Of a stretch of 52,290 nucleotides of DNA, positions 1 through 52,290 are shown one piece after another; the stretch's first letter is position 1; the number at the start of each line of letters is the position of its first letter. The position numbers and the translations under genes are program-made. The notes under the pieces are model-generated. The model had not been told where the DNA came from and did not search any database. It saw only the letters and a list, made by a program, of their open reading frames with translations. The DNA lies in assembly GCA_902789445.1 (NCBI GenBank), contig CADAOB010000021.1, positions 1 through 52,290 of the forward strand, read 5' to 3'. This DNA is from an uncultured Bacteroidia bacterium. GTDB lineage: Bacteria > Bacteroidota > Bacteroidia > Bacteroidales > UBA932.

Positions 1-39
1 CTTAGCGGCAGGGGTCGGAACCCCTGAGAGCGTCCCTCA

Positions 40-70
40 TGAGCTTCTCAGAAGCTCACTCTTTTATTTG
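40..70 (+). terminator. Terminator-like hairpin at left edge
   Basis: TGAGCTTC and GAAGCTCA (40-58) pair around a 3-nt loop and are followed by a T-rich run (CTCTTTTATTT). A second hairpin lies just before it at 10-27 (CAGGGGT/ACCCCTG with a CGGA loop). Together they could end a plus-strand gene lying left of the window; the gene is not visible, so this is inference. Confidence 0.45.
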
Positions 71-90
71 GATTACAAACATAGGAACTG

Positions 91-172
91 TGTCGCGACA
101 ACCAAACCACGCTTTTCACCCGAAAACCCGCCACGACACAGACAGAAACGCCAACCCATCCGTGTCGCGACA
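91..172. repeat. Pair of TGTCGCGACA palindromes
   Basis: The perfect 10-bp palindrome TGTCGCGACA occurs at 91-100 and again at 163-172, exactly 72 bp apart. A half-like CGACACAGACA lies between them. No gene adjoins on the right for 550 bp, so a regulatory role cannot be assigned. Confidence 0.5.
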
Positions 173-227
173 GTGACGTTGGAACGGTCAGCAAGTCGTC
201 GGGTCATAAAAAGCTTGCGCACTTTTC

Positions 228-335
228 GCTGCAACGGACGCAGCTGACAATGAGCGAGTTACGCAATGTGATCCCCTTATTTTTGAGGGGATCACTTTGT
301 ATAACGGTCTGATTCACAAGTGCGTACATTGCAGC
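228..335 (-). repeat. 109-bp inverted-repeat (MITE-like) element, copy 1
   Basis: The 108-bp segment begins GCTGCAACGGACGCA and ends with the imperfect inverse TGCGTACATTGCAGC. Its centre is a hairpin (268-277 with 286-295, GTGATCCCCT/AGGGGATCAC). Read on the minus strand it aligns end to end with the copies at 43069-43177 and 43727-43835. It is the most diverged of the three. It contains no open frame and no transposase. Confidence 0.75.
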
Positions 336-511
336 AGCCATCTTGCGGACGACAGCCAGCGCTTCTAAAATGAAGCAAGTCAACCGACGGCAGACGCAGG
401 CGGCAAGCGGCAGGCGGCTGGGCGCGGGCGAAAGGCATCAGACAGGGCTGTGGCTGGCAAAAGATGACAAGCGGCGGAGGGCTGGCAGCAAGCAAAAGGC
501 GACAAACTGGA

Positions 512-642
512 GACCGACGACCGACAAACGACAAACGACCGACGAGGGCCGACGACCGACGACCAACGACCAACGACAGACGGCCGACGACCGACAAACG
601 ACCCCACAAACGACCGACGACCGGCGGCCGGCGGCCGGCGGC
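512..642. repeat. Degenerate heptanucleotide array
   Basis: About 18 imperfect 7-bp units of the type CCGACGA, CCGACAA, CCAACGA follow one another. The array ends in three GC-rich CCGGCGG units. Reading frames through it give only low-complexity Arg/Pro/Thr/Asp peptides, so I do not call a gene. The preceding stretch, 336-511, is purine-rich and G-skewed with irregular GGCAGGCGG-type motifs, and nothing else is recognisable in it. Confidence 0.7.
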
Positions 643-649
643 TAACAAA

Positions 650-680
650 GATCCCCTGTCGGAGGGGCCGGCAGGGGATC
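650..680 (-). terminator. Probable terminator of aqpZ
   Basis: GATCCCCTG (650-658) pairs with CAGGGGATC (672-680). On the minus strand the hairpin is followed by TTTGTTAG, and it lies 43 bp past the aqpZ stop codon. Confidence 0.5.
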
Positions 681-723
681 CTGGTAGGTTAAAGTGGAAT
701 GGAATGCTGATCGGAGCGGTCGC

Positions 724-1407
724 TTATTTGGCGAGGGCTTTCCAGACGCAGGCTGCGAGGGCGCCGCCCACCATCGGAGCGAGGATGAAGACCCAGACAA
801 CTTTGAGGGCTTCGCCGCCGACGAACAGGGCCGGGCCGATGGAACGGGCCGGGTTCACGGAGGTACCGGTCAGGTTGATGCAGACCAGGTGGATGAGGAT
901 CAGGGTCAGACCGATGGCCAGACCGGCGAGGTTGCCCGCACCCTTCTTCGCGTCGGTCGTACCGAGGACGACAAGGACGAAGAGGAAGGTGGCAATGCAT
1001 TCAACCAGGAGGGCACCGCCAACGCCACCGGCGTTGGTGACACCATTGGTACCGAGGCCTTCAGGGGAACCCATCGCTGCAGGAGCGCCGCCCGTGGCTT
1101 TGACAAGCAGCAAGAGCACGGCACCGGCAATGATCGCGCCGATGACCTGGCCGATCCAGTAACCGATCGCATCTTTCCAGCTCATGCGGCCGGAGAGGAC
1201 AACGCCGAAGGTGATGGCCGGGTTGATGTGGCAGCCGGAGATGTTACCGATGGTGTAAGCCATGGCAATCACGGACAGACCAAAAGCGATAGCGGTACCG
1301 ACAACGCCGGCCGTATCGCCACAGCCGAGGAACATGGCGGTTCCGCAGCCCAGGAACGTCAGGACGAACGTTCCGATGCATTCTGCAAAGTACTTTTTCA
1401 TAGGCAT
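724..1407 (-). CDS. aqpZ: Aquaporin Z-type water channel
   Basis: A 227-residue inner-membrane channel of the MIP family, the usual length for AqpZ. Both pore half-helices carry the asparagine-proline-alanine signature: HINPAIT (Asn62) and SVNPARS (Asn185). The second has the arginine (Arg188) of the selectivity filter. Hydrophobic segments fill the rest of the protein. The short loops and lack of a glycerol-facilitator insert favour a water channel over GlpF. ATG at 1407 is used, but the third residue is also Met (1401) and gives a more typical MKKY start. It stands alone on the minus strand, with a weak TATCTTTA box at 1436-1443 upstream and a hairpin terminator downstream. Confidence 0.93.
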   Translation of the reverse strand: MPMKKYFAECIGTFVLTFLGCGTAMFLGCGDTAGVVGTAIAFGLSVIAMAYTIGNISGCHINPAITFGVVLSGRMSWKDAIGYWIGQVIGAIIAGAVLLLLVKATGGAPAAMGSPEGLGTNGVTNAGGVGGALLVECIATFLFVLVVLGTTDAKKGAGNLAGLAIGLTLILIHLVCINLTGTSVNPARSIGPALFVGGEALKVVWVFILAPMVGGALAACVWKALAK

Positions 1408-1504
1408 TTTTTTAAGGAATTAGTACATTTTGCGATAAAGATATAAAAAATAATTTGTCGCTGTAAAAAAAAGATTCACGACCTGCGGGAGCGAATGACG
1501 TCTC

Positions 1505-2251
1505 CTACATGCCCATGCCGCCGTCCACCAGGATCACCTGGCCGGAAACATAGGAGGCAAGGTCGGAGGCCAGGAAGGTGCAGACTTTGGCGACTTCTTC
1601 GGGTGTGCCGCCGCGGCGCATGGGAATCTTGGCTTCCCATTGTTTCATCACGTCGGGGCCGAGTTGCCGGGTCATGTCGGTCAGGATGAAACCCGGGGCC
1701 ACGACGTTGGCACGGACGCCCTTCGGACCGAGTTCGGCGGCGATGGATTTGGCCAGGCCGATCATGCCGGCTTTGGAGGCGGAATAATTGCACTGGCCGG
1801 CGTTGCCGTGGACGCCCACGATGGAACTGATGTTGATGATCGAGCCGCCGCGCTGGCGGAGCATCACGGGGGAGACGGCGTGGATGAAATTGAATGCGCT
1901 CTTGAGGTTGACGGTCAGGACGGCGTCCCACTGGGCTTCGCTCATGCGGAGCATCAGGCCGTCTTTGGTGATGCCGGCATTGTTGACCAGGATATCGACG
2001 CGGCCGAAGGCGTCCAGGATCTGCTGGACGGTGTCGTGGGCCTGCTGGAAGTCGGCGGCGTTGGAGGGGATGGCCAGGACGCGCACGCCGAAGGCTTCAA
2101 GTTCCTGTTTGGTCTGCTGGCCGATCTCGTCGATGACCAGGTCGGTGAAGGCGATATCGGCGCCTTCTTCTGCAAATTTGAGGGCGATCTGTTTGCCGAT
2201 GCCCCGTGCCGCGCCCGTAATCAGCGCGACTTTTCCTTTCAAAAGTTCCAT
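1505..2251 (-). CDS. fabG: 3-oxoacyl-ACP reductase FabG
   Basis: This 248-residue short-chain dehydrogenase should reduce 3-oxoacyl-ACP to 3-hydroxyacyl-ACP with NADPH in the cytosol, in fatty-acid elongation. The cofactor motif TGAARGIG is at residues 12-19, NNAG at 90-93, and the catalytic set is Asn115, Ser142/143, Tyr156 and Lys160 (YSASK). Length and the C-terminal VSGQVILVDGGMGM match FabG closely. It lies downstream of rimO but is separated by 210 bp of palindromic repeats, so it may have its own promoter. No other fab gene is nearby. Other SDR activities cannot be excluded from sequence alone. Confidence 0.92.
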   Translation of the reverse strand: MELLKGKVALITGAARGIGKQIALKFAEEGADIAFTDLVIDEIGQQTKQELEAFGVRVLAIPSNAADFQQAHDTVQQILDAFGRVDILVNNAGITKDGLMLRMSEAQWDAVLTVNLKSAFNFIHAVSPVMLRQRGGSIINISSIVGVHGNAGQCNYSASKAGMIGLAKSIAAELGPKGVRANVVAPGFILTDMTRQLGPDVMKQWEAKIPMRRGGTPEEVAKVCTFLASDLASYVSGQVILVDGGMGM

Positions 2252-2288
2252 TGTATCGTTAATCGTTGTTGTTTATTGTTCAATTACG

Positions 2289-2362
2289 GACTTCGTTGCT
2301 CCGGGTTTTTACTTCGCTCGCAAAAAAATGCTCGCTCGGCAAAAACCCATCCGCAACTGCGT
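2289..2362 (-). repeat. Palindromic element family A, diverged intergenic copy
   Basis: Read on the minus strand, this 74-bp stretch aligns throughout with the element inside the genes at 14995-15068 and 17454-17527. The inner stem GGGTTTTT/AAAAACCC is kept. The outer stem is GTTGC/GCAAC here, against GCAGC/GCTGC in the genic copies: both sides have changed, and pairing is preserved. Confidence 0.8.
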
Positions 2363-2379
2363 CCTTCTCGTCATCGCGC

Positions 2380-2440
2380 CGGAGCCGGCGAAAAAACGCT
2401 CGTTCGGCAAAAACCCATCCGCAACTGCGTCCTTCTCGCC
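2380..2440 (-). repeat. Partial copy of palindromic element family A
   Basis: A second, truncated family A unit lies directly behind the first. The block from CTCGTTCGGCAAAAACCC through CTTCTCG repeats 2331-2380 with few changes. The whole 2252-2461 gap between fabG and rimO is made of these repeats, and no gene is visible in it. Confidence 0.7.
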
Positions 2441-2461
2441 ATCGGTTAAGGCCAAAGGCAA

Positions 2462-3901
2462 TTATCGGGGGATGTCGGCGATGAGGTCGTATTCGTCAGC
2501 GCCGGTGATCTCCACGTCGATGAACTGCCCGACGAGGCTGGCAGGGTTATCCTGCGCGAAGTCAGAACCATTTCGGGCCAGCGAGGGCGCTTGGCCCGAA
2601 AGAACCGTGACTTCTCCACCAGGCCTGCGCTCGTCCTGCCAGCCGCGGGGATCGACGAGGATTTCGCCGTCGACTTCAGGGGATTCGGTCCGGGAGCGGG
2701 CGACGAGGACGAGATCCCCGGTCAGGGCCGGGGATGACGGGTCGGTCAGGGCCGGGGATGACGAACCGGCCGGGGCCGGGGATGACGGGTCGGCCGGGGC
2801 GAAGGAATCGACGAGGACGCGCTCGCGGGTGCCGATGCGGGAACGGTTGTATGCCAGGGAGATGCCGCTCTGGAGCTCCATCAGGCGGTCGTAGCGTTCC
2901 TGTTTGACCTGGGCCGGTATCTCATCTTTGTAGTGCAGGGCGCCATAGGTCCCTTCTTCTTCGGAATAGGTGAAGGCGCCCAGGCGTTCGAAACGCGATT
3001 CCCGGACGAAATCGAGCAGGTCGCGGAATTCGGCTTCGCCCTCGCCGGGATGGCCGACGATGAGCGTGGTCCGCAGGACGACGCCGGGAACCAGCTGGCG
3101 CATCTTCGCCACCAGTTCGCGCGTCTGCCGGCCGTCGATACCGCGCCGCATCATCGACAGCACCCGGTCGGCGCTGTGCTGCAGCGGGATGTCGATATAT
3201 GGACAGATCTTCGGATTGTCCGCCATGATGCGCAGGACGTCCTCGGGGAAGCCGGTGGGATAGCTGTAGTGCAGGCGGATCCACTGGATGCCGTCGATCT
3301 TGGCCAACTGCTCCAGCAGCCGTGCCAGGCAGCGTTTCCCGTAGCGGTCAAGACCGTAGTAAGTCGTATCCTGGGCGATGACGATCAACTCCCGCACGCC
3401 CTGGGCGGCCAGGCCGCGGGCTTCTTCCACCAGATCCTCGATGGGCACGCTCACATGCGGGCCGCGGATGAGCGGGATGGCGCAGTAGGCACAACTCCGG
3501 TCGCAGCCTTCCGCGATTTTCAGATAGGCATAATGCGAAGGCGTGGTGAGGACGCGGCCCAGGGTGTCAAAAGTCAGCACGCCCTCCCACTGGTCCACCT
3601 CCGGAATCTCGGCCCGGAGCTCCTGCGGGTAACGCTGTGAAAGGCAGCCGAATACCGACAGCTTTTCGATCAGACCGGCTTTCTTGGCCTCGGCCGCTTC
3701 GAGGATGGCTGCGATGGACTCTTCCTTGGCGTCCTGGATGAAGCCGCAGGTGTTGATGATCACCTCATCGACGCCCCCGTCCGCAAGGTCGGCCGTCTCG
3801 GGCACAAGCGTACAGCCGCGCTGCTGGAGGACGCGCAGGAGGTGCTCCGAGTCCACCCGGTTCTTGGAGCAGCCCATCGTCACCACCTGGACCCGTTTCA
3901 C
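2462..3901 (-). CDS. rimO: Ribosomal protein S12 methylthiotransferase RimO, with inserts
   Basis: RimO adds a methylthio group to the conserved aspartate of ribosomal protein S12. The N-terminal cluster cysteines are Cys11, Cys52 and Cys86. The radical-SAM cluster is Cys133, Cys137 and Cys140 in CDRSCAYC. A TRAM domain follows from about residue 355. At 479 residues it is some 40 longer than I would expect. The excess falls in two TRAM loops: a 24-bp tandem repeat (about residues 370-394) and a family B hairpin (about 424-447). The core motif SPEVDGE and the ending survive between and after them. The GTG start (3899-3901) overlaps the TGA of the upstream DUF5606 gene, implying translational coupling. 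Confidence 0.92.
   Translation of the reverse strand: MKRVQVVTMGCSKNRVDSEHLLRVLQQRGCTLVPETADLADGGVDEVIINTCGFIQDAKEESIAAILEAAEAKKAGLIEKLSVFGCLSQRYPQELRAEIPEVDQWEGVLTFDTLGRVLTTPSHYAYLKIAEGCDRSCAYCAIPLIRGPHVSVPIEDLVEEARGLAAQGVRELIVIAQDTTYYGLDRYGKRCLARLLEQLAKIDGIQWIRLHYSYPTGFPEDVLRIMADNPKICPYIDIPLQHSADRVLSMMRRGIDGRQTRELVAKMRQLVPGVVLRTTLIVGHPGEGEAEFRDLLDFVRESRFERLGAFTYSEEEGTYGALHYKDEIPAQVKQERYDRLMELQSGISLAYNRSRIGTRERVLVDSFAPADPSSPAPAGSSSPALTDPSSPALTGDLVLVARSRTESPEVDGEILVDPRGWQDERRPGGEVTVLSGQAPSLARNGSDFAQDNPASLVGQFIDVEITGADEYDLIADIPR
2561..2630. repeat. Palindromic element family B, copy in rimO
   Basis: TTTCGGGCCA (2571-2580) and TGGCCCGAAA (2592-2601) form a perfect 10-bp stem around a GCGAGGGCGC-type loop. 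The stretch from GTCAGAACC to CACCAGGCCTGCGC aligns with 17370-17440 inside the cobalamin aminotransferase. It is translated in frame in rimO, on the opposite strand. Confidence 0.75.
2721..2792. repeat. 24-bp tandem repeat inside rimO
   Basis: Three 24-bp units (GTCAGGGCCGGGGATGACGG type) plus a partial fourth lie head to tail. They are read in rimO as a Ser/Pro/Ala-rich peptide of repeating SSPALT-like blocks. The period is a multiple of three, so the frame is kept. Confidence 0.8.
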
Positions 3902-4350
3902 GCTTCTTTCTCCTCTTGTGCTTCTTCCGCTTTCTCTGCTTCGTTTTCTTCGTCTTCCACGAATTCGAGGGAGGCGTAGTTGCGCAGGTCTTCGTACCAG
4001 TCGAGGATCTTCTTCATGTGCGAGACATAGAAACGGTCCTCGTCATAATTGGGGATCACCTCGGCGAAGAATGCCTTGATGCTTTTCGGATCGCTCTTGG
4101 GGCTCATTGCCGGGCCATTCGACAGTTTGGCCGCCATGGCGGTCAGGACATCGCGAAGCGGAATGTCGGCTTCGTCGGTGTAGATCGAAATATCGGCGAG
4201 CGAACTCAGCTTGGCGCTTGCGCTGACCGGAACGCGCTGCCTGGTCGCAAGGGATTCGGCGATAATGCCGTTGCGGCTCTGGGCCACATAGGCAAACAGT
4301 CCGTGTTCTCCGGAAACGGAGAGGATTTTCTTCAAATCAGTTTTTTCCAT
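3898..4350 (-). CDS. DUF5606 family protein
   Basis: A 150-residue cytosolic protein that I match by eye to the conserved Bacteroidota family DUF5606; its function is unknown. The N-terminus (MEKTDLKKILSVSG) and the middle block KAFFAEVIPNYDEDRFYVSH are the recognisable parts. The last 20 residues are a Glu/Ala-rich acidic tail. The ATG at 4350 is chosen because it follows coaE with a 14-bp overlap and gives the expected N-terminus; the frame stays open further upstream, but only as a shadow of coaE. Its TGA overlaps the GTG of rimO. It belongs to the chain nusB-yajC-ybbR-coaE-DUF5606-rimO. Confidence 0.85.
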   Translation of the reverse strand: MEKTDLKKILSVSGEHGLFAYVAQSRNGIIAESLATRQRVPVSASAKLSSLADISIYTDEADIPLRDVLTAMAAKLSNGPAMSPKSDPKSIKAFFAEVIPNYDEDRFYVSHMKKILDWYEDLRNYASLEFVEDEENEAEKAEEAQEEKEA

Positions 4351-4939
4351 CTTCTTTACTCTTTTCAATGATATCCATAATGGCCGGGAGCAGAGGCTGC
4401 CGGTCGTTGTTTTCCAAAATATAGTCGGCGCGGGCGGCCCGCTGCGCGTCGGTCCACTGCGACGCCATCCGGCGGCGCACCTGCGCGGCATCGGTCCTGT
4501 CGCGGGCCATGACCCGCGCGATGCGGACTTCTTCCGGCGCTGTGACGGCCAGCACGCGGTCGTAGAGGCTGTCGAACTGGGGCTTTTCCAGCAGAATGGC
4601 CGATTCGATGAGCACCAGCGGCGCGGTCTGCGAAGCTTTCCATTGCTGGAAATCGCGGATGACGGCCGGATGGACCAGCGCCTCCACGGCTGCGAGCAGG
4701 CTGCGGTCGGCAAAGATCCGGCCCGCGAGCGCCTTGCGGTCGAGGCGGCCGTCCGGCCCGAGCACCGCTGCCCCCGCCAGGGCGACCACCCCGGCGAGCA
4801 GCTGCGGATCGCGGTCATACAGTTCCTTGGCGGCGCGGTCGCAGTCGTACGACGGCACACCCAGCAGGTTGAAGGCCTTTACGACAACGGATTTCCCACT
4901 GCCGATGCCGCCGGTGCAGAGGATGACTTGCGGGTTCAT
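4337..4939 (-). CDS. coaE: Dephospho-CoA kinase
   Basis: CoaE phosphorylates the 3'-hydroxyl of dephospho-CoA in the last step of coenzyme A synthesis, in the cytosol. The P-loop GGIGSGKS lies at residues 10-17 and the YDCDRAAKELY segment follows at about residue 34. IESAILLEK and a basic lid region (VMARDRTDAAQVRRRM) are also seen. About 200 residues is the normal length. ATG at 4939 overlaps the TGA of ybbR (ATGA). An in-frame Met seven codons upstream is possible but would add an atypical leader. Confidence 0.93.
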   Translation of the reverse strand: MNPQVILCTGGIGSGKSVVVKAFNLLGVPSYDCDRAAKELYDRDPQLLAGVVALAGAAVLGPDGRLDRKALAGRIFADRSLLAAVEALVHPAVIRDFQQWKASQTAPLVLIESAILLEKPQFDSLYDRVLAVTAPEEVRIARVMARDRTDAAQVRRRMASQWTDAQRAARADYILENNDRQPLLPAIMDIIEKSKEDGKN

Positions 4940-5880
4940 CGGGTTTCCATCAGAATACATTCGACCAGTTCCGGGCGCAGGCGCCAGGTATAGACATCCC
5001 GCGCGGTGACCAGCTGCGGAATCACGCGCGTGCTGCCCGCACCCGCGAAATCGCGATAGTCCACCTCCAGCGAAAGGTCTTCGGCCACGATGCGGCCGCC
5101 CCGCGGCCGGAAGGGCGCCCGGAAGGTCACTTCCACCTGGGAAGGCAGGACCATCAGCGTATAGCCGGCCGGCACCCCGGTCGCCTTGACCGGAAGGGTC
5201 ATCGTATTTTCCACGTAACGGTCCACTTCGATGTCGTACCACACCTGCTCCGTATCGATCCGCAGGCCGGCGACCGGCTCGATTTCGACGTATCCCTGCA
5301 GGCTCTTGTCGAGCTGTACCTGCGCGATGGTGCGCGTGCGGACTTCCGTCAGGCGCTGCAGGTCCTTCACGGGGCCATAGACCAGCACGGAATCGGGCTT
5401 GAGCTGCACCTGCCCCACCTGCATGTACTGCGGGCGGAAAGAAAGGTCCAGCGCCGCCTCGACGGGCACTTTGGCGTAGGATTGCGGGATGAACGCGAAG
5501 CTGAGCTGTTCGGTCTCGATGAAATCGATGTCGAAGCGGTCGCCCAGCAGTTCGTTCAGTTTCTCGCGGATATCCGCCACCGGGAGGACGAAATGGTCTT
5601 CTTCACCTTCGACGGGACGGAAGTGGTGGGCATCGACCGAGAGGGTGAGTTCCATCGGCCGGCGTCCCGAGCCGCGCGCCTTGAGCAGGTAAAAGCCGCT
5701 CCCCTTGCCGCGCAGCAGCAGGGTCTCATTGGCTACGGACTGGGGCGCATAGCCCCGCAGGTTGGTTTCAACCCGTATGGTGCAGGGGATCGTCGCGGAA
5801 TAATCGAGCGCAAAGGTGTGCATCACCCACACGAAGCAGGCGATGAGCAGGGAAGCCACCAGCAGCCGGATGTCCTTCAT
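4936..5880 (-). CDS. ybbR: YbbR-domain membrane protein (CdaR-like)
   Basis: A 314-residue protein with one N-terminal membrane segment (residues 5-25) and a long extracytoplasmic part of repeated beta-rich YbbR-type modules, for example VPVEAALDLSFRPQYM and LPVKATGVPAGYTLMV. In Firmicutes the family member CdaR regulates a di-AMP cyclase; in Bacteroidota the role is less clear and no cyclase gene is visible here. It sits between yajC (6 bp upstream) and coaE (ATGA overlap), an order I recognise as common in Bacteroidota. Confidence 0.8.
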   Translation of the reverse strand: MKDIRLLVASLLIACFVWVMHTFALDYSATIPCTIRVETNLRGYAPQSVANETLLLRGKGSGFYLLKARGSGRRPMELTLSVDAHHFRPVEGEEDHFVLPVADIREKLNELLGDRFDIDFIETEQLSFAFIPQSYAKVPVEAALDLSFRPQYMQVGQVQLKPDSVLVYGPVKDLQRLTEVRTRTIAQVQLDKSLQGYVEIEPVAGLRIDTEQVWYDIEVDRYVENTMTLPVKATGVPAGYTLMVLPSQVEVTFRAPFRPRGGRIVAEDLSLEVDYRDFAGAGSTRVIPQLVTARDVYTWRLRPELVECILMETR

Positions 5881-5886
5881 CAGGAA

Positions 5887-6216
5887 CTAGGCCTGCTGCG
5901 CGTCGCTGAAGTCTTTGACGAGCGACGCCTTGTCAACTTTGATCCGGACGTCCTTGTCGATTTCAAGCATCACCTTGTTGTCGTTGACTTCCTGGACGGT
6001 GCCGTAGATGCCGCCGACGGTGACCACTTTGTCGCCTTTCTTGAGGCTGTCGCGGAAGGCGTTGAGTTCTTTCTGCCGCTTCTGCTGGGGACGGATCATG
6101 AACAGCCACATCACCACGAAGATCAGGGCGAGCATCAGAATCATGGTCAGGCCGCTGCCGCCGCCTTGGGCTGCGACACCCTGCGCCTGCAGGAGGGTCA
6201 AATAATAGAAATTCAT
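5887..6216 (-). CDS. yajC: Preprotein translocase accessory subunit YajC
   Basis: A small inner-membrane protein of the SecDF-YajC complex. It has one hydrophobic segment, LTMILMLALIFVVMWLFMIR, followed by the hallmark RPQQKRQKE and a small beta domain with GDKVVTVGGIYGTV. The length of 109 residues is normal. The start at 6216 (MNFYYLTLLQ) is preferred over the upstream Met at 6228, which adds only four residues. It is followed closely by ybbR. Confidence 0.92.
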   Translation of the reverse strand: MNFYYLTLLQAQGVAAQGGGSGLTMILMLALIFVVMWLFMIRPQQKRQKELNAFRDSLKKGDKVVTVGGIYGTVQEVNDNKVMLEIDKDVRIKVDKASLVKDFSDAQQA

Positions 6217-6262
6217 AACGTATAACAATTATTATTGATTAATATTCATGAATAAATCTCGT

Positions 6263-6289
6263 GGGGATTCCTGTTGAACAGGAATCCCC
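6263..6289. other. Strong hairpin between nusB and yajC
   Basis: GGGGATTCCTGTT and AACAGGAATCCCC form a 13-bp stem with almost no loop. The run of A at 6292-6299 lies on the wrong side for a plus-strand terminator. For minus-strand transcripts the U-run precedes the stem, so it is not a canonical terminator in either direction. It may be a processing site or attenuator in the nusB-yajC message. Confidence 0.6.
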
Positions 6290-6301
6290 ATAAAAAAAAG
6301 T

Positions 6302-7243
6302 TTATTGTTCAAAGAGGCCGCGGCCCTGCTTGACGATCTCGCCTTCGCGGATCTTCTCCTGGATGATGCGGTCCAGAATGCCGTTGACGAAGATGCGGCT
6401 GTTGGGCGTGCTGTAGTATTTGGCGATCTCCACGTATTCGTTGATGGTGACCTTCACCGGGATGGTCGGGAAGACCACGGCTTCGGTGATGCCCATCACG
6501 ATGAGGGCGGCGTCGGTCGAAACCAGGCGGTCGGACTTCCAATTGTCAAGGTGCTCCTCCAGCAGCTTGAAGTATTCGTCGTAGCGGACGATCGACTCGC
6601 TGAGCAGGCGCAGGGCGAATTCCTTGTCGTCTTCCTTGAGGAAGGTGTTCGGGTGGACGATGCGCTTCTTGCGGGCCGTCTCGTCGATGCCGGCGATCAC
6701 CGCGTTGAGCGCGAAGGCCAGGTCGTCGATCCACAGCAGGGAGAGATCCTCGAGGATCGATTCGAGCTCCTCATTGTCCTCGAATTCATCCTGGAAGATG
6801 CAGGAGAACAAGCGGCAGTCCGCTTCGAAGGAATCCTCCTCCGAGGCCATGTAATCCAGATAATAGTCCTTCGTGATCATCGAATTGTACACATGGCGCA
6901 CGAAGGGCTCGTATTCGCCCCAGCCCAGTCCGCGCTTGGCGCAGATGCGGCCGAACTCCGGATCGTCGGACAGCAGGGCCGCGAAGCGGTTGCGCACGAA
7001 CTTGTAGTTCGGGTTGGCTTCCGCCTCGGTGGGATGGAACTTGCGCAACCCGGCGGCAATCTTCTCTTCGGCGACCCGCACCAGCGGACCAGAGATGTTC
7101 AACATGAAATAATAGAGGTCCCGGACCTTGTCGCAAGACTCCAGAAGGGTCTTCTGGGCAGCATTCACATTGTCGGATTCCGACCCTACGAATGCAAAGA
7201 GCGTCTTGAATACCTTTATACGGATCAGTCGGCGTGATAGCAT
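6302..7243 (-). CDS. nusB: Transcription antitermination factor NusB (long form)
   Basis: The 313-residue protein starts MLSRRLIRIKVFKTLFAF, the NusB entry helix. It ends with the conserved NusB core: LIVMGITEAVVFPTIPVKVTINEY, then EIAKYYSTPNSRIFVNGILD. The roughly 170 intervening residues make it about twice the length of E. coli NusB, which is the usual state in Bacteroidota. NusB binds boxA RNA with NusE and supports rRNA antitermination. It heads the minus-strand cluster and has its own promoter box just upstream. Confidence 0.9.
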   Translation of the reverse strand: MLSRRLIRIKVFKTLFAFVGSESDNVNAAQKTLLESCDKVRDLYYFMLNISGPLVRVAEEKIAAGLRKFHPTEAEANPNYKFVRNRFAALLSDDPEFGRICAKRGLGWGEYEPFVRHVYNSMITKDYYLDYMASEEDSFEADCRLFSCIFQDEFEDNEELESILEDLSLLWIDDLAFALNAVIAGIDETARKKRIVHPNTFLKEDDKEFALRLLSESIVRYDEYFKLLEEHLDNWKSDRLVSTDAALIVMGITEAVVFPTIPVKVTINEYVEIAKYYSTPNSRIFVNGILDRIIQEKIREGEIVKQGRGLFEQ

Positions 7244-7266
7244 TTCAAAGTTTTCTGAATTTTTTA

Positions 7267-7274
7267 CAAAGATA
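7267..7274 (-). promoter_or_regulatory. -7 box of nusB promoter
   Basis: TATCTTTG on the minus strand fits the Bacteroidota TAnnTTTG consensus and lies 24 bp before the nusB start codon. Confidence 0.55.
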
Positions 7275-7299
7275 AGTGGTTTCGTTCAAAAATAAAATC

Positions 7300-7307
7300 T
7301 ATCTTTG
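7300..7307 (+). promoter_or_regulatory. -7 box of PUR protein promoter
   Basis: TATCTTTG on the plus strand lies 38 bp before the ATG at 7345, divergent from and close to the nusB promoter. Confidence 0.6.
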
Positions 7308-7344
7308 TCGGAGAATAGTGAAAAAACGTTTAAAACATCATACT

Positions 7345-7704
7345 ATGTACTTCGAGGATTATGACAATGCGGGCTTTCAGGATAAAAGCGGAGACGATGT
7401 TTATTCGAAGCCTGTGAGAGCGGGCAAACGGACCTACTTCTTTGACGTAAAGGCCACCAAAGGCAACGACTATTATCTGACCATCACCGAGAGCAAGCGC
7501 CGGATCGAACGCGACGGCCGCTATGTGTACGACAAGCACAAGATTTTCCTCTACAAGGAAGATTTCGACAAGTTTGCCGACGGGCTCCAGGAGGTCATCG
7601 GATACATCCGGGAACGGCTCCCCAAAGAGCCGGACAATGCACCGGCGGACCTTCCGGAACAGGCTCCGGGGTCCTTCGCCGACGTCAATTTCGAGGAACT
7701 CTGA
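7345..7704 (+). CDS. PUR-alpha-like nucleic-acid-binding protein (DUF3276)
   Basis: A 119-residue protein of the bacterial PUR/DUF3276 family, predicted to bind single-stranded DNA or RNA as a beta-beta-beta-beta-alpha repeat dimer. The recognisable core is AGKRTYFFDVKATKGNDYYLTI, KRRIERDG, then KHKIFLYKEDFDKFADGL. The C-terminal 30 residues are Pro/Glu-rich and probably disordered. ATG at 7345 is chosen because it gives the family N-terminus and sits at a normal distance from the promoter box. A dedicated terminator follows, so it is monocistronic. Its cellular role in Bacteroidota is not settled. Confidence 0.88.
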   Translation: MYFEDYDNAGFQDKSGDDVYSKPVRAGKRTYFFDVKATKGNDYYLTITESKRRIERDGRYVYDKHKIFLYKEDFDKFADGLQEVIGYIRERLPKEPDNAPADLPEQAPGSFADVNFEEL

Positions 7705-7710
7705 AAAAAA

Positions 7711-7734
7711 ACCGGCCTTCGCGCCGGTTTTTTT
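7711..7734 (+). terminator. Intrinsic terminator after PUR gene
   Basis: ACCGGC and GCCGGT form a GC stem followed by seven T residues, with an A-run before it, so it may act in both directions. Confidence 0.85.
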
Positions 7735-7755
7735 GTGTCCGGACGGCAGAATCGC

Positions 7756-7763
7756 TATATTTG
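7756..7763 (+). promoter_or_regulatory. Promoter of ATPase-sirtuin pair
   Basis: TATATTTG matches the -7 consensus, with a TTTG (7732-7735) 20 bp upstream as the -33 element. The ATG follows at 7787. Confidence 0.65.
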
Positions 7764-7786
7764 TAACATATTTGTTAAAAATCCGG

Positions 7787-8845
7787 ATGGACCTCCCTTT
7801 TTCTTTCGATAAAATCGCTGCCGGAAGCAGCATCCTCGGGCGTTCCGCGGAAATCGGGACCCTGGTCGCCACGCTGGAAAAAGGCGGCCGGAGCCTGGCC
7901 GTCTATGGAGAAGCCCGCAGCGGGAAGGAGACCGTGGTGACCGAAGCGCTCGAGCAGATCCGTGCCCGCGGCAACCGGCTCATCGTCTGCTACCTCGACC
8001 TTTTCAACATCCGCACGGCCGAAGACTTCTACCAGCTCTGGCGCGAGCGGATGAAAGAATGTGCCGTCGAAGTCAACCGCGACGCCCTGCTGCCTTTCGA
8101 CATCCATATCGACGACATCCACACCGGCAAGCTCTTCGACCTGCCGGGCATCATCGCCGACGAAGCCGGTGCGCAGATGATCGTTTATATCAAGGAATTC
8201 CAGAACCTGGCCCGCTTCGAGGACGAGGATTTCCGCCTGGACCTGCTCGACCGCGCCTGGAGCCGCCAGCGCCACGTGAACTACCTGCTGACCGGCTCGT
8301 TCATCAATGCGATGAAAAACATCTTCGAGGAACGGAAATGCTTCTACGGCATGTGCCGCACGCTGGAGCTGCGTCCGCTCGACCGGAAAACCGTCTGCGA
8401 ATACATCCGCAGCACCTTCCTCAACTACGGCCGCGTCATCGAGATGGAGGAAGCGATGGCCATCTACGAGATCTCCGCAGGCAACATGTGGTATGTCAAG
8501 CAGCTCTGCTCGATCTGCTATGCGATGCCGGCCGGCTATGTGAACCGGAAGATCGTCAACCAGGCCCGCGACACCCTGCTTTCCATCCACGTCCCCCGTT
8601 TCAAGCAGACCCTGCTCGACCTGACCGGCAACCAGGTCAACCTGCTGCGCGCCATCGTGGACGGCGTACAGAAACTCAGCAGCGCCGAGATGATGGAGCG
8701 TTACCGGCTCAACTCGTCGGCCAACGTCTTCCGCGTCAAGGACGCCCTGCAGAAGAAAGAAGTCATTACCTTTGACGCAGACGAGAACGCACGGATCATC
8801 GATCCGTTGTTCGAATACTGGCTCCGCCATTATTATTTTGTGTGA
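7787..8845 (+). CDS. AAA-like ATPase with degenerate nucleotide motifs
   Basis: A 352-residue protein built like the archaeal-type/STAND-like ATPases common in Bacteroidales. An N-terminal FDKI..GSSILGR block is followed by a P-loop-like VYGEARSGKE (residues 39-48), a sensor-like LTGSF and a C-terminal winged-helix-like part. The P-loop ends in Glu where Ser or Thr normally coordinates magnesium. The Walker B position reads MIVYIKEFQN, with Lys in place of the usual Asp. It may therefore bind nucleotide weakly or act as a regulator; this is inference. The sirtuin start codon follows its stop by one base, so the two are almost certainly co-expressed. Confidence 0.75.
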   Translation: MDLPFSFDKIAAGSSILGRSAEIGTLVATLEKGGRSLAVYGEARSGKETVVTEALEQIRARGNRLIVCYLDLFNIRTAEDFYQLWRERMKECAVEVNRDALLPFDIHIDDIHTGKLFDLPGIIADEAGAQMIVYIKEFQNLARFEDEDFRLDLLDRAWSRQRHVNYLLTGSFINAMKNIFEERKCFYGMCRTLELRPLDRKTVCEYIRSTFLNYGRVIEMEEAMAIYEISAGNMWYVKQLCSICYAMPAGYVNRKIVNQARDTLLSIHVPRFKQTLLDLTGNQVNLLRAIVDGVQKLSSAEMMERYRLNSSANVFRVKDALQKKEVITFDADENARIIDPLFEYWLRHYYFV

Positions 8846-8846
8846 T

Positions 8847-9539
8847 ATGAAAAAATTAGTCGTATTATCCGGCGCCGGGGTAAGCGCCGAGAGCGGGATC
8901 AAGACCTTCCGCGACAGCGACGGCCTGTGGGAAAACTACAACGTGGCCGACGTGGCCGACATCGAAGGATGGTACCGCAACAAGGGCCTTGTGCTCCAGT
9001 TCTACAACGAGCGCCGGCGCCAGCTCGAGAAGGCACAGCCCAACCGCGCCCACCAGATCATCGCCGAACTGGAGAAATACTTCGACGTGACCGTCGTCAC
9101 CCAGAACGTGGACAACCTTCACGAACGGGCCGGCTCGACGAAGGTCATCCACCTGCACGGCGAACTGACCAAGGTCCGTCCGGAAGACCAGGAAGACCGC
9201 GGCGTGAAAGACATCGGCTACCGCGACATCAACCTGGGCGACACCGACAGCCGCGGCGTCCAGCTCCGGCCGCACATCGTCTGGTTCGGCGAAGCCGTCC
9301 CGATGATGACCCCGGCGGCCCGCGAAGTGTCGCTGTGCGACATCCTGCTGATCATCGGCACTTCACTCAACGTCTATCCGGCCGCCGGCCTGTTCCGCTA
9401 TGTCCAGCCCGGCACGCCGATCTTCCTCATCGACCCGAAACCCATCCGCCTCGATTACAACCCGTTCCGCCAGATTCAGGAACCGGCGACGATTGGCATG
9501 GCGCAGCTCAAGCAGATCCTGCTCGATGAGTATCTGTAA
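8847..9539 (+). CDS. Sir2-family NAD-dependent protein deacylase, zinc-less
   Basis: A 230-residue sirtuin that should remove acyl groups from lysine using NAD. It has GAGVSAESGI (9-18), TQNVDNLHERAG (85-96) and the catalytic His104 in HLHGEL. FYNERRR supplies Tyr53 and Arg56, the pair that in class III (CobB/SIRT5-like) sirtuins favours succinyl or malonyl lysine. The zinc module carries no cysteines, so the usual structural zinc is absent. The length is normal. It lies one base after the ATPase, which may supply or regulate its targets. Confidence 0.9.
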   Translation: MKKLVVLSGAGVSAESGIKTFRDSDGLWENYNVADVADIEGWYRNKGLVLQFYNERRRQLEKAQPNRAHQIIAELEKYFDVTVVTQNVDNLHERAGSTKVIHLHGELTKVRPEDQEDRGVKDIGYRDINLGDTDSRGVQLRPHIVWFGEAVPMMTPAAREVSLCDILLIIGTSLNVYPAAGLFRYVQPGTPIFLIDPKPIRLDYNPFRQIQEPATIGMAQLKQILLDEYL

Positions 9540-9569
9540 ACCCGTCTGACAAGCGAAAAACAAGATTTT

Positions 9570-10442
9570 ATGAAAGGCATCGTACTCGCAGGCGGCAGTG
9601 GGACCCGCCTCTACCCCATCACCAAGGGCATCTCGAAGCAGCTGATCCCCATCTATGACAAGCCGATGGTCTATTATCCGATCTCGGTCCTGATGATGGC
9701 CGGGATCCGCGAGATCCTCATCATCTCCACGCCCTACGACCTGCCGGGATTCCGGCGGCTGCTGGGCGACGGCTCCGACTATGGCGTCCGTTTCAGCTAT
9801 GCCGAACAACCTTCGCCCGACGGCCTGGCACAGGCTTTCATCATCGGAGAAGAATTCATCGGCAGCGACGCGGTCTGCATGGTCCTGGGCGACAATATCT
9901 TCCACGGTACCGGATTCAAAGACCTGCTCCATCAGGCCGTGGCGAACGCCGAGCAGCGTTCCGAAGCCACGGTCTTCGGCTGCTGGGTGAGCGATCCGGA
10001 GCGCTACGGCGTGGTGTCGTTCGACGCCGACGGCCGGCCCGAAAGCATCGAGGAAAAACCGGCGCAGCCCAAGAGCAACTACGCCGTGGTGGGACTGTAT
10101 TTCTATCCCAACAAGGTGGTCCGTGTCGCCAAGGAAGTCAAGCCTTCGGCCCGTGGCGAACTGGAGATCACCTCGGTCAACAACGCCTTCCTCCAGGACC
10201 GCGAACTCCGCGTGCTGACCTTCGGCCGCGGCTTCGCCTGGCTCGATACGGGCACCCATGAATCACTCGCCGAGGCCTCGACCTTCGTGGAGGTGATCGA
10301 GAAGCGCCAGGGCCTGAAGATCGCCTGCCTCGAGGAGATCGCTTTCCAGAACGGCTGGATCACCGCCGAAAAGCTCCGCGCCCTCGCCGAGCCGATGCGC
10401 AAGAACCAATACGGACAGTATTTGTTATCGTTAATCAAATAA
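9570..10442 (+). CDS. rfbA: Glucose-1-phosphate thymidylyltransferase
   Basis: RmlA/RfbA joins dTTP and glucose-1-phosphate to give dTDP-glucose, the first step toward dTDP-rhamnose for surface polysaccharides. The protein has 290 residues, the standard length. It carries the nucleotide motif [13 protein letters not shown] (6-18) and the [17 protein letters not shown] block. [26 protein letters not shown] and WLDTGTHES follow. The rmlB, C and D genes are not in the window, so it is a detached copy or its partners lie elsewhere. It follows the sirtuin by 30 bp on the same strand. Confidence 0.95.
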
Positions 10443-10447
10443 GCGTC

Positions 10448-10568
10448 GGCTGTCCCATATTGCTTCTGGAACCCATGCCACCCTCGGCACTGTAAGAGGG
10501 AGGGGCCCAAGTTCACTTGGGAGGGGTCGCGCGGAGCGCGACGGTTCCAGAAGCAATATGGGACAGCC
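10448..10568. repeat. Cloverleaf-shaped palindromic repeat element
   Basis: The ends, 10448-10473 and 10543-10568, are a perfect 26-bp inverted repeat. Inside are three further hairpins in a row: CCCTC/GAGGG (10481-10500), CCCAAG/CTTGGG (10506-10521) and GTCGCGC/GCGCGAC (10526-10542). GGGAGGGG occurs twice between them. Folded, this is a four-way junction. It fills almost all the space between rfbA and the next gene, and no T-run follows it. Confidence 0.85.
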
Positions 10569-10580
10569 TCAGAATAGCCT

Positions 10581-12476
10581 ATGAAAAGAATTGTCTTCGT
10601 CTTATTTTTAATCATTTCCATAGCGGCGGCAGCACAGACCGCGCCGGTGCGCTTCGCCTATCTGAGTGACATCCATATCAGCGAAGGCGCGAACAGCCGC
10701 ATTGAGAACCTCAAGCGCTGCATCGCCGACATCAACAGCCAGCCGGATATCCAGTTCACGATCCTGGGCGGCGACATCACCGATTTCGGCGCCGACCGCG
10801 AATTCGAAATGACCAAGGCCATGCTCGACCAGCTCACCCATCCCTACTGGCTGGTGGCGGGCAATCACGACGCCAAATGGTCGGAGAGCGGCTGCAACAC
10901 CTTCGCCAAGGTATTCGGCTACGAACAGTTCGAATTCGAGGCGGGCGGCATCAAGTTCCTGGGCTGCAACTGCGGGCCGAACATGCGCATGGCGCCGGCC
11001 CTGATTCCGCACGAATCCCTTTCGTGGCTCGATTCCCTCACGCGCGCGCTGCCCCGCGAACAGCCCGTGATCCTGGTGAACCACTATCCGCAGGACACTT
11101 CGGTCCTCAACTATTTCCAGCTGATGAACACGGTCAAGCAGTGCAATATCCAGCTGCTGCTCGGCGGTCACTGGCACCGGAATACGATTCTCAACTACGA
11201 AGGCGTGCCGGGCATCCTGGGCCGCTCCCCCGACCGCGGCAAGGAAGTGGGCTACAACATCATCGACATCCGGGACGGCCAGCTGGCAGCGCACGAGCGC
11301 ATCCTGGTCAACACCGAAGGCCAGGCCATTCCGCCGCAGGACCGCAAGCCCTGGTACACGCAGGCCCTGCACGAGACACCGCAATTCGAACCCGACCGGG
11401 CTTCCGGACGCGACAACCCCTATGGCCTGCCGGGCAACTACCCCTTCCTGAAATTCGACGTCAACCGCGAGTTCCCCAATGTCCGGGAAGTCTGGCGCAG
11501 CCAGGACGAGGGCGACATCGGCTGCGCTGCCGTCAAGGCCGGCCGCTATGTGCTCTATGCCAACGAAGCCGGTGTGGTCAAGGCCCTCGATGCCGCTACG
11601 GGACAGGAGTGCTGGCGCTTCGCCACCGAAGGGAAAGTCTTCTCGACGCCGGCCGTCTGGAAGAAACGCGTCGTCATCGGCTCGACCGACGGCTTCATCT
11701 ACTGCCTCTCCCTGCGCAACGGCCGCCTGCTCTGGCGCTACCGCTGCGACAAATCGGTCCTGGCTACGCCCGCCATCCATAAAGGAATCGCCTACGTCGG
11801 CTCCTCCGACCATGTGTTCCGCGCGCTGAAAGTGCGCAACGGCCGGCTGCTCTGGGCCCGCGAAGGCATCGCCGGATTCGTGGAGTGCCGTCCGTATGTG
11901 GATGACCAGCAGGTTGTTTTCGGCGACTGGGCCAACACGCTCTACTCGCTCGATCCCAAGACCGGTCAGCCGCAATGGACCTGGCATGTGAAAGGATCCC
12001 GGATGCTCTCGCCCGCCGCCGTCTATCCCGTGAAGGCCCACGGCAAGATCTTTTTCGTAACGCCCGAGCGCAAGACCTATGCGCTGGATGCCCGCACGGG
12101 CGAGCAGCTGTGGGTATCCACCGGCGGCCGGGAATCCATCGCCCTGTCGCCCGACAGCGAGACCATCTATGTCAAGACGATGTTCGACAGCGTACAGGCC
12201 TATGCGACAGCGGCTTCCGGCGTCGAAAAGCGCTGGGAGGTCCAGCCCGGTTTCGGCTACGAGATTGCCCCGACGCCCTGCGCATGCAGCGCCGACGGCA
12301 AACTGCTTTTCGTCCCGACCGACAAGGGCAACCTCTTCTGCCTGAACGCCGCCGACGGCGCTCCCCTGTGGAAACACAAGATCTCCGTCGCCATGCTCAA
12401 CAACATCCTCCCCCTCCCCGACAACCAGCTTCTGGTCTCCACGATGGACGGTGTCGTCACGCTGCTGAAGTATTGA
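10581..12476 (+). CDS. Secreted metallophosphoesterase fused to PQQ-type beta-propeller
   Basis: A 631-residue exported protein with an N-terminal signal peptide (cleavage near AAAAQTAP). Residues 25-260 are a calcineurin-like phosphoesterase: SDIHIS, GGDITD, AGNHDA and GGHWHRN supply the metal ligands. From about residue 300 come repeated PQQ/propeller blades such as VKALDAATGQECWRF, GFIYCLSLRNGRLLWRY and VFRALKVRNGRLLWA, in the manner of BamB. The likely site is the periplasm or outer-membrane surface; the substrate is unknown. The propeller may bind a partner or substrate for the phosphoesterase. Its 3' end overlaps the convergent EamA gene by 20 bp. Confidence 0.88.
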   Translation: MKRIVFVLFLIISIAAAAQTAPVRFAYLSDIHISEGANSRIENLKRCIADINSQPDIQFTILGGDITDFGADREFEMTKAMLDQLTHPYWLVAGNHDAKWSESGCNTFAKVFGYEQFEFEAGGIKFLGCNCGPNMRMAPALIPHESLSWLDSLTRALPREQPVILVNHYPQDTSVLNYFQLMNTVKQCNIQLLLGGHWHRNTILNYEGVPGILGRSPDRGKEVGYNIIDIRDGQLAAHERILVNTEGQAIPPQDRKPWYTQALHETPQFEPDRASGRDNPYGLPGNYPFLKFDVNREFPNVREVWRSQDEGDIGCAAVKAGRYVLYANEAGVVKALDAATGQECWRFATEGKVFSTPAVWKKRVVIGSTDGFIYCLSLRNGRLLWRYRCDKSVLATPAIHKGIAYVGSSDHVFRALKVRNGRLLWAREGIAGFVECRPYVDDQQVVFGDWANTLYSLDPKTGQPQWTWHVKGSRMLSPAAVYPVKAHGKIFFVTPERKTYALDARTGEQLWVSTGGRESIALSPDSETIYVKTMFDSVQAYATAASGVEKRWEVQPGFGYEIAPTPCACSADGKLLFVPTDKGNLFCLNAADGAPLWKHKISVAMLNNILPLPDNQLLVSTMDGVVTLLKY

Positions 12477-13377
12477 CGCCCGGTTTCAGGATCATGAAGA
12501 CGACGGCGCCGACGCAGACGGCGATGCCGACGGCCATTTTCCAGGTCAGGGGCTCGCCGAAGAGGAGCGTGCCGACCAGGATGGCGGTCAGGGGCTCGAA
12601 GACGCCCAGGACGGAGGTCTTGGTGGGGCCGATGAAACGGGTGGAGATGGCCAGGGTGAGCATGGAGATCATGGTCGGGACAAGGGCCAGGCCCAGCAGG
12701 TTGGCCCAGTCGGCGGGGGTGTCGATGCCTTCCGCGAAGTGGCCGCCCTGGATGGCCCGGAGGATGGCGAAAAGCAGCATCCCGGCCAGCAGGGCATAGA
12801 GCGTGAGCGTATGCTCGGAGACATGCTTGATGCGCCCGCTGCGGTTGATGATTACCAGGTAAAAGGCATAGCTGAGGGCGGAGAGGATGGCCAGGATGAC
12901 GCCCGGCACGCGGATGACCGCGCCCGGAGACGGGCTGGAGAGCAGCAGGATGCCCCCGAATGTAGCTGCGATGGAAAGCCAGGTCTGCCAGCTGGGGTAG
13001 AATCGCAGGAAGACCATGAGCAGGGCCACGAAGACCGGGTACAGATAGACCAGGGTGGTGGCCAGGCCCGAAGGGATGTAGGTGTATGAGGCGAAGAGGA
13101 ATATGCTGCTGCAGGCGAACAGCACGCCCAGGAGGGCCAGCAGCCCCAGTTCCCGGCCCCGCACGCGGAATTTCTCTTTCTTGACGAGCATCCAGGCCGC
13201 CAGCAGAAAAGCGGAGATGCCATAACGGAAAAAGAGCATCACCAGCACCGGTACACCGCTATCCATCAAGGGTTTGGCAAATAGCGGATTGGTACCATAG
13301 AAGATTCCTGCTACGATACCGCAGACAAGGCCGATGAGCCGTCTGTCTGCCAGATTATATTTGCGTTTGGTCGCCAT
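12457..13377 (-). CDS. EamA/DMT-family transporter
   Basis: A 306-residue inner-membrane protein with about ten hydrophobic segments in two EamA repeats. The first runs from GLVCGIVAGIFYGTNPLFAK; the second contains VPGVILAILSALSYAFYLVI and ends in EPLTAILVGTLLFGEPLTW, a typical EamA signature. Members export amino acids or metabolites; the substrate cannot be told here. It is a single gene on the minus strand, convergent with the phosphoesterase gene and divergent from the nucleoside hydrolase gene. Confidence 0.9.
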   Translation of the reverse strand: MATKRKYNLADRRLIGLVCGIVAGIFYGTNPLFAKPLMDSGVPVLVMLFFRYGISAFLLAAWMLVKKEKFRVRGRELGLLALLGVLFACSSIFLFASYTYIPSGLATTLVYLYPVFVALLMVFLRFYPSWQTWLSIAATFGGILLLSSPSPGAVIRVPGVILAILSALSYAFYLVIINRSGRIKHVSEHTLTLYALLAGMLLFAILRAIQGGHFAEGIDTPADWANLLGLALVPTMISMLTLAISTRFIGPTKTSVLGVFEPLTAILVGTLLFGEPLTWKMAVGIAVCVGAVVFMILKPGVNTSAA

Positions 13378-13413
13378 CTGCCGAATCGGGGCGCGAATTT
13401 AGGCATTTTTGCG

Positions 13414-13421
13414 TATCTTTG
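13414..13421 (+). promoter_or_regulatory. Promoter of nucleoside hydrolase-cobalamin unit
   Basis: TATCTTTG lies 19 bp before the ATG at 13441. No further promoter box was seen in the 20-bp gap before the adenosyltransferase, so it may drive the whole run to 19116. Confidence 0.55.
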
Positions 13422-13440
13422 AAAGATAAACTGAAACGAT

Positions 13441-14805
13441 ATGAGAAAGACTTTCCTCCTCTTCCTGTTGCTGGTCCTGCCGTGGGTCGGCAGTTCCGCA
13501 CAGCCGCGCGTCTCTGACAAGGAACTCGTGAGCGTCATCTGGGCGATGGGCCAGATGTTCCCCGACGGTTTCACGCTCAGCCTCGATTCGCTGCGGCAGC
13601 CCACCAAGGGCCTGGCCGTTTCGTATCTGGCCACGCAGAACAGTTTCGACAAGAAGAGCCTGCCGGCCGTCATCAAGCACGCCCGCGCGCACGACAACCT
13701 GGTCGGCGGCTGGTACGATCCGGAAGAAGGCAAATACTATTTCGACAGCTCCCGCATCTTCCCGGAAGACAGCCTGGCAGCGGCCCTGGCCTTCGCCCGC
13801 GAGAACCAGCAGCACACCGTGTACGACCTGGCCAAGGGCATCAACATCAAGAGCAACTACGAGCAGGAGGACGTCCGCATCATCCTCGACTGCGACATGG
13901 GCAGTTCCACCGATGACCTCTTCGCCCTGATGATGCTCTACCGCTACATGGACATGCAGCGCTGCCGGCTGCTCGGGGTGATCGTGGACCGGATGGGCAA
14001 GGCCAACGCCGACATCGTCGATGCGATGAACCTCTACTATGGCTACCCTGATATCCCCATTGGCCTGGAAACCAAGGGCGTGGAGAACCCGCCCGTCTGG
14101 ATCCCCTATCACAACCTGGCCTATGCCCGCACCATCGATTCGGAACTGATGTTCCGGCGCTCGATCGGCGACCAGGGCCACTACATGGAAAGCTACAAAC
14201 TGTACCGTAAACTGCTGAGCGAGCAGCCCGACCATTCGGTGAAGATTGCCTCCATCGGCTTTGTCACCTCGCTGGCCCGCCTGCTGGAGTCCGGCCCGGA
14301 TGAATACTCACCGCTGAGCGGCGTGGAACTGGTCCGTCGCAAAGTCAAGACCATCTACGCGATGGGCGGCGTCTTCGGAAAAGCCGTCGAACCCGACTAC
14401 AATTTCCTGCAGGCCATCGATTTCTCGCTCAAATTCTTCGAATTGCTGCCCAAGGAAGTGGACATCGTGTTCTCGCCCGGCGAAGTCGGCGACCCGCTCG
14501 ACTACCGCCCGGAGCAGGTCATCGCAGACCTGAGCTGGACCGACTGCCACCCCATCAAATGGACCTACCAGTTCCTCAACTGCGACACCGGCCAGAAGAT
14601 GTGGGACCCGCAGGCCGTGATCAATGCCGTGGAAGGCGACGACCTCTACAAACTGTCGCCCCGCGGCTGGGTGACCCTCACCCCGGCCGGCGAAACCCTC
14701 TTCACCCTCGACCCGAAAGGCAACGCCCGCTACCAGTATCCCGGCGACCCCGTCTGGTGTGACCTGGTGCTGAAGTATATCCGGCTGATGGCCATCCAGC
14801 ACTGA
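13441..14805 (+). CDS. Secreted nucleoside hydrolase-like protein with N-terminal extra domain
   Basis: A 454-residue exported protein. A signal peptide (residues 1-20) is followed by a domain of about 110 residues (QNSFDKKSLPAVIKHARAHD, GGWYDPEEGKYYFDSSRIFP) that looks like small stand-alone Bacteroidota proteins of unknown function; that comparison is from memory. From residue 140 comes an inosine-uridine nucleoside hydrolase fold with the calcium-binding ILDCDMGSSTDDLFAL and MGGVFGKAVEPDYNF. The likely reaction is cleavage of an N-ribosidic bond in the periplasm. It precedes the cobalamin operon by 20 bp; a role in recovering the nucleotide base or riboside of cobamides is an attractive guess only. 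Confidence 0.8.
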   Translation: MRKTFLLFLLLVLPWVGSSAQPRVSDKELVSVIWAMGQMFPDGFTLSLDSLRQPTKGLAVSYLATQNSFDKKSLPAVIKHARAHDNLVGGWYDPEEGKYYFDSSRIFPEDSLAAALAFARENQQHTVYDLAKGINIKSNYEQEDVRIILDCDMGSSTDDLFALMMLYRYMDMQRCRLLGVIVDRMGKANADIVDAMNLYYGYPDIPIGLETKGVENPPVWIPYHNLAYARTIDSELMFRRSIGDQGHYMESYKLYRKLLSEQPDHSVKIASIGFVTSLARLLESGPDEYSPLSGVELVRRKVKTIYAMGGVFGKAVEPDYNFLQAIDFSLKFFELLPKEVDIVFSPGEVGDPLDYRPEQVIADLSWTDCHPIKWTYQFLNCDTGQKMWDPQAVINAVEGDDLYKLSPRGWVTLTPAGETLFTLDPKGNARYQYPGDPVWCDLVLKYIRLMAIQH

Positions 14806-14825
14806 CCCAGCCATTCCGCAAGAAG

Positions 14826-15512
14826 ATGAACCGAATCTATACCCGAACCGGCGATGGTGGGACGACCGGCATCCACGGCGGCACCCGCGTCCCGAAAGAC
14901 GACATCCGCATCGAGGCCAACGGCTGCCTCGACGAACTGAACTGCATTATCGGCGTCATCCGCAGCATGGGATGCCCGGGCACGACGGATCCGCGCGCAG
15001 CAGCGGATGGGTTTTTGCCGAGCGAGCATTTTTCTGCGAGCGAGGTAAAAACCCGGAGCTGCGGAGCGGGCGACGGCGAAAGACGTCCGGTCATGCCGGA
15101 GGGTTGGGACGAAGTTTTACACGGGATCCAACGGAACCTGATGATCGTCATGAGCCTGGTGGCGACGCCGGCGGCGGAGCGGGAAAAGAATCCCAATGTC
15201 CTGCCGGACAACCTCGTGGCCGAGATCGAGGCCCGGATGGACGCGATGACCGAGACCATCGGTCCCGGCCTCCATTTCCTGCTGCCCGGCGGTACCCCCC
15301 TGGCCGCCCGGCTCCAGCTCGCCCGCGCCGTGTGCCGCCGCGCCGAACGGCGCCTGTGGACCCTCCACCGCCAGGATCCCCTCCCCGATAACATTCTCCA
15401 ATACATCAACCGCCTTTCCGACCTGCTCTTCGTCATGGCCCGCTGCGAACTGGCCAGCCAGCAATGGCCCGAAGAACGCTGGCAGGCCTTCGCCTATAAA
15501 AACCAGAAATGA
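14826..15512 (+). CDS. PduO-type ATP:cob(I)alamin adenosyltransferase, with insert
   Basis: This enzyme transfers the adenosyl group of ATP to cobalt(I) corrinoids. The N-terminus RIYTRTGDGGTTGIHGG is the PduO ATP-binding signature. The C-terminal half has LPGGTPLAARLQLARAVCRRAER and the trimer-forming helix ending LLFVMARCELA. At 228 residues it is about 40 longer than typical. The excess lies after DELNCIIGVIRSMGC, in the loop between the first two helices. There a 74-bp palindromic repeat encodes about residues 57-81 (GFLPSEHFSASEVKTR), followed by a further short unusual stretch. The reading frame is intact. Its TGA overlaps the ATG of cobyric acid synthase. Confidence 0.93.
   Translation: MNRIYTRTGDGGTTGIHGGTRVPKDDIRIEANGCLDELNCIIGVIRSMGCPGTTDPRAAADGFLPSEHFSASEVKTRSCGAGDGERRPVMPEGWDEVLHGIQRNLMIVMSLVATPAAEREKNPNVLPDNLVAEIEARMDAMTETIGPGLHFLLPGGTPLAARLQLARAVCRRAERRLWTLHRQDPLPDNILQYINRLSDLLFVMARCELASQQWPEERWQAFAYKNQK
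14995..15068 (+). repeat. Palindromic element family A, in-frame copy in adenosyltransferase
   Basis: The 74 bp appear identical to 17454-17527. They fold on GCAGC/GCTGC outside and GGGTTTTT/AAAAACCC inside, with two GCGAGCGAG-type boxes in the loop. The frame used gives the peptide GFLPSEHFSASEVKTR. Confidence 0.9.
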
Positions 15513-17011
15513 ACGACCGTCTCCATCCCGTCATGTTCGCCGGCACCGGCAGCGATGTCGGCAAGAGCATCATCGCCACGGCCTTCTGCCGCATTTTCCG
15601 GCAGGACGGCTATACGCCCGCCCCGTTCAAGGCCCAGAACATGGCCCTCAACTCCTTCGCCACCCCGGAAGGACTGGAAATCGGCCGGGCACAGGCCGTC
15701 CAGGCCGAAGCCGCCGGCATCCCCTGCCACACCGACATGAACCCCCTGCTGCTCAAGCCCCAGAGCGACCATACCTCCCAAGTCGTGCTCAACGGCCGGC
15801 CCATCGGCAACCGCGACGCCTACGACTATTTCCGGAAAGAAGGCCGCGCGGAACTCCGCGAGGCCGTTTACGCCGCCTACGACCGCCTGGCAGCCCGGCA
15901 CAACCCCGTCGTCCTGGAAGGCGCCGGGAGCCTGGCCGAGATCAACCTGCGCGACTCCGACCTGGTGAACGTCCCGATGGCCATGCACGCAGGCGCCGAC
16001 ATCATCCTGGTGGGCGACATCGACCGCGGCGGCGTATTTGCCAGCGTCTATGGCTCGGTCATGCTGCTCCGTCCCGAAGAGCGGCGCTACGTCAAGGGCA
16101 TCCTCATCAACAAGTTCCGGGGCGACCTCAGGCTCTTCGAGGAAGGGCGCAGGATGCTGGCGGAACTTTGCGGGATTCCGGTGCTGGGCGTGGTGCCCTA
16201 CTACCACGACATCCACATCGAAGAGGAGGATTCCGTGGCCCTGGCGGCCAAATCGGCGGCCGCCCAGCGCGGCAAGGTGAATGTCGCGGTGGTGCTGCTG
16301 CGCCACATCAGCAATTTCACCGATTTCAACATCCTGGAGCAGGATCCGCGGATCCATCTGTTCTACAGCAACAACGTGGATGAACTGGCCAAGGCTGACA
16401 TCCTCATCCTGCCGGGCAGCAAGAGCACCCTCGACGACCTGTACGAAATCCGGCGCAACGGCGTGGCCCAGGCCATCCTGCGCGCACGGCGCGAAGGCGC
16501 GACGGTGCTGGGCATCTGCGGCGGCTACCAGATGATGGGCCGGCAGATCCGCGACCCGCAGCACGTGGAGGGGACGATCGAAGCGATGCCGGGCCTGGGG
16601 CTCTTGCCGATGGTGACCGAAATGCTGCCGGAAAAGGTGACGCGCCAGGTGCGTTTCGGCTTCGCCGACGGAAAGGCCGCGGATTCTTCGATGGAAGGCT
16701 ATGAGATCCACATGGGCGAGACCCGCCCTGCCGACGGAAGCGAGGCCGCGCCGCTCGTCCGTTTCGCCGACGGCCAGACCGACGGCTGCCGGGTGGATGA
16801 CAAATGCATGGGCTGCTACATCCACGGCATCCTCGACAACCCCGCCTTCATCGACCGCCTGCTCGCCCCGTACGGCGACAAACTGACGGAAGCCGCCACG
16901 AGCTTCGACTACCACGCCTACAAAGAACAGCAATACGACCGGCTGGCCGACCACGTCCGAAAATATGTGGATGTGCCGCTGCTCTACGATATCCTGCGCG
17001 GGAAGCGCTGA
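15509..17011 (+). CDS. cobQ: Cobyric acid synthase
   Basis: CobQ/CbiP amidates four side chains of adenosylcobyrinic acid a,c-diamide with glutamine and ATP, giving adenosylcobyric acid. The 500-residue length is normal. The N-terminal dethiobiotin-synthetase-like domain has AGTGSDVGKSII (P-loop) and PFKAQNMALNSF. The C-terminal glutaminase domain has ILPGSKST, the nucleophile cysteine in GICGGYQMMG (about residue 337) and the histidine in CYIHGILDN. Its ATG overlaps the preceding TGA and its stop directly abuts the next ATG, so it is the second gene of a tight operon. Confidence 0.96.
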   Translation: MNDRLHPVMFAGTGSDVGKSIIATAFCRIFRQDGYTPAPFKAQNMALNSFATPEGLEIGRAQAVQAEAAGIPCHTDMNPLLLKPQSDHTSQVVLNGRPIGNRDAYDYFRKEGRAELREAVYAAYDRLAARHNPVVLEGAGSLAEINLRDSDLVNVPMAMHAGADIILVGDIDRGGVFASVYGSVMLLRPEERRYVKGILINKFRGDLRLFEEGRRMLAELCGIPVLGVVPYYHDIHIEEEDSVALAAKSAAAQRGKVNVAVVLLRHISNFTDFNILEQDPRIHLFYSNNVDELAKADILILPGSKSTLDDLYEIRRNGVAQAILRARREGATVLGICGGYQMMGRQIRDPQHVEGTIEAMPGLGLLPMVTEMLPEKVTRQVRFGFADGKAADSSMEGYEIHMGETRPADGSEAAPLVRFADGQTDGCRVDDKCMGCYIHGILDNPAFIDRLLAPYGDKLTEAATSFDYHAYKEQQYDRLADHVRKYVDVPLLYDILRGKR

Positions 17012-18172
17012 ATGCCTATGCTGCAAGGACACGGAGACGACCTCTACCGCTTCGCGCGGCCCATCCGGGCGAATTTCAGCTCGAATGTACCCGGCCGCGT
17101 GGACCTGGGCGCGCTGAAAGCCCATCTTCAGGCGCACCTCGACCTGATCGGACATTATCCCGAACCGGAACCTTACACCCTGGAAGCGGCCCTGGCCGCG
17201 AAGCATGCCATCGACCCCGCCGCCGTCTGCGCGACCAACGGCGCCACCGAAGCCATCTATCTGATCGCCCACGCCTTCGCCCGCAGCCACAGCACCATCC
17301 TCCAGCCCACCTTCAGCGAATACGCCGACGCTTGCCGGCTGTATCATCATCTCATTATCCCCGGCGCGCGTCAGAACCTTTTCGAACCAAGCGAGGGCGC
17401 TTTGGTCCGAAAGAACCTGCCGCTCCACCAGGCCTACGCACAAATAAAGGAAAGCGCAGCAGCGGATGGGTTTTTGCCGAGCGAGCATTTTTCTGCGAGC
17501 GAGGTAAAAACCCGGAGCTGCGGAGCGTTGTTTTGGCTGTGCAATCCGAACAATCCGACCGGGAGCGTCGTACCCGTTGACAAATTGCGGGCAGCCATCG
17601 AAAACCATCCCCAAACGATCTTCGTCATCGACCAGTCCTACGGATTCTTCACCCGGGAGCCCCTGCTCAGCGCCGCCGAAGCCGTCCGCTACCCCAACGT
17701 CATCCAACTCCATTCGATGACCAAACGCTACGCCATGCCCGGCCTGCGGCTCGGCTACATGACAGGCTCCCCGACCCTGCTCGCGCACATCCGAAACTTC
17801 CGGATGCCCTGGTCCGTCAACGCCCTGGCCATCGAAGCCGGCCTGTACCTGTGCGCCCATCCCGAGACGGCCCCCATCGACCTGCCGGCCCTGCTGGCAG
17901 AGACCCGGCGGCTCCGGGAACGGCTCAACACCCTGCCCGGCCTCACGGCAGAGCCGACGCAGACCCATTTTTTCCTCTGCCGCCTGGCCACCCACCGGGC
18001 CTCCGACCTCAAACAATGGCTGGCCGACCGGCATGGCCTGCTGATCCGCGACGCATCCAATTTCGAAGGACTCGATGCCGGCGCTTTCCGCATCGCCACG
18101 CAGACGCCCGAAGAAAACGAGCTGCTGGTGGAGGCCGTCCGGCAATATCTCGAAGAGGAGGCTGTCCGATGA
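17012..18172 (+). CDS. cobD: Threonine-phosphate decarboxylase-like aminotransferase (CobD), with two inserts
   Basis: A PLP enzyme of the class I/II aminotransferase fold. In this operon it should decarboxylate L-threonine phosphate to the aminopropanol phosphate linker of cobalamin. NFSSNVPGRVD, TNGATEAIYLIAHAF, CNPNNPTGSV and the PLP lysine Lys238 in SMTKRYAMPGLRLGY are clear. Between EYADACRLYHHL and FWLCNPNNPTG there are about 50 extra residues: a family B hairpin (residues 120-143) directly followed by a family A element (148-172). A histidinol-phosphate aminotransferase role is the alternative, but the neighbours argue for cobalamin. ATGA overlap with cbiB. Confidence 0.88.
   Translation: MPMLQGHGDDLYRFARPIRANFSSNVPGRVDLGALKAHLQAHLDLIGHYPEPEPYTLEAALAAKHAIDPAAVCATNGATEAIYLIAHAFARSHSTILQPTFSEYADACRLYHHLIIPGARQNLFEPSEGALVRKNLPLHQAYAQIKESAAADGFLPSEHFSASEVKTRSCGALFWLCNPNNPTGSVVPVDKLRAAIENHPQTIFVIDQSYGFFTREPLLSAAEAVRYPNVIQLHSMTKRYAMPGLRLGYMTGSPTLLAHIRNFRMPWSVNALAIEAGLYLCAHPETAPIDLPALLAETRRLRERLNTLPGLTAEPTQTHFFLCRLATHRASDLKQWLADRHGLLIRDASNFEGLDAGAFRIATQTPEENELLVEAVRQYLEEEAVR
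17370..17440. repeat. Palindromic element family B, in-frame copy in cobD
   Basis: TTTCGAACCAA (17380-17390) and TTGGTCCGAAA (17402-17412) pair with one mismatch around GCGAGGGCGC. The element from GTCAGAACC to CACCAGGCCTACGC aligns with 2561-2630 in rimO, both written on the plus strand. Confidence 0.75.
17454..17527 (+). repeat. Palindromic element family A, in-frame copy in cobD
   Basis: This copy appears identical in all 74 bases to 14995-15068, 2.4 kb upstream, and is read in the same frame and orientation relative to translation. It begins only 14 bp after the family B copy. Confidence 0.9.
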
Positions 18173-19116
18173 GCCGGATCTTCGCACTGCTGGCCGGCTG
18201 GCTGGGCGACCTGCTGCTGGGCGATCCCGCCTGGCTGCCCCATCCGGTGGTGGGGTTCGGCAAACTGATTGCTGCCGGAGAAAAGCGTTGGAACAAAGGC
18301 GAAAACCGCAGGCGGAAGGGAGCCTTTCTGGCACTTGGACTGGTCCTCGGGGTGTTTCTGTTCACGCTGGCTATCCTCATGGGGCTTCATGCCGCCGGGG
18401 AAGCCCTCCACCTGGGGCCGTGGCTCCAGCGGATTGCCGAAGCCGTCTGCATCTTCTTTTGCCTGGCCGGAACAACTCTCGTGCGCGAAGTCCGCGAAGT
18501 GTTCCGGGCCGTGGACCGCTCCGTCGAAGAAGGACGGACGCAAGTGGCCCGCATCGTCGGCCGGGACACCTCGGAACTGTCGGCGCAGGAAATCCGGACC
18601 GCCGCCCTCGAAACCCTGGCCGAAAACCTCAACGACGGCGTCATCGCGCCGCTTTTCTGGCTGCTCGTGCTGGGCGTACCGGGTATGATGGCCTATAAAA
18701 TGATCAATACGCTCGATTCGATGATCGGCTACCGCAACGAACGCTACCGCGACTTCGGCCGCTTCGCGGCCCGGCTCGATGACGCCGCCGGCTGGATTCC
18801 CGCCCGGCTGACCGCCCTGCTGATGCTGCTCGCCGCCGGCCGCCTGCGACTGTGGCCGTTCGTCTGCAAATACGGTCCGCAGCATCTGAGTCCCAACTCG
18901 GGCTGGCCCGAGGCCGCCCTGGCAGGCATCCTGGACTGCCGCTTCGGCGGGCCGCACAACTATTTCGGAGAGGAAGTCTGGAAGCCCTGGATCGGCGAAA
19001 ACGAGCGCCCGTTGACCACCGCCGACATGGAGCGCGCCGTCCGGGTCAACCGCACGGCCGAAATCCTGATGGTCCTGCTCATCACTACAGTTTTTGCCCT
19101 GGCGATATTTTTATAA
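18169..19116 (+). CDS. cbiB: Adenosylcobinamide-phosphate synthase CbiB
   Basis: A 315-residue inner-membrane enzyme that attaches aminopropanol phosphate to adenosylcobyric acid; the name CobD is also used for it in other species. Signatures are GWLGDLLLGDPAWLPHPV at the start, AALETLAENLNDGVIAPLFW, KMINTLDSMIGYRNERY and GPHNYFGEEVWKPWIGE. Several hydrophobic segments are present, including one at the extreme C-terminus. The ATG at 18169 overlaps the TGA of the preceding gene. It is the last gene of the operon; CobU, CobS and CobC functions are not encoded in this window. Confidence 0.95.
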   Translation: MSRIFALLAGWLGDLLLGDPAWLPHPVVGFGKLIAAGEKRWNKGENRRRKGAFLALGLVLGVFLFTLAILMGLHAAGEALHLGPWLQRIAEAVCIFFCLAGTTLVREVREVFRAVDRSVEEGRTQVARIVGRDTSELSAQEIRTAALETLAENLNDGVIAPLFWLLVLGVPGMMAYKMINTLDSMIGYRNERYRDFGRFAARLDDAAGWIPARLTALLMLLAAGRLRLWPFVCKYGPQHLSPNSGWPEAALAGILDCRFGGPHNYFGEEVWKPWIGENERPLTTADMERAVRVNRTAEILMVLLITTVFALAIFL

Positions 19117-19125
19117 AATTTTTCT

Positions 19126-19133
19126 TATCTTTG
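19126..19133 (+). promoter_or_regulatory. -7 box of ECF sigma gene
   Basis: TATCTTTG lies 18 bp before the sigma-factor start, in an A/T-rich stretch unlike the flanking coding DNA. Confidence 0.55.
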
Positions 19134-19151
19134 TCTGTCAAGTGATTCCGT

Positions 19152-19730
19152 ATGCCGCCGCGCTACAACAACAGCGACCGGGAAATCCTCCGGATGTTCT
19201 CCGAAGCCATCAAAGCCTCGGATACCGAGGCCTACGAGGTGCTGTTCAAGGCGGAATACGAAAACGTCAAGCATTTCATCCAGCATTACCTGCACGACGA
19301 GCCCGAATCGGAGGACCTGGCGCAGGATGTTTTCGCCACGCTCTGGACGGGGCGCGACCGCATCGACCCTGAACGCAACATCCGCTCGTTCCTCTTCACC
19401 ATCGCCCGCAACAAGGCCCTCAACCACCTGAGTTCCCTCCGCACCCGGCTGACCGACCCGCTGGAAAAGGCTTCTGTCAGTCTCTCCATCGAGAGCCTGG
19501 GCAGCGAGGCCATCATCTCGCGCATCGACGCCCTCGACATGAAGCGGATCATCGACATGGTCTATGAAAAGATGCCCGAGCTCACCCGCCGGATCTTCGT
19601 GATGAACCGCGACGAGAACATGACCTACGAAGAAATCGCCGCCTCAACCGGCCTGACGGTCAAGAAAGTCGAGTACAACATGGTCAAGGCGCTCAAGCAA
19701 TTTCGAAGTAAATTGTCATTTTTTAAATAA
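19152..19730 (+). CDS. ECF RNA polymerase sigma factor (Bacteroidota type)
   Basis: A 192-residue extracytoplasmic-function sigma factor. Region 2 spans residues 25-90, with EDLAQDVFATLW and FLFTIARNKALNHL. Region 4 is the C-terminal helix-turn-helix MTYEEIAASTGLTVKKVEYNMVKAL. The following gene is a FecR anti-sigma factor. The SusC receptor encoded at 26593-30148 has an STN signalling domain, so a receptor to FecR to sigma cascade is likely. The expected target is the susC operon, which lacks a recognisable housekeeping -7 box. Confidence 0.93.
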   Translation: MPPRYNNSDREILRMFSEAIKASDTEAYEVLFKAEYENVKHFIQHYLHDEPESEDLAQDVFATLWTGRDRIDPERNIRSFLFTIARNKALNHLSSLRTRLTDPLEKASVSLSIESLGSEAIISRIDALDMKRIIDMVYEKMPELTRRIFVMNRDENMTYEEIAASTGLTVKKVEYNMVKALKQFRSKLSFFK

Positions 19731-19777
19731 ATTTTGAGGGAGCGCCCGCTGTTTTCGGTATTATTTGGTAGCAAACC

Positions 19778-20800
19778 ATGACACAAGATACACTTCATAG
19801 TTATTTTACAGGTTCAGCCACTGAGCAGCAGCGGCGGGAAATCCTTTCGTGGGTGGAGGAATCGCCTGCGAACAAGGCGGAATTCCTGGAGCGCGAAGCC
19901 GATTTCGTCTTCGACTCGATGCCCGACGCGGAAGCCTCCCAGGCCGCTACGACGCACATGCTGAACGTGATCTCTCCCAAACGCCGGAAAATCCGCATCC
20001 TGAACGCCGTAGCCAGCGCCGCCGCCGTCTTCGTCATCGGCGCCTTCATCTGGCTGCTGCACGACAACAGCCGCCTGAACGAACAGGTCCTCAGCCTCAC
20101 CGCCCAGAACGAAAAACTCATCGCCATCCCCGAGCTGGAGCAGGGCGAATCCATCCTCAACTATAGAGTCAACCCCGGCGTCAAAGGCAAGATCACCCTG
20201 CCCGACGGCAGCGAAGTCATCCTCAACAGCGCCAGCACCCTGCGCACCCCCGCCCGCTACGAGAACGGCAAGCGGATAGTCGAACTCGAAGGCGAAGGCT
20301 ATTTCAAGGTCGAGTCCAATCCCGACTGGCCGATGTATGTCCGCACCAGCCGGGGCGTCACGGTAAAAGTGACCGGCACCGAATTCAACCTCTCGACCTA
20401 CAGCGACGATGCCGCCCTGAAGCTGACACTGGTACGCGGCCGGGTATCGCTGCTCGACGAGAAGAACGACACGGAAATCGCCGTGCGCGAGAAGGAAGAG
20501 GTGGTCATCGGCAACCGCCGTCAGTTGGAAACGCCCACCCGCAAGCCGGCCGACATCAAAGTCAACACCTCCTGGAAGGACGGCTACCTGGTGTTCGACA
20601 ACACGCCCATCCGCGAAGTCATCAAGAAAATGGAGCGCTGGTACGGCATCGACATCACCGTTGCGGACGCCCGCGTGATGAACAACACCTTCACTGCCAG
20701 CTTCCAGAGCGAGTCGCTCCAGCAGGTGCTCACGCTCCTGGACATCACCTGCGGCATCAAATCAAAAATAAAGAGCCCCACCGAAGTGGAGCTCAGATAA
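19778..20800 (+). CDS. FecR-family anti-sigma factor
   Basis: A 340-residue single-pass membrane protein. The cytoplasmic N-terminal 70 residues (TEQQRREILSWVEESPANKAEF) should hold the sigma factor; a membrane segment lies at about 75-92. The periplasmic FecR domain follows (RVNPGVKGKITLPDGSEVIL, GTEFNLSTY). The C-terminal DUF4974-like domain is VFDNTPIREVIKKMERWYGI with the ending LDITCGIKSK. It would pass the signal from the STN domain of the neighbouring SusC across the inner membrane. It is convergent with the tlpA gene that follows. Confidence 0.93.
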   Translation: MTQDTLHSYFTGSATEQQRREILSWVEESPANKAEFLEREADFVFDSMPDAEASQAATTHMLNVISPKRRKIRILNAVASAAAVFVIGAFIWLLHDNSRLNEQVLSLTAQNEKLIAIPELEQGESILNYRVNPGVKGKITLPDGSEVILNSASTLRTPARYENGKRIVELEGEGYFKVESNPDWPMYVRTSRGVTVKVTGTEFNLSTYSDDAALKLTLVRGRVSLLDEKNDTEIAVREKEEVVIGNRRQLETPTRKPADIKVNTSWKDGYLVFDNTPIREVIKKMERWYGIDITVADARVMNNTFTASFQSESLQQVLTLLDITCGIKSKIKSPTEVELR

Positions 20801-20823
20801 TTCCGATTTCAGCATAAGCGCCG

Positions 20824-21966
20824 TTACGGCAGCAGTTCTTCCAGTTTGGCGCGGAGGTCGTCGCCGGTGAGGTTGCGGGCGAGGATCGTTCCGTCAGGGC
20901 CGAGGAGCACGGTGTGCGGGATGGCGGTCACGGCATAGAGCGCGGCGCCTGCGCAGTCCCATCCTTTAAGGTCGGACATATGGTGCCAGGGCATCCCCCA
21001 CTCTTCAATGGCTTTCACCCAGCGGTCCTTGTGCGAGTCGAGCGAGACGCTCACGATGTCGAAGTCCTTGTCCTTGTACGCTTTGTAGAGCGCCACGACG
21101 TTGGGCATCTCGGCCTTGCAGGGGCCGCACCAGGAGGCCCAGAAATCCACGAGGATGCATTTCCCCTTGCCGGCATAGTCCGAGAGGTGCATCGGATTGC
21201 CGTCGGGATCCTCGAGGGAGATATCGACAAAAGGCTGCCCGACAGCCGTCTTCTCCAGCCGCTCAATGCGTCCGACAATGGTCTGGTAGTCCTTCAGTTC
21301 CTTCGTACGGCCTTCCGCGCCGGCGATCAGTTCCTTCTGTTTCTCCAGCGAGCCGGCCATCACAGCGGCATTATAGAGTTTCTCCCAGGCGGCGGGATTG
21401 TTGATATTTTCCTTGACGAACTGGAAATCGAGATCTTCCATCTGCTGGCGGATTTCGTCCATTTCGGTCTCGATTCTGGCACTCTCCTCGGTAGAAAGCG
21501 TACCTGCCGCATATTGTTCCCGAAGTGCCAGGAATCGGTCGCGGAGCGTTTCGCCGGCCGTTTCGTTCTCTTGCACAAGATCATTGGACGGCGTGCCGGA
21601 GACGCGCGTCTTGCGGTCCACGCCGGTTACTACGGCGATTTTCGCCCCCGGTTCCAAGACGACCGTCGCGTGGGCGGCCGGAGCCCCGCCAGCATCCTTG
21701 CCGATGTAGAGCGTGCAATAATCCGGTTCCGACACTTCTCCGGAGAAGGCATACTTGCCGTCCGTAATAAAGGTCGAGTCCATCGGCATCTGCTGCGTGG
21801 GATCGGCGATCAGGTCGGTGATGCTGAAGCGCGCAACCTTGTAAACGACGGTGCCTTCCAGCGAAGGATCTTCGACCGTACCGTCGATCCGGTAAGCGTT
21901 CCCGCCGCAGGCGGAAACAAGCAGGGCGGCCCCCAGGGCCGCCGCTGCAAGTAGTTTATTCCTCAT
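20824..21966 (-). CDS. TlpA-family thioredoxin-like lipoprotein (DUF4369 type)
   Basis: A 380-residue lipoprotein (lipobox LLVSACGG, Cys20) with three parts. A beta-rich DUF4369-like N-terminal domain (YRIDGTVEDPSLEGTVVYKV) and a helical linker precede a C-terminal TlpA/AhpC-type thioredoxin domain with WASWCGPCKAEMP (Cys280, Cys283). It should act as a thiol-disulfide reductant or isomerase anchored in the periplasm. It is the last gene of the susC-susD-ThuA-like-tlpA-tlpA operon, 14 bp after its paralogue, from which it differs clearly in the linker. Confidence 0.92.
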   Translation of the reverse strand: MRNKLLAAAALGAALLVSACGGNAYRIDGTVEDPSLEGTVVYKVARFSITDLIADPTQQMPMDSTFITDGKYAFSGEVSEPDYCTLYIGKDAGGAPAAHATVVLEPGAKIAVVTGVDRKTRVSGTPSNDLVQENETAGETLRDRFLALREQYAAGTLSTEESARIETEMDEIRQQMEDLDFQFVKENINNPAAWEKLYNAAVMAGSLEKQKELIAGAEGRTKELKDYQTIVGRIERLEKTAVGQPFVDISLEDPDGNPMHLSDYAGKGKCILVDFWASWCGPCKAEMPNVVALYKAYKDKDFDIVSVSLDSHKDRWVKAIEEWGMPWHHMSDLKGWDCAGAALYAVTAIPHTVLLGPDGTILARNLTGDDLRAKLEELLP

Positions 21967-21980
21967 AAAGAACAGATTGT

Positions 21981-23156
21981 TTAGTCGAGCAGTTCGGCGA
22001 GTTTGGCGGCGAGTTCGTCGTGGTCCATCTTGCCGATCACCTTGCCTTCCTTGTCGAGGAGGAAGTAGGACGGGATGTAGTGGACGCCGTAGAGCAGGCC
22101 GACGCGGGCGGGTTTGTTCTCGACCGGGAATTCATCGACCACGTGGATCCAGGGGGTCTGGTCCTGGGCGACAGCCTGTTTCCAGGCATCGTGGTTGTCG
22201 TCGTCCGAAACACCGATGATCTCGAATCCTTTGGCGTGATACTTCTTGTAGAGTTCCTTCATGGCCGGCATACCGGCGCGGCAAGGCTTGCACCAGGAGG
22301 CCCAGAAGTCCACGAGGACATACTGGCCGCGCAGCGACGAGAGCGTCACCGGCTTGCCTTCCAGATCGTTCAAGGTGAAATCCGGGGCGACGGCGCCGGG
22401 CTGCGTGGCTTTGCGGGCAGCGAGCTCTTCACGGGCTTCCTTGGCGAGGAAACTGCCACGGACTTTCTCGGAGTAGCGGTTGAAGGCTTCTTCAAATTCT
22501 TCCGTCTTGGCATCGTTGTAGTAGCGGTTGAACATGTAGGCAGCCGCCTCCACATCCGGATTCTCCGCAATGAGTTTCTTGGTCTCTTCCGCGACGGCGT
22601 CATAGAAGCCGCGCATCTGGTCGGCGTACTTCGCCTGGACTTCCGCGCTTTTCTGCTGATAGGCGGCCATGTCAGCGTAGCCCATTGTTTCAAGTTCTTC
22701 GATAGCGGCGGCAACTTCCTTGAACTCAGGGCGCTGGCCGACTACCTGGCGAACATTCTGAAACTGATTGGCGAAAACATTGTTCGGGCCGCCGGTGGTC
22801 GTAACGTCCGGGAGGAACTTGCCGCCATAGCGGGCATAGTCAATCACCTTGTCCACGTTGACATTCATCGCCAGGGGACAGTTCTCGACATAGACATTGG
22901 TCCGGAGCGGATCTTCACCGGCCGGAAGCAGGGCGACGGAGCCGATCACCACGTCGGGCACCGAGCCCTTGAAGGTGAATCTGCCTTTGTTCATCGCCAC
23001 GGTATCGCTGAAGGGTGTACCGTCGGGAAGTTCATACGCGAGGACGGCTTTGCCGTCAAAGCTGCCGGCCTGGCCCTTGATGACATAGCCAGGCTCTTTG
23101 GGTGCGCAGCTGCTGAGGGCTGCGACGGCCAGGATAAAAAAGAATATCTTTTTCAT
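21981..23156 (-). CDS. TlpA-family thioredoxin-like lipoprotein, second paralogue
   Basis: A 391-residue lipoprotein (AALSSCAPK lipobox) with the same layout as its downstream neighbour: DUF4369-like domain (YVIKGQAGSFDGKAVLAYEL), helical middle and a thioredoxin domain with WASWCKPCRAGMP (Cys289, Cys292). The middle carries a charged helical stretch (YQQKSAEVQAKYADQMRGF) likely to form a coiled helix. Its start lies six bases after the stop of the ThuA-like gene's restored frame, so translation is probably coupled. Electrons would come from the DsbD encoded at 30788-32824. Confidence 0.92.
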   Translation of the reverse strand: MKKIFFFILAVAALSSCAPKEPGYVIKGQAGSFDGKAVLAYELPDGTPFSDTVAMNKGRFTFKGSVPDVVIGSVALLPAGEDPLRTNVYVENCPLAMNVNVDKVIDYARYGGKFLPDVTTTGGPNNVFANQFQNVRQVVGQRPEFKEVAAAIEELETMGYADMAAYQQKSAEVQAKYADQMRGFYDAVAEETKKLIAENPDVEAAAYMFNRYYNDAKTEEFEEAFNRYSEKVRGSFLAKEAREELAARKATQPGAVAPDFTLNDLEGKPVTLSSLRGQYVLVDFWASWCKPCRAGMPAMKELYKKYHAKGFEIIGVSDDDNHDAWKQAVAQDQTPWIHVVDEFPVENKPARVGLLYGVHYIPSYFLLDKEGKVIGKMDHDELAAKLAELLD

Positions 23157-23162
23157 GATGGG

Positions 23163-25140
23163 TTACAGTTTCACTTTGAATTCTTTGGTTTCGGGCACCA
23201 GGCAGGTGTTGTTGTTGCAGCACTGGTAGGTGACCTTGACGATGGCCATGCCGGATCCGCCGGAGGCCTTCATGGTCACAACGCCCGGATTATACTTGTC
23301 CTGCTCAAAGGTGATGAGCTTGCTCTGACCCTCATCCTTCGGGGACATAGAGCGGACCGACTTTCTCATAGCCTTCCGGGAGCGTGATCTCGACGGTCGT
23401 CACCACGAAGACTTCGTCGGCAGGCACCACAGCGTAGGTGTGATAGCCGGGATGAATCTTCTGGAAAATAACGATGTCCTTGCCGCCCTGCGTCGGGACC
23501 GCTTCGGCCTGCAGATAGACCGGATTGCGGTCGTCGGTCAGCTGCTTGGGCGCACCCGGGCGGGCGCCCGCCTGCTTGCGGGCCATATAGGCCTCTTCTT
23601 CTTCGGCCAGGCGCACGCGGTAATCGTTGCCCGGCACATTTTCGAAGGTGTTGACCAGCCAGAGATAACCGCCACTCTCCGTGAAGAAGAGTTTGTCGTG
23701 ATAGCGGTTGTACCAGTCGCGCCACTCCTTGGCCGTTTCGAAACGGCAGAGGGTATAGCGTTTGAGGATCGTCTCGGCGATGTCCTTTTCCGGATCATTC
23801 TTCTCGAGCATCGAGATGCACTTGTCGAGGATGCGGATGTCATTGTTCGGGATGCCCAGGTAGCGGACTTCGTCGTCGATGGCCAGGCTGTAGGAGTCTT
23901 CCGGGCACCAGAACCAGCCGAGGTTCTTGTCGTAATAATCCTTGTAGGCCTGTTCATCGGTACCGAAGACCTTGTAGAGGCCCTGGCCACGGTCGGCCTG
24001 CATCAGATACTCACGGTAGGTGACCAGTTTCTGCGCAGGGAAATTCTCATAGATGGCCATGTTGGGATCGATTTCTTCTCCTTTGGCCTTCATCTCCCGG
24101 ATGACGTTCTTGAGGCTGTCCACCGTCCGGTTGAAATCCTCGTTGGACTTGTTCATATCCTTCCACATCGCGCGCGTCATCCGGTTCTTGTCCATACCGA
24201 TGTGGTCGCGGGTTGCCACGCCGTCGTTGAACTTCCGGGCGATGGGATGCTGGCCGGCGAATTGTTTCATATAGACCACGGCATTGACGAAGAGCGCTTT
24301 GGCGGTCTCGGTCATATAGGTCGGAGAAGCCGCGAAACCCCAGGTGAACCAGTTGGCGTGGCGGCCGAGCGCCACGGCGTCGATGCTCTTGGCGCATTTG
24401 CCGCCGCTGATGACCTCGGTCTCAGGCGAATCGGTGTAGCCGCCCGGGCGGGAGACCATCCCTACGCGGTAGTTGTTGCCGTCGGGCAGTTTGTCCGTAT
24501 AGTTGATGGTCTGCATCGGGAACATCTCGGTCTCGGCGGGGAGCTTTTCACCCATGTATTTGGCCACTTCGAGCGCGGGGGCCGGCGTGGGCTGCATGCT
24601 CGTCTCGAGCTTGACTTTCACCGGGCCCTGGAAAATGGGATGCGTGGCGTTCCAGCCGAGGGCCCTGTCTTCCAGGCAGAGGCAGTACCAGTCGTTCTTG
24701 GTGCCGATGCGACGGCCCATCTCCTCGCCGGCTTCGGCGATGGTGACCACCGGCCGGTTGAAGTCGAGCGGGAAATACTGCGGGCGGGCATAACGGATCA
24801 TCCGCCCGTACTCATCCACTTCGCGGATACCCGGTGCAATGGGGGCCGGCGTACCGTCGATGATGGTCACGTCGTAGTAGTCGGACATCGAATAGTGATA
24901 GTCCTTGGCATCGACGACCTTGACCGTCTTGAAATGCTTCTTGAGGAATTTTTCGAAGGCGGCGGTCCGTTCGGCCGCGCTTTTGGCCACGACGGCCGGA
25001 TCGGGCGGCGTACCGATTCCGATGGTCTCGATTTCCGGCGATCCGCCCACGTAAAGCACACTCACCGCCTGCTTTTTCTGGGCGCTCAGGCCCAGAAAAC
25101 AGCAGAGCAGGAGGGAAAGGGTCAGAAAAAACCTTTTCAT
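23163..25140 (-). pseudogene. ThuA-like secreted protein with DsbD-alpha-like tail, frameshifted
   Basis: The first frame runs from 25140 to a stop at 23332 (602 residues). A signal peptide is followed by a ThuA/glutamine-amidotransferase-like fold (VSVLYVGGSPEIET, YYDVTIIDGTPAPI, GRHANWFTWGFA). A long helical middle comes next, and then the start of a beta domain (QKIHPGYHTYAVVPADE). The same domain continues in another frame to 23163 (SKLITFEQDKYNPG, VTYQCCNNNTCL), a DsbD N-terminal-domain signature. Removing one G from GGGG at 23341-23344 joins both into about 658 residues. Either this is a real single-base mutation in a homopolymer, a sequencing error, or slippage. It lies in frame order between susD and tlpA. 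Confidence 0.82.
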
Positions 25141-25149
25141 TTCTGTAGA

Positions 25150-26580
25150 TTAAAGATTGTTCGGAACGATGTTGGGGTTGTTGCTGATGGCATTCTTCGG
25201 GAAGGGGAAGATCCACATCTTCGAATCCGGCCGCAAGGTGTAGGTATTACCGGCCAGTTCGCGGGTGAACGTCTCCTTCATGTCGTCGAGCTGGTTCCAG
25301 CGCTTGCGGATGATGAAGTTGTACGGGCTGTACACGAATTCGCTGTGCGACACCTGCTTCAGATGGGCGATCGCCTCATCTTTGGTGGTGACATTGCCCT
25401 GCAGCGGCGCATAAAGCTCAGGTTCCACACGGTTCACGCGGACGGCATCGAGGTAGCGCATGGCTTCGCTGATATTGCCTTTGCGGATCTCGCACTCGGC
25501 GATGGTCAGGTACATGTGCGGGGTCTTCAGGCCGTAGGTGTTCCAACTGGAGTTCAGGTCGAAGGTCATAAAGCACGGGACACCGGTCATCATTTCGCCG
25601 CCCATCATGTAGTCGTACATCATGTCCATGCTGGCCATGCGGTCGTGGGTGGCATAGCCGGGTTCGAAGCGCGCGATGCCTTCCTGGCTGACCGCCTCGT
25701 AGAAGATGATGTCATACGTATGGAAATAATCTTCTTCCTGCTGAAGCTGGGCAAGATAGAGCGAAGGATACTGTCCGCCGAGGATATAGCCTGTCGTGAT
25801 GACGGTATGTGCGGCATCCAGGTAGTTCGAGACCGTGCTGTTGATCTCTAGCGCCTGCTTGGCGACAGACTCGGCCTCGTCGAACTTCTGCATGGCCATC
25901 AGGGCCATGGCCTTGACGGCGTACGGGCAGGCCTTGCTCATGCGCATCCGGTTGATATTGTTGAGCGGCAGGGCGTTCAGGGCGATGGCCGCGTCGCAGT
26001 CGGCGATGATCTGGTCGTACACGGCTGCGACAGTCGCGATTTCCGTAGGTTCGGAGATGTCCCAGTCCTCGAGGAGCATAGGGATGCCCGGCGTGTTGGC
26101 GGCCGTCGAAGGATTGTAGGCGGCTGCGAACTTGTTGACCAAGATATACATAGCCCAGGCGCGAAGGGTGTACGCTTCGGCGCGGAGCTGGTTCTTCTTT
26201 GTCTCGTCACCCGTGGCGTCTGCAATCCGGCTGAGGATCGGGTTGGCGACCCGGCCGATGAAGCCGTACATGGAGGTATAGTCGCCGTCGCTGGCAGTCA
26301 GGTCGTTGAAGGTTTCGATCTTCGACTCGTCCCAGGTCAGCATGATGGTGTAGCGGGACGGCGTGGGCGAAGCCAGTTCGTTGGGAATGTTGGCATAGCT
26401 GATCATGTCGCCGCACATCCGCTTCATGTCGGAGGTAGGGCCTTCCAGCTCGGCATTGAGCAGAAGCTCCAGTTCGTCCACAGTGGACAGCAGGTTCATG
26501 CCCTTGGGCTGCAATTCCGTGAACTGGGCGCAGGAGGCCAGGAGCAGGCAGGTAGTCAGGATAGCAAATATCTTTTTCAT
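25150..26580 (-). CDS. SusD/RagB-family outer-membrane lipoprotein
   Basis: A 476-residue surface lipoprotein (lipobox LLLASCAQF) that forms the lid of a SusC transporter and binds its ligand. The N-terminal FTELQPKGMNLLSTVDELELLLNAE and the TPR-like middle (RAEAYTLRAWAMYILVNKFAAAY) are typical. KTPHMYLTIAECEIRKGNISEAMRYLDAVRVNR and the C-terminal KRWNQLDDMKETFTREL, PFPKNAISNNP are the SusD signatures. It follows susC by 12 bp and precedes the ThuA-like gene by 9 bp. Ligand unknown; no carbohydrate-active enzyme accompanies it. Confidence 0.95.
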   Translation of the reverse strand: MKKIFAILTTCLLLASCAQFTELQPKGMNLLSTVDELELLLNAELEGPTSDMKRMCGDMISYANIPNELASPTPSRYTIMLTWDESKIETFNDLTASDGDYTSMYGFIGRVANPILSRIADATGDETKKNQLRAEAYTLRAWAMYILVNKFAAAYNPSTAANTPGIPMLLEDWDISEPTEIATVAAVYDQIIADCDAAIALNALPLNNINRMRMSKACPYAVKAMALMAMQKFDEAESVAKQALEINSTVSNYLDAAHTVITTGYILGGQYPSLYLAQLQQEEDYFHTYDIIFYEAVSQEGIARFEPGYATHDRMASMDMMYDYMMGGEMMTGVPCFMTFDLNSSWNTYGLKTPHMYLTIAECEIRKGNISEAMRYLDAVRVNRVEPELYAPLQGNVTTKDEAIAHLKQVSHSEFVYSPYNFIIRKRWNQLDDMKETFTRELAGNTYTLRPDSKMWIFPFPKNAISNNPNIVPNNL

Positions 26581-26592
26581 AGAACAGAAGTC

Positions 26593-29500
26593 TTAGAAGT
26601 TGATGTGAAGACCGAAGATATAGGAGCTGCGCGACGGGATGCCGCCCGTTTCGGGATCGAAGCGGACGCTCTTGTCGTAATACGGCATGGTTTTGTACGG
26701 ACGGAAAGCGGTCCAGACAGCCGGAAGGTTATCGACTTGGAACTGCAGGTTCACGCGGGAAGCGCCGATGCGGCGGGCCCAGTTCTCGGGCAGTTCATAA
26801 CCCAGGACGATGTTGCGGATCTTCAGGAAGGCCGCGTTGCGGACAGAAATGTCGCTCGTGCTCGGTTCGCGGCCGAGTGCATTGGAGGAATAACGGCCGA
26901 TACCCGGGGTATTGGTCGGTTTTTCCGGCGTCCAGGCATTGAGGAAATAACTGGGGACAGCCAGTCCGCTGCCGACGCCGAAGGTCTCATCTTCCGCCAG
27001 GGCACGCATCACGTGGCCACCGTAGTAGGCCATCAGTACGCTCAGGCTCAGACCATTCCAGGTAAAGCGGTTGTCGAAGCCGGCAATCACCACCGGCTCG
27101 GTCTGGCCGGAATACTCCATCACATCCACACTGGCACTCTGGGCGCTGTGCGTCTTGCGGTCATTGTCGGAATACCAGAGCGTCATACCTTTTTCACCTT
27201 CCGCATCGCTGATGCCAGCGATGCGCCAGCTCCAGAGGGCGCTGGTCGGATAGCCCACCCGATAGGGATTGGACAGCAATTCATAAGCGCGGGTGGAAGC
27301 ATTCTCCACATTGGTGATCTTGTTCTTGTTCAAGGCGAAGGTCAGGGTGCTGCTCCAGCCGAAGTCGCTGCGGCGGCGTTCGCGGATCCAGTCGCCCGTG
27401 AAAGTCAGCTCGAAGCCGTTGTTGACCATATCGGCCACGTTCATGAACATCGAGGTGAAACCGGTTGTCGGGTCGAGGGTCTTGTAGGAGAACAGATCGA
27501 GGCCGCGTTTGCGGTAGTAGTCGAGGGAGCCGCGGAAGCGGTTCTCCACGAAGGAATAGTCGATACCGACATTGGCCGTCTGCGTGCGTTCCCACTTGAG
27601 GTTCGGGTTGGCCGGGCTCTGGATGGTACCGAAAGGCTCGTTGGTGTAGTAGTTCAGGCCCGTGCTGGAAGCCGTCATGTAGCTGGTGGCACCCTGGTAG
27701 AACACCGTAGCTCAGACGGAGCTTGAGGGCATTGATCCAATCCACGCCCTTGAGGAAGCTCTCGTTGTTGACGTTCCAGGCCACACCGGCGCTCCAGAGC
27801 GGACGGCCGCGGAGCTTCACGTTCAGGCCATAGACATCGGCGTAGTCCTTGCGGAAGGAACCGAAGACATTGTACTTCTCGTCATAGGTATAGGTGAAGT
27901 TCGCATAGCCGGAGGCGAAGCGGTGATGCTGCTCCACGACCGGGTCCATGTTGCTGCGGATATACGGGTCGTATGCGAACTGGACAGCCGGGAAGCCGCC
28001 GCCAATCGCCATGTAATTGCTGCTGTAACGCATCTGGCTGATGGTGGAGAAGTCGATGGTCGCCGTGGAAGCATTCTGCAGCTGGTCGTCATAGCCGAGC
28101 ATCAGGGCGCTGGTGCCCGAATAGAGCGTCTCGCGGAATTCAATACCGGCCAGGGCCACGATCTCGTGTTTGCCGAAAGTGTTCGCATAGTTGAGCTGGC
28201 CGCGGGCGGTCCAGTAGCGGCCGTCCACGTTCTGCGCGGCGCGGAAGCCGCCGGAAGCCGGGGTCAGGTGCGTCACATTGCCCTGCGGGTCAATCTGCGT
28301 ATAGGCGTTGTAGATGGTCTTGGCCGCCTGGCTTTCCTGCGTGGCATACCAGTCGGCGGTGCGGTGGTCGGTCTCATAGACGAACTGGGCGTTGGCGGTC
28401 AGGCCCTTGAAAATCTTGAAGAGCAGGTCGCCGTGATAGCGCATATACTGGCGCTTGGTGTTCATCACGTTGTTGTAGTATTCGTCCACCAGGTTGATAC
28501 CCAGTTCCTTGAAGTAACCGCCTTCGGTGTTGTCGCGGTACTGGTTGCCGTTGTACCAGGTGTAGAGGAGTTTGGCGGAGCCGTCAGTATTGTAGAGGCT
28601 TTCGTAAGCCGGGTACCTCCACGGATTCTCGAAACCGTTGTAGGTGTAACCCTTGCCCCGCTCGTTGCCGTAGATACCGTTGACGGCCACGGTGGCGGTC
28701 ATCCATTTGGCCACGTCGTAGGAGCCCTTGTAGCTGATCTGCATCTGGCGGTCGTAGGTGTTGATGATACCGGCGTTGTCGTTGCGCCAGTTGACCACGA
28801 AGTTGCTCTGGAAGCGGTCGGAGCGGCTGCGCAGGGCGAGGTTGTACTGCTGCATCACCTGGCGGCGATAGACCGCGTCAGCGTACTGCTGGGCGAAGTT
28901 GTTCTTCGAGAGCTGGTTGCATAGCTGGTCAATTTCAGCCTGCGAACCTTCACCGATGTACATCCGGTAGTAGGCATAGTCGATGGGCGACACATAACCG
29001 GAACCGGACAGGAGATTGTTTTCCATCGTCTGGGCCGGATTGGTCACCTCACCGTAGTTGTTGAAATAATAATAGTCGTAGTAGTTCTTCTCCAGGGCGA
29101 CCTGCTGCTCAGCATTCATATAGAAGTTCTGGGCATAGTCCATGTTGTGCTTGGAATAGACTGTCACGTTGGTGGAGAAGTCCACGTCGATCTTGCCTTT
29201 CTCGCGGGCGCTCTTGGTGGTGATGACGATGATACCGTTGGAGGCGCGGGCGCCGTAGATGGCGGCGGCGGCAGCGTCCTTCAGGACGTTGATGCTCTCG
29301 ATATCGTAGGGGTTCAGGTCGTCGATGCTTCCTTCCATCGGCAGGCCGTCCACCACGAGAAGCGGGTTGGCCTCGGCGTACATGGAGCTGACACCACGGA
29401 TGGTAAGCTTGCCACCGTAGGTCGAAAGACCGGCCACGCGGCCTTCGAGGTTCTGCATCAGGCTCGGGGTGTAGCGTTCTTCGATGGTCTTGGAATTGAC

Positions 29501-30148
29501 CGTGGCGATGGCGCCCGTGACCTTCTTCTGCTGGATCTCCTGATAACCGGTGACCACCGCGCCTTCAATGAACATGCGGCTGTAGGTCATCTGCACGTCG
29601 AAGGTGCTGCGGCCGTTGAGCGGTTCCGTGACGGTATCCATTCCGAGGAAGCTCACTTCGATGGTCGAGTTGCGCGGGTTCTTGACAGCCAGCGTATAGT
29701 TGCCGTTGACGTCGGTGATGGCATAGGTCTTCTCGGTGACGTTCTGAACGGCGGCACCGGCAACCGGCAGGCCGTCCTGGTCGGTGATGCGACCCTTGAG
29801 CATCACGGCCCCGCGGGCCTGGCCCTGCTGGGCCGTTACGGCGGCCGGCGAGAGGGCGATCTGCCTGTCGAGGATCTTGTAGTTGATGTTCAGCGGCCGG
29901 AGCAGCTGGTCGAGCGCGGCCGTCAGGCCCACGCCGTTGACGTGGATGGAGACCGTTTTGTCCGCACCGATCTGCTGGTCGTTGTAGACAAAGGTGTAGT
30001 CCACCTGCTTCTGGATCTCATTGAGGACGGTCTTGAGCGGCGTCCTGTCGAAGTTCAGCGTGACGTTCTGCGCGCTGGCCGCCTGGGCGGAGCCCAGCAG
30101 GATCATCAGCGAGAGGAACATCCCTGAGAGGAAGTGTTTGACTGACAT
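26593..30148 (-). pseudogene. SusC/RagA TonB-dependent transporter with STN domain, frameshifted
   Basis: An outer-membrane transporter of about 1180 residues in two frames. The first part has a signal peptide and an STN domain (FDRTPLKTVLNEIQKQVDY). A carboxypeptidase-like domain (GRITDQDGLPVAGAAVQ) and the plug (LLVVDGLPMEGSIDDLNPYD, SINVLKDAAAAAIYGARASN) follow, then barrel strands up to LKLRLSYGV. There, near 27705, the frame changes; the barrel goes on as FYQGATSYMTASSTG to the end at 26593. A one-base gain or two-base loss explains it. ATG at 30148 is preferred; an upstream GTG at 30184 stays in frame. The STN domain fits control by the sigma/FecR pair. Confidence 0.88.
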
Positions 30149-30160
30149 AGGTTGAAGTTT

Positions 30161-30189
30161 ATTGAGTTGAAATAGTTTTCTCACTCAAT
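30161..30189. promoter_or_regulatory. Inverted repeat before susC
   Basis: ATTGAGT (30161-30167) and ACTCAAT (30183-30189) form a 7-bp dyad just upstream of the susC ATG. No TAnnTTTG box is present between it and the terminator at 30217. It could be an operator or part of an ECF-dependent promoter region; this is inference. Confidence 0.35.
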
Positions 30190-30216
30190 AGTACAGTTTT
30201 CCCCCGATTCCCCCTC

Positions 30217-30256
30217 AAAAAAGTCCGGGCCTGCACCTTTCGATGCAAGCCCCGAC
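30217..30256 (-). terminator. Intrinsic terminator between tlpA and susC
   Basis: On the minus strand GTCGGGGCTTGCA pairs with TGCAGGCCCGGAC (two mismatches) and is followed by six T residues. It separates the dsbD-tlpA transcript from the susC operon. Confidence 0.75.
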
Positions 30257-30283
30257 CTTCCTAATAACCAAATTATTTTTTAA

Positions 30284-30763
30284 CTACTCTAAAACGCTGT
30301 CGAGATAGGTGTAGAAGGCAGGATCCTCACCGAGGATGACCTTGGCGATCTTGCCTTGCGGATCGATGACGATTTTCGTGGGAAAACCCTGTACCTCATA
30401 GACTTTGACCAGGTCATTTTCGGAGGGGTTCAGCACGCTGATCCAGGGAAGTTCGTATTTCGCCGTGGCTGCTTTCCATTTCTCTTCCGTGTCGCGGCAG
30501 GCGACGCCCACGAATTCGACCTTGCCCTTGTGCTTGGCATAAGCCGCCTTCATGTCGGGGAAACCCTTGATGCACCATTTGCACCAGCTTCCCCAGAAAT
30601 CAAGCACGACATACTTGCCCTGCAGGGAGGAAAGGGTGAAGGACTTGCCGTCCACCTTCTGCGCGGTGAAATCAGGCGCCTTGGCGCCGGCGGTGATGGT
30701 CTGGGCGCTGATGGCCGTGGAAATACCGGCGAGCAGCATGCAGGAGAGGATAAACTTTTTCAT
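30284..30763 (-). CDS. Small periplasmic TlpA/ResA-like thioredoxin
   Basis: A 159-residue secreted thioredoxin-like protein with a signal peptide (cleavage near AISAQTI), the resolving motif FWGSWCKWC (Cys61, Cys64) and the cis-proline loop EVQGFPTKIVID. The start at 30763 gives a normal signal peptide; the upstream Met adds seven unlikely residues. It lacks the DUF4369 domain of the two larger TlpA proteins. It follows dsbD by 24 bp and would be its natural electron acceptor in the periplasm. Confidence 0.92.
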   Translation of the reverse strand: MKKFILSCMLLAGISTAISAQTITAGAKAPDFTAQKVDGKSFTLSSLQGKYVVLDFWGSWCKWCIKGFPDMKAAYAKHKGKVEFVGVACRDTEEKWKAATAKYELPWISVLNPSENDLVKVYEVQGFPTKIVIDPQGKIAKVILGEDPAFYTYLDSVLE

Positions 30764-30787
30764 AACGGTTCTTGAAGCAAGCAAATA

Positions 30788-32824
<2,037 letters not shown>

Positions 32825-32862
32825 CTGTTATCGATTTGTTTTGTTTTTCGTGGGGATTCTGA

Positions 32863-32870
32863 CAAATATA
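32863..32870 (-). promoter_or_regulatory. -7 box of dsbD-tlpA operon
   Basis: TATATTTG on the minus strand matches the consensus and lies 38 bp before the dsbD start codon. Confidence 0.6.
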
Positions 32871-32913
32871 CAAACTTGCCGGGAGTTCCCCTTATTTTAT
32901 TTCATCGAAAGGA

Positions 32914-34242
32914 TTATTCCAATTTGGCGATGATGTCGCGCAGGAGCGCGTTGAAATCGATGACGCGGTCGGGTTTCGGGGAATAGCCCAGCACGACCAC
33001 GACCAGTTTCTTGGAAGGGATGATATAAATCTCCTGTCCGTCGTGGCCCTGGCAGGAGAACATATCTTCAGGCGCATCCGGGCAGGATCGGTTCTGGTTC
33101 AGCCAGAAAAACGCACCGTATCCGCCCTGGCTGGCCGAAGCGGGCGTCCGCGTGTAATCCACCCAGCCTTCCGGCAGAAGGCGCGCCGGGCCGACAAAAC
33201 CTTCGTCCAGGTAAAGCTGGCCGAAGCGGGCATAGTCTCGCGCTGTCACATAGAGATAAGACGAACCGACAGGCGTGCCGCTCATATCCGGTTCGAAGCA
33301 GGCGTTCCGGATGCCGAGCGGCTCGAAGAGACGGGATCGCAGATAGGCCAGGAACTCGGCATCCGAGGCAAACTTGCCGCGGAGGTAGCGCATCACGATA
33401 TTCGTGCTGCCGCTGGAGTAGTACCAATGGGTGCCGGGCTTGGCCATCAGGGGTTTCGAAAGGGCGAACAGGCCCATATCCTCTTCCCGGTGCAGCATCA
33501 GATTGACATCGGAACGATTGCCGTAGTTCTCGTTCCACTCGAGGCCACTCTGCATCTGCATCAGGTCGTTCAGCGTGATGGCCGCGCGCCCGTCCCCCTG
33601 CCATTCGGGGATGTCCATCGGGGCGTGGATATCCACCAGGCCGTCGCCGGCCATCAGACCCACCAGTGCGTTGGTGAAACTCTTGCCCATACTCCAGCTC
33701 AGGAGGCGGGTATCCGCGGTAATGCCCTGGCGGTAGCGCTCCGCCACGATGGCCCCATCGTGCAGCACTATGAAGGCGAAGGGCGTTCCGTTGTAGGCGT
33801 GGTCGTCGACCAGGGCTTTCGCGACGGGTTCCAGCTGGGCCGCCACGGCGGAATCGCCGGGTGCCAGGGGCTCGGGGCCGGCGGCTTCGGGAGGCAGCGG
33901 AAAGGCTTGCGCTTTGAGCCGTTCCATCGCTTTGCGGCCCCGCAGGAGCGTCACGCCATAACCGTCCCGATAGAGCGCCGTCGACTTGCTCCAGAGGAAA
34001 CGGCTGGTTACCGTATGGTTTTCATAATCCACGCGGTTGCGGGTAAACTTGATAAAAGAGAAATGCAGGTCGAGTGCCTCGACGTCGGCGGGCTCGCGCC
34101 CGGACACAAAGACAGCGGAGGCCAGGTTCTTGGCCGCGTAGCCCGTAATGATGGGCATCAGACTGTTCAGATAAAGGCAGCCGCCCAGAAGCGCGGCCAG
34201 CAGCAACGCCAAAGCGATGCGAAAAAATGTTTTCTTTTTCAT
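32914..34242 (-). CDS. Class C beta-lactamase-related serine hydrolase
   Basis: A 442-residue membrane-anchored or exported hydrolase with an N-terminal hydrophobic segment (residues 7-30). The family has an acyl-serine nucleophile: SWSMGKS supplies the SxxK pair. HWYYSSGSTN is the second motif and GHDGQEIYIIP the third. Relatives are D-Ala-D-Ala carboxypeptidases, esterases and 6-aminohexanoate-type hydrolases, so resistance is not implied. It stands alone between asd and dsbD. A TAGATTTG box at 34272-34279 overlapping the asd stop may be its promoter. Confidence 0.88.
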   Translation of the reverse strand: MKKKTFFRIALALLLAALLGGCLYLNSLMPIITGYAAKNLASAVFVSGREPADVEALDLHFSFIKFTRNRVDYENHTVTSRFLWSKSTALYRDGYGVTLLRGRKAMERLKAQAFPLPPEAAGPEPLAPGDSAVAAQLEPVAKALVDDHAYNGTPFAFIVLHDGAIVAERYRQGITADTRLLSWSMGKSFTNALVGLMAGDGLVDIHAPMDIPEWQGDGRAAITLNDLMQMQSGLEWNENYGNRSDVNLMLHREEDMGLFALSKPLMAKPGTHWYYSSGSTNIVMRYLRGKFASDAEFLAYLRSRLFEPLGIRNACFEPDMSGTPVGSSYLYVTARDYARFGQLYLDEGFVGPARLLPEGWVDYTRTPASASQGGYGAFFWLNQNRSCPDAPEDMFSCQGHDGQEIYIIPSKKLVVVVLGYSPKPDRVIDFNALLRDIIAKLE

Positions 34243-34276
34243 ATTCAGTCCGAAAGATACGCATTTTAGGGCAAAT

Positions 34277-35275
34277 CTACAAAAAGCCCCGGCGGAGGAG
34301 TTCTTCGGCGATCTGGACGGCGTTGGTGGCGGCGCCCTTGCGGAGGTTGTCAGCCACGCACCAGAGATTCAGGCCGCTTGCGACGGAGAAGTCGCGGCGG
34401 AGGCGGCCGACGAAGACTTCATCGCGGCCTTCGGCATACAGCGGCATCGGATAGATGTTGTGCGCCGGGTCGTCCTGGACAACGACGCCCGGGGTGTTTT
34501 CGAGGATGCGGCGGATGTCGGCCAGTTCGAACGGCTTTTCGAATTCGAGATTCACCGACTCGCTGTGGCCGCCGCGGACGGGCACGCGGACCGTGGTCGC
34601 GCTCACGCCGATGCTCTCGTCGCGGAGGATCTTGTGCGTCTCGTTCACCATCTTCATCTCCTCTTTCGTATATCCGTTTTCCAGGAAACTGTCGATGTGT
34701 GGCAGGATATTGCGGTCGATGGGATAGGGATACACGGCCGGATAACTTCCCCAGGCCTCCCCTGCCCGCTCGGCCTCCATCTGGACAACGGCTTTCTGCC
34801 CGGTGCCGGTGATGCTCTGGTAGGTCGATACGACGATGCGGCGGATCGTATAGGCGGCGTGGAGCGGCGCCAGCGGCAGCAGCATCTGGATGGTCGAGCA
34901 GTTGGGATTGGCGATGATGAAGTCCTTTTCCGTCAGGACATCGGCGTTGATTTCGGGGACGACAAGTTTCTTGTCTGGATCCATCCGCCAGCAGGAAGAG
35001 TTGTCCACGACGCGGCAGCCGGCGGCGGCGAAGCGCGGCGCCAGCTCGCGCGAAGCGCCGGCGCCGGCGGAGAAGAGCGCCAGCTGCGGCCGGCGGCCGA
35101 TGGCCTCATCGGCGCTGACGACTTTGTGCGCTTTCCCCCGGAAGATGACGGTCTTGCCGACCGACCGCTCCGAAGCGACAGGAATCAATTCATCGACGGG
35201 GAAATTCCGTTCCTCCAGGATCTGGATCATCCGGGTACCCACCAGTCCGGTGGCCCCTACTACAGCTACTTTCAT
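34277..35275 (-). CDS. asd: Aspartate-semialdehyde dehydrogenase
   Basis: Asd reduces aspartyl phosphate to aspartate semialdehyde with NADPH, the branch point to lysine, threonine and methionine. The protein is 332 residues with the nucleotide motif VVGATGLVG (4-12), the catalytic cysteine Cys126 in NPNCSTIQ, and the histidine in RVPVRGGHSESV. It is the last gene of metY-metX-thrA-asd, 95 bp after the fused kinase, which supplies its substrate. Confidence 0.96.
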   Translation of the reverse strand: MKVAVVGATGLVGTRMIQILEERNFPVDELIPVASERSVGKTVIFRGKAHKVVSADEAIGRRPQLALFSAGAGASRELAPRFAAAGCRVVDNSSCWRMDPDKKLVVPEINADVLTEKDFIIANPNCSTIQMLLPLAPLHAAYTIRRIVVSTYQSITGTGQKAVVQMEAERAGEAWGSYPAVYPYPIDRNILPHIDSFLENGYTKEEMKMVNETHKILRDESIGVSATTVRVPVRGGHSESVNLEFEKPFELADIRRILENTPGVVVQDDPAHNIYPMPLYAEGRDEVFVGRLRRDFSVASGLNLWCVADNLRKGAATNAVQIAEELLRRGFL

Positions 35276-35370
35276 ATATCTTCGAATTATATCTATCTTA
35301 TTTTCAACTATTTCCTAACCTCTTTCTGTTCCGGCCGGGACAGAAAGACTCACATTGTAAATGGGAGGAA

Positions 35371-37836
35371 TCATATCGACAGGATGTCTTGCAGGAGGCC
35401 GCCGGCGGTCTGGCGGGGGCCGGCGCCGGCGCCGCGGATGACCAGCGGTGAGGGATAATCAGCGGTGGTGATGACGGCGCAGTTGTCGGTTCCGGCCAGC
35501 GAATAGAGCGGACTATCGGGGTCGACGGCCTGCAGACCGATGGATATCTGCCAACGCGGAACGACGCCCCGCCCGGAAGCGGATGCGGCGTCGCACAGCA
35601 GGTCGGCGGCGTCCGGCGAGCCGGCAGGACGCGGCGAAGTGGCGGAACGGGGCGAGCCGGCAGGACGCGACGAAGTGGCGGGACGCAGCGAAGCGACGTA
35701 GCGGAGGCGGCGGCCGGCGGCGCTGGCGGCCGCGTAGGCGGCGGCCAGGTCGGCTTCGGCCGGGAAGGCCTCGAGACGGATGTCGGCTTCTTCAAGCGGA
35801 AGGCCGGCTACGCGGGCGAGAATCAGCGTCTTGCGGAGGACGTCGCGGCCGCTTAGGTCGATGGCCGGGTCCGGCTCGGTGTATCCTTTCTGGCGGGCGT
35901 CTTCGACCAACGCAGCAAAATCGTGACCTTCATAGTGGTCGCACAGGTAATTGAGCGTTCCCGACAGGACAGCCTCCACGCAGACAAGCGTGTCGCCGGA
36001 GACGGCGGCCCGGTCGAGCGCCGCGAGAATCGGCAGGGCCGCACCGACCGTCGTCTCATAACGGAGGCCGACGTGCGAACGCGCTGCCGCTCCGGTGAGC
36101 GCTGCATAGCTTTCATAGCTGCCGGAGAACGGGATCTTGTTGCAGGCCACCACGTTGTAGCCGGCCTTGAACAGTTGCGGATAGCGGAGCCCCGTCTCTT
36201 CACTGGCCGTACAGTCCACGAAGACCGCGTCGGCCAGCGACAGGCCGGCAAGCGCATCGAAGAAGGAACCGGCCACGCCCTGTTCCAGGGCGGAAGGATC
36301 GACCCCGGCCGTGTCGATCAGATAGCGGCGGCTGTTGGCCAGGCCGCAGATCCGCAGGTCCTTGCCGGTCCGGCGGGCGATGGCGTCGTGATTCTCCCGG
36401 ATCATCCGGACCAGCGCCTTCCCGACCGTTCCGTAGCCGGCAATGAACAGGTTGACGGTCCGCAGCGGCGAACGGTCGAAGAATTCCCCGTGGATGGCCC
36501 GGATGGCCTCGTCGGCCTTGTCGGAGGCGACGATCACCGAGATGTTCCGTTCGGAAGAGCCCTGCGCCGTAGCCCGGACCGGGATGCCGCGTGCGCCCAG
36601 CGCCGCGAGCATCCGGCCCGTCGCGCCGCTGTGTCCCAGGATGTCGTCACCCACCAGGCAGACGATGGAATAGCCCGTCTCCACCTTGAGCGGCTGGAGT
36701 TTTCCCAGGGAGATTTCGTAGGCGAAGCAGGTATCGGCCGCCTGCTTGGCCGCCGGGGCGTCCGCCTCGGCGATGGCGATGCACATCGTATGGACCGAAG
36801 AGGCCTGCGTGATGAGGATGATGTTGATGCCGGCGCGCGTCAGGGCATCGAACAGCCGGGACGAGAAGCCGGGAATCCCGACCATGCCGCTGCCTTCCAG
36901 CGAGATCAGCGCGATCTTGTCGGAATTGGCGATGCCCAGCAGCGCTTCTTCGCGGCGCGGCGGGTTCTTCTCCACCAGGGTCCCGGGGTCGTCGGGGGCA
37001 AAAGTATCTTTTACATAAATGGGAATCCCTTCGTTGATGACGGGCTGGATGGTCGGGGGAAAAATGACTTTCGCCCCGAAATGGGAGAGTTCCTGCGCAG
37101 CGCGGTACGAAATGTTGCGGATGGTCCGCGCCGTGGGAACGGTCTTGGGATTGGTGGTCATGATGCCGGGCACATCCGTCCAGATTTCAACCAGGCGGGC
37201 CTTGACCGCGACGGCAAAGAGCGATGCGGTATAGTCGGAACCGCCGCGTCCCAGTGTGGTCACGCGCCCCAGTTCGTCGGAAGCGATGAAACCGGGCACA
37301 ATGAACAGCGCCGTATGCGGCTGGCTTTCGACGGCCGCGGCTATCTTCTCATTGGTCAGCGCCGTATCGACGACCCCGTTGTGGGTACGGACCAGTTCCC
37401 GGGAATCCAGCCAGCGGCAGGGAATGCCCAGCGAAGTGAATTTGGCCGCCAGAATCTTCGTGGAAAACAGCTCGCCGTAACTCTGGATGGCATCCAGGCT
37501 CGCTGGACTGAGTTCCCCCAGCAGGAAGACACCGTGCAGGATACCGCCCAGTGAATCGAACAGGCTGTCCACCGCAGCGCGGACCTCCGGAATCCGTCCG
37601 GCCGGGAGGAGCTGCGTCATCATTTCCTGATGACGGACGGCCAAACCGTCCAGCTCTGCCAGATAGGACTCGTCCCGCTCGGAAGCGAGCCGGCCCAGCC
37701 GGATCAGGGTGTCGGTACAGCCGCTGAGGGCGGAACAGACCAGGATGGTGCGGTCGCGCTCCAGCGAGGCACGCACGATTTCGATGATTCTTTCGGGAGA
37801 AGAGACGGACGTGCCGCCGAATTTCATCACTTGCAT
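35371..37836 (-). CDS. thrA: Bifunctional aspartokinase/homoserine dehydrogenase, with repeat insert
   Basis: The 821-residue fusion carries aspartokinase at the N-terminus (MKFGGTSVSS, GRGGSDYTAS). Two ACT domains for feedback control follow (ISLEGSGMVGIPGFSSRLFD region). Homoserine dehydrogenase starts near residue 460 (LFIAGYGTVGKALVRMI, FVDCTAS, EPDPAIDLSGRDVLRK). Between GRRLRYVASL and GVVPRWQISIGLQ there is an Ala/Ser/Pro/Arg-rich insert of about 35 residues encoded largely by 36-bp tandem repeats (residues about 717-740). The ending with VIRGAGAGPRQTAGGLLQDIL is normal. Its start overlaps metX by 10 bp. Confidence 0.95.
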   Translation of the reverse strand: MQVMKFGGTSVSSPERIIEIVRASLERDRTILVCSALSGCTDTLIRLGRLASERDESYLAELDGLAVRHQEMMTQLLPAGRIPEVRAAVDSLFDSLGGILHGVFLLGELSPASLDAIQSYGELFSTKILAAKFTSLGIPCRWLDSRELVRTHNGVVDTALTNEKIAAAVESQPHTALFIVPGFIASDELGRVTTLGRGGSDYTASLFAVAVKARLVEIWTDVPGIMTTNPKTVPTARTIRNISYRAAQELSHFGAKVIFPPTIQPVINEGIPIYVKDTFAPDDPGTLVEKNPPRREEALLGIANSDKIALISLEGSGMVGIPGFSSRLFDALTRAGINIILITQASSVHTMCIAIAEADAPAAKQAADTCFAYEISLGKLQPLKVETGYSIVCLVGDDILGHSGATGRMLAALGARGIPVRATAQGSSERNISVIVASDKADEAIRAIHGEFFDRSPLRTVNLFIAGYGTVGKALVRMIRENHDAIARRTGKDLRICGLANSRRYLIDTAGVDPSALEQGVAGSFFDALAGLSLADAVFVDCTASEETGLRYPQLFKAGYNVVACNKIPFSGSYESYAALTGAAARSHVGLRYETTVGAALPILAALDRAAVSGDTLVCVEAVLSGTLNYLCDHYEGHDFAALVEDARQKGYTEPDPAIDLSGRDVLRKTLILARVAGLPLEEADIRLEAFPAEADLAAAYAAASAAGRRLRYVASLRPATSSRPAGSPRSATSPRPAGSPDAADLLCDAASASGRGVVPRWQISIGLQAVDPDSPLYSLAGTDNCAVITTADYPSPLVIRGAGAGPRQTAGGLLQDILSI
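35617..35688. repeat. 36-bp tandem repeat inside thrA
   Basis: Two 36-bp units beginning CGAGCCGGCAGGACGCG, at 35617 and 35653, differ at only a few bases, and a partial third follows. The period keeps the frame and gives a repeated ATSxRPAGSP peptide. Confidence 0.8.
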
Positions 37837-38840
37837 AGCAGATACGGTTCAAGTAATTCTGTCAACTGTTTGGTTTCAAGCAGGAAACCATCGTGTCCAA
37901 AAGACGATGTTAAACGTTTATAAACGGCTCCGGGGATCATCGGCGCCCAGGTTTCAATCTCCGCGGGCGGGAAAATCGCATCGGTATCGATGGAGGCGAC
38001 GACCGTTTTCGCCCGGATGCGCCCCAGGGCCGCAGCGACGCCGCCGCGCCCCCGGCCCACATTGTGGCTGTCCACCGCATTGCAAAGATAATAATACGAA
38101 TACGCATCAAAACCACGGCGCAGCAGTTTTTCGCCTTGATAGCGTTCATACGAGGCAGCCCGTCCGGCGAACAGCGTGTCATCATCGGGCTCGGCCTGGG
38201 TCAGACCGTATCCTTCAAAGCAGCGATAGGAGATCAGCGCCTGGGCGCGGGCGCAGCGGAGGCCCGCCGCGCCGCCCGACAAGTCAACGGCCTGCCGGAA
38301 AGACGGGTCGGCCTCAAGGGCCATCCGCTGCGTCTCGATGCCGGCCGACAGATAGGGCGACACCCGCGGCGAAGTGGCGATGAAAGCCGCCTGCGCAAAG
38401 AGATCCGGTTCGGAAACAGCCCATTCCACCGCCTGGAAACCGCCGATGGAGCTGCCCACCAGCAGATCGATGCGGTCGATGGCCAGGGCCCGTCGTACCG
38501 CCGTCATCGCCGCCACCATATCGCGGACCGTAATGGCCGGAAAATCAAAGAAAAACGGCAGGCCCGTCTCCGGATTGACGGAGGCCGGGCCCGAGGAACC
38601 GTAAGGGGAAGCCAACATGTTGACACAAACGATGAAATCGCGTTCCGTATCGAAGAAACGGCCCGGACCTACCATCTCAGGCCACCAGTCTTCGGGGTCA
38701 CTGTTGGCTGTCAGCGCATGGCAGATCCAGATGACCTGGCCGCGACGGACGCGGGATGTATGATACACGACCTTCACCCGGTCGAGACGCCCGCCTGCCT
38801 CGAAGCGGAAATCGTCGAGAAAAAGCTCGTGCCGGATCAT
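37827..38840 (-). CDS. metX: Homoserine O-acetyltransferase (MetX family)
   Basis: A 337-residue alpha/beta hydrolase-fold enzyme that acylates homoserine with acetyl-CoA (or succinyl-CoA; the sequence does not settle which). The nucleophile elbow is VGSSIGGFQAVEW near residue 130. NMLASPYGSSGPASVNPETG is the MetX signature, and the catalytic histidine is in SFGHDGFLLE. It overlaps metY by four bases (ATGA) and thrA by ten. Product and substrate link it to both neighbours. Confidence 0.94.
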   Translation of the reverse strand: MIRHELFLDDFRFEAGGRLDRVKVVYHTSRVRRGQVIWICHALTANSDPEDWWPEMVGPGRFFDTERDFIVCVNMLASPYGSSGPASVNPETGLPFFFDFPAITVRDMVAAMTAVRRALAIDRIDLLVGSSIGGFQAVEWAVSEPDLFAQAAFIATSPRVSPYLSAGIETQRMALEADPSFRQAVDLSGGAAGLRCARAQALISYRCFEGYGLTQAEPDDDTLFAGRAASYERYQGEKLLRRGFDAYSYYYLCNAVDSHNVGRGRGGVAAALGRIRAKTVVASIDTDAIFPPAEIETWAPMIPGAVYKRLTSSFGHDGFLLETKQLTELLEPYLLCK

Positions 38841-40123
38841 TCGTGCGCCGCTTCCAATGCCTGCCGGAGATCTTCGATGATGTCTTCTGCGTCTTCCAGT
38901 CCGATGCTCAGGCGCATCAGGCCGGGATCGATGCCGGCCGCGCGCAGTTGCGCGTCGGACAACTGCCGATGCGTGTGCGAAGCCGGATGCAGGATGCAGC
39001 TGTGGCAGTCCGCCACGTGCGTCTCGATGGTGATGAGCCGGAGCGCATCCATAAAGCGGTTGTCGAAGGCGCGACCGCCCTTCAGGCCCAGGCAGAGAAC
39101 GCCGCTGGAGCCTTCCGGAAGATATTTCAGGGCTTTTTCATGCTGGCTGTCTCCGGGCAGGCCGGGATATTTCACCCAGGCCACGTCGGGATGGCGCTGG
39201 AGGAAACGCGCGACTTCCAGCGCGCTTTCGCAATGGCGCGGCACGCGGAGGTGCAGCGTCTGCAGGCCGAGATTCAGGTAGAAGGCATTCTGCGGGCTCT
39301 GGATGGATCCCAGGTCACGCATCAGGTGGGTCGTAGCCTTGGTGATATAAGCCGCCCGGCCGAAGGCTTTGGTATAGATGAGTCCATGATAGGAGGCGTC
39401 GGGTGTGCACAGGCCGGGGAACTTGTCGGCATGGGCTTCCCAGTCAAAATTGCCGCTGTCCACCAGCGCGCCGCCGACCGCCACGCCTTGGCCGTCCATG
39501 TATTTGGTCGTGGAATGGGTCACGATGTCGGCGCCCCATTCGAAGGGCCGGCAATTCACGGGCGTAGGGAAGGTATTGTCCACGACAAGGGGCACGCCGT
39601 GGGCATGGGCGATCCGGGCGAATTTCTCGATGTCAAGCACTTCCACGCCGGGATTGGACAGGGTCTCCCCGAAGAGGAGCTTGGTTTCTGGCCGGAACGC
39701 CGCCGCAATCACGTCTTCCGGATCGTCGGGATTGACGAAGGTGACGGCGATGCCCATTTTTTCCAGCGTGACGCCCAGCAGGTTGAAAGTGCCGCCATAG
39801 ATGTTGGCGGCGCTGACGATATGGTCGCCGGCACAGCAGATGTTCAGGCAGGCGAAGAGATTGGCGGCCTGGCCCGACGAAGTCAGCATCGCCCCCACTC
39901 CGCCTTCCAGGTCGGCGATTTTCGCGGCTACATGGTCGTTGGTGGGATTTTGGAGGCGGGTATAGAAATAACCGCTTTCTTCGAGGTCGAACAGGCGGCC
40001 CATCTGGTCGGAAGTCTCATATTTGAAGGTGGTACTCTGGATGATCGGAATCTGTCGGGGTTCTCCCTTTCCGGGCTGGTAGCCCGCGTGCACGCAGCGC
40101 GTGCCGATGCCTTGCTTGCTCAT
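38837..40123 (-). CDS. metY: O-acetylhomoserine sulfhydrylase
   Basis: A 428-residue PLP enzyme of the Cys/Met metabolism family that makes homocysteine from O-acetylhomoserine and sulfide. It has TRCVHAGYQPGKGEPRQIPI at the start, SSGQAANLFACLN, and the PLP lysine Lys207 in HSTTKYMDGQG. The insertion typical of MetY over cystathionine gamma-synthase is present (GNFDWEAHADKFPGL). It is first in the aspartate-family operon and divergent from the Lrp-type regulator. Confidence 0.95.
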   Translation of the reverse strand: MSKQGIGTRCVHAGYQPGKGEPRQIPIIQSTTFKYETSDQMGRLFDLEESGYFYTRLQNPTNDHVAAKIADLEGGVGAMLTSSGQAANLFACLNICCAGDHIVSAANIYGGTFNLLGVTLEKMGIAVTFVNPDDPEDVIAAAFRPETKLLFGETLSNPGVEVLDIEKFARIAHAHGVPLVVDNTFPTPVNCRPFEWGADIVTHSTTKYMDGQGVAVGGALVDSGNFDWEAHADKFPGLCTPDASYHGLIYTKAFGRAAYITKATTHLMRDLGSIQSPQNAFYLNLGLQTLHLRVPRHCESALEVARFLQRHPDVAWVKYPGLPGDSQHEKALKYLPEGSSGVLCLGLKGGRAFDNRFMDALRLITIETHVADCHSCILHPASHTHRQLSDAQLRAAGIDPGLMRLSIGLEDAEDIIEDLRQALEAAHE

Positions 40124-40145
40124 GGTCTGCTAATTATTTTCTGCG

Positions 40146-40153
40146 CAAAGATA
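40146..40153 (-). promoter_or_regulatory. -7 box of metY operon
   Basis: TATCTTTG on the minus strand lies 22 bp before the metY start codon. Confidence 0.6.
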
Positions 40154-40192
40154 AAGGGAAGGGAAAAAACAGGCAATAGTCTGGAAAAAATC

Positions 40193-40276
40193 GGAAAATA
40201 TTTCTAATTTTGCCAATATTTCCAGGAATAAAAGAAAATTATTCCAGATTACGGACCTGATTTAGAAAAATATTTC
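40193..40276. promoter_or_regulatory. Candidate Lrp-type operator region between metY and regulator
   Basis: This A/T-rich stretch holds a perfect dyad GGAATAA/TTATTCC (40225-40245). GAAAATATTTC (40194-40204), AATATTTCC and GAAAAATATTTC (40265-40276) are near-palindromic neighbours of related sequence. Spaced A/T dyads in a divergent promoter fit autoregulation and metY control by the Lrp-family protein; this is inference. Confidence 0.45.
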
Positions 40277-40278
40277 AT

Positions 40279-40743
40279 ATGGCAAGCAACCTGGACAGCA
40301 CCGACCTGAAAATTCTGAAGTGCCTGCAGGAGAACGCGCGCCAGACGACCAAGGAACTGGCGGCGAAGGTTAACCTCTCCACCACCCCGGTCTTCGAACG
40401 GCTCAAACGGCTGGAACGCGAGGGATATATCCGGCAATACGTCGCCATCCTCGACGCGGAAAAACTCGATCTGGGCTTCGAGGTCTTCTGCTCCGTGAAA
40501 CTGAAGCAGATGACCCGCGACGTGGCCCGCGCCTTCACGCGGACCATCCGCGGCATCCCGCAGGTGGCCGAGTGCTACAACATCTCGGGCGAATACGACT
40601 ACCTGCTCAAGATCCGCGCCCGCAACATGAAAGAATACAACGAGTTCGTCATCAACACCCTGGGCACCATCGACGCCATCGGCAGCGTCCAGTCTTCCTT
40701 CGTGATGAACGAGATCAAGCACAGCTACGGCCTCTGCCTATGA
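40279..40743 (+). CDS. Lrp/AsnC-family transcriptional regulator
   Basis: A 154-residue feast/famine regulator. The N-terminal winged helix is DLKILKCLQENARQTTKELAAKVNLSTTPVFERLKRLEREG. The C-terminal RAM ligand-binding domain includes VAECYNISGEYDYLLKIRARN. Amino acids usually modulate such proteins; methionine is a reasonable guess from the divergent metY operon. Its stop codon overlaps the start of the uvrA-like gene (ATGA), an unusual partnership. Confidence 0.93.
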   Translation: MASNLDSTDLKILKCLQENARQTTKELAAKVNLSTTPVFERLKRLEREGYIRQYVAILDAEKLDLGFEVFCSVKLKQMTRDVARAFTRTIRGIPQVAECYNISGEYDYLLKIRARNMKEYNEFVINTLGTIDAIGSVQSSFVMNEIKHSYGLCL

Positions 40744-43007
40744 ATACCTTCGATACCATCCGCGTGCACGGGGCCCGCGAAAACAATCTCCGCGACCTGT
40801 CGCTCGACATTCCCAAATACAAGATCACCATCTTCACCGGCGTATCCGGCTCCGGAAAGAGTTCCCTGGTCATGGACACCCTCGCGGCGAAAAGCCGCCG
40901 CGAGCTCAACGACACCTTCCCCACTTTCGTGCAGCAGTATCTCCCCAAATACGGCCGGCCGAAAGTCGATTCGATCGAGGGGCTGCCCATCGCCATCGTC
41001 ATCGACCAGAAGAAACCCGCGCAGAACTCCCGCTCCACCGTCGGCACCTATACGGATATCTACGCGCTGATCCGCCTGCTGTTCTCGCGCGTGGGCAAAC
41101 CGTTCGTGGGCTACTCCGACAGTTTCAGCTTCAACCATCCGCAGGGCAGCTGCCCGCGCTGCGCCGGGCTGGGCGAGATCCGGGAGCTCGACATCCACAA
41201 ACTCGTGGATTTCGACAAGAGCCTCAACGACGAAGATACCATCCATTACATCGCCTTCGGGAAGGGCGGCTGGCGCTGGATCCGCTACGCCCGCAGCGGC
41301 CTGTTCGACCTCGACAAGAAAATCCGGGATTACACGCCGGAAGAACTGGACCTGTTCCTGAACAGCCCGCAGATCCGGCTCAAGAATCCGCCGGCCGGCT
41401 GGCCGAAGAGCGCGAAATACGAGGGCCTGATCCCGCGGATGTACCGCAGCATCATCAACTCCGAAGAAGGGCTGCTCCACGCGGCCGTGCTCAATCCGAT
41501 GCTGCGGATGGGCACCTGCCCGGACTGCGGCGGCACAAGACTCAATCCCAAGGTCCTCAGCTGCAAGATCGAAGGGCTGAACATCGCGCAGGTATGCGCC
41601 ATGTCCATCTCCCGGCTGAACGCCTGGATCCAGAGCCTGGGCGACCCGCTGGCCGTCGACCTGAAGGCCGCCATCGGGGAACGGCTTTCCGCCCTGGAAG
41701 AGATCGGCCTCGGCTACCTGTCGCTGAGCCGGCCGGTCGGCACGCTTTCGGGCGGCGAGGCGCAGCGCTGCAAGATCGCCAAGTACATCAATTCATCCCT
41801 CTCGGACGTGCTCTATATCCTGGACGAGCCCAGCGTGGGGCTGCATCCGCGCGACATCGAGCGGCTGAAACGCTCGGTCCGCCGGCTGCGCGACCGGGGC
41901 AACACCGTCCTGCTGGTGGAGCACCATCCGGAGATGATCCGCATCGCCGACCACATTGTGGACCTCGGGCCGGGTCCGGGCATCGACGGCGGCCGGATCC
42001 TGTTCGAAGGACCGTTCGACGCTTTGCTCCGGAGCGGAACGGCCACGGGAAAGCTGGTGGAAGAACGGCTGCCGTTCAAGGCAGCGCCGCGGGCCGGGAA
42101 CGGCGTGTTCCGGGTGGAACACGCCGCCTTGAACAACCTGCGGGACCTCAGCGTCGATTTCCCGCTGGGCGTCTTCGGCGTGGTGGCGGGTGTGGCCGGC
42201 TCGGGCAAGAGTTCGCTGATGGAATGTTTCCGGCAGCAGTACCCCGAAGCGGACAAAGTGATCTATATCAGCCAGAAGAACATCGGTGTCAGCCTGCGTT
42301 CCACGCCCGGCACCTATATGGACGTCGCCGGCGACATCCGCAAGGCCTTCGCCCGGGCGAACAAGATGAAGGAAGCCTACTTTACGTTCAACGGCGCGGG
42401 TGCCTGTCCCGTGTGCGGCGGCAAGGGCGTCATCGTGTCGGAGATGGCTTTCATGGATGCGATCGAGACGACCTGCGAAGCCTGCGGCGGCCTGCGCTAC
42501 CGGGACGAAGCCCTGCAATACACGCTGACGAGCCCGGCCACCGGCCAGACGCTGAACATCGCGCAGGCGATGGACCTGTCGGTCCGCCTGGCCTCCGCCT
42601 TCTTCGCCGGGACCGTCATCGAACAGAAACTCCGGCCGCTGGTAGATGTCGGCCTGCAGTATCTCCATCTGAACCAGTCGCTTTCGACGCTTTCGGGCGG
42701 GGAACTCCAGCGGCTGAAGCTCGCTTCCTACCTGGGCGTCGAAGACAAGATCTTCATCGTGGACGAGCCCACCGACGGCCTCCATGTCAAGGATATCCGC
42801 AACATCATCGCGCTGTTTGACACGCTGGTGGCACAGGGCAACACGGTCTATATGATCGAACACAACCTCGACGTCATCCGCTCGGCCGACTTCCTGCTGG
42901 AACTCGGGCCGGGGGCCGGCGAGGAAGGCGGACGCCTTCTCTACGCCGGCGCCCCCGCCGGCCTCGCCACCTGCCCGGCGTCCATCACCGCCGCCTATCT
43001 CTTCTGA
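40740..43007 (+). CDS. Short UvrA-like excinuclease ATPase (class II UvrA type)
   Basis: A 755-residue ABC-type DNA-binding ATPase related to UvrA. Two ATP sites are present: GVSGSGKSS (34-42) with LSGGEAQRCKIAKY, and GVAGSGKSS with LSGGELQRLKLASY. Zinc-type CxxC pairs include CPRCAGLG, CPDCGG and CPVCGGKG. It is about 190 residues shorter than housekeeping UvrA, most of the loss falling in the region that binds UvrB, as in UvrA2/DrrC-like proteins. Those act in DNA-adduct tolerance or drug self-protection. Here it is translationally coupled to an Lrp-type regulator. Confidence 0.9.
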   Translation: MNTFDTIRVHGARENNLRDLSLDIPKYKITIFTGVSGSGKSSLVMDTLAAKSRRELNDTFPTFVQQYLPKYGRPKVDSIEGLPIAIVIDQKKPAQNSRSTVGTYTDIYALIRLLFSRVGKPFVGYSDSFSFNHPQGSCPRCAGLGEIRELDIHKLVDFDKSLNDEDTIHYIAFGKGGWRWIRYARSGLFDLDKKIRDYTPEELDLFLNSPQIRLKNPPAGWPKSAKYEGLIPRMYRSIINSEEGLLHAAVLNPMLRMGTCPDCGGTRLNPKVLSCKIEGLNIAQVCAMSISRLNAWIQSLGDPLAVDLKAAIGERLSALEEIGLGYLSLSRPVGTLSGGEAQRCKIAKYINSSLSDVLYILDEPSVGLHPRDIERLKRSVRRLRDRGNTVLLVEHHPEMIRIADHIVDLGPGPGIDGGRILFEGPFDALLRSGTATGKLVEERLPFKAAPRAGNGVFRVEHAALNNLRDLSVDFPLGVFGVVAGVAGSGKSSLMECFRQQYPEADKVIYISQKNIGVSLRSTPGTYMDVAGDIRKAFARANKMKEAYFTFNGAGACPVCGGKGVIVSEMAFMDAIETTCEACGGLRYRDEALQYTLTSPATGQTLNIAQAMDLSVRLASAFFAGTVIEQKLRPLVDVGLQYLHLNQSLSTLSGGELQRLKLASYLGVEDKIFIVDEPTDGLHVKDIRNIIALFDTLVAQGNTVYMIEHNLDVIRSADFLLELGPGAGEEGGRLLYAGAPAGLATCPASITAAYLF

Positions 43008-43068
43008 CGGCAACGCCCCGCACAAGCTTGCCCTGCGGCCTCCTGCCCGGCCCGCCTTCCCCATTTGC

Positions 43069-43177
43069 GATGCAATGTACACATCAGTCAGTCAGCGACT
43101 TGCGCAAGTTGATCCCCTCGGTTTCCGAGGGGATCAACTTGCATAATCAGCTGATAATCAAGCGTGTCCGTTGCAGC
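43069..43177 (+). repeat. 109-bp inverted-repeat (MITE-like) element, copy 2
   Basis: It starts GATGCAATGTAC and ends GTCCGTTGCAGC. The centre is a perfect 18-bp stem, GCAAGTTGATCCCCTCGG (43104-43121) with its inverse at 43125-43142 and a TTT loop. It lies between the uvrA-like gene and a convergent lipoprotein gene and is about as long as the whole gap. Confidence 0.85.
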
Positions 43178-43186
43178 TAATATACC

Positions 43187-43636
43187 CTAATTCGAGGACC
43201 GCTCAAAAGCAGGCGCTTCGGGCCATCCGGTCCAGGCATCATAGCCGAGCGTCTCCTTGCCGAGTAGTTTCAGGGAAAGGCGCCGGGACGAGAGTTCCTG
43301 AATCTGATAAATGATCGAGCCATTGATGCCGCAGAAAGAGGCCTCCCGGATATGGAGGGTCCGCCCGTCTTCTTCGACAGAATAAAAATACGACGTTTCA
43401 CGGTCTCCGGCGAATACATCATGATTCCGGACCCAAAGCACAGGAATGGTACCGGAAGTTTGGTCGCCCAGGCTGTTGAAAGTCCAGGTCGTGAATCCCT
43501 CTTGAACCATACCTTTCGGTGCGATCAGGCGCCAGGTGCCGTCCAGCCGGCCGGGTTCTTCAGGCAAAGTTTCACAGGCACAGAGTCCTGCCAGAAGCAG
43601 GAGCATAGCAGATAAAAGCGTCAGCGTCTTTCTCAT
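43187..43636 (-). CDS. Small lipoprotein, lipocalin-like
   Basis: A 149-residue lipoprotein: a signal peptide with lipobox LLAGLCACE, then a beta-rich body. The pattern GTWRLIAPKG, TTWTFNSLGDQTSGT, YFYSVEEDGRTLHIRE and LSSRRLSLKLLGKET resembles the small lipocalin-like proteins common in Bacteroidales. No catalytic residue is evident and I cannot give a function. It is flanked on both sides by copies of the 109-bp element, and its lipobox is nearly the same as that of the binding protein at 45492-46514. Confidence 0.75.
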   Translation of the reverse strand: MRKTLTLLSAMLLLLAGLCACETLPEEPGRLDGTWRLIAPKGMVQEGFTTWTFNSLGDQTSGTIPVLWVRNHDVFAGDRETSYFYSVEEDGRTLHIREASFCGINGSIIYQIQELSSRRLSLKLLGKETLGYDAWTGWPEAPAFERSSN

Positions 43637-43721
43637 TTCACGATTGTTTTACCATTAAATGCAGCTTCCGGGAAAACCTTGCGCAGGCGCTCTCAAATGT
43701 CATCCCCGCCTATGCCCCCCG

Positions 43722-43840
43722 TTTGCGCTGCAATGTACACATCAGTCAGTCAGCGACTTGCACAAGTTGACCCCCTCGGTTTCCGAGGGGATCAACTTGC
43801 GTAATCGGCTGATGCTCAAATGCGTCCGTTGCAGCGCAAA
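43722..43840 (+). repeat. 109-bp inverted-repeat (MITE-like) element, copy 3
   Basis: The core 43727-43835 is very similar to copy 2. The outer inverted repeat is extended to 12 bp here: TTTGCGCTGCAA and TTGCAGCGCAAA. The central stem has one mismatch (GACCCCC against GATCCCC). It sits in a divergent gap, so it is not simply a shared terminator. Confidence 0.85.
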
Positions 43841-43884
43841 AATAATAAAAAAAATGGTTTTAACTTTTGAACGATTTTTGCGAC

Positions 43885-43892
43885 TAATCTTA
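43885..43892 (+). promoter_or_regulatory. Weak -7 box of second ECF sigma gene
   Basis: TAATCTTA resembles TAnnTTTG, with TTTG 19 bp upstream at 43866-43869. Weak match. Confidence 0.35.
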
Positions 43893-43906
43893 GAAAAGAG
43901 CCTTTT

Positions 43907-44416
43907 ATGACGAAACAGGATTTTGGACAGCTATCGGCCCGGATACGGGAAAAGCTGGTGGCGGTTGCACGGCAGTTCGGCCGGGCGACGGGTAGCACCA
44001 GCGACGAGGCCGAAGATGTCGTGCAGGAGGCGCTGGTCACCCTGTGGGAACTCGTCGAGAAAGGCTATCCGGTCCGGGACGCCGAGGCGTTGGCCGTGCG
44101 GCTGACCAAGAACATCTGCGTCAATCATTTCCGGAAACGGAAGATCCGTTTCCGGCCGTTGGAAGAGGCGGCGCAAAGCGGAAGCGCGCCCACGGACAGT
44201 CCGCTGGAAGCGGAAGAAAACCAGCGGATCCGCAAGTGCTTGTATAAGAAACTATCTGAGACACAACGGACTTTCCTGACGATGCGCAGCGACTATGCGC
44301 TCTCGCTCGACGAGATTGCCGCTGCGACGGGACGCCCGAAGAACAGCATCAAGGTGAGCCTTTCGACGGCCCGTCGGCAGATGCTGGAAGAACTGAAAAA
44401 AATGAACGCTTTATGA
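43907..44416 (+). CDS. ECF RNA polymerase sigma factor, second
   Basis: A 169-residue ECF sigma factor. Region 2 contains DEAEDVVQEALVTLWELV and LAVRLTKNICVNHFRKRKIR; region 4 contains YALSLDEIAAATGRPKNSIKVSLSTARRQML. It is not closely similar to the sigma factor at 19152. The stop overlaps the ATG of a single-pass membrane protein, presumably its anti-sigma factor. No SusC receptor is adjacent. Confidence 0.92.
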   Translation: MTKQDFGQLSARIREKLVAVARQFGRATGSTSDEAEDVVQEALVTLWELVEKGYPVRDAEALAVRLTKNICVNHFRKRKIRFRPLEEAAQSGSAPTDSPLEAEENQRIRKCLYKKLSETQRTFLTMRSDYALSLDEIAAATGRPKNSIKVSLSTARRQMLEELKKMNAL

Positions 44417-44982
44417 TAAACGACCTTGCAGACAAAAACAAGCGGAAATCGTTGATCGAGCGCTATCTCGAAGCGGAGACGACGCCCGCCGAAGAACAGC
44501 GGCTCCGCGACTGGTTCGCCCGGCACCAGGCCGAGGCCGACGAACGGGAGATCGCCCTGCTGGTCGGCCTGGCCGCTCCCTGCGCCAGCTGCCTTCCGGA
44601 GTTGGACGAAACGGAAGCCGAATTCGACCGGCTCGTAGCCGTCGGCGGCAACGGCAGCAACAACGGCGGCGGCAGGCGGCGCCTGCGCTGGCGCGCAGGC
44701 ATCGCCGCCGCCGCTGCCGCCGCCATCGCCCTCTTCTTCTTCCTCCGCCCTGTCGGCAGCAAGGAGCAGCCGATCAGCCCCGTCGCCATCGCCGAAGGCA
44801 TCCGCCAGATCATGATGCTCAGCCCCGACGAGATTGAAACGGTGGTCGCCACACCGTCCGGCTCGAAAGCCATCCTGACCGCCTACCTGAAAGACGGCCG
44901 GACTTTTTCCTATATTCTCACATACGATACGGACGACGGTACCACGTCCCTTCTTGCTTACAACCATCCATCTACCGATTGA
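44413..44982 (+). CDS. Probable anti-sigma factor, single-pass membrane protein
   Basis: A 189-residue protein with a charged cytoplasmic N-terminus (IERYLEAETTPAEEQRLRDWF) of the kind that binds sigma factors. A Gly/Asn-rich linker is followed by one membrane segment (about residues 95-112). The periplasmic part of about 75 residues contains SPDEIETVVATPSGSKAILTAYLKDG. It lacks a FecR domain, so signal input must differ from the 19778 system. Its place, overlapping the sigma gene by ATGA, is the main evidence. Confidence 0.75.
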   Translation: MINDLADKNKRKSLIERYLEAETTPAEEQRLRDWFARHQAEADEREIALLVGLAAPCASCLPELDETEAEFDRLVAVGGNGSNNGGGRRRLRWRAGIAAAAAAAIALFFFLRPVGSKEQPISPVAIAEGIRQIMMLSPDEIETVVATPSGSKAILTAYLKDGRTFSYILTYDTDDGTTSLLAYNHPSTD

Positions 44983-44984
44983 CC

Positions 44985-45452
44985 ATGACAACACTCGTCT
45001 TCTCCCTCCTTTGCACCGCCGTCCTCAGCGCCGGCGCCGCCACCGCACCGGCCGACACGCTTACCCGTTATATCATCGACAAGCAGGACGTCGAGCACTT
45101 CGACGGCTCCCAACTCAAAGGCGCCCGGATCGAGGCCTATGATATCACGGTCATCAACGTGAACGGGCAGGCCGTACAGGTCCACAACATCCAGACTGAC
45201 CGTGGAGCATTGCCGCTGATTCTCATCGACGGGGAGCCCGCCACCAACGAAGATATGCGGACGCTCGATCCAGCCGCCATCGCCTCCGTACAGGTTTTCA
45301 AGAACAAGGAGGCCATCGCCAAATTCTCCGCCGACGAGACCTACGCCCATTTTGTCGATTCCGCCCGAAACGGCGTGATCGTCATCACCCTCAAGCAACC
45401 CGGCACCTACACGCCGAGCCGCAAGAAAGCCAAGGCAATCTACGTCCATTGA
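44985..45452 (+). CDS. Secreted mini-protein resembling a TonB-receptor plug
   Basis: A 155-residue exported protein: signal peptide, then LPLILIDGEPATNEDMRTLD followed by ASVQVFKNKEAIAKF and ARNGVIVITLK. This pattern matches the core of the plug domain of SusC-type receptors (DGxP, SVxVLKD, ARNGVIxITTK), but there is no barrel. It could be a soluble regulator for the sigma/anti-sigma pair in front of it. ATG at 44985 is chosen two bases after the previous stop; a TTG at 44979 is possible. Function not established. Confidence 0.7.
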   Translation: MTTLVFSLLCTAVLSAGAATAPADTLTRYIIDKQDVEHFDGSQLKGARIEAYDITVINVNGQAVQVHNIQTDRGALPLILIDGEPATNEDMRTLDPAAIASVQVFKNKEAIAKFSADETYAHFVDSARNGVIVITLKQPGTYTPSRKKAKAIYVH

Positions 45453-45491
45453 CAGCCGAAGGCCAGATTCCGGCGGCGGCGAACTGATTCA

Positions 45492-46514
45492 TCAGAAATT
45501 GCGCAAAGCGATATATCCGCTTTCGTCGATAAGACGCTTCGCCCGGGGCGTCGAGAGCCAGGTATAGATCTGCTGCGGAAAAGAATCCTGCGGCTCGTCG
45601 GCTCGTATGGCGGCATAGATGTGAGAATAAAAAGGATATCCATTCTTCCGGCCCTGCACTGCGTTGAGCAAGGTTTCCGCCGTAGGATAGACATTATCAA
45701 CCGCCAGCACACGGACGTGGTGAAGGTCGCCCACCATTCTCTCACAGAAATAATAGGGCGTATAGGCGATGCCGTAGGGATCTCCTTCGATCTGGAAATA
45801 AGGCGAAAGCATATTGTATCCCACCATTTCCGGCCATTCTTTCATCGCTCGCCCCTTCATCACCAGCGTCTCCATTTTTTCCTGACTGCCCGAATCCGCG
45901 TCCCGCGTATAGGGATGGATCTCATGATCGACGCCGCCCAGTTCCTTCCAGTTTGTGATCTCACCCGTATAAATCTTCCGTATCTGCGCCGGAGTCAGGG
46001 ACTTGACCGGATTGTCCGGATGCACGATGAAAACCAGTGCATCCCAGGCAAGGGGCTTGGTGACAATCTTGACCTGTTTCTGTGCTGCATAGTCCGCTTC
46101 GTTACGGGATATGTCCCGCGAGTCGATGATTACGCGGCAAGTGCCGTCGATCAGGTTCACATAGGCGCCATGCGAGCCGCTGGATTTCCACAGCGCGTGG
46201 ATCCGGTCGGCAAAAGCGATGTGTTCCGCACTTCCCTGTATCATCCCGTCCGGCAACAGAAACCATACTTTGTAATTGGACCCGGACACGATATCAGGCC
46301 CCCAGCGCCACGGAATGTCAAGCATCTCATACATCAGAATGTCCCGCAGTGGCGAAGTACTGGTAGAGCAGTCGATGAAAGGGAAATTGTCGAGCGTCAG
46401 GCCGGCGATTTCAAAATCGGCAACTTCCTCAAAATCCGGCGAGTCGATATGCTCGCAGGCACAGAGCCCTGCCATCAGCAGCACCGTGCACAAGAGGGTG
46501 ATAAATTTCTTCAT
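45492..46514 (-). CDS. PstS-like substrate-binding lipoprotein
   Basis: A 340-residue lipoprotein (LMAGLCACEH) with the periplasmic phosphate-binding-protein fold. Recognisable blocks are NFPFIDCSTSTSPLRD, FVIHPDNPVKSLTPAQIRKIYTGEITNW-like sequence, and READSGSQE-like TRDADSGSQEKME. GYPFYSHIYAAI and the ending AKRLIDESGYIAL also fit the family. The ligand could be phosphate or another oxyanion; no PstCAB genes are near, so it may be a sensor or orphan receptor. ATG at 46514 gives the lipoprotein signal; a Met seven codons upstream is less likely. Confidence 0.88.
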   Translation of the reverse strand: MKKFITLLCTVLLMAGLCACEHIDSPDFEEVADFEIAGLTLDNFPFIDCSTSTSPLRDILMYEMLDIPWRWGPDIVSGSNYKVWFLLPDGMIQGSAEHIAFADRIHALWKSSGSHGAYVNLIDGTCRVIIDSRDISRNEADYAAQKQVKIVTKPLAWDALVFIVHPDNPVKSLTPAQIRKIYTGEITNWKELGGVDHEIHPYTRDADSGSQEKMETLVMKGRAMKEWPEMVGYNMLSPYFQIEGDPYGIAYTPYYFCERMVGDLHHVRVLAVDNVYPTAETLLNAVQGRKNGYPFYSHIYAAIRADEPQDSFPQQIYTWLSTPRAKRLIDESGYIALRNF

Positions 46515-46577
46515 TGTCTGTCGTTTTACCCACAAAATGCAGAATCAACACGTTTCTTGCGCAGCATGTCATGCTTT

Positions 46578-47873
46578 TTACAGGCCGGCCATCCAGTCGG
46601 CAATGGTCTGCAGCGCTTCGGGGGCAAAGGTCTCTTCGATCTGCGGATATTCCGCCGGTACGCCGGTCTTTGCGTGCTGGAAGAGGTGATTGAGTCCTTC
46701 CAGAGCACGGACCGCGTTCCGCGGCGAGGCGGGCAGGCCGCGTTCCAACGCGCCGAGGTTCAGCGCGCAGTCCACCTGCCTGTCCAGCGTCCCGTTCAGC
46801 GCCAGGACCGGACAGGTCACCGCGCCGAGGCGGCCGGAAAGGTCGAGTTGAAGCAGATAGCGCAGGTACGGCAGTTGGAGCTGCGCCTGCACGGCCGCCA
46901 GGTTCTGCTGGAGCGGCGCAGGCAGTTCGAAGGAGGCCGGATCCGGCATCGGAAGCCCCTCCACCGCGGCATCAAAAACCGCGGCCAGCGCCTTGCAGTA
47001 GCGCTCCGTGGTCGCAGCGTCCAGTCCGGCCTGCTGCAGTTCGTAGCGGTTCTGGGCCAGCAGCGTTTCGCGGCCCGAGACCACCATGCCGGCCAGACTC
47101 ACGATGAAGTCGGCTTTCTGTTCTGCGGCCAGCATAAAAGCGATCGTGCCGCCTTCGCTGTGGCCGAGGACGCCCACGCGGTCGAAGCGCTGGCGAAGCA
47201 GCGCGAGGCCGGCGGCGGCATCGTTCTTCAGGTCTTCCGTCGTCACGTTCACCACGTCGCCGGTCGATTCGCCGAAGCCCCGGTCGTCGTAGCGCAGGGT
47301 CGCCACGCCCCGGCGGGCCAGATAGTCGGCGATGACTGCAAACGGCTTGTGTTCAAAGAGTTCTTCGTCCCGGTTCTGGAGACCGCTTCCGGTGACCAGC
47401 AGCAGGACAGGTGTCGTACGATCGCACGTTTCCGGAAGCACGAGGGTGCCTTTGAGCACGGCATCCCCGTTGGCGAAACTGACTTCTTCCGTAGCATACG
47501 GAAAGGGCGGCTGCGGCGTCTGGGGCCGCTTGCGCTGCGGTACGCCGGGCGAGAGCGTCAGGGGAAATGAAGCCCCGTTCTGCGAAAACGAGCCGATGAT
47601 CTTATCGCCGATCCGGTATCCCTCGAAAACGGCGTTGATGGCCGCAATGTCGATATGGAGCGCACCGAGCGGCGTGAGCGCGGCCTGGACCGGAATGCCT
47701 TTGGCGCCCTGGTCCGGCACGTCCAGCGTGGCTTTGTCATCAGACAGATGGAATACCAGCGCGAGGGAGACGCCCTGGACTTCGAGGGAGCCTGACCAGC
47801 TTCCGGTGGGCAGCTGGGCCCGGCAAAGGGCGGAAACGGTCAGCAAAAGGGAGATCGCCAGAATCTTTTTCAT
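46578..47873 (-). CDS. Secreted alpha/beta hydrolase
   Basis: A 431-residue exported esterase or peptidase-like protein. A signal peptide is followed by a beta-rich N-terminal domain of about 120 residues (GSWSGSLEVQGVSLALVFHL). The hydrolase domain then has LVTGSGLQNRDEELFEHKPF, the nucleophile in VLGHSEGGTIAF, and a likely histidine in EGLNHLFQH. The layout matches the Bacteroidota hydrolases with a DUF3887-like or lipocalin-like leader. Substrate unknown. The start at 47873 is preferred over Met two codons upstream. Confidence 0.88.
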   Translation of the reverse strand: MKKILAISLLLTVSALCRAQLPTGSWSGSLEVQGVSLALVFHLSDDKATLDVPDQGAKGIPVQAALTPLGALHIDIAAINAVFEGYRIGDKIIGSFSQNGASFPLTLSPGVPQRKRPQTPQPPFPYATEEVSFANGDAVLKGTLVLPETCDRTTPVLLLVTGSGLQNRDEELFEHKPFAVIADYLARRGVATLRYDDRGFGESTGDVVNVTTEDLKNDAAAGLALLRQRFDRVGVLGHSEGGTIAFMLAAEQKADFIVSLAGMVVSGRETLLAQNRYELQQAGLDAATTERYCKALAAVFDAAVEGLPMPDPASFELPAPLQQNLAAVQAQLQLPYLRYLLQLDLSGRLGAVTCPVLALNGTLDRQVDCALNLGALERGLPASPRNAVRALEGLNHLFQHAKTGVPAEYPQIEETFAPEALQTIADWMAGL

Positions 47874-47896
47874 ACGCATATCGGTTTCGTATATTG

Positions 47897-47904
47897 CAAA
47901 TATA
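47897..47904 (-). promoter_or_regulatory. -7 box of hydrolase gene
   Basis: TATATTTG on the minus strand lies 23 bp before the hydrolase start and overlaps the zone of the divergent promoter. Confidence 0.6.
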
Positions 47905-47916
47905 CATTATTTTATC

Positions 47917-47924
47917 TATATTTG
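47917..47924 (+). promoter_or_regulatory. -7 box of metallo-hydrolase gene
   Basis: TATATTTG with TTG (47894-47896) 20 bp upstream; the ATG follows at 47950. Confidence 0.65.
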
Positions 47925-47949
47925 TAGAATCCATCTTGCAAACAGCCCC

Positions 47950-48729
47950 ATGAAACCCATCTTCCAGACCCTCGCGCTCCTGACAGTCCTCCTGCTGGCA
48001 GCCTGCACGCCTGCCAAGAAAAAAACGGCGGCCGAGCCCGCATCCCTGATCACAGAGAAAGGATACGAAGTGGAAAGATTCATCACCGACAGCGGAAAGC
48101 CCGTGGACATCACCCTGATCAAACACGGCAGCCTGGCCCTCAGCTATGACGGCATCTCGATCCAGGTCGATCCCGTCTGCAAACACGGCAAGGAGACCGA
48201 TTATGCCGGCGATTTCCCGAAAGCCGACTTCATCCTGGTCACCCACGAGCACGGCGACCATCTGGATGCAGACGCCATTGACGCGCTTACCAAAGACGGG
48301 ACCCGCCTGCTGATGAATCCCCGCAGCTGCGAACAGCTCGGACGCGGAGAAGTGGTCCTCAACGGAGACCGGATCCCGTTGACCGACAACATCCTGCTGG
48401 AGGCCGTCCCGGCCTACAACACCAGCGAAGGCCGTGAGAAATTCCATCCCAAAGGCAACGGAAACGGCTACGTGCTCAGTTTCGACGGCCTGCGCATCTA
48501 CATTGCCGGCGACACCGAAGACATCCCCGAAATGGCGGCGCTCAAGGACATCGACGTCGCTTTCCTCCCGGTCAACCAGCCTTACACCATGACCGTCGGG
48601 CAATGCGTCTCGGCCGCCAAGGCCATCCAGCCCAAGGTCCTCATCCCCTACCACTACAGTCAAACCGACCTGACCGGCCTCCCGGCCCTCCTCCCCGACA
48701 TGGACGTCCGGATCCGGCAGATGCAATAA
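47950..48729 (+). CDS. Metallo-beta-lactamase-fold lipoprotein (UlaG-like)
   Basis: A 259-residue lipoprotein (lipobox LLLAACTP) of the MBL fold. The metal site is LVTHEHGDHLDADA, with further ligands in YIAGDTEDIPEM and LIPYHYSQTD. The N-terminal part GSLALSYDGISIQVDP resembles UlaG-type lactonases and related phosphodiesterases rather than beta-lactamases. Natural substrate unknown. It is divergent from the alpha/beta hydrolase gene, with overlapping promoters, and convergent with the SPFH gene. Confidence 0.9.
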   Translation: MKPIFQTLALLTVLLLAACTPAKKKTAAEPASLITEKGYEVERFITDSGKPVDITLIKHGSLALSYDGISIQVDPVCKHGKETDYAGDFPKADFILVTHEHGDHLDADAIDALTKDGTRLLMNPRSCEQLGRGEVVLNGDRIPLTDNILLEAVPAYNTSEGREKFHPKGNGNGYVLSFDGLRIYIAGDTEDIPEMAALKDIDVAFLPVNQPYTMTVGQCVSAAKAIQPKVLIPYHYSQTDLTGLPALLPDMDVRIRQMQ

Positions 48730-48748
48730 ATCCGGCGCAGAAGAAACG

Positions 48749-49597
48749 CTATTTCTTGATGTTGGACAGATCGAACATCAAGCCGGAATTTCCAGCGGTG
48801 ACAATCTGCGGCAATTCTCCGTTCCACTTTTCAATCCAGTCTTCCTGGATGATCATCGGGCTGAGAGAAGCAGCGATCGTACGATTGTAGTACGCCTCGG
48901 CGTCGGCCTTGACTTTCGTCGCTTCGGCTTCACCTTTTGCCTTCGCGATGGCAATCTGGGCGTTGGCTTCCGCCTGCTTTACCAGGTTTTCAGCCTTGAG
49001 CGCTTCCTGGATAGCCTGGTTCTTTGCCTCGATGGCGGCGCTCAACGAGAGGGGCGGTGTTATCTGCGAAGTGAATTCCGATACGATGAAGCCCTCGGCG
49101 CCCAGCGATTTTTCAAGCATCTGGCGCACTTCCTGCTCAAATTTGGCCCGGTTGCCCATCAGTTCGTCGGACGTGTAGTTGTTGGCCGAGATGCGATACG
49201 CATCGTAAATGCAGGTACGCATGTATCCCTGCTCAATATCCCGCAGAGAACGGCGGTACTTGTTGAAAACATACGAAGCCTTGGTGCGGTCGAGCTGGTA
49301 TGCCAGCAACGGGTCCATCGAAAAAGTGGCGGCATCCTTCGTCGTCACGTTGAAAGGCGCGTAATCCACCCGCTGGATAAAGACGGGATAAGTAAACACG
49401 CTGGTCGTAATCGGATTATAGAAGGTCAAGCCCGAGACCTGGGTAGAAATCAGTTCTCCCTGGTCTGTAAGCGAGAATTTTTTGAATTTGATGCCGATTT
49501 CGGAATTATCCACCATCTTCGTACAGGAACCGACGGCGATCAGCAGGACGACGATGCCCGCCGCAACATAAAACAGAGTCTTGTGAACTTTTTTCAT
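48749..49597 (-). CDS. SPFH/prohibitin-family membrane protein
   Basis: A 282-residue protein with an N-terminal membrane segment (residues 8-24) that also looks like a lipobox (IAVGSC). An SPFH/band-7 domain follows (VDNSEIGIKFKKFSLTDQGEL, DYAPFNVTTKDAATFSMDPL). A long Ala/Lys/Glu-rich helix, KAENLVKQAEANAQIAIAKA, should form a coiled coil for ring assembly. Family members organise membrane domains or quality control. It has its own promoter box upstream. Confidence 0.88.
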   Translation of the reverse strand: MKKVHKTLFYVAAGIVVLLIAVGSCTKMVDNSEIGIKFKKFSLTDQGELISTQVSGLTFYNPITTSVFTYPVFIQRVDYAPFNVTTKDAATFSMDPLLAYQLDRTKASYVFNKYRRSLRDIEQGYMRTCIYDAYRISANNYTSDELMGNRAKFEQEVRQMLEKSLGAEGFIVSEFTSQITPPLSLSAAIEAKNQAIQEALKAENLVKQAEANAQIAIAKAKGEAEATKVKADAEAYYNRTIAASLSPMIIQEDWIEKWNGELPQIVTAGNSGLMFDLSNIKK

Positions 49598-49624
49598 AAT
49601 AACAGAGTTTTATTGATATTTCTG

Positions 49625-49632
49625 CAAATATA
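49625..49632 (-). promoter_or_regulatory. -7 box of SPFH gene
   Basis: TATATTTG on the minus strand lies 27 bp before the start at 49597. Confidence 0.6.
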
Positions 49633-49723
49633 CCATTTTCGGGCGATCCTGCAAGCCCCCTATCCGATCTTTGCGAGCGAATCGGTGATGGCGTAGACGG
49701 TGAGATACCCGGCCGCACCGGTC

Positions 49724-49743
49724 ATGACGCAAGATAGCGTCAT
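49724..49743. other. Small dyad after radical SAM gene
   Basis: ATGACGC (49724-49730) and GCGTCAT (49737-49743) pair around AAGATA, 19 bp past the radical SAM stop. No T-run follows on the minus strand. Confidence 0.4.
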
Positions 49744-49761
49744 TCCATCCCCAAGAACGGC

Positions 49762-50796
49762 TCAGCATGACGCGGAACACGCAGAAGATGTCATGGCCAG
49801 GATGGGATCCTGGACGGAGAAACTGCCATAGACCTGTTCGGAGGCAGCCCGGCATCCGCCCCCGCATTGCGACAGGAGCGCACAGTTTCCGCATTCGTCC
49901 GGGACAGCGGCATAACGGGCGTTGATTTGGGGATCGGCAAGGATGTCCCCAATCGGCCGGGTGTAGATATTTCCCAGCACCTTGGGAGAATGATTGCAGA
50001 AGCGGACATCCCCGTTATAATTGACCGTAACCGGTCTCCCGCTGAGATCCGCGCTGCATCGGGAGAAACGGATATGCGGATAAGGCGTCGTATCCAGCAG
50101 GCATAGCGGCGTGCATACCCCGCTGACAAAACGCATATCCGGATTCTGCCCGGCAAAGCGTTCAATGGTGGCAAACGCATCCTGCAGCATCTTCCTGTCC
50201 GGGACAAGTTCCTGCAAGTTCCGGATCCCATTTCCCCCAATGTTGAAGCGGTTCACCATCACGGATCTTACGCCGCAACTCCGGATAAGCGAGAGCGTTT
50301 CCGCAATGCCCGGCGCATTGACTTTCGTAACGACCAGTACCGCGGCACCCACACCCGCCTTGCCGGCACTGCGCAACGCCGCAAGCGCCTTTTCCCAGGA
50401 GCCAGGAAGGCACGTAAGTGAATCATGGACAGACGAATCCGCACTGAGCAGTGGAATCTGGACAGCACCGACCCCCAGGTTCAAGAAGTTCTCAAGCGCA
50501 TCGGGCGTCAAGCGTGTGCCGTTGCTTAGGACATTGACCGCACTGCCCTTGCGCCGGGCGTAAAAGACCAGATCGTGGATGTTCGGAAGCAGGAGGGGTT
50601 CACCGCCCGAGAAGGAAAGATTGTCAACGGCGGTCTGGGAAAACAATTTTCTCAGCGTCTTGCGTGCCAAGGACGGATCGGGAGCCGCAATGGGCGTTTG
50701 GCCGTCACGCCAATAGTTATAGCAAAACCTGCAGCACTGGTTGCAGGCGCCGGTGAGTTCAAATACGATGTTGTTTATATGGGAGCGCGTCTTCAC
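49762..50796 (-). CDS. Radical SAM/SPASM-domain enzyme
   Basis: A 344-residue radical SAM enzyme. The cluster motif is ACNQCCRFC (Cys18, Cys22, Cys25), followed by FSGGEPLL. The C-terminal SPASM region has FCNHSPKVLGNI and CGNCALLSQCGGGCRA, ligands for auxiliary clusters. SPASM proteins usually modify peptides or proteins or act as dedicated maturases. The extreme C-terminus ends ACSASC, an odd cysteine-bearing tail. The ATG overlaps the TGA of the gene at 50793-51350, whose product is the obvious candidate substrate or partner. No short precursor peptide gene was seen. Confidence 0.92.
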   Translation of the reverse strand: MKTRSHINNIVFELTGACNQCCRFCYNYWRDGQTPIAAPDPSLARKTLRKLFSQTAVDNLSFSGGEPLLLPNIHDLVFYARRKGSAVNVLSNGTRLTPDALENFLNLGVGAVQIPLLSADSSVHDSLTCLPGSWEKALAALRSAGKAGVGAAVLVVTKVNAPGIAETLSLIRSCGVRSVMVNRFNIGGNGIRNLQELVPDRKMLQDAFATIERFAGQNPDMRFVSGVCTPLCLLDTTPYPHIRFSRCSADLSGRPVTVNYNGDVRFCNHSPKVLGNIYTRPIGDILADPQINARYAAVPDECGNCALLSQCGGGCRAASEQVYGSFSVQDPILAMTSSACSASC

Positions 50797-51350
50797 CGGA
50801 TATTGATGACCATGACACCATACGCCATCTGGGACAATTCTTCCGGATTCTCCTTCACCACGCCCTGCACTTGGACAATGGCCTCGCCCCGATGCGTAAC
50901 ACTTTCAGAGAGAGGAATGTCAAAGGTGCCGTTGTCAGGATCCGTCACGACCAGTTCCGCCCGCTGCAATTCCGTCCCCGCACGATTGTTCAAGATAACT
51001 TTGAGCACGTATTTCCGGTAAGAGGGAACGCGGATATTTACGGAGAATACATCACCGGGACTCAACTCGTTATAGCGGTAGGACGTGTGGCTGCTCTTGA
51101 TATTCAGGGAGACAAAATTGTCGGTACGTTCCTCGACAACAGGCTCATAACACATGATTTGCCCCGGCCCGCCGATCTGACCGCAGGAAACTGCGGACAG
51201 CATGGTCATGCAGGTAATCAGCAGACCGCCCAGCCGATATTTTGCCTTGATCGCTTTCGCATTCTTTCCGCGGGTGAAAAATACCCAGGCGGAAACCGCC
51301 AGAAAGGCGATGCCGACAAGGATGTAAATGAGGAGATACTTGGTTTTCAT
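50793..51350 (-). CDS. Membrane-anchored protein paired with radical SAM enzyme
   Basis: A 185-residue protein of unknown function. There is a membrane segment at residues 6-26, a basic stretch (KNAKAIKAKYR), and then a second hydrophobic segment ending in a lipobox-like LSAVSC (about Cys56). The sequence CGQIGGPGQIMCYEP follows, and then an Ig-like beta domain (FSVNIRVPSYRKYVLKVILN, TDPDNGTFDIPLS). It overlaps the radical SAM gene by four bases. It recalls the rSAM/lipoprotein pairs noted in Bacteroidota, where the lipoprotein is a proposed substrate, but I cannot place it firmly in that family. Confidence 0.7.
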   Translation of the reverse strand: MKTKYLLIYILVGIAFLAVSAWVFFTRGKNAKAIKAKYRLGGLLITCMTMLSAVSCGQIGGPGQIMCYEPVVEERTDNFVSLNIKSSHTSYRYNELSPGDVFSVNIRVPSYRKYVLKVILNNRAGTELQRAELVVTDPDNGTFDIPLSESVTHRGEAIVQVQGVVKENPEELSQMAYGVMVINIR

Positions 51351-51365
51351 GACAAATAATAATCT

Positions 51366-51995
51366 TTAGAAACGGAAGCCGATTGTTGCGGCCAGATAAT
51401 GCAGATGAATGGAACCGGTCCGCTTGTAGGCAGGATACTGGACCATGGCGTTCAAAAGCCCCAGACTGCCCTCAATCCCCCATTGAAAGTGCTTTCCACG
51501 CAGAAAAGTCACGCTCGGATGAAGTCCCAGGTCAAAGCGTTTGAATTTCTCTTTACCGTTCAAGGGATCGGACGGATCGGCATCGATGTAGTAAGTATCC
51601 GGTGAAACCATGTAGGAAAGCGCCGGACCAAGCCCGAAAACGATTCTTGACCCCGTGGATTCAAGATGATAGCGGCAGTCGATGAAAACATCGGCCATTC
51701 CCATCCCATCCGGATCGCCGCCAACCCACATGAAGTGACGGATGTCTCCCAACTGCAGACGAAGTCCCGCTCCGGGCATCACGGACCATTGCTCGTCAAA
51801 CCTGACATCCAGACCGTAAGACAGGCGCAACACCGCACCGGGGTTGTTGCCATAGGACTGGGAGCCGCTTTCCAGGAACAGTCCGCCACCGATCATAAGG
51901 TTGCTCTCCGCCCTCTTCCAGGAGGGACGTTCCTGTCCGAAAGCAAGACTGACAGACAGGAGCAATGACAATATCGTAACTATTGATCTACGCAT
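51366..51995 (-). CDS. Outer-membrane beta-barrel protein
   Basis: A 209-residue exported protein: signal peptide (cleavage near LAFGQE), then alternating hydrophobic strands such as LMIGGGLFLESGSQSY, AVLRLSYGLDVRF and SVMPGAGLRLQLG. It ends in the barrel-type HYLAATIGFRF with a terminal phenylalanine. This fits an eight- to ten-strand porin-like outer-membrane family. It ends 15 bp before the membrane-anchored protein gene, so barrel, anchored protein and radical SAM enzyme form one likely operon. Confidence 0.85.
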   Translation of the reverse strand: MRRSIVTILSLLLSVSLAFGQERPSWKRAESNLMIGGGLFLESGSQSYGNNPGAVLRLSYGLDVRFDEQWSVMPGAGLRLQLGDIRHFMWVGGDPDGMGMADVFIDCRYHLESTGSRIVFGLGPALSYMVSPDTYYIDADPSDPLNGKEKFKRFDLGLHPSVTFLRGKHFQWGIEGSLGLLNAMVQYPAYKRTGSIHLHYLAATIGFRF

Positions 51996-52002
51996 TTCTC
52001 TT

Positions 52003-52046
52003 AGTGTTTGTGGACACGTCGCTTGGTGTTTGCCGACATGTCACTT
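52003..52046. promoter_or_regulatory. 22-bp direct repeat before the barrel operon
   Basis: Two adjacent 22-bp units, GTGTTTGTGGACACGTCGCTTG and its relative at 52025-52046, differ at five positions. Each has a GACAYGTC core; the second is a perfect palindrome (GACATGTC). They end 8 bp before the start codon of the barrel gene, so they lie in its leader. No clear TAnnTTTG box was found upstream. Confidence 0.6.
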
Positions 52047-52153
52047 GGACAAAAACACAATATATAAATACACATTATCCGTTTTATTGCTTCAGGGGAG
52101 CAAAAAACTTTTGCATTAATTGTTTCACAGATAGAATGGCAGGGTGGAATGAC

Positions 52154-52290
52154 ACGGTGCGAGCCCGCGGAGATGGCCGCTGAGGGCCGCCAGACGAGGA
52201 GTGGACGGGCTCGCAGGCCGGATGGGACGGTGCGAGCCCGCGGAGATGGCCGCTGAGGGCCGCCAGACGAAGGGCGGACGGGCTCGCAGG
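52154..52290. repeat. 73-bp tandem repeat running off the right edge
   Basis: ACGGTGCGAGCCCGCGGAGA starts at 52154 and again at 52227, a period of 73 bp; the second unit is cut by the window end. Each unit has GCGAGCCCG pairing with CGGGCTCGC about 50 bp later, and inner GGCCGC/GGGCCGCC boxes. 52047-52153 is A/T-rich, with no gene. Confidence 0.8.

Follow-up and report, generated by a model that had tools for sequence, protein, structure and literature searches.

How did the same 74-nt palindrome come to be read in frame, letter for letter, in two cobalamin genes of one contig, and what kind of element is it? A repeat search of the window, by which we mean the whole 52,290-nt stretch of DNA analyzed here, confirmed that bases 14995-15068 and 17454-17527 are identical at 74/74 positions, and both are translated in one frame to give AAADGFLPSEHFSASEVKTRSCGA in each host. 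An earlier sequence-only reading had placed the pair in adjacent cobalamin genes; both hosts do encode cobalamin enzymes, but they are not adjacent, as cobQ (15509-17011) lies between cobO and cobC. The best NCBIfam model for cobC/cobD is TIGR01140, with a score of 248.3 bits that falls below the cut-off of 290.55. We refer to the 74-nt hairpin as element A and to a second, smaller dispersed hairpin as family B, and the relevant features are as follows (bits are covariance-model scores).

2289..2362, minus strand: element A copy between genes, 84.6 bits
2367..2430, minus strand: weak, partial element A copy, truncated or decayed (E 0.014, 23.3 bits; BLAST part 2392-2429)
2561..2630, plus strand: family B hairpin, antisense to rimO (2462-3901, minus strand) and read through in rimO
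14826..15512, plus strand: cobO, PduO-type ATP:cob(I)alamin adenosyltransferase, insert at about residues 49-90
14995..15068, plus strand: element A copy in frame in cobO, 91.3 bits
15509..17011, plus strand: cobQ/cbiP, cobyric acid synthase, separating the two host genes
17012..18172, plus strand: cobC/cobD, L-threonine-O-3-phosphate decarboxylase-like PLP enzyme, variable stretch at about residues 116-172
17362..17446, plus strand: family B hairpin adjoining element A in cobC, with a constant loop AGCGAGGGCGCT, a co-varying stem, and borders AGAACC
17454..17527, plus strand: element A copy in frame in cobC/cobD, equal to the copy at 14995..15068, 91.3 bits

The RNA fold of the 74-mer beats 200/200 shuffles (z = -5.43), so the repeat is a real, imperfect palindrome. 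Chance is excluded as the source of the identity, because the same genome contains 23 BLAST matches (E <= 1, the weakest at chance level) and 23 covariance-model matches (E <= 0.1). Other repeats also adjoin the 74-mer, among them the family B hairpin in cobC. A search of the own genome and its relatives shows that element A is a dispersed palindromic family that, within the collections searched, occurs in the genus alone. It is present in 21/40 genomes of the genus (E <= 1e-3), with up to 52 copies, while 19/40 show no match; these counts come from incomplete assemblies, that of the own genome being 84% complete. The only match in an order-wide sample (1/295 genomes) is the own genome. In a collection of 84,980 species genomes, every record with the exact 21-nt core of element A is titled Bacteroidales or Bacteroidia, and the exact core is absent from viral contigs. 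No Rfam family reaches its gathering score in the window.

Element A is a hairpin of ~74 nt in which the stem is variable and the loop and borders are nearly constant. In an alignment of 45 copies (A1), 92.1% of the cells are paired, and 75 cells show double changes, compared to a mean of 20.5 after shuffling and at most 12 when the alignment is slid. G-U pairs are more frequent than A-C mismatches in the middle helix (16 to 3), and it is apparently the mRNA-matching strand whose fold is constrained; for all helices together the numbers are 23 and 16, and the strand asymmetry is not clear there. A fold constraint on the mRNA-matching strand would point to recognition of one strand, either as RNA or as single-stranded DNA, during spread. 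The motif GCGNAGC is found at the 5' end of 45/106 distinct copies, at the 3' end of 42/106, and at both ends of 34/106, and it stands at the 5' end in 0.25% of mono-shuffles. We take the d(GCGNAGC) mini-hairpin to be a possible match for these ends. The ends of the 45-copy consensus, on inspection, lack both GTAG and CGTC. Family B resembles element A in its constant loop and borders and in a stem that changes freely yet is nearly always complementary. The family B stem co-varies across 8 copies, and the window copy, folded singly as RNA, does not clearly surpass its shuffles (z = -0.67). The RNA fold of a repeat from genome G007 is no better than that of shuffles (z = 0.05).

The genomic context was analyzed for 109 copies, which are the best-scoring ones from a few genomes and not a random sample, with one stretch of G004 that lies on two contigs counted twice. 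In frame inside genes are 39 copies, 67 lie between genes, and 3 lie at edges. The hosts of the in-frame copies are DnaX, ABC-F, cobalamin enzymes, and others, which extends the in-frame residence noticed in two enzymes to many further copies in unrelated proteins. The automatic gene caller counted 35/109 copies as coding, and four manual additions raised this to 39; the caller had assigned the window's CobC copy to an antisense shadow frame and filed four coding copies elsewhere, which was corrected by hand. Intragenic copies are in sense orientation in 30/39 cases and not in the other 9 (p = 0.001), and because of the gene-caller errors these figures rest on manual reading. Between co-directional genes, 29/36 copies run along transcription (p = 0.0003), and the median distance of the between-gene copies from the 3' end of a gene is 25.5 nt; these counts of orientation and distance come from the same automatic caller and may hold similar errors. 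GC skew along the contigs of the own genome, read for transcription versus replication bias, is weak and mixed and does not tell the two apart. One peptide frame recurs among unrelated proteins, and element A also occurs in another frame or reversed within the same genes, namely DnaX and CobC of G008 and CobC of G004.

The alignment of orthologues shows that the insert lies at one variable loop per enzyme and is missing from most aligned relatives. An insert in each enzyme, as first proposed, is thus borne out, but the extra protein sequence exceeds the 74-mer: CobO residues 49-90 stand against 2 residues at the same place in G011, and CobC residues 116-172 (57 aa) against 18 in the P. gingivalis enzyme 3fkd. 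An example of the predicted peptide spanning the insert is DGFLPSEHFSASEVK. In CobO, 7/12 aligned same-genus relatives have at most ~10 extra residues, and in CobC 7/12 aligned relatives have the short loop alone. Several other species carry element A at the CobO and CobC loops, in cobC in either orientation, and no unrelated Bacteroidota among the relatives searched carries the same peptide at both sites. In DnaX, element A is present in 7/30 loci, at a position that the alignment identifies as a linker. The AlphaFold pLDDT is below 50 for CobO residues 53-55 and 61-84 and for CobC residues 125-136 and 152-170, and above 90 in most blocks of the two cores, suggesting that the modeled inserts are disordered and would form a short floppy peptide. 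The placement fits the fold of the host protein, by prediction for two proteins (CobO and CobC) and by alignment for the DnaX linker. The dN/dS values of the host enzymes are 0.13-0.34 in six comparisons; values below 0.4 suggest that the enzymes are functional.

The nearest non-orthologous neighbor lies in the same genome for 47/109 copies, compared to a mean of 18.7 and a maximum of 33 in 500 label shuffles, and this excess of same-genome nearest relatives points to probable lineage-specific amplification or conversion. The cobO/cobC pair is the sole 100%-identical non-orthologous pair among the 109 copies, which agrees, if weakly, with the recent movement proposed from the identity of the two copies. 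However, the CobO insertion, which may be old, also occurs in G004, G008, G023, and G053, so the identity could stem equally well from gene conversion between cobO and cobC or from transposition. No filled site could be matched cleanly to an empty one so as to reveal an exact junction or a target duplication; in the best case, DnaX of G023 versus G004, the two differ by 123 nt, which exceeds the element. The flanks, viewed by eye, fall into the border types AGCGA/AGCG, AAGG/CCCG, and AAGC/CG, with no single duplication. An autonomous partner sharing termini with element A was not found, nor could a transposase or any other mover be linked to it.

In all likelihood, element A is a non-autonomous dispersed hairpin of ~74 nt whose behavior resembles that of the Rickettsia palindromic elements, and this is the best explanation of the locus. 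Comparison shows multiple copies per genome, the excess of nearest relatives in the same genome, stem covariation around nearly constant loops and borders, intergenic as well as in-frame copies, element-free orthologues, and low AlphaFold confidence for the inserts of CobO and CobC. We infer the translation, mobility, and fitness effects of element A. Its copies would spread in trans by copying, through transposition or retro-type copying, together with gene conversion. Most copies landing in coding DNA would be purged, while those in disordered linkers or surface loops would survive and be translated as a short spacer, because 5/6 frames of the 74-mer are free of stops. The identical pair in cobO and cobC would have arisen recently, through either a single copying event or a single conversion between loops that already accept insertions. 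It is also conceivable, though rather unlikely, that element A and family B together form a class of mobile hairpins recognized via the shape of the transcribed strand, with transcription-coupled or RNA-mediated spread and entry into proteins as a side effect. The sense bias would then be a signature of copying and not only of selection, and the two cobalamin-pathway loops would be recurrent docking sites in several species.

A possible but doubtful account holds that element A is REP-like and mobilized in trans by RAYT-like Y1 (HuH) transposases, as a satellite of their flanking hairpins. Y1_Tnp matches (E <= 0.001) are found in 20/21 genomes with element A and 7/19 without it (Fisher p = 1e-4, with genomes treated as independent and shared ancestry ignored), but G018 has 8 copies of element A and no Y1 match. 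Two Y1 proteins match NF047646, the model for REP-associated tyrosine transposases, at E 1e-9 to 6e-9 without reaching its cut-off, and the one-strand constraint agrees with the recognition of single-stranded DNA, whereas the consensus ends carry neither of the two REP tags. The hairpins adjoining the inspected Y1 genes are also others: element A lies at the gene edge in 0/28 Y1 loci (25 distinct genes, with flanks usually of 1.5-2.5 kb), its nearest clear copy is ~1.9 kb off, and other hairpins adjoin the Y1 genes in most of 20 loci inspected. A 115-nt palindrome beside a Y1 gene has further copies elsewhere in the genome.

The closeness of copies to gene 3' ends (median 25.5 nt), their direction along transcription (29/36), the 16 to 3 ratio in the middle helix, and variable stems with nearly constant loops, which are typical of structured RNA, would all suit a motif that functions mainly as RNA, such as a hairpin at gene 3' ends involved in mRNA stability or processing, with the coding copies as by-products. 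We regard this as unlikely, since 19/40 genomes of the genus are without a match, coding copies lie in both orientations, and Rfam reveals no known family in the window; the 3'-end position is no proof of function, because the REPs of many species are described at such sites as well (PMC3733652). The recurrence of one peptide frame in unrelated proteins could instead indicate a functional protein module common to the host enzymes, such as a targeting or interaction tag. That idea is already disfavored and very improbable, as the same genes also hold the element in another frame or reversed (DnaX and CobC of G008, CobC of G004), most aligned orthologues are without the insert, the stem letters vary freely while pairing persists, and the low AlphaFold confidence suggests disorder. 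The assemblies are incomplete and, where so titled, metagenome-derived, which could raise the suspicion of an assembly or binning artefact; its probability is close to nil, because in-frame copies turn up repeatedly in the same genes of species that were assembled separately, with a sequence particular to each species, and a 74-nt repeat is shorter than ordinary sequencing reads.

The protein-shaping reach of protein-coding palindromes such as Rickettsia palindromic elements is described as unexplored (PMC10969869). Such palindromes are best known from Rickettsia, and their best-known hosts are intracellular bacteria with reduced genomes. Element A as a mobile hairpin would add a second, unrelated lineage of uncultured gut Bacteroidales, with up to 52 copies per genome in many species. 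Its filled and unfilled orthologues, and loops occupied in either orientation, offer comparative material on spread and on gain by the host. They also call for caution, as the gene models and structure predictions for these bacteria include peptides that were inserted and are not ancestral.

In the open-licence literature searched, no in-frame palindromic family was recognized in Bacteroidota, so the sequence-only reading, which knew of no such family in the phylum, holds for in-frame elements and not for palindromes in general: CGTC REPs are reported from Bacteroidetes, and intragenic REPs are known outside Rickettsia, by the account in PMC3733652. There, intragenic GTAG/CGTC REPs (2013) are described as coding palindromes that add 20-30 aa, recB of two Xanthomonas species contains different REPs at about one site, and intergenic REPs of many species lie near gene 3' ends. 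Element A is like these REPs, as described, in being a coding palindrome that is also found between genes close to 3' ends, but it is longer, ends without a GTAG or CGTC tag, and did not adjoin a transposase gene at the loci inspected. ERIC/RU-1 and Correia elements are repeats that are small, non-autonomous, and joined in frame to genes, and Wolbachia protein-coding palindromes are cited in the same source (PMC2229807); compared by description, all of these differ from element A in host and size. RAYT subclass 2.6 is described as mostly from Bacteroidetes with atypical flanking structures (PMC6006769), and it shares with our case the phylum and gene-side hairpins with copies elsewhere, such as the 115-nt palindrome, whereas element A did not adjoin the Y1 genes inspected. 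The likeness to Rickettsia palindromic elements (Ogata 2000, 2002), described as palindromes of 105-146 nt located between genes and in frame (PMC10969869, PMC2229807), was proposed at the outset and is upheld: both are short palindromes dispersed in many copies, which sit intergenically as well as in frame within unrelated conserved genes and give a recurrent peptide. The position of the Rickettsia elements is described as fitting the fold of the host protein, and that of element A does so by prediction. Element A differs in its length of ~74 nt, its phylum, the restriction of its exact 21-nt core to records titled Bacteroidales or Bacteroidia, the stem covariation and strand asymmetry measured here, and the filling of the same loops in several species, in CobC and DnaX in either orientation. 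Judged by description and host range, element A is probably a family separate from the Rickettsia palindromic elements, though by analogy it would work alike.

The repeat search of the window bears out the sequence-only reading in two respects. The hairpin copies at 14995-15068 and 17454-17527 (element A, about 74 nt) are identical over all 74 bases, and both are read in frame, in host products that match Cob_adeno_trans and Aminotran_1_2. The two host genes, cobO and cobC, had also been described as adjacent, which is incorrect, because cobQ lies between them. The cobO product is a cob(I)yrinic acid a,c-diamide adenosyltransferase (NCBIfam, PduO_Nterm, above cut-off). The best NCBIfam model for the cobC product is threonine-phosphate decarboxylase CobD, with a score below cut-off, and among solved structures the P. 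gingivalis enzyme 3fkd is closest to it. In AlphaFold models of the window's CobO and CobC, which used alignments of 17 and 15 sequences, the cores are predicted confidently, and pLDDT falls below 50 over most of the inserts.

Judged from sequence, element A is a real, well-supported dispersed hairpin family of one Bacteroidales genus, with copies inside coding regions that are predicted to be translated. In the own assembly (2.26 Mb, 84% complete) a BLAST search gives 23 matches at E<=1, of which the last is at chance level. The stem letters vary among copies while the pairing is kept. We aligned 45 full-length copies from the own and related genomes and scored their pairing against a stated structure. 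Standard pairs occupy 92.1% of cells, a share that leans towards the structure because the latter was partly derived from the same sequences. Stronger evidence for the structure comes from the double changes: 14 of its 18 pairs show two-sided changes, and double-change cells number 75, where shuffles average 20.5. Every pairing measure falls when the pairing partner is slid. For further pair types the excess over shuffles is less clear, the value being reached by 27 of 500 shuffles.

Searched with a covariance model made from this alignment, the own genome yields 23 matches at E<=0.1; at E<=1e-3 the model has matches in 21 of the 40 genus genomes. Counts are highest in genomes G001 (52) and G004 (48), and three of the 21 (G010, G013 and G016) have just one or two weaker matches each. 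In an order-wide sample of 295 genomes only the own genome matched, in a search that scored only 16 own-genome candidates and recovered 16 own copies, compared with 21 at the same threshold in the own-genome search. A search of 84,980 species genomes for the exact 21-nt core gives 47 stretches, all with Bacteroidales or Bacteroidia titles and many from ruminants; the core is absent from the viral contigs searched.

We examined 109 copies, 20 from the own genome (G000) and 89 from G001, G004, G008, G011, G052 and G053; the set was drawn from the best-scoring copies rather than at random, and one stretch on two G004 contigs is counted twice. The in-house gene caller assigned 35 to in-frame positions within genes, 69 to intergenic positions and 5 to gene edges. 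Four coding copies were added by hand, in CobO of G053, CobC of G008, an HhH-domain protein of G001 and CobC of G004:

G004:C15:43133-43204 (C, contig), reverse, element A between two CobC match blocks

After this correction 39 copies are coding, 67 lie between genes and 3 at edges. Thirty of the 39 coding copies follow the gene orientation and 9 oppose it, and the usual peptide approximates GGF.SREHFSASGTK.RAAEP. Hosts include DnaX and an HI0933-like flavoprotein, both confirmed by Pfam and NCBIfam, and, named by eye, a ferredoxin-type membrane protein, an ABC-F ATPase, an HhH protein, rhamnulokinase, HydF, an RluA-like protein, WbqC and several cobalamin enzymes. Copies cluster in or near cobalamin genes (window 2289-17527; G004:C15:28239-43204; G008:C18:43426-50122): the window contig (52 kb) holds 3 of the 20 full-length own-genome copies (p 0.01), and, read by eye, a copy is present in several of the cobalamin genes in G004, G008 and G053.

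The variable stretch of CobO lies between VIRSM and the following helix. Among 12 same-genus relatives aligned, three carry element A there (G004, G008, G023), G007 has a different repeat, G010 a longer unrelated stretch, and seven have at most about 10 extra residues. The CobC stretch lies between YADACRLY.H and WLCNPNNPTG; three of its 12 aligned relatives have element A there, in sense in G011 and in reverse in G004 and G008, while G003 and G007 have other inserts, and seven have a short loop only. G053 has element A in both proteins, in sense. The repeat shared by CobO and CobC of G007 is 83% identical over 161 alignment columns, and beside its CobC copy a stretch resembles, by eye, the 3' end of element A:

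G007:C145:9591-9749 and 12011-12169, 83% identical repeat copies, in CobC and CobO

In the DnaX linker, element A is present in 7 of 30 loci (reverse in G008), and the 23 loci lacking it include two proteins truncated in the linker or beyond it.

The window's CobC loop holds, in addition to element A, a hairpin of a second dispersed family (family B). This family has eight clear matches and one weak match in the own genome, and 4 of 40 genus genomes contain an exact pattern of it (control, 0). Its design is that of element A, with AGAACC borders, a loop with one change in eight copies, and a stem with 76 standard pairs out of 79 and compensatory letter changes. Another copy lies in rimO:

2561-2630, antisense within rimO (2462-3901, minus strand), family B copy near the C-terminus

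The same rimO gene contains three in-frame 24-nt tandem repeat units. Tandem units of 18 and 36 nt lie at 35615-35704 inside an 821-aa reading frame (35371-37836, minus strand), and a 69-nt unit, 93% identical in tandem, fills the contig end (52149-52290); its sequence looks related to repeats on contig C2.

One strand of element A appears to matter, to judge from its mismatches. The middle helix, read on the sense strand in 94 distinct aligned copies, has 16 G-U cells versus 3 A-C cells (p 0.004); by copies, G-U occurs in 13 and A-C in 3, with both in one (p 0.02). Over all helices the difference shrinks to 23 G-U versus 16 A-C, 11 of the latter at one apical pair, and 33 G-A versus 1 C-T mismatches; outer-helix alignment errors contribute to these strand counts, and cells are not independent. 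Of 36 copies between co-directional genes, 29 run along transcription. Intergenic copies lie a median of 25.5 nt from a gene 3' end, 18 of them between convergent and 11 between divergent genes. With frames counted from the 5' end, the stop-free share of intergenic copies is 0.88-0.94 in reverse versus 0.81 in the favoured sense frame, indicating that stop codons do not cause the sense bias.

The window pair is the sole 100% identical non-orthologous pair among the 109 copies. For 47 of these the nearest non-orthologous neighbour is in the same genome (mean 18.7, maximum 33 in 500 label shuffles), indicating that copies amplify or convert within lineages. Fifteen cross-genome pairs share similar flanks, with element identities from 0.73 to 1.0; if the flanks are orthologous, these insertions would be older than the species. 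The same position in CobO is occupied in five species (G000, G004, G008, G023, G053), which suggests that this insertion is old, and the CobO-CobC identity then requires recent copying or gene conversion, which fit equally well. At three loci (L187, L190, L248) the palindrome seems, by eye, to continue into the flanking sequence with letters particular to each site, as though an inverted copy of the flank had been made.

As candidate movers we considered Y1 transposases. Of 40 genus genomes, 27 have a PF01797 (Y1_Tnp) match at E<=0.001 (25 of them above cut-off), including 20 of the 21 with element A versus 7 of the 19 without, a co-occurrence that may reflect clade structure. Twenty Y1 genes were read (products of 289-336 aa), and by eye other hairpins adjoin the gene in most of these loci; a repeat search of ten of these loci gave inverted repeats of varied kinds. 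Element A was found near Y1 genes at only 2 of 28 loci, about 1.9 kb away (matches of 47 and 32 bits), and a further hit had E 0.28. A 115-nt palindrome, with ends resembling CGCTGCAACGGACGC / GCGTCCGTTGCAGCG, lies on both sides of a RAYT-like Y1 gene on own-genome contig C1 and is dispersed, with copies in the window:

222-335, 43059-43177 and 43714-43843 of the window, 115-nt palindrome
G000:C1:138500-143800 (L345), locus with the Y1 gene and the same palindrome

According to excerpts of PMC3733652, several species have GTAG and CGTC REPs (repetitive palindromes) within genes and close to gene 3' ends, and those of PMC6006769 describe RAYT (REP-associated tyrosine transposase) subclass 2.6 as mostly from Bacteroidetes, with atypical flanking structures. 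Element A shows neither of the two REP/RAYT marks tested. Rickettsia palindromic elements, in excerpts of PMC2229807 and PMC10969869, are palindromes of 105-146 bp that lie in frame in many Rickettsia genes, and a guanylate kinase bearing one is translated and active. Element A behaves in the same way, and its host, size and core sequence make it look like a separate family. It is a variation, in a Bacteroidales genus, on already described protein-coding palindromes.
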